A stretch of 23,589 nt of DNA. Origin: Rhizobium favelukesii. Its GTDB lineage: Bacteria; Pseudomonadota; Alphaproteobacteria; Rhizobiales; Rhizobiaceae. Below, one piece after another: positions 1-23,589 of the stretch (its first letter is position 1; each line of letters opens with the position of its first letter). The position numbers were made by a program, and so were the translations under genes. The DNA lies in contig NZ_CBYB010000054.1 in the NCBI RefSeq assembly GCF_000577275.2, positions 1 through 23,589 of the forward strand. Direction: 5' to 3'. The notes beneath the pieces are model-generated. The model was not told where the DNA came from. It searched no databases and was given only the letters and a program-made list of their open reading frames with translations.

Positions 1-80
1 GATTTTCTACGCACCTTCTGAAGCGCAGTGCTCTCAGGCATGAAGTGTCCACCAAAATAGCTGGACACCAAATCATGTAA

Positions 81-521
81 GATGATGCTCAAAGACTTCA
101 GATTGACGCGACGGCCGACGTCGATATGATCCTTCCTCGAGGGAACGGGCATGTAGCGGCGTGCTTAGAGCCTGGCGTTTCGGTCTCAAGGCTGGCGCTG
201 GAACACGGCGTCAATGCCAATCTCGTTCGAAAATGGATAAAAAAGGCCAAGCAGGTCCGTCCGGTGCCTGCGGCTTCGGCTTTCGTTCCGGTTCAGCTCG
301 CTCCGGGTGGTAACCTGCCAGTGCAGCAGGGTGGCTTGGATATGCACTTCACTTCTGACGGCGATCCGCTGACGAAGCCAGAGCGGATCGACAGGCGGTC
401 TCATGCGGCCAAGGTGAGCGCATTACTGCCGAACGGGGTGAGCCTGACGGTGGAATGCAGCGATGTCGATGGACTGGCGGCGATCATAGGAGCGTTGGGT
501 CATGTTCAAACTGGGCGCTGA
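81..521 (+). pseudogene. tnpA: IS66-family TnpA remnant
   Basis: This is the small accessory protein of an IS66-type element. The readable part has the IS66 TnpA helix-turn-helix stretch (LEPGVSVSRLALEHGVNANL, then KWIKKAKQ) and a C-terminus ending just inside the start of the tnpB frame, which is the usual IS66 arrangement. The same frame is open from about position 81, but the first good ATG of the open stretch (126) lies inside the protein. The text jumps from RGNGH straight to VAACLEPG, where a TnpA normally has a further segment of basic and tryptophan-containing residues, so an internal deletion is likely. An ATG at 82 is in another frame, which suggests an additional frameshift near the true start. 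It is probably inactive. The family call is secure; the exact 5' end is not. Confidence 0.7.
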
Positions 522-831
522 TCTGAAGGTCTACCTGCACCGAGAGCCGATCGACTTTAGGGCGGGCATCAACAGCCTTGCTGTCCAGGTCCAGGAGACG
601 ATGGCGCTGGATCCGTTTGCACCTGCGGTCTTTGCCTTTTGCAATCGCCGTCATGATCGTATGAAGCTCTTGCTCTTCGACCGGCCCGGGTTTGTGGACA
701 AGTTCCGATGGCCCCGGCGTGAAGTGCCGGTCGTTGTGCTGACAACAGAACAGCTTCATTGGATTCTCAACGGCATCGATATCGACGCGATGACCAGCCA
801 TCCGGTGCCGCAATATCAGATCGCCGGCTGA
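502..831 (+). pseudogene. tnpB: IS66-family TnpB, internally deleted
   Basis: This is the IS66 Orf2 protein, an accessory protein needed for transposition in this family. The sequence begins MFKLGADLKVYLHREPIDFR and runs through the conserved FCNRR and KLLLFDRPGF stretches to the TTEQLHWIL motif, so recognition is confident. It is 109 residues rather than about 115-117. The shortfall sits where GFV is followed at once by DKFRWPRR; intact relatives have a short Leu/Lys-rich segment there, so a small in-frame deletion is inferred. It starts 20 nt before the end of the tnpA frame, with AGGAG upstream of the ATG, as is normal in IS66 elements. It belongs to a dead element because the transposase gene that follows is truncated. 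Confidence 0.75.
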
Positions 832-906
832 AGGTGGCGAATTGAGCTGTTGACGCAAAGAGGCGGTTCAGATTCAAGGATCTGATGGTACGGAACCGGC
901 GAACCT

Positions 907-1231
907 GATGTTGCAGCGCTGATGGCGCAGTTGGCGGCAAATGCTGCCGAAATCGCCGCGCTTAAAGCCGAGAAAGAAGCGCTCTCGCGACGGGCCGTCA
1001 AGCTGGAAGAAGAGCTGGCACTCGCAAGGCTCCATCTTTGCTCCGCGTAGCGAAAAGCAATTTTATCGCATCTTCAACGAAGCCGAAGAGGCTACAGACG
1101 ATGATGATGCCGACAGCGAAGAGAGCGACCTCGTTGCTCTTCCGGATACAGGTCTGCCAGCGGTCGAGGGCACAGCAGGAACGAAGCGCGGCCGCAGACC
1201 TCTGCCGGAAGATCTGCCGCGCGAGCGTGTC
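907..1231 (+). pseudogene. tnpC: IS66-family transposase (TnpC) N-terminal fragment, frameshifted
   Basis: This is the first part of the IS66 DDE transposase. One frame (from 907) gives the N-terminal coiled-coil region, with AALMAQLAANAAEIAALKAE and then LARLH, and hits TAG at 1048. The homology continues in another frame from about 1037 with FAPRSEKQF, the acidic stretch DDDDADSEESD, and LPEDLPRERV. A frameshift therefore lies near 1034-1037. After PRERV (about 1231) all similarity to IS66 stops and an opposite-strand IS256 fragment begins. The zinc-binding and catalytic DDE parts are absent, so this cannot encode a working transposase. Confidence 0.75.
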
Positions 1232-1235
1232 TGCC

Positions 1236-1336
1236 CGGCATCTTTGCCAGATAGCGCTAAGAACTTTGGTGACGGCGGCCTTGAGGCCTTGGTGCGCATC
1301 GGAGAGCCGAGACACGATCGCCTGTGCTTTCGGCAA
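1236..1336 (-). pseudogene. IS256 (mutator)-family transposase scrap
   Basis: Read on the minus strand, this stretch gives SRLSDAHQGLKAAVTKVL followed by WQRCR. That is the hallmark of IS256/mutator transposases: the DAHxGLK motif containing a catalytic aspartate, then the WQRCR block. Only about 30 residues remain. The sequence downstream of WQRCR does not continue into the expected HFMRN-type text because the IS66 fragment starts there. It lies between the IS66 relic and the 3' end of the phosphopantetheinyl transferase gene. It is non-functional but marks a recombination junction. Confidence 0.65.
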
Positions 1337-1354
1337 TTTTTCCGCTCCAGTAAC

Positions 1355-2083
1355 CTAAGGCGGGAACGCATGCACTGCCAAATTCTCAGGAGCGACAGGC
1401 CGCGCCGTTACGATCGATCCGATGAAACCACCCTTTGTTGGTAAGTCGTACAGGCGCCAGCAGTGGCTTGCCTGATTGTTTCGAACCCACAGACGCGCAC
1501 CATTGGGGCCAGTCCGTTCAGAGAGTGGAACCACGACCTGCGACAGGGGGTGGGTAAGACCAAGTCCCAGAGCTTTTACTGCGGCTTCTTTACGAACCCA
1601 AAGGCGCAATAGTAGTTCAGGAGCATTCTTCATCGTGCGAAGCCGTCGCCATTCCGCTGGCGACCAAATGGTCTCAAGCCAGCTCCATTCAACGACTTGG
1701 TCGAGGCGTTCGACGTCGATGCCGAGCAAAGGGTGGTGAGAGACAGCGACAAGTGACAGATCGCCGCTCCGGCTCATCGAAAAGAACGGCCCGCCGAGAA
1801 CGTATGGGCGACGCCATTGGCTGTACGCAAATTTCACATCCCAGGGCTCAATCATCAACCAACCTGCCAAGATCCGGCGTAGGGCCACGTGCGCCGCTGC
1901 AAATCTTCGCGCGTCGTGTCGATTCTTCAAACCATGGTATTTTTCCTGCTCTTCGTGATTCAGCCAGGCAAGGCAGTCCCGCCACTGGTCGGGCGCCACG
2001 TTCAGATCAATCTGCCAAATCTTCACCAATTCATTTGAGACCCTTCTGTTTCCGTTGTGATGATTCAACTTTGTCCCCGACAA
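1355..2083 (-). CDS. Sfp-type 4'-phosphopantetheinyl transferase
   Basis: This enzyme transfers phosphopantetheine from coenzyme A to the serine of carrier-protein domains, here presumably the two PCPs of the NRPS upstream. Numbered from the first codon of this call, the motifs are an N-terminal RFAAAHVALRRIL block (60-72), the metal-binding GIDVE (D123, E125), and RLWVRKEAAVKALGLGL with W162 and the KE pair 165-166. These are the Sfp-family signatures, and the length (about 220-242 aa) fits. The usual SHS motif reads SRS (R105), an unusual change at a CoA-contacting position. The start is unclear. The longest frame opens with TTG at 2083, close after the stop of the exporter gene; TTG at 2029 or GTG at 2026, behind an AAGGG, would also leave the enzyme complete. 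It is the last gene of the NRPS-exporter operon. Confidence 0.85.
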   Translation of the reverse strand: MSGTKLNHHNGNRRVSNELVKIWQIDLNVAPDQWRDCLAWLNHEEQEKYHGLKNRHDARRFAAAHVALRRILAGWLMIEPWDVKFAYSQWRRPYVLGGPFFSMSRSGDLSLVAVSHHPLLGIDVERLDQVVEWSWLETIWSPAEWRRLRTMKNAPELLLRLWVRKEAAVKALGLGLTHPLSQVVVPLSERTGPNGARLWVRNNQASHCWRLYDLPTKGGFIGSIVTARPVAPENLAVHAFPP

Positions 2084-2097
2084 GTAGCATTGCCCCC

Positions 2098-3453
2098 TTA
2101 AACGCGAAGCGACCGTTCATCTCTGCTCAAGCGCCGCCACTCTCGATAGAGGACGATCATGGCGATCAGACAAGCAGCAGCCTCACTGAGAACGGTACTA
2201 ATGATGAGACCGTTGACGCCCAGCCAATGCGGCAACACGAGCAGAAGTGGTATCAGGAATAGGCCATGGCGCGTAATTGCGAGCAGCGATGCCCGTGTCC
2301 CTTCGCCCTTGGCCTGAAGCAGCGCAATAGTGACTGCCATTGGGGGAAAGCAAACAAAGGCGGTGAGGAATGCAGCAATTGCGCGTTCCGCAACCGCAAT
2401 AGCTGAGGACTCGCTAACAAACCAGGCCGCCAAAGCATGCGATTGGGCGATGCCTATCAGGGCACACATCGATGAGAACACCAAGCAGAGCGATAAAATT
2501 GCGGTCAATGCCTGCCTCACTCTGTCGCCCCTCCCCGCACCAATGTTGTAGCCAATCGCAGCTTGGGCACCGATGCATAGACCACTGATTGGTAGAGCCA
2601 CTATGAGAAGCAGCCGCGTTGCAACACCCACCCCGGCCAAAATATCGTCGCCAAATGTGCTAGCGATTGAATTGAGTAGCCATATGGCAGCGATGCTAGT
2701 CACACTCGCGAGCACCGCCGGACTTCCTATCGTCAGAATGACACCTGCACGCTCCAATGAACCGGTTTTTGAATGTCCGCCTAGCGTCACCACGCCACGC
2801 GCGGTCGCGAAATGCCACACGTAAAGGGCGGCCGCGGCTGTCTGCGCAATTAGTGTTGCGAGACCAGCTCCTTCGATCCCCAGATCCAATCCGAAGATCA
2901 GCGCGGGATCGAGCAATGCGTTGAGGGCAAATGCAACCATCTGCGTGACCATGCTGAACAACGTGTTCCCCTCGGCCCTCACGATAAAGCCGCAGATCAT
3001 GTTGAATACAAGCAGCACCTGAGCAACCAGGAGCGGGATCAGGTATTCGATCGCGTAGGGCAGCGTGTTGTTGCTAGCGCCAAACCATGTCAGGAGGACG
3101 CTGATGCTGGTTGCGATACTACCAGAAGCCAATATGGCAATGCCCACGCCCAAGACAATTGCTGTCAATGCAAATGCTCCCGCCGATGAATAGTCGGGCC
3201 GACCGAGGCTGCGCGCCACGGTTGATGCTGCCCCAGTCCCCACCGCTTGCCCGACAAGCGTCAGGATCATGGTGATTGGGTATGTAATCGCAAGCGCAGC
3301 TACCGCCTGTGCCCCAAGACGTCGAACGAAGAAAGCATTCAGAAGCTGGTAGGCCGCACAGACGCAAAGCCCCACAATGGTTGGCCCGGCAAGTCTAAGA
3401 ACAAGTGGCACCATGGCATCCTTCTCGATGCGTTCTAACCGGACCGATTTCAT
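2098..3453 (-). CDS. MATE-family multidrug/metabolite exporter
   Basis: This is a 451-residue integral membrane protein with about twelve hydrophobic segments in two similar halves, as in MATE (NorM/MepA-like) cation-coupled antiporters. Typical features are the early PLVLRLAGPTIVGL helix, the QLLNAFFVRRLG loop, GQAVGTGAASTVARSLG in the first half, and the repeat-like GLCIGAQAAIGYNIGAGR in the second half. The ATG at 3453 is preferred over an upstream ATG at 3510 because it has a good AGGAG site 6 nt upstream and the upstream start would overlap the NRPS. It begins 38 nt after the NRPS stop and ends just before the PPTase. From position in the operon it most likely exports the NRPS product across the inner membrane. 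That role is inferred, as MATE substrates cannot be read from sequence. Confidence 0.88.
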   Translation of the reverse strand: MKSVRLERIEKDAMVPLVLRLAGPTIVGLCVCAAYQLLNAFFVRRLGAQAVAALAITYPITMILTLVGQAVGTGAASTVARSLGRPDYSSAGAFALTAIVLGVGIAILASGSIATSISVLLTWFGASNNTLPYAIEYLIPLLVAQVLLVFNMICGFIVRAEGNTLFSMVTQMVAFALNALLDPALIFGLDLGIEGAGLATLIAQTAAAALYVWHFATARGVVTLGGHSKTGSLERAGVILTIGSPAVLASVTSIAAIWLLNSIASTFGDDILAGVGVATRLLLIVALPISGLCIGAQAAIGYNIGAGRGDRVRQALTAILSLCLVFSSMCALIGIAQSHALAAWFVSESSAIAVAERAIAAFLTAFVCFPPMAVTIALLQAKGEGTRASLLAITRHGLFLIPLLLVLPHWLGVNGLIISTVLSEAAACLIAMIVLYREWRRLSRDERSLRV

Positions 3454-3491
3454 CTTAGCTCCTGCTTGATCCAATACTAGGGTCCAATAAA

Positions 3492-6400
3492 TCACGTTTG
3501 TATATTGCAAATCTCTCGAATGACTTCCGTCAGGTTATTCTGCAAATTAGTCGCAATTGACGTGGCCAATGATCCATCAATGCGGGAATAGTTATGCTGT
3601 TGCATTATGCGCAGGCAGCTATTCATTTCGTCGATTGAGTAATCAAGCCAATGGTGTTGATTAAAACTCACGTATTCGCCACACCATAACGGCGCCTCTT
3701 GTTGCCCCAAAAAATGGCGACCACGGATGGCCGCTAGAGGAGCACGGAAATTGATCAGAACACGCGGAGTTGGCAATCGCGCCGCGCGTTCCACCACTCT
3801 CTCGTCAGGATGAAACGCTTGGAGAGCACGCAGGCCGAGGCCAAGGGCGGGTATCCCACGTCGTTGGGCGGCAACGGAGCGCAATTGCGCCATCGCTGGT
3901 TCAGTGCCATCGATCACCAGTGGCATCGGCAAGAGTTCACAGCAGATACCAAGGTTGTTTGATAGATCGACATCGCCCAAGACAGGGGTGCGCAGGGCCG
4001 CAATGTTGTCCACGTAAAGTCCAAGCACTGGCCGATCGCCACCCAATGTCCGTAAAAAGGCCAAAAGAATAAGATCCAGCCCATCTATCCCAGCACGATC
4101 GGAAAATCCCAACAGTGCAGCCGTTTCTACTTGAGGGATGCTGAGAAAACGCGTCGCCTGGGATTCACACAACCACAAGAACTCATCGTTGTCCACTTCG
4201 CCGGCCCGCAACAACGCCTGCATACGACGCGCGCCGACAGGATCGGATGGCGTTGGATCTCCTCCAGATCGCGCCGCCGCTAGAGCCAGTGGCGAACCGG
4301 GGGGCATTAATGCTGCCCACGGTCTGGTTTCCCAGTACTCGAGCTCTTCCTCGGCGCGATCTATCGTATGATTGCGAAGTAGGTTAAGCCATTTGGCTAT
4401 GCCCGCGTGTCCCGTGAGGGCTGTTGGCCTGACCTCTAGGCCAGCCGCCGCAGTTCTATAGAGTCGTTCCAATTCTCCAATTAACAGGCGAAAACCGAAA
4501 GCGTCTGTAAGGAAGTGATGTACGACAATGAATAGCCAACCCCGCTGTGTCTGCGGTTGTCCGCCCTCGAATAGCAACACCTTGAGGAGGGGGGTGCGAC
4601 CGTCGAATTTGAAAGCATACTGCGCATCTTCTGTTTTTTCTGACACGATCCGCTCCCACGTTTCCGGCAAATCAGCGGGGAGTGTGATCCGCTCTAACGA
4701 TAGCGGGTCGTCGGCCGGGAGCGTGCGCACCGGCATGCCGTCTGAGCGAACGAGGCGGGTTCGAAGTATCGGATGCTCATCACCCAGCCGGACAACGGCT
4801 TGCGATAAGAGCGTTCCATCAAGCTCTCCTGCGTTGAACTTCCACAGGCCGTACAAATTGAAGTGCTCACCGTAGCCCATCTGCTGGCTGAAGAAACGCA
4901 TGGTGGGCGAAAATGGGGGGGCCACGTTCTCAGATTTGACGCGATCCAATGTAGTCTCATTGGGCAGAGCATCATCGTGTGCGTCAATGAGACTCGCCAG
5001 ATCGGCTAGTCGGGGGTGATTGTAGAGTTCGCCGACGGTGAAGCGCAAGCCGCGAAGGCTGGCGTCAGATACGCATCGCACACTTAGGATCGAAGTTCCC
5101 CCAAGAGCGAAGAACTCGTCCTCGGCTGAAACCACATCGCAACCCAGCAGACGCTCCCAAATCTCCGCGAGGGCTGCCTCGGTTGCCGTCCGCGGCCTCC
5201 TTCCTTTGCCTTTGCCGGAGGACATCGCAGTTGGCAATGGTAAGGCGCGACGGTCGAGTTTGCCACCTGGATTGCGAGGTAGTTCATCAATGCGCATAAT
5301 GCGTGCTGGCACCATGTATGTTGGAAGTATTTCCCGAATGAATGCCAGAAGGTCGGATTCGCCGGGGAAATCGGCAGTGCCGACCACATAGCCCACGAGG
5401 ACACCACCCCGATCCGGCACGGCATGCAACGCGACCCCGGCATCACTTACGGCGGGGTGCGTGCGGAGCGCATGCGCGACGTCGTCGAGTTCGACACGGT
5501 AACCATTCATCTTGACTTGGTCATCGGCGCGACCATGAAGCTCTAGCGTCCCATCCTCCCGGAATCTGGCAAGATCACCGGTCCGGTAGAGCAACTGGCC
5601 ACCTTTCGTCATATCGAACAGAGCTGTCGATTGCTCAATGTTATCGAGGTATCCAAGACTCAGGCACGCGCCCGTAACGCACAACTCACCCAAGGCGCCA
5701 CGCGGCATAAGTTGCAGCTTCCTGCCTCGCACGCTCAATTGCACATTTGCAAGCGGCCGACCTATAGGAACGCTACGTGCATCAAGGGGAAATGACTGAT
5801 CCACTTGGTACCAGGCGGCATTGGAGCTGCACTCGGTCGATCCATAGAAATTGAAAAGGGTTGTGGCTGGAAACGCGAGCGTCCAGCGCTTGGCGAGGTC
5901 GGGCGGCAGTGCCTGCGTGCTGCTAACGACCAGCCGAAGCGCGCTTGCCGACGGTCCGCCGGTCGCGCGCGCCATGATCAATCCATCTAGAATGGGTGGG
6001 GCGGCGAGGAGGTGACTGATCTTGTGGTTTTCAAGGACGGACAACAGCCGTTCTGGGACGACAAGCTCCTCTCGTGACAGCAAATAAGCTGGAACCCCCT
6101 GCAGCAACGGACCAAAAATTTCCCAGGTGCTTGCGACAAGCGTTGCGGACTTCTGGACCACTGCAACGTCACCGGCAGCGAACGGCAATTCTGACCACAT
6201 CCAGTGCAAACGGTTCAGGCAAGCCGACGTCGGGACGCGCACCCCTCTCGGTTCCCCGGTCGTTCCTGACGTGAAGACGATGTGCAGGATATCATGAGGC
6301 AAGACCGGAAGGGGCAACTCGCCTATCACAGCGGTTCCCGAGAGGGAGTCAAATGAAACCACCTGGCATGGCAAGCCTTCGTAGCATGCCCAGGAAGCAT

Positions 6401-9400
6401 AAACTTCGTTATCAGTCAGCATGACCTTCGGTGATGTTGCCCGTAAGATGCGAACGGCACGAGCTTGCGGCAAGTCGGGCCCTAAGCAGACATATGCGGC
6501 GTGTATCTTCACACAAGCAAGGATCGCCACCAGCGTTGCAATCCCTCGATCTGTCGCGATCGCTATTCGATCACCTTCGTGAGCACCCAGGCCAGCTAAC
6601 CCGTTGGCGACACGATCGACACGGTCGTTCAGTTCAGCGTAGGAAATTCGGCCTTCGTCCCAGAAAAAGGCAATGTGTTCTGGTGTACGTTGCACCTGGG
6701 CCTCGAACAGCTCACGTAAGGTTGCCTTGCAACCAAAATCGCGGCTGGTGTCGTTGAAAGACCCAAGAAATCGCAGTTCATTCTCGCTTAATAAGTCGAG
6801 AGAACGGAGCGGTGCATCGGGCGCTGCGACACATTGCTTCAACGTGTGTTCCAAATTGCGGAGGATTCGCTCGGCTTGAGGTGCCTCGAAGATCTCCTTG
6901 CAATATGTGAGTTGAAGATAGATGCCGTCCCCTTCCTCCTGCGCGTAGAGTGTCAGATCGTACTTCGCGTAGCCCAGCTCCAGTTCACGAACCGTGATGG
7001 TCAGTCCGCCGTCTACGTGCACTTCCTCCGGTTGTTCCGAGTACATGTTGAACATGACCTGAAAAACCGGCGAAATGTTGCTGCGTCGTGCAATGTCAAG
7101 GCTCTCCAGCATTTGACTGAACGGATAGTCGGCATGTGAAATGGCGCCCGATACGGTTTCCTGTACGACCTTTACCAACCCTGCGAAGGTTTCCGCCTCG
7201 GCGACTCTCAGCCGCAGCGGCAGCATGTTGAGGAAGAAGCCAAGGAGCTGCTCAGTGCCGGGGCGCTGCCTAATTACGTGGCGCGCGCCCACTACGACCT
7301 CGTCCTGTCCGGCATGTTGCCCCAGCACGATCGCAAACCCTGCCAGAAGCGTCGCGAATAGTGTTGACCGGTTGTCGGCCGCCACCCGACGAAGCGCGGC
7401 CGTCAGCCCTGCATCCAATCCCAGCCCTTGGGCCTGGCTGGCATATGTGAGGTGTCGGGGGCGGTCGTGATCGCTCGGCAGCTGGAGGAGCGGCAATTCT
7501 CCGCTTAACATCTGCTGCCAGTATGCCCGCTGAACATTGTAGCGTTCAGGGGTGAGATTTCTTGCTTCCCACAGAGCGTAATCGCCGAGGCCAATTTCGG
7601 GCCTCGCTGGCAAAGCTGCAGCGCGGCCCACCGTATGACCCTCGTAGAGGAGTCGCAGATCGCGCGCCAACACCGAAAGGGACCACGCGTCCATGATGAT
7701 CTCATGGGTAGTTAGGTAGAGCTCGTGCCGATCCTCGCTCCTACGAACGAGGGTGGTCCTGAGGAGTGGACCAGTCGACAAATCGAACGGTTGCGCGCTG
7801 TGTTGCCCCTGAATTGCCGCGACATGCTCGGCTTGAGCCGTTGAAGGGAACGGCGAGAGATCTTGGTATTCTAGCCGAGCTAACGGCGCGTCGAAGGTCA
7901 TCAGGGGCTCGCCATCTTTCTCCAGGAATCTCACTCGCAGCGTATCAAAACGGTCGAGCAAACCAGCCCAGGCCGCCTCGAATGCATTACGGTCTAGGGG
8001 ACCCTGAAGATTCACGACCGTCCGAAGGGTGTAATTTCGTGCCTGTGGGTCGAGCTTCCAGAGGAACCATAGGTGAGTTTGAAGAGCTGTAGGCGGCACC
8101 ACTTTCGTCGCCGCCGCAGGAATTCGGACAATGGGAGGCAACTGCGTCTCGTCGCTCTCCTCGATCTTCCGCGCCAACTCCCGGACCGTTGCACAATGAA
8201 GTTGGCCCGGTTGTATCTGGCGACCAAAAAGATGGTGAACCCGATTGGCGAGCAACATCATTCTCAACGAATCGCCGCCCAAATCGATGAAGGCGTCGTC
8301 GAGGCCGACAGGAGCCACACACAGGATCTGCTCCCAAAGATTCGCAAGCCGTCGTTCGATCTCTGATCGTGGCGATACGAAGGCAACATCGGACAGCGGG
8401 CGCATTCCATCTGGAATCGGCAGGCGGCCGTAGTCGAGCTTACCGTTAGAGTTGAGCGGGAGCGTGGGCACTTCAAAAATTTGATCCGGGATCATGTACG
8501 GCGCCAAGTATCGGCCCAGATGCTCTTGCAGATGTCTCAAAGTGCAGTGATCGCGCAAAACGACGAAGGCAATAAGGCGGGGCGGCACAAGATCTGCATC
8601 GAACGCTGACGCACTTTCATCGCAACTTTCCCACCCAAGCTTTTCACGGGCGGTGAGCTTGGTCCGTCGATGTTGGCTTCGATGCAGACCTAAAGCGCTT
8701 CCCGTCACGCCATGGTGGCTGTTGAGAACAGTTTCAATTTCTGCCAATTCTACACGGTAGCCCCGTACCTTGACCTGGCGATCCGCTCGGCCAAGGCACT
8801 CAAGCAAACCCTCGGGCCGCATGCGAGCCAGATCACCGGTCCGATACAAACGGCTGTGGCTCGGCGTGTCGTCGAAGGGATTCGTGACGAAAACCGCCGC
8901 AGTACGCTCTGGGTCATTGATGTAACCCTGAGCAACGCCAGCACCGCTTACGCATAGCTCCCCAATTTCTCCTCTCGATGCAAGTTTCACAGGATCACTG
9001 TCCGGCGTTACAAGGTAAACACGAAGCCCGGGAATAGGTCGCCCGATCGGTACGTAGGTTTCATCAGCGGCTGGCGGCTGTGTTACCAAGTAGTGCGTGA
9101 CGCCGTCGCCGCACTCCGTTGGGCCATAATGATTGAGGATGGGAACTTTCGGATAGTGCGTTAGCCATTTGCGACATAGATCGGGTGGCAGCGGTTCGCC
9201 AACAGTTGAGATGCAGCGCAGGTTCTCAAACTGAGGTGTGCTCTCGCCTTCTGTGGCGACGAGGTAGGCACGCAAGAGTGATGGCACGAACTGAATTACC
9301 GCAATCTTTCGATGGTGCAGAGTTTTCGACAACTGGAGAGGGTCCGCAATGACAGCCGATGGTAAAATGTCGACGCCTCCACCGACCAGCAGAGCTGCCA

Positions 9401-10043
9401 GGAATTGCCAGAGTGATATGTCGAAGCAGTGGGAAGCGGTTTGAGCAACACGGTCGGTGGCACAAAGGTTGAGATCCGCTATTTTGGCATTGAGGTGGTT
9501 GGCCAACGCGGCATGTGTGAGCACCGCTCCCTTCGGTCCGCCGGTGGTTCCGGACGTGAAAATGATATAGGCAGCATCACCCGGCTGCACATCCAAGGAT
9601 GCTGTGGGCGCGGCGGGCATTGACGTGGCTAGGCCGGCATTGACGACCGAAGCGGCTCCCGCAATTGCCTGTGCAAGCTCCAAATCGTCTGGAGCAGTCA
9701 CCAGAATGGCGCATTCGCTACGTTCAACCATGCGCTGCAACCGATCTGTCGGGTACGCCGTATCCAGGGGCACGTAAACGGCGCGCAGCCGAAATATCGC
9801 TAGCATACAAGCAAGCAGCACTGGGCCACGCGGCATCAACACCGCAACTGCCAGGCCCGGGGTGCAGCCATGAGCGCCAATAGCGGCGGCGAGTCGACCG
9901 GTGAGATCGTCCAGTTCGCCATACGTCAGGTAATCTTCGCCCGAATACACGGCGGGACGGTCAGGATATTCTTTTGCCGACTGGGCAAAGCGGGAAACTA
10001 CTGATTCAAATACTTTTGTAGACGCGGGCTGTAAGCTGTCCAT
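3492..10043 (-). CDS. Two-module nonribosomal peptide synthetase (A-PCP-C-A-PCP-C)
   Basis: This is a cytoplasmic assembly-line enzyme of 2183 residues. A1 (about 18-540) has FTSGTTGGPKG, NHYGPTE, YRTGDLAR and NGKLD (K535). PCP1 has LGGDSL (S592). C1 spans about 645-1085. A2 (about 1108-1603) has FTSGTTGEPRG, NFYGSTE, YRTGDLAR and GGKLD (K1595). PCP2 has LGGTSI (S1651). A terminal C domain (about 1708-2180) has HHFLTDA (H1842, H1843, D1847). There is no thioesterase or reductase, so release probably uses the last C domain. Pocket residues read by eye are D-I-W-Q-S-V-H-D-G-K for A1 and V-A-W-A-V-S-F-S-N-K for A2; I do not predict substrates. The C1 active-site motif is HEIIMDA rather than HHxxxDG. 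The frame is open 161 codons further upstream, but that part shows no family similarity. The ATG at 10043 places the protein start just before A1, with only a weak GGAAA site. NifA/sigma-54 signals lie upstream. Confidence 0.92.
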   Translation of the reverse strand: MDSLQPASTKVFESVVSRFAQSAKEYPDRPAVYSGEDYLTYGELDDLTGRLAAAIGAHGCTPGLAVAVLMPRGPVLLACMLAIFRLRAVYVPLDTAYPTDRLQRMVERSECAILVTAPDDLELAQAIAGAASVVNAGLATSMPAAPTASLDVQPGDAAYIIFTSGTTGGPKGAVLTHAALANHLNAKIADLNLCATDRVAQTASHCFDISLWQFLAALLVGGGVDILPSAVIADPLQLSKTLHHRKIAVIQFVPSLLRAYLVATEGESTPQFENLRCISTVGEPLPPDLCRKWLTHYPKVPILNHYGPTECGDGVTHYLVTQPPAADETYVPIGRPIPGLRVYLVTPDSDPVKLASRGEIGELCVSGAGVAQGYINDPERTAAVFVTNPFDDTPSHSRLYRTGDLARMRPEGLLECLGRADRQVKVRGYRVELAEIETVLNSHHGVTGSALGLHRSQHRRTKLTAREKLGWESCDESASAFDADLVPPRLIAFVVLRDHCTLRHLQEHLGRYLAPYMIPDQIFEVPTLPLNSNGKLDYGRLPIPDGMRPLSDVAFVSPRSEIERRLANLWEQILCVAPVGLDDAFIDLGGDSLRMMLLANRVHHLFGRQIQPGQLHCATVRELARKIEESDETQLPPIVRIPAAATKVVPPTALQTHLWFLWKLDPQARNYTLRTVVNLQGPLDRNAFEAAWAGLLDRFDTLRVRFLEKDGEPLMTFDAPLARLEYQDLSPFPSTAQAEHVAAIQGQHSAQPFDLSTGPLLRTTLVRRSEDRHELYLTTHEIIMDAWSLSVLARDLRLLYEGHTVGRAAALPARPEIGLGDYALWEARNLTPERYNVQRAYWQQMLSGELPLLQLPSDHDRPRHLTYASQAQGLGLDAGLTAALRRVAADNRSTLFATLLAGFAIVLGQHAGQDEVVVGARHVIRQRPGTEQLLGFFLNMLPLRLRVAEAETFAGLVKVVQETVSGAISHADYPFSQMLESLDIARRSNISPVFQVMFNMYSEQPEEVHVDGGLTITVRELELGYAKYDLTLYAQEEGDGIYLQLTYCKEIFEAPQAERILRNLEHTLKQCVAAPDAPLRSLDLLSENELRFLGSFNDTSRDFGCKATLRELFEAQVQRTPEHIAFFWDEGRISYAELNDRVDRVANGLAGLGAHEGDRIAIATDRGIATLVAILACVKIHAAYVCLGPDLPQARAVRILRATSPKVMLTDNEVYASWACYEGLPCQVVSFDSLSGTAVIGELPLPVLPHDILHIVFTSGTTGEPRGVRVPTSACLNRLHWMWSELPFAAGDVAVVQKSATLVASTWEIFGPLLQGVPAYLLSREELVVPERLLSVLENHKISHLLAAPPILDGLIMARATGGPSASALRLVVSSTQALPPDLAKRWTLAFPATTLFNFYGSTECSSNAAWYQVDQSFPLDARSVPIGRPLANVQLSVRGRKLQLMPRGALGELCVTGACLSLGYLDNIEQSTALFDMTKGGQLLYRTGDLARFREDGTLELHGRADDQVKMNGYRVELDDVAHALRTHPAVSDAGVALHAVPDRGGVLVGYVVGTADFPGESDLLAFIREILPTYMVPARIMRIDELPRNPGGKLDRRALPLPTAMSSGKGKGRRPRTATEAALAEIWERLLGCDVVSAEDEFFALGGTSILSVRCVSDASLRGLRFTVGELYNHPRLADLASLIDAHDDALPNETTLDRVKSENVAPPFSPTMRFFSQQMGYGEHFNLYGLWKFNAGELDGTLLSQAVVRLGDEHPILRTRLVRSDGMPVRTLPADDPLSLERITLPADLPETWERIVSEKTEDAQYAFKFDGRTPLLKVLLFEGGQPQTQRGWLFIVVHHFLTDAFGFRLLIGELERLYRTAAAGLEVRPTALTGHAGIAKWLNLLRNHTIDRAEEELEYWETRPWAALMPPGSPLALAAARSGGDPTPSDPVGARRMQALLRAGEVDNDEFLWLCESQATRFLSIPQVETAALLGFSDRAGIDGLDLILLAFLRTLGGDRPVLGLYVDNIAALRTPVLGDVDLSNNLGICCELLPMPLVIDGTEPAMAQLRSVAAQRRGIPALGLGLRALQAFHPDERVVERAARLPTPRVLINFRAPLAAIRGRHFLGQQEAPLWCGEYVSFNQHHWLDYSIDEMNSCLRIMQQHNYSRIDGSLATSIATNLQNNLTEVIREICNIQT

Positions 10044-10087
10044 AGGAGTGCGTTTCCAAACTGCATTATCGAAGAAGATTTCCAGTG

Positions 10088-10121
10088 GTGGCCTGGCGTT
10101 CCAACGCTTGCTCGAGGCCAC
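10088..10121 (-). promoter_or_regulatory. Stem-loop in the NRPS mRNA leader
   Basis: A 7-bp perfect inverted repeat (GTGGCCT at 10088-10094, AGGCCAC at 10115-10121) encloses a smaller one (GCGT/ACGC with a 4-base loop, 10096-10107). It lies 45-78 nt upstream of the NRPS start and inside the roughly 280-nt leader predicted from the -24/-12 element. It is a structure seen directly. A role in mRNA stability or translation is only a possibility. Confidence 0.45.
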
Positions 10122-10330
10122 GCCAAAGCAGGCCGAAGGGCAGCACGGCCGGGCGCTCGGATGAACAGAATGCCCTACAATTGAGTACGCCGTTGAATGG
10201 ATCGTAGACGCGCCACTCACTCGATTGCGACGCTCAAGATGAGTCTTGCGGAACCGTACATCTTCTGACCTCCTCTTATGTTTGGCCTTGCGACAAAATT
10301 CTCTCAATCCATAAGGCTTTGCGGAGGACG

Positions 10331-10348
10331 TTGCATATACTGCGCCAA
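10331..10348 (-). promoter_or_regulatory. Sigma-54 (-24/-12) promoter of the NRPS operon
   Basis: On the minus strand the sequence reads TTGGCGCAGTATATGCAA. The GG and GC dinucleotides are separated by exactly ten bases, as required for sigma-54, and the flanks TTGGC and TGCA match the consensus (TTGGCACG-N4-TTGCA). Transcription would start near 10320, giving a leader of about 280 nt before the NRPS start. Two NifA-type activator sites lie 45-77 bp further upstream. Confidence 0.7.
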
Positions 10349-10392
10349 GCGAAAACTGCTTTATATTCAATAACATGACTTTAAGAGCACCA

Positions 10393-10408
10393 TGTCGCAT
10401 GTTCGACA
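10393..10408. promoter_or_regulatory. NifA upstream activator site 1 (TGT-N10-ACA)
   Basis: The sequence TGTcgcatgttcgACA fits the full TGT-N4-T-N5-ACA NifA consensus. Its centre is about 80 bp upstream of the start expected from the -24/-12 element at 10331-10348, within the usual distance for NifA activation by DNA looping. Confidence 0.65.
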
Positions 10409-10409
10409 T

Positions 10410-10425
10410 TGTCCAACTTCCGACA
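10410..10425. promoter_or_regulatory. NifA upstream activator site 2 (TGT-N10-ACA)
   Basis: A second site, TGTccaacttccgACA, begins 17 bp after the first begins, with a single base between them. It has the TGT and ACA arms and ten-base spacing but C instead of T at the inner consensus position. Two such adjacent sites at this distance from a -24/-12 element are unlikely to be chance. Confidence 0.6.
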
Positions 10426-10866
10426 AGATTGTGGACGGGTTTGCCTGCCCTTAAGTCCCGCTTGCCAGCGGAACTCTGTTCGCCAACGGCGAGCGAGTGC
10501 GTGCGGATTGGCAACGAGGAGTGCAATTTGACGCGTTCGCCGCAACTTTCTCCTAAACCTCGACCGCAGGGGTAGCTGCGGGATTAAAAATTTGTCATCG
10601 TTCAGTCCGCGACCTCGAAACAGGCGTTCTTTTCGATGGATGCGGCCTACGGTCCAGCGCTAGTGCTGCGGGCCGTTCCCAGGCCCTGCAAGTCAATATC
10701 CCATCATAATCCCGGGAATGGCCAGGCTCACCTGCTCGCAGAACCGTCGCTCTTGGTGTCGACATAATGAAGTTGCGATTGTACTTCCGCCGTGGGAAGC
10801 GGCATGCCAGTTCAAATGATTGATGCCGCCCCGCGATGTTGGGGTACCGCCTTCGACGCAAGAAGC
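10426..10866. other. Intergenic region between the nif operon end and the NRPS activator sites
   Basis: I see no convincing gene here. A minus-strand open frame (10595-10861, 88 codons) is rich in Arg and Pro, shows no recognisable motif and has no clear ribosome site. A perfect 6-bp inverted repeat CCGCAG/CTGCGG with a 6-base loop lies at 10564-10581. It could mark the end of nif operon transcripts but lacks a T-run on the minus strand, so it is not a standard terminator. Confidence 0.5.
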
Positions 10867-11076
10867 TTAACGCTCAGGCCTTTGCACGGTCCTGCGATCA
10901 CAGCCAGCCCGCCAAACCAGGAAAAGCAGACTTCCGAAATAGGCTAGCTGAAGAAGAAACGAGACAGCCAGTGTCGTGCCAATCGTTCTGCGCACCGATT
11001 GGGAGACGCAATAGACCACGAGAGCGTTAGTGCACATGAGCAGCCATAGGATGCGGTGAAAGACTCCGAAGCGCAT
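10867..11076 (-). CDS. SyrA/ExoX-like small membrane protein (exopolysaccharide regulator family)
   Basis: This is a 69-residue protein with two hydrophobic segments (about 9-27 and 35-55), the second ending FLLQLAYFGSLLFLVW, followed by a short basic tail (RAGCDRR). This layout and the LLQ-x-x-YF...LFLVW text match the rhizobial SyrA/ExoX/PsiA-type family of exopolysaccharide production regulators, which are small inner-membrane proteins. An excellent AAGGAG site lies 7 nt before the ATG, only 18 nt after the fdxB stop, so it is most likely the last gene of the nif operon. By family it would modulate exopolysaccharide synthesis in the symbiotic state. That function is inferred from a short resemblance, so the assignment is moderate. 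Confidence 0.65.
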   Translation of the reverse strand: MRFGVFHRILWLLMCTNALVVYCVSQSVRRTIGTTLAVSFLLQLAYFGSLLFLVWRAGCDRRTVQRPER

Positions 11077-11094
11077 TACATTCTCCTTCTTCGC

Positions 11095-11412
11095 TCATTC
11101 GGCAATCGTGCCGCTCGCGATGTGAGTTTGGCAGTTTTTTGGACAGACGCGGGCGCAGGCCCCGCATCCGATACAGCGGCCGGGAAAATCCACGACCATG
11201 ATCACTCGATTGAGCTCGCCATCGAAGTCGTCTTCCTCGCCATTGCAGACACCGAGAATTTCACCTGCATCGTCGATACCGTGAGGATGCATGACCTCCC
11301 GTGAGCAGACCTTGAAGCAGCGGCCGCAGCCAATGCACATCAGTTGATCGATGGAAGTTAGATACTCCGGCATCCATCCGGACCCGTCGCGGGTCACGCA
11401 TGAGCTTGTCAT
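11095..11412 (-). CDS. fdxB: Nif-associated 2[4Fe-4S] ferredoxin (ferredoxin III type)
   Basis: This is a 105-residue ferredoxin with two cysteine clusters: C26, C29, C32, C36 (CIGCGRCFKVC) and C80, C83, C86, C90 (CIGCGACARVCP), separated by a long acidic insert typical of the nif-specific ferredoxin III family. A further cysteine, C94, follows. It is an electron carrier probably serving nitrogenase or cofactor assembly. Its ATG overlaps the stop of the preceding DUF683 gene (ATGA), with GGAGA upstream, so translation is coupled. Position after nifX and the two NifX-associated genes is the normal rhizobial arrangement. Confidence 0.92.
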   Translation of the reverse strand: MTSSCVTRDGSGWMPEYLTSIDQLMCIGCGRCFKVCSREVMHPHGIDDAGEILGVCNGEEDDFDGELNRVIMVVDFPGRCIGCGACARVCPKNCQTHIASGTIAE

Positions 11413-11639
11413 GTTGGATTCTCCAATGCAGCGAGTTCTCTTTTTGCAGCGTCCAACTCAACAAAGGCCTGAAAAGTTTTCTTCGCGACTGCCATGATTT
11501 CGGACCAATTGACTGGAAGGTCTTCGGCGAGATCGTGCAATTCCATCTTCGCATTCCCAGCACGCGACTGCAGCTTCCGCACCCTTTTCTTCAATTCTTG
11601 AAGTTCTGACATGGCCTCTTTCTCGAACACCGTTTCCAT
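11409..11639 (-). CDS. Nif-associated DUF683 (CCE_0567-family) small protein
   Basis: This is a 76-residue, mostly helical protein containing MSELQELKKRVRKLQSRAG, NAKMELHDLAEDLPVNW and AKKTFQAFVELDAAK. These are diagnostic for the DUF683 family found beside nifX and fdxB; a structurally studied member binds metal as a helical dimer, but the role in nitrogen fixation is not settled. The start METVFEKE is chosen because its ATG shares a base with the upstream stop codon (TGATG). An internal ATG at 11612 would give the more usual length of about 67 residues but has its purine-rich site too close. The 4-nt overlap with fdxB shows one transcription unit. Confidence 0.88.
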   Translation of the reverse strand: METVFEKEAMSELQELKKRVRKLQSRAGNAKMELHDLAEDLPVNWSEIMAVAKKTFQAFVELDAAKRELAALENPT

Positions 11640-12127
11640 CAAGCCCGCGCCACGTCCGGATAAGCTTCCACGACTGCGACCGCGTCGCTGACTAGCTTCG
11701 TACCGGTCTTGGCGCATTTACGAAGCGTATTGAAGCCGAACCGGTGAACGTTGCGTAGGGTCGTCGATAGTAGGACCAACCGCCTGGTCGTTAGCAGCAC
11801 TCGCCCGAAGCCCTCCTGGTTGATCTCCATCGTCCGCGACACGAATAAGTCTGAGCGCTCCTCGACCGCGAGGCTGACGGCGGCGTAAAAGGTATTAAGC
11901 CTCCACAGGACCAGCGGATCGGGATCTCCGATGATCGGGATCGCTCGGCGCTGTTCATATGTCACGGTGAAGTTGGCCAGCAGTTCGGCGTCGCACTTGC
12001 CACTCCATAGTCCATAGGAATCTTCAGCTCGGATCAGCCGCACGAGGCATCTAATAAACGGGGCGCGGAAGATCTTGTCGTCATTGACGGTAGGAGTAAC
12101 CGCAGGATCAGATAACGTTGTCATCAT
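11639..12127 (-). CDS. NifX-associated nitrogen fixation protein (DUF269)
   Basis: This is a 162-residue soluble protein found almost only next to nifX. Typical text includes FIRCLVRLIRAEDSYGLW near the N-terminus, IPIIGDPDPLVLWRLNTFY in the middle, and a GFGRVLLTTRRLVLL block. The precise biochemical role is unknown; family members are linked to nitrogenase cofactor maturation by genomic context. Two adjacent ATGs (12127 and 12124) compete. A GAGGAC site within the end of nifX serves either, and only one base separates the nifX stop from the first ATG, so translation is probably coupled. Confidence 0.9.
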   Translation of the reverse strand: MMTTLSDPAVTPTVNDDKIFRAPFIRCLVRLIRAEDSYGLWSGKCDAELLANFTVTYEQRRAIPIIGDPDPLVLWRLNTFYAAVSLAVEERSDLFVSRTMEINQEGFGRVLLTTRRLVLLSTTLRNVHRFGFNTLRKCAKTGTKLVSDAVAVVEAYPDVARA

Positions 12128-12128
12128 T

Positions 12129-12626
12129 TCAGTCCTCGTCTTCGAAGCTGGCTTTCCGTCCGACGGCGCCGGCTTCCGCTAACACCTTGCGAAGCCAAGG
12201 TGGAGGAGCGTTCCTGAGCATTGTTTGAATGCGCGCCAGCACAGCGTCGATGGATTCAGGCTCCGGCACCTTGATTGGATGGATCTTTGCCGCAATAACC
12301 TTGGCTGCCGAAGGGCCGCCGATAGCCAGGCAGAATAAGAGCTGGCAGCCCTTTAACGCTGCCACTTTCGGAGCGATGCGGTCATCACCTTCGGCTCGAT
12401 GCGTTCCGCTCTCATCGGAAACGTCATCGAACACTACGGCTTCCACGAGACTCCACGCGTCGGGCGTCACGTCATAGATGGCAAATCGTTTAGCCGACCC
12501 GAAATGCGCGTTCAGTCCTCTCATGTCTTGAGTGGCGATTGCTACTCGTAATGTGCCGACCTGCCTTTCGGGCCGCTGTTCCTGGAACTCGTCATTGACG
12601 AGCGAGAGACGACGAGTTGAGGTCAT
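12129..12626 (-). CDS. nifX: Nitrogenase cofactor carrier NifX
   Basis: This is a 165-residue protein of the NifX/NifB-C-terminal/NafY family, which binds NifB-cofactor and the VK cluster and carries FeMo-co intermediates to and from NifEN. Characteristic stretches are LRVAIATQDMRGLNAHFGSAKRF near the start, then the YDV strand, KGCQLLFCLAIGGPSAAKVIAA, and a C-terminal helix. The ATG at 12626 is chosen over an upstream one (12710) because it gives the family's normal length and has a GGGA site. It overlaps the end of nifN by 35 nt. A short Arg/Glu-rich N-terminal extension precedes the conserved domain. Confidence 0.93.
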   Translation of the reverse strand: MTSTRRLSLVNDEFQEQRPERQVGTLRVAIATQDMRGLNAHFGSAKRFAIYDVTPDAWSLVEAVVFDDVSDESGTHRAEGDDRIAPKVAALKGCQLLFCLAIGGPSAAKVIAAKIHPIKVPEPESIDAVLARIQTMLRNAPPPWLRKVLAEAGAVGRKASFEDED

Positions 12627-13974
12627 TTTGCAATTCCCGGCTACAGATTGGATTAGGTGCGCCTGATGTCGGCGGGTGTTGGTTAGCCTGAAAAATGTTG
12701 GCAACCTCATAGATCATGTCGCGCGTCCCCTGATAAAGGATTGTAAGCTTGTGCTGACTGCCTAGGCGGTCGAAGATCGGAAAGCCAATACGCATCAGCG
12801 GAATGTCGAGACGCTTTGCAGCTTGCCGGCCGTGTGAGTGAGTGACGAGAAGATCTGCCCCCGGGGCGAGGCGTTCCAGGTCACTGAGATCGCCGACCTG
12901 GACAGTTTCCGCTGGCACTACTTGCAGTATTTTTGAAGTCCCGGTCGTGGTAACGGCGGCTGTAATTTCCGCACCCAAGCCGGTGAAAAAACCTGCAAAC
13001 TGATAAAGTTGATCCGGCTCGGAGGCGATTGCGATCTTCTTGCCAGCCAGATGGAAATGTCCATCGAGCATGGCGTCCTGCAAATGCATACGGCTGCGAC
13101 GGACACTGGCCGGCGCTTGTTCACGCGACATGGCTGTAAGCAGCCAAATAAACCGGTCCGCGTTCTTTAGGCCTGTGAGAGACTCGAACATCACGTACGG
13201 GACGCCGGTTAGCCGCTGCAACGCTTCGGCTGGTCGCCGCATCTGCTCGCCGATGGCAATGCACTGCATCGCCCCACCGAGATCGCGAATGTCCTCCACT
13301 TTCGTGCCACCATACGTTGTCGGAATCCAGTGGTCGGGGACGGTGCCATCAAGAGCGCCAGACACATCGGGCAGGATTACCGGTTTGAGCCCGAAGCTCT
13401 GGGCCGTCTCGCGCAGATACTCTATGTCGGCAACTGTTATGTTCGAGCCGGGCAGTATCGCGACCTTCCTCGGATCGCGATACTGCGTCCGAGACCGAGT
13501 GATTCCCTCGATCATAGCGGTAACGGCTTTGGACCACCCCTCTTCTATCGCACCGTCGAAGTCCGGCGTCCTGGCGAGCACCACTTCAGTACCCGTGAGT
13601 TCTGTCGCCCGCTTGCGTTTGATGGTGGCTAGGTCCCCAGCGATATCTTCGTCGCGTGTCTCGACCAGTGCCGTCGTGCAAATCCCGATCAGCCGGGGCT
13701 TTGCGCGGGCTTTGAGATTAAGGATGGCCTCTTCGAGGTGATCTGCGCACCCGACGACAATTGCAATTTCATCCATCGCCGTCGTCTGCAACGGGATCGG
13801 TTCCTTAAAATGTCTAACGAGCAGCACGAGGGCAAAGCTGGTGCACCCCTGGCTGCCGTGGAACACGGGCATTGCGCCGTTGATGCCAAGAAAGGCGAAG
13901 GCAGCGCCCAGCGGCTGAGACGATTTCAGAGGATTAATCGCCGCCGATTTAGTTTGGGGAAGGATGCGGACCAT
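12592..13974 (-). CDS. nifN: Nitrogenase cofactor scaffold subunit NifN
   Basis: This is the 460-residue beta subunit of the NifEN scaffold, on which the FeMo-cofactor precursor is matured. The N-terminus NPLKSSQPLGAAFAFLGI and FHGSQGCTSFALVLL match the NifK-like fold, with the cluster-ligand cysteine of the GSQGC motif. The middle contains LIGICTTALVETRDEDIAGD, and the C-terminal domain is nitrogenase-like. The ATG at 13974 is preferred over an upstream ATG (14028): a TGAGGT ribosome site sits at the right distance and is formed partly by the nifE stop codon itself, leaving a 10-nt gap. This implies coupled, balanced synthesis of NifE and NifN. Confidence 0.95.
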   Translation of the reverse strand: MVRILPQTKSAAINPLKSSQPLGAAFAFLGINGAMPVFHGSQGCTSFALVLLVRHFKEPIPLQTTAMDEIAIVVGCADHLEEAILNLKARAKPRLIGICTTALVETRDEDIAGDLATIKRKRATELTGTEVVLARTPDFDGAIEEGWSKAVTAMIEGITRSRTQYRDPRKVAILPGSNITVADIEYLRETAQSFGLKPVILPDVSGALDGTVPDHWIPTTYGGTKVEDIRDLGGAMQCIAIGEQMRRPAEALQRLTGVPYVMFESLTGLKNADRFIWLLTAMSREQAPASVRRSRMHLQDAMLDGHFHLAGKKIAIASEPDQLYQFAGFFTGLGAEITAAVTTTGTSKILQVVPAETVQVGDLSDLERLAPGADLLVTHSHGRQAAKRLDIPLMRIGFPIFDRLGSQHKLTILYQGTRDMIYEVANIFQANQHPPTSGAPNPICSRELQNDLNSSSLARQ

Positions 13975-13984
13975 AAATATTACC

Positions 13985-15451
13985 TCAACAGTCATCACCG
14001 GCGGTTTCGCCGGCAAAATTTGATGCACTTGCTGTTCTTTTTTCCAACTTCTCCTCCGTGATCATGGCCTGCTCCCACGGTGCCGGCTCGCGCACCTGCG
14101 CCCAGATCGGATTGTGGATTGCGAGGTCGATCTGGCGTGCGAGCTGCACCATGCCGTCGTAACCGGCGTAAGCGTGATGTCGCTCCTGATTGATGTCGAG
14201 CCAAGGCATCTTCGCCTTCAGCGCGATAAACTGCGTGCGACCGCCCGACAGCATGATGTCAGCCTTTTGCTCGGACAACATCGAGTAAAGCTCGCGCGGT
14301 GCAATCGACTCGTACAGGTGGTTCTCGTCCTTTAGAATCTTCTTGATTCGCTCCTTGTCATCGGCCGTCGATTTCTTGACGGATGTGCCGACGACCTCCA
14401 TGCCGATTTCCATTAACGATTGGACGACCGACCAGGATTTCACGCCCCCAGTGTTGAGAAGCACGCGCTTGCCTTCGAGCCGGGGCCGGTAGACTTCCAG
14501 CCTCTTCCACGCTCTTTCCTCTTCTTCCACGACGATCGCTTCCGTGCGATTGAGGAGCTCGGCATCGGCGCCTTTCATTACGAGCAATTCAGCGATCCGC
14601 CGGAGCGCTTCAGAGGTGGCGGAGATGCCGTAGAAGGAGCCCTCGAAGAACGGGATGTCCCAGCGCTCCTCCATCTTGCGAGCGAGATTGATCAGAGCGG
14701 TCGAGCACACCATCATAGCTGCACGTGCGCGGTGCGCGGAAGCAACCTGCAGATAGCGCGCGTCGCCTGGAATGCAGGCGCGGACACGGATGCCAAGCCT
14801 GTCCAAGAGGGGCTTTACCAGCCAGAATTCGCCGGAGAGGTTGAATTCGCCAATGATATTGATGTCGTGAGGCCCCGGGTCATCCGGCTCTACCGTACCT
14901 ATGACATAGTCAAGTAACGCCTCCCCGGCGAGTTTGTTACCGAGGTTCTTCGAACCCGCGAACCCCGGCGCATTTACCGGCACCACCGGTATGGCGAACT
15001 TTTCCGCCGCGCGCTTACAAACCGCTTCGATGTCGTCACCGATCATCGCCGTAACGCAGGTTGCATAGACGAAGATTGCAGCCGGCGTATAGCCTTCCTT
15101 GATCTCGCGGATCGCTTTGAAGAGCTTCCGCTCGCTGTGGCCCATCACTATATCGAGTTCGGTAAGATCGGTGGTGAAACTGGTGCGCCACAGCGTGGGA
15201 CCAGACGATGCAGCCCCGCGATTGTCCCAGGAATTGCCTTCGCAGGCGAGCGGCGCGTGTATCAGATGCGCGACGTCAGTGATCGGCTGCAGCACAACCT
15301 TGGCGCCGTCGAAAGCACAACCGCCAGCTGTCGCTCCAGGAGTCAACGGCTTCGAGCAACCCTTTTTGCGCGTCTTGGGGCTCTTGTTGCGATTTCCCTC
15401 GCAGGCAGGCTCGTCGAAGACATCTTGGATTTTGACGGTGAGCGAGGACAT
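13985..15451 (-). CDS. nifE: Nitrogenase cofactor scaffold subunit NifE
   Basis: This is the 488-residue alpha subunit of NifEN. The N-terminal region has a cysteine-bearing basic segment (PACEGNRNKSPKTRKKGCSK) followed by GGCAFDGAKVVLQPITD, then LIHAPLACEGNSWDNRG, matching the P-cluster-like cysteines of the nitrogenase alpha family. Later come [19 protein letters not shown] and the C-terminal SGGRTQFIALK and WLDINQERHHAYAGYDG. It acts with NifN on a cofactor precursor delivered by NifB. It starts 54 nt after the nifK stop, and no separate promoter is evident in that gap, so read-through from nifH is likely. It has a normal length and no disruptions. Confidence 0.96.
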   Translation of the reverse strand: MSSLTVKIQDVFDEPACEGNRNKSPKTRKKGCSKPLTPGATAGGCAFDGAKVVLQPITDVAHLIHAPLACEGNSWDNRGAASSGPTLWRTSFTTDLTELDIVMGHSERKLFKAIREIKEGYTPAAIFVYATCVTAMIGDDIEAVCKRAAEKFAIPVVPVNAPGFAGSKNLGNKLAGEALLDYVIGTVEPDDPGPHDINIIGEFNLSGEFWLVKPLLDRLGIRVRACIPGDARYLQVASAHRARAAMMVCSTALINLARKMEERWDIPFFEGSFYGISATSEALRRIAELLVMKGADAELLNRTEAIVVEEEERAWKRLEVYRPRLEGKRVLLNTGGVKSWSVVQSLMEIGMEVVGTSVKKSTADDKERIKKILKDENHLYESIAPRELYSMLSEQKADIMLSGGRTQFIALKAKMPWLDINQERHHAYAGYDGMVQLARQIDLAIHNPIWAQVREPAPWEQAMITEEKLEKRTASASNFAGETAGDDC

Positions 15452-15505
15452 GCATTGGCCTTCAAGTTCGGTTGGGAGATGGCCGACCTAAGCCGGCCGC
15501 CGCTC

Positions 15506-17047
15506 TTAGCGAGTGAGGTCGTACGAATAATCCGTCACACCCGGCTGCATCGTCTCGCCATCGAGCTTGTCGAAGATCTTGTCGAGGATGGTCGTTAATA
15601 GACGTAATCCGCCTTGGTAGCCCATGATGGGAAAGCGGTGGTGGTGATGCCGGTCGAAGATCGGAAACGTCAGCCGAACCAGTGGCGTGCCAGTGTCGCG
15701 CTCAAGATACTTGCCATAGGAATTGCCGATCAGCAGATCCACCGGCTCGGTGAAAAGCAGTGAGCGCATTGCCCAGAGATCTTTGCCCGCCCACACCTGT
15801 GCATCCTTGCCGAAGGGCGAGGATGCGAACAGTTCCTTCATCTCGGCCTCCCAGGCAGAGGTGCCGTTTGTGGCGAGGCAGTGTGTTGGCTCGCCACCGG
15901 TCTCCATGATGAACCGCGCCATGGCGTAAACGAAGTCCGGATCGCCGTAGATCGCGTATTTTTTGCCATGTAGCCAGGACTGGCTGTCCGCCATCGCATC
16001 GACCAGTCGTCCGCGCTCCAGGCGGATTGCCTCAGGAATTTCCCTCCTAGAAATCTCCGATATCTTCATCAGCAATTCGTCGGTCGCCGTGACGCCGAGC
16101 GGATAGTGAAAGGAAGCCGTCGCTTGTCCGATCTCATTGCAATATTCCAGCGTCTTGCGCGTATTGTAGTGCTGCAGCGACAGTGTCGCCCCCGCGTTCA
16201 GCGCCGCTTTCACGTCCTCGATCTTGGTTCCTCCGTCGTACATGCGGAACTCACCGTCGGAAGGCGTATCGAATTGGTCGGAGGCGTCCTGGATGAACAC
16301 GTAGGTCACCCGCATCATATCGAGCAGGCGCTTTAATTCGCGATTATTACCAACGCAGAAGCCGTCGAAGCCCGGAATGATGTTGATGCAAGCAGCGACT
16401 TGCGTGCGCGCCGCGCCCTTCCAGAAATTCTCGAGCACGCCTTTTACCATGCTGTCATAGCCATCGACATGGCTACCGACGAAGGCGGGCGTGTGGGCGA
16501 AGGGCAGGTCGAAATCGCGCGGGACGGAGCCCTCGTTTTTTGCATTTTCAATAAAACTGCGCAGGTCATCACCGATGACCTCTGCCATACAGGTGGTCGA
16601 GACCGCGATCATCTTCGGGTCGTAGAGCTTATAGGTATTGGCGAGACCGTCGACCATATTCTTCAATCCGCCAAATACAGCCGCGTCTTCTGTCATGGAA
16701 GAAGAGACCGCAGATGACGGTTCCTTGAAATGACGCGACAGGTGCGATCGGTAGTAGGCGACGCAGCCCTGACTGCCGTGGACAAACGACATCGTCCGCT
16801 CAAATCCAGCCGCTGCGAAGACCGCGCCGAGCGGCTGGCAGGCCTTGGCAGGGTTCACGACAAGCGCTTCGCGGGCGAGATTTTTTTCGCGATATTCCCA
16901 GGTCTTGGTGAACTCGCGTTGACCCGAAACAACCTCGTCCGGGTGTGGACATTCGAAATTCAGCTTCTTCTCGGCAAGCATTTTCCTGTATTCCGGCTCG
17001 CAGAACAGAGGAGCGTGATCGAGAACTTTTTCGGCCGATTGCGGCAT
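15506..17047 (-). CDS. nifK: Nitrogenase MoFe protein beta subunit NifK
   Basis: This is the 513-residue beta subunit of dinitrogenase, which with NifD holds the P-cluster. P-cluster cysteines are at C70 (AKACQPLG), C95 (GSQGCVAY) and C153 ([13 protein letters not shown]), identical in position to the reference Azotobacter numbering. The C-terminal half has [22 protein letters not shown]. The start at 17047 ([11 protein letters not shown]) is chosen over an in-frame ATG at 17089 because it gives the family N-terminus and has an AAGGT site upstream. The gene follows nifD by 99 nt. It appears intact. Confidence 0.97.
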
Positions 17048-17146
17048 AGTGGTTACCTTTTTAAATCTGGCCGCGACTTGCGGCGACACAGAAACCTTCG
17101 AGATTTTTCAGGTCTCCCGCGACCCCTGCCGCGAGAAACCGGGCTC

Positions 17147-18649
17147 TCATTCGGCTGCAACTGCCGTTGCAGAGGCCGCCTTTTTTTTCCAGGGCGCGTC
17201 GTAGAGGCCCCAGACCGGATTGTTGATTGCGAGATCCATGTCGCGAGCGAAGATGGCGAAGCCGTCATAGCCGTGATAGGGGCCGGAATAATCCCAGGAA
17301 TGCATCTGACGGAACGGAATGCCCATCTTCTGTACCGGGTATTTCTCCTTGATGCCTGAGCCGACGAGGTCGGGACGAATCCCCTCGATGAACTTCTCCA
17401 GTTCGTAACCGGTCACATCGTCGTAGATCAGTGTGCCCTTTTTGACATAGTGGCCGGTGCGCTGATAGTCGTCGCCGTGGCCGAATTCGTAGCCCGTGCC
17501 GACGATCTCCATGCCGAGGTCCTCATAGGCGGTGATGACGTGACGGGGGCGCAATCCGCCGACGTAAAGCATCACCCTTTTGCCATCTAGGCGCGGCTGG
17601 TACTTCTCGGTCACAGCCTGGACGAACGGCTGGTACTTGGCGATGACCTTCTCAGTCCGATCCTCGATCTCCGGTCCGAAATGCTTTGCTATGCTGCGCA
17701 AAGAGGCCTCGATCTGGGACGGACCAAAAAAATTATACTCCATCCAGGGGATGCCGTATTTTTCCTCCATGTGCCGAGAGATGTAATTCATCGACCGATA
17801 GCAGTGAATGAGGTTGAGCTTGGCCTTCGGTGCGCGCTCGACTTCGGCGAGCGTGGCATCCCCGGACCAATTGCCGACCACACGCAGCCCGACCTCCTCG
17901 AGCAGAATGCGGGAGGCCCATGCATCGCCGCCGATGTTGTAGTCACCTATCACATTAACGTCGAAGGGACCGGACTCGAATTCCACCTTCTTCTTGTCGA
18001 AGACCCAATCGCGGATCGCGTCGTTGGCGATGTGATGGCCGAGCGATTGCGACACACCACGGAAGCCCTCGCAGCGCACCGGCACAATGGTTTTCTTGTG
18101 CTCCTTTGCTTTCTTTCGCGATACAGCCTCGATGTCGTCGCCAATCAGGCCAATTGGGCATTCGGACTGCAAGGTGACGCCGTTATTAAGCGGAAACAGT
18201 TCCTCGATCTCATCGATGACCTTCTCCAGCTTTTTGTCGCCACCGAAAACGATGTCCTTCTCCTGGAAGTCGGAGGTGAACTGCATTGTCACGAAAGTGT
18301 CGACGCCTGTCAGGCCGACGTAGTAGTTGCGGCGCTGTGACCAGGAATATTGGCCGCAGCCGACCGGCCCATGCGAGATGTGAACCATATCCTTAATCGG
18401 TCCCCAAACGACGCCTTTTGAACCGGCATAGGCGCAGCCGCGGATCGTCATCACGCCCGGAACGGACTTAATGTTCGACTTTACGTCGCATTCGGAAACC
18501 GCGTTCGCGCCCTCGCTGGATCCCTCTCCGCCCGTTGCGACACCGAGGTGCTTACTGCGGCGCTTCGCCGCTTTGTCGGGATACTGCGACAGCACGTCCT
18601 CGATAAGCTTCGCGTGGAAATCACTGTTATTCTCGTAGTCGAGGCTCAT
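17147..18649 (-). CDS. nifD: Nitrogenase MoFe protein alpha subunit NifD
   Basis: This is the 500-residue alpha subunit of dinitrogenase, the site of N2 reduction at FeMo-co. P-cluster ligands C72 (RGCAYAG), C98 ([10 protein letters not shown]) and C164 ([12 protein letters not shown]) are visible. The FeMo-co ligands are C283 ([10 protein letters not shown]) and H450 ([16 protein letters not shown]), with the pocket residues Q201 and H205 in SQSLGHH. All are shifted by about 8-10 relative to Azotobacter. The ATG has a strong AAGGGGG site upstream. The C-terminal tail ([13 protein letters not shown]) is Ala/Lys rich, as in other rhizobia. All catalytic residues are present, so a functional molybdenum nitrogenase is expected. 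Confidence 0.98.
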
Positions 18650-18713
18650 TGGGCCTGCCCCCTTTTTAAAGGTTCGGATGAAGCCTCATCAACGAGGCAT
18701 TGGTGCGTGGAAT

Positions 18714-18738
18714 GGCGCGCTGCGTAAAGCTGCGCGCC
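18714..18738 (-). promoter_or_regulatory. Stem-loop in the nifH-nifD spacer
   Basis: A 7-bp perfect GC inverted repeat (GGCGCGC/GCGCGCC, 11-base loop) lies 20 nt downstream of the nifH stop. A smaller one (GCCTC/GAGGC, 18683-18698) sits between it and nifD. There is no T-run, so it is not a simple terminator. In other diazotrophs hairpins in this spacer help make nifH mRNA more abundant than nifDK; the same role is inferred here. Confidence 0.55.
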
Positions 18739-18758
18739 GCCCGTGTCGGCAGCGCCTG

Positions 18759-19664
<906 letters not shown>

Positions 19665-19740
19665 TCACTTGTTTGAACCAATGCGGTTGTCCCGCGACGT
19701 GGATGCCGCCGGCAGCTTCCGCCGCCTCGCCGGAAGTGTT

Positions 19741-19756
19741 TCAAGAGTCGTGCCAA
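19741..19756 (-). promoter_or_regulatory. Sigma-54 (-24/-12) promoter of nifH
   Basis: The minus strand reads TTGGCACGACTCTTGA, a perfect -24 half (TTGGCACG) with the correct spacing. The -12 half reads TTGA rather than the consensus TTGC. The transcription start would be near 19728, about 75 nt before nifH. Identity is strongly supported by the position and the NifA site upstream. Confidence 0.8.
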
Positions 19757-19843
19757 GCAGCTAGATTGAGGTGGGCAAAAAATATTTGCTGCTATTCCAG
19801 CTGTTTAGACGGTAAAGGGGCGCCGCTTAAGGAAATAAAGCCT

Positions 19844-19859
19844 TGTCGCGGACCCGACA
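19844..19859. promoter_or_regulatory. NifA upstream activator site for nifH
   Basis: The sequence TGTcgcggacccgACA is a TGT-N10-ACA site about 120 bp upstream of the expected nifH transcription start, a normal distance for NifA. The inner T of the extended consensus is not present on the strand read. Confidence 0.7.
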
Positions 19860-20516
19860 AAGGTTACGAAGGTGTCATGAGTTGGTTATCACAAGTCAGA
19901 ACGGCGACGAGTTCGTGCTGGTCTCTAGGGCGCTAGCCTATGCGATCGGGGGACGCCTCCTTTTGGTTGAAATGCAGTTTGTCAGAGGCAATTCGATGAA
20001 TCTATTCGTTAGGCCGAGCCTCAATGGGTCGTGTGTGACCGTTGAGGCAGTTGGACTGAAGGCTCGACGGCGCGCTTCTCGGATTGTGAGCTGCTTCATC
20101 TTTAATCGCGTCGATACTGCGTCAGGAGTGTTGGGATGTGACAGGCATTATTTAGAACAGTGACCGGCACTTCATGCCTAATTTCAGGAAATTGACGGGC
20201 TAGTCCCGATTTCAGGTCGCGCAGGGACCGGTCGCAGGTTCGTCGGTACCGGTTGTGATTGCTCAGGAGAGATCTCGCTGTGCGTCATCGATCATTCGAG
20301 CTGGACCAGGACCTGCCGCTAGCTGGCCGCGACGAACTGCCGACCATCCAACCCGACAACGCTGTCTTGCAAGGCGGTTGGCGATGATTAAGCATGCGCC
20401 GGACATCGGCGTCAGCTATACTGGTTGCTTACGTCTTGAGCGCCGCAACGCCCTCGTTTAGGTCGTGGCGCTTGAAATAAGCAAGCAGACGAACCGCAAG
20501 ACGCAAGGGACGATAA
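19860..20516. other. Gene-poor region between the nifH control region and the monooxygenase gene
   Basis: I see no convincing gene. Open frames on the plus strand (such as 19843-20163) show no motif and overlap the nifH NifA site. A 35-codon plus-strand frame with a GTG start and AGGAG site (20280-20387, ending NAVLQGGWR) is unrecognised. A short direct repeat ATTTCAGG flanks a small CGGG/CCCG hairpin near 20180-20215. A near-miss NifA site (TGT-N9-ACA) lies at 20129-20143. Confidence 0.4.
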
Positions 20517-21572
20517 TCAAACGCCCAGATGACCAAGTGATTTATTGACTGCTGGGATGATCTTTTCTCCCCAGAGCTCTATCTGACGCAGCATCGTAAT
20601 CTGGTCGAGATCTCCCAGCTGGGTCTGAATCGCAATCTGGTCCGGCTTCAGAACTTCGATTTCTTGGAGGAGGCGATCAAGTACTCGATTTATGCTGCCG
20701 ATCGGCAGGTTCTTCCGCATAGTCTCAAAAGACAAATCCTGCTGCGTCGGCGTTGCCTCCAACATATAGCCATCCTGGCTCTGCTGGCGACGCTGATACA
20801 GCGCTTCGGATAGCCGGCGCTGGAAACGAGCGTTGTCGAGATACCGATTGATCTCCCCTCCGTCATCGCTCGCGTAACAGCAGCGCAGCAGCGATATCTT
20901 CGCGTCGCTAGGGCTCTTGCTCTCTGAAGCTGCCGCCATCTGGATGGTTCCCCGCAAAGCACCCAAGATATCCAATCCGTCGTGTAACGCGGTTACGAAG
21001 AGATTATGTCCCTCACGATAAGCGCGGCGCATGCTTCGCGTAGACCCAGTTGCGATCCAGATTGGCGGCGAGGGCTTTTGAGTGGTGCGGACCGAGATCG
21101 CTGTCGGGGGTATCTGTGTGAAGTGGCCGTTATGCGAGAAGATCCTTTGATTGAGACCTTTGAGCAGGATGTCCAGGTATTCCGAAAAGATGGCCGGCGC
21201 CTCATCGATGTTGACGCCGAAGCGCTCGAATTCGAACTGCTGATATCCTGAGCCAACGCCGAGCTCGAGGCGACCGTTCGCAACCACATCGGCAAAGCCA
21301 ATCTCGGCGAGCAAGCGCTGCGGCTGATAAAGCGGCAGTACGCAGACAGCAGTGCCGAGGCGAATGGCGGTTGTTAGACCGGCGCAATGAGCGACCATCA
21401 TCAGCGGGGATGGGACTAGGCTGTAATTGTTAAAGTGATGTTCCGCGAACCAAGCGGTATTGAAGCCAGCCTGCTCCGAAAGGATAGTTTGTTCGATGGA
21501 GTCGCGGATGACGCTCTCAGACGTTTGATGGTAGCCGCGCTGAGTGGCTAGGATGAATGTTGCGAATTCCAT
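20517..21572 (-). CDS. Luciferase-like (LLM) flavin-dependent monooxygenase
   Basis: This is a 351-residue predicted TIM-barrel enzyme of the bacterial luciferase family, which uses reduced flavin and O2 to oxidise an unknown organic substrate. Typical text is the N-terminal MEFATFILATQRGYHQ, GFNTAWFAEHHFNNYSLVPSPL (the AEHHF motif), and RLGTAVCVLPLYQPQRLLAEI, then GRLELGVGSGYQQFEFERFGV. The ATG at 21572 is chosen because AAGGAG lies 6 nt upstream and it matches the family start. The same frame is open for 101 more codons upstream, into a decayed dehydrogenase. Related monooxygenase genes are found near nifH on other rhizobial symbiotic replicons (from memory, y4vJ-like). Its role in symbiosis is unknown. 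Confidence 0.88.
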   Translation of the reverse strand: MEFATFILATQRGYHQTSESVIRDSIEQTILSEQAGFNTAWFAEHHFNNYSLVPSPLMMVAHCAGLTTAIRLGTAVCVLPLYQPQRLLAEIGFADVVANGRLELGVGSGYQQFEFERFGVNIDEAPAIFSEYLDILLKGLNQRIFSHNGHFTQIPPTAISVRTTQKPSPPIWIATGSTRSMRRAYREGHNLFVTALHDGLDILGALRGTIQMAAASESKSPSDAKISLLRCCYASDDGGEINRYLDNARFQRRLSEALYQRRQQSQDGYMLEATPTQQDLSFETMRKNLPIGSINRVLDRLLQEIEVLKPDQIAIQTQLGDLDQITMLRQIELWGEKIIPAVNKSLGHLGV

Positions 21573-22025
21573 GCTGTCTCCTTTGTTCGCTATGGGAAGT
21601 CCGAGTGATGCAAGAAGTTCTTTGCGCCCGAGGTCGATCCAGCTTTTGATGGTCGAGTAGTCGACCATCTCGCGAGAAGCCGCTGTTGCCACTGGCCTTA
21701 AACCGCCGCGCGGGCTGGGCCGATCCAAGGAGACGTTCCGTGGCGGATGCACACCGCCAAGCTGATTGAATGACATCAAACCACCATCCACGACCAGCGT
21801 CGATCCGGTGATGCACTTGGCCTGCGCACTAGCCGAATAGCCCGAGCCACCTCTGTCATCGCGTGCGCACGTCACCGGGCGTTAGGCCGACACGCGGATG
21901 CCGCGTGAAGCCCATTTGCAGTCCAGCGCTTTCGTGGTCGCGAGCAAACCAACTTTTAAAGCGGCATATGCGTCGCGGTTAGGGTTGGCAATCAGTCCCG
22001 CGACCGAAGCGACGTTTACAGTGAC
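21573..22025 (-). pseudogene. Short-chain dehydrogenase/reductase (SDR) remnant
   Basis: The fragment first reads VNVASVAGLIANPNRDAYAA, then LKVGLLATTKALDCKWASRG, which contains the SDR catalytic Ser and the YxxxK motif (YAALK). It ends at a TAA (21882). The C-terminal SDR text then resumes as TEVARAIR in one frame and ASAQAKCITGSTLVVDGG in another, so there is at least one internal deletion and one frameshift. The N-terminal Rossmann TGxxxGIG part is missing. It would have been an NAD(P)-dependent oxidoreductase acting with the monooxygenase downstream. From about 21780 to 21573 the frame stays open into the monooxygenase; part of that (VDYSTIKSWIDLGRKELL) looks like real coding sequence of uncertain origin. 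Confidence 0.75.
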
Positions 22026-22149
22026 AGGACAAAACACCTTGCTTTCGCGGCTTCCGTGGGTTCGGTTATGGTTTGATCGGCTTTTTTCCGATCGGCTAAA
22101 TCTCTTTCGTCCGCTGGACAGGTTGTCCCCGTCCTTCGGTCCTGAATCG

Positions 22150-22800
22150 GGCTCCATCTGTGGACGCCCCGATGAATGCAAGAATGGTTTTCGGTGGATT
22201 ATGCGCGTAGTCGGTTGCTGACATCTGTCCGGCCTTTTCGCGCGACCGTTCATCCGGCCCGTATGGGAATTCGCGGATCGGTTCCAAATCAATGCGGCGT
22301 GCTCGCCGGAGCATACCCGACCCGTCTCATCGACTGTTGCGCCATACCTTCCGTTGACCTTCCTACTCTCGACGACCTCTTGCTGGGCCCTTATGCCGCC
22401 ACAGCTGGAGCTTTATAGACGCCGCCCTTTGCCATAAGTGCCCCATGCGATGCGGGCCGTCTTGTTGGCGAGAGCGACCGTCACAAGCATGGGTGGCTTG
22501 CGGGCAAGCATGCGCCCGATCCACGAACCTTCTGGGTTGCCGCGCCGGCGAGCTTGCAGCACCACCGCGCTCGCACCGATGATGAGCAGGCGGCGCAATG
22601 TCCGCTCTCCCATCTTCGATGTCTCGCCGAGCTTTTGCTCGCCGCCGGTGGATCGCTGCAACGGCGTCAATCCCAACCAGGCATTGAAGTCGCGGCCTCG
22701 CTTGAAGCCCGCCGCTTCAAAAGGCTCGAAGCGTGACTGTCCCTCGATCATCACCTGCATCTCAGTGATCCGTTCTCTCAGCGGGCGCGGCTTCTTTCAT
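22150..22800 (-). mobile_element. IS110-family element relic (transposase C-terminus plus 3' flank)
   Basis: The minus-strand frame ending at 22413 gives GFKRGRDFNAWLGLTPLQRS, TGGEQKLGETSKMGERTLRR, and ARKPPMLVTVALANKTARIAW. This is the transposase_20 (C-terminal) domain of IS110-family transposases. The N-terminal DEDD catalytic domain is absent; the frame is blocked by TGA just upstream of about 22797. The 260 bases downstream (to about 22150) contain no gene and resemble the non-coding 3' part of such elements, so they are included tentatively. The relic lies between the SnoaL-like gene and the SDR remnant and probably caused the loss of the SDR 5' half. Confidence 0.7.
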
Positions 22801-23131
22801 GCCATTTCCTCTTGACCCGGAGTAACCAGTCTCGGTGCACCAGCCTGGGAAGGCAACGTCGGGTTCTGCTTTCCGACCCCACACGCTCGAATAGGTCTGC
22901 ATGCCTGGGGCAAAGCTCGTGCCGTCCTCTCGGCAAAAAATTGAAGGCGAAGGTGTTGCTTGATTTGAGGCGGGATGTTGTCGGGTCTCGTGGTTGCTGC
23001 GCCAGCACCGGGCTCTCGGGGGGTGAATAAGTCGCCGGCTGGGTCATGACGATCAACAGACAACCATTTACGCGCATCTTCACTGCGCAGAGCTCGGCGG
23101 GAGGAAATGATGGGTGTCGCAGATCAGTCAT
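22801..23131 (-). pseudogene. Unrecognised open frame, possibly the 5' stub of the broken SDR gene
   Basis: An ATG at 23131 overlaps the stop of the SnoaL-like gene and has a GGAGG site 8 nt upstream, so it looks like a genuine translational start in an operon. It encodes [19 protein letters not shown] and then proline- and arginine-rich text without recognisable motifs, running into the IS110 relic (frame ends at 22778). The likely explanation is that only the first few codons are original and the rest is rearranged DNA. The link to the SDR is inferred from gene order only. Confidence 0.3.
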
Positions 23132-23589
23132 AATCGTTAGCCTCCGATGTTGGTGCGTTCGAGTTGATGCCCTTCAAAAGCGTATAAACCCTATCACTCG
23201 GATGAGGCGCTCCGATTGGATGCCGCGATCCGAACCTTTCGCTTTCCGGCACCTCGGTTGGGGTCTGTTGCTCGAACCAATCGTAAATCACTGTTCGTGC
23301 GACAATGCGCCACTCCCCTTCCCGCTTGTGGAATAGATCGGCGTAGCGGCCGCACAGGAGCGTCTGGCATATCTCACCGCGTGTGTCCGGTCCACGTTGC
23401 AGCGCCGTGAAATAGCTTTCGACCGCGGCTTCTGATGAGTTGGAGAATTCGATCAGTATATTCGCTATCTGATGGACATTGCGCGGCGCGGTCTTGAAGA
23501 TTCCAAGTGCAAGTCGAATGAAGCCCTCGGCCGGTCCGGAATAGGCACCATGATTGTCATGCGCATCCGGCCAGTACGCGCTCCGCAGT
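23124..23589 (-). CDS. SnoaL/NTF2-like family protein (5' end beyond the window)
   Basis: This partial gene has 154 codons visible before TGA. It reads [20 protein letters not shown], then [20 protein letters not shown] and [20 protein letters not shown]. This is the cone-like alpha+beta fold of the SnoaL/nuclear transport factor 2 superfamily (SnoaL_4-type), which includes small isomerases, dehydratases and ring-hydroxylating dioxygenase beta subunits. It is followed by an overlapping start codon and then the damaged SDR and the monooxygenase, suggesting a former small-molecule oxidation operon. The substrate cannot be inferred. The conserved N-terminal part lies beyond the right edge. Confidence 0.75.

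Follow-up and report, generated by a model that had tools for sequence, protein, structure and literature searches.

The locus examined here, an operon of NRPS, MATE and PPTase genes lying downstream of nif genes in Rhizobium favelukesii, raises the question of whether the operon is transcribed from a NifA/sigma-54-type promoter of its own. On the minus strand of the window, which is the whole analysed stretch of 23,589 nucleotides on contig C54, the order is nifH, D, K, E, N, X, DUF269, Rop-like, fdxB, promoter, NRPS, MATE and PPTase. An earlier note on this DNA had placed two TGT-N10-ACA sites and a minus-strand GG-N10-GC element upstream of the operon, and direct reading of the sequence found all three at the positions it gave (Table 1).

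The TGT-N10-ACA motif is described as the NifA site in extracts of PMC4999443. The -24/-12 box carries GG-N10-GC, matches 9 of the 12 informative positions of TGGCACG-N4-TTGCW and is separated from the proximal UAS (UAS1) by a 45-bp gap. When the C of the GC in the box was placed at -12, the transcription start was predicted at about 10321, and the UAS centres fell near -80 and -97, bearing out the distances proposed earlier. NifA UAS usually lie at about -80 to -150 from the start, and two sites were found in this range. The further claim that all elements face the NRPS-MATE-PPTase genes held for the box but not for the UAS; TGT-N10-ACA sites are palindromes without direction, so the direction is set by the -24/-12 box alone. 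A scan of 9950-11150 returned no sigma-70-like promoter.

Table 1. Coordinates of the predicted promoter elements and neighbouring genes in the window.
Feature	Position	Strand	Basis or remark
Distal NifA UAS (UAS2), TGT-N10-ACA, TGTCCAACTTCCGACA	10410..10425	. (palindrome; read on +)	centre ~-97
Proximal NifA UAS (UAS1), TGT-N10-ACA, TGTCGCATGTTCGACA	10393..10408	. (palindrome; read on +)	centre ~-80
Sigma-54 -24/-12 box, TTGGCGCAGTATATGC	10333..10348	-	GG-N10-GC, read from sequence
Predicted 5' untranslated leader, ~278 nt	10044..10321	-	inferred from -12 position
Dimodular NRPS, A-T-C-A-T-C, 2183 aa from ATG	3492..10043	-	domain and motif searches
MATE-family exporter	2098..3510	-	Pfam MatE
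4'-phosphopantetheinyl transferase (PPTase)	1355..2083	-	Pfam ACPS
Upstream nifHDKENX-DUF269-Rop-like-fdxB genes	11095..19652	-	same order annotated in pT136b

Adenylation, carrier and condensation domains each occur twice in the NRPS, their order being taken from motif positions, and the ATG start of the gene agrees with the annotated starts of orthologues. The carrier serine motif LGGxS reads LGGDS and LGGTS; the condensation motifs THEIIMDA and HHFLTDA keep the second His and the Asp of HHxxxDG and differ at other positions. Modules of the linear gramicidin synthetase LgrA (PDB 9be3, 6mfz) were the best solved-structure matches, covering residues 301-1688, and among the 60 of 137 matches listed no best stretch extended past residue 1737, which leaves the terminal condensation domain outside. 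Full-length relatives were found by protein search at 46% and 39% (P0004, P0020). A family scan with exact peptide patterns, one genome per species, gave 61 loci; L067 (Bdellovibrionales), which matched partially at 23%, does not enter any count. Adding the window and plasmid relatives L002-L006 to the scan loci brings the family to 66 loci, all with the NRPS cluster and 65 of them with the MATE cluster. A PPTase of the window type occurs in 7 loci, and another cluster, whose one scanned member is a PPTase, in 16. Pocket position 235 of the adenylation domains, set by motif and the usual numbering, is Asp in the first domain (FDISLW) but Val in the second (LVASTW). By motif, the first pocket is D-I-W-Q-S-V-H-D-G, nearly invariant among the listed rows of 62 NRPSs; in the second, the usual Asp is replaced by Val or Ile among the 50 of 62 NRPSs listed.

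The window NRPS is 100.0% identical to that of plasmid pT136b from Rhizobium sp. T136; the match falls into two pieces around an IS630 copy that lies inside the T136 gene, at its start (L002 9579-10639). In T1473 the NRPS reading frame is split (L003 9486-16036) and transposases lie between MATE and PPTase. Since the NRPS is broken in both strains, this species group may be able to do without its product, and the benefit of the operon there is uncertain. These lesions speak for a functional promoter ahead of a decaying operon that yields no useful product in this lineage. Such decay is nonetheless rather unlikely, because the window NRPS reads through 2183 aa without a break and has its carrier motifs, and the pocket residues are conserved across the family.

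Dependence on NifA could also arise mainly by read-through from the nifHDKENX-fdxB operon, with the local site adding little. That operon shares the strand and stops some 0.7 kb short of the UAS, and no terminator-like site was found in 9950-11150 by a scan that is blind to Rho-dependent ends. Read-through as the main route is nevertheless improbable, given that Rhizobium sp. 007, S. numidicum and S. garamanticum retain the local promoter while their gene tables, which are incomplete, list no nifHDKENX within 9 kb upstream (6 kb for L086); in S. garamanticum, nifB-nifZ-nifT ends about 6 kb upstream. Because it is kept where these tables list no upstream nifHDKENX, the promoter travels with the operon.

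UAS1 is identical in L002-L006 and L086, with S. numidicum, S. garamanticum and both plasmid copies of Rhizobium sp. 007 among them. At UAS2, TGT-N10-ACA is kept in L002, L003 and both Rhizobium sp. 007 copies, and reads AGT-N10-ACA in the two Sinorhizobium species just named. The GG-N10-GC box is kept in all seven close relatives read (L002-L007, L086), and that of S. psoraleae (L007), TTGGCACAGTACATGCA, is nearer to the consensus than the window box. No UAS was found within 140 bases before the S. psoraleae box, where the DNA has been replaced by an omptin-like gene, so named from its likeness to L071, that has its own tandem-UAS promoter 1.4 kb up. When the window promoter was compared with plasmids by blastn, matches were confined to its own clade (8 records). 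The leader between promoter and NRPS contains blocks conserved in relatives, among them AGAGGAGGTCAGAAGATG. Rfam gave no match anywhere in the window, leader included, and the leader fold was no better than that of shuffled sequences (z 0.82). Within 10041-10321, the block AGAGGAGGTCAGAAGATG presents an ATG with TAA directly after it in L004, L005, L006 and L086.

Taken singly, the motifs occur at background frequency in the window, with 4 TGT-N10-ACA sites against 3.20 expected and 6 RpoN-type boxes against 5.44 expected. Counts of single motifs are at chance level and therefore useless alone. The 7.57-Mb genome was scanned with the pattern UAS-N30-60-TGGCN8TGC, using the reversed pattern as control, and 18 matches were obtained compared to 4 for the control. 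The 18 comprise eight coherent promoters (the NRPS site included), eight copies of one repeat and two singletons; the last ten matches are all on contigs C59, C61 and C62, and the other seven coherent promoters are on contigs of at most 39,109 bases. Gaps in those seven are 42-46 bp, bracketing the gap at the NRPS promoter, and the spacers of the set share a T-rich end just before the box.

A scoring matrix was built from the other seven coherent promoters with the pattern-fixed bases excluded, and 200,000 random sequences served as background. The interior of UAS1 scored 12.8 bits, reached by none of the 200,000 random sequences; the score of UAS2 was reached by 0.94% and that of the RpoN-box interior by 3.0% of them. 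L004-L066 hold 490 matches to TGT-N10-ACA, read on both strands with every palindrome entering twice; four reached the UAS1 score, and three of these were, necessarily, the identical copies in L004-L006. UAS1 is thus a strong match to the set of its own genome, and UAS2 and the box are moderate ones. A non-functional arrangement that arose by chance or has decayed would fit the background frequency of each motif and the incomplete match of the box, and is very unlikely since it is contradicted by the pair statistics, the interior UAS match, the spacing and the conservation.

The other seven coherent promoters precede genes for an S46 peptidase, a formyltransferase-type NRPS/PKS, an omptin, IscA-like and NifS-like proteins, OmpW and an M16 peptidase; the one on C18 has no clear gene downstream. 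The omptin promoter has tandem UAS with one base between them, as at the NRPS promoter. UAS/box pairs with gaps longer than those of the coherent set belong to nifH and to a FixA-like gene (ETF domain). One gene of the genome scored above the curated cut-off for NifA (C46:11917-13527, 710.6 bits). Sigma-54 acting with an enhancer-binding protein other than NifA is barely credible: five other proteins of the genome match the NifA model centrally at 251-350 bits, below the cut-off, but the motif is the published NifA site and the UAS interior matches sites that this genome carries before its IscA/NifS-like genes and before others.

Two side observations concern this promoter set. The second NRPS/PKS is giant, starts with a formyltransferase domain and has a coherent-set promoter (L069, C6:26000-27952; L084 15625-31554); similar DNA occurs in 43 plasmid records, all from genera with rhizobia, and in 3 of them over at least 80% of the query. 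The set also precedes the S46 peptidase, omptin and M16 peptidase genes (L068, L071, L074), and, as speculation, these enzymes might act on host nodule peptides.

Promoters across the family were sought in the 800 bases before and 450 bases after each NRPS ORF start. A UAS/box pair was found in 23 of the 66 loci, compared to 1.32 expected from shuffling, and the control ORFs taken from these loci gave 34 of 436, some of them recognisably NifA-type genes such as nifH (Fisher p 2.6e-8, an optimistic value, as the loci are related and hence not independent). Curation removed L047 and L056, whose pairs have weak GGGC-type boxes, and added L002, L003 and L066, giving 24; L048, with one UAS mismatch, raises the tally to 25/66. 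In L002 and L003 the insertion or split had put the ORF start in the wrong place, so that the scan overlooked their pairs. The pairs of L029 and L037 lie 588 and 444 bp ahead of the ORF.

Four promoter types were distinguished: type a in the window clade, type b in six Bradyrhizobium (TGTTCGGGGCCAGACA-like, gaps 59-63), type c in nine or ten Ensifer/Sinorhizobium/Rhizobium (nifH-like, with TTGA at -12 in all but L061) and type d in three Mesorhizobium. Between types, blastn at 1e-3 detected no similarity except a 24-base stretch shared by L061 (type c) and two promoters of type d. In an NRPS tree without L003 and L066 the types fell in separate clades, that of type c also holding the pairless L032, L038 and L043. 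Type c resembles the nifH promoter in its core, and the UAS of L027 is identical to the window nifH UAS; BLAST of the flanks of the family's nifH-like promoters against window nifH upstream DNA gave no alignment except a weak one for L029. The window NRPS promoter, unlike that of nifH, has another UAS pair, the 45-bp gap and TGC at -12.

No convincing pair was found close by in 41 of the 66 loci, namely 35 of the 41 Bradyrhizobium loci together with L007, L008, L032, L038, L040 and L043. For most Bradyrhizobium loci a search to 3 kb upstream likewise found no pair close by; several loci in that search have one on the opposite strand, and L008 and L063, left out of the counts, have one 1.1-1.2 kb upstream. 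Leaders of the pairless Bradyrhizobium loci are conserved, but of another kind, and control of these loci may be different, more distant or not by NifA. In Bradyrhizobium loci such as L009, L013 and L047, a conserved leader of more than 400 bases precedes the NRPS with no UAS/RpoN pair. Many Bradyrhizobium loci also have, upstream on the other strand, an outer-membrane-like gene and what we take to be an S-adenosylmethionine-decarboxylase-like gene.

The hosts of the family were characterized by their NifA and NodA content. NifA above the cut-off was found for 49/50 and 10/10 loci, corresponding to 58 of 59 distinct family genomes, compared to 50 of 297 genomes in an order sample, and NodA was found in 49 of 50 loci (50 of 60 being covered). 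The lone miss for both proteins was a Clostridiaceae MAG. The NRPS-MATE family is thus found almost only in nodulating diazotrophs. In the MAG itself (L040 8610-16423) the MATE gene adjoins an NRPS related at 33%, whose first-pocket motifs are almost those of the family.

Comparison with characterized regulons was made from the literature. The NifA/RpoN regulon of M. loti R7A, as presented in the available text of PMC3538637, resembles the window in having UAS and -24/-12 elements before nif and accessory symbiotic genes. It differs in that the word 'peptide' is absent from the main text, so that no NRPS is named. In nodules, 18 of the 18 lacZ fusions to UAS/RpoN promoters listed in Table 4 of that paper were at or near background in a nifA2 mutant, and of the 9 listed fusions lacking such promoters, 7 dropped as well; for this reason, nifA dependence alone is no proof of a direct promoter. 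In B. diazoefficiens, the NRPS gene blr2108 is marked as a NifA and RpoN1/2 target in Table 2 of PMC6515984, and the same extract gives its protein as log2 6.5 up in microoxia and its transcript as 39-fold up in bacteroids and unchanged in free-living microoxia. It stands at -4.6 in a table of PMC4926349, the comparison behind the figure lying outside the extract. The B. diazoefficiens NRPS found by protein search (P0131) has 70% identity over 70% of the formyltransferase-type NRPS query. Judged via P0131, which may be blr2108, this gene is a functional precedent and probably not an orthologue of the window NRPS. No report of the NRPS-MATE family under NifA was found in the titles and abstract openings searched, and the main text of the R. 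favelukesii OR191 paper (PMC9048898) contains no NRPS terms.

Control by NifA and sigma-54, as proposed in the earlier note, is the best reading of these data because the genome-wide coherent set, the conservation in orthologues, the single nifA and the UAS/-24/-12 promoters of different sequence before homologues all support it. Counterpoints are the 9/12 box, the 41/66 pairless loci, the lack of a UAS in L007 and the leader of ~278 nt. On balance, the sequence evidence argues that the NRPS-MATE-PPTase operon very probably has its own NifA/sigma-54-type promoter. In the proposed mechanism, NifA would bind the two adjacent UAS and contact the sigma-54 RNA polymerase on the -24/-12 box; at low oxygen, chiefly in nodules, transcription would begin near 10321. 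The PPTase would arm the carrier domains, the two-module NRPS would join two monomers and the MATE protein would export the product. An NRPS compound is probably made inside nodules. More tentatively, and with somewhat less confidence than doubt, a family almost exclusive to nodule bacteria may have been put under NifA several times, with a different promoter each time, its conserved two-unit metabolite being made and exported by bacteroids as a signal or protectant.

NifA regulons are generally taken to serve the supply of nitrogenase. In this one genome, promoters of NifA type stand before a specialised-metabolite operon, before a second NRPS/PKS and before three peptidase genes. The prediction that follows is that bacteroids of many legume symbionts would make a NifA-dependent small molecule that has seemingly not been looked for so far.
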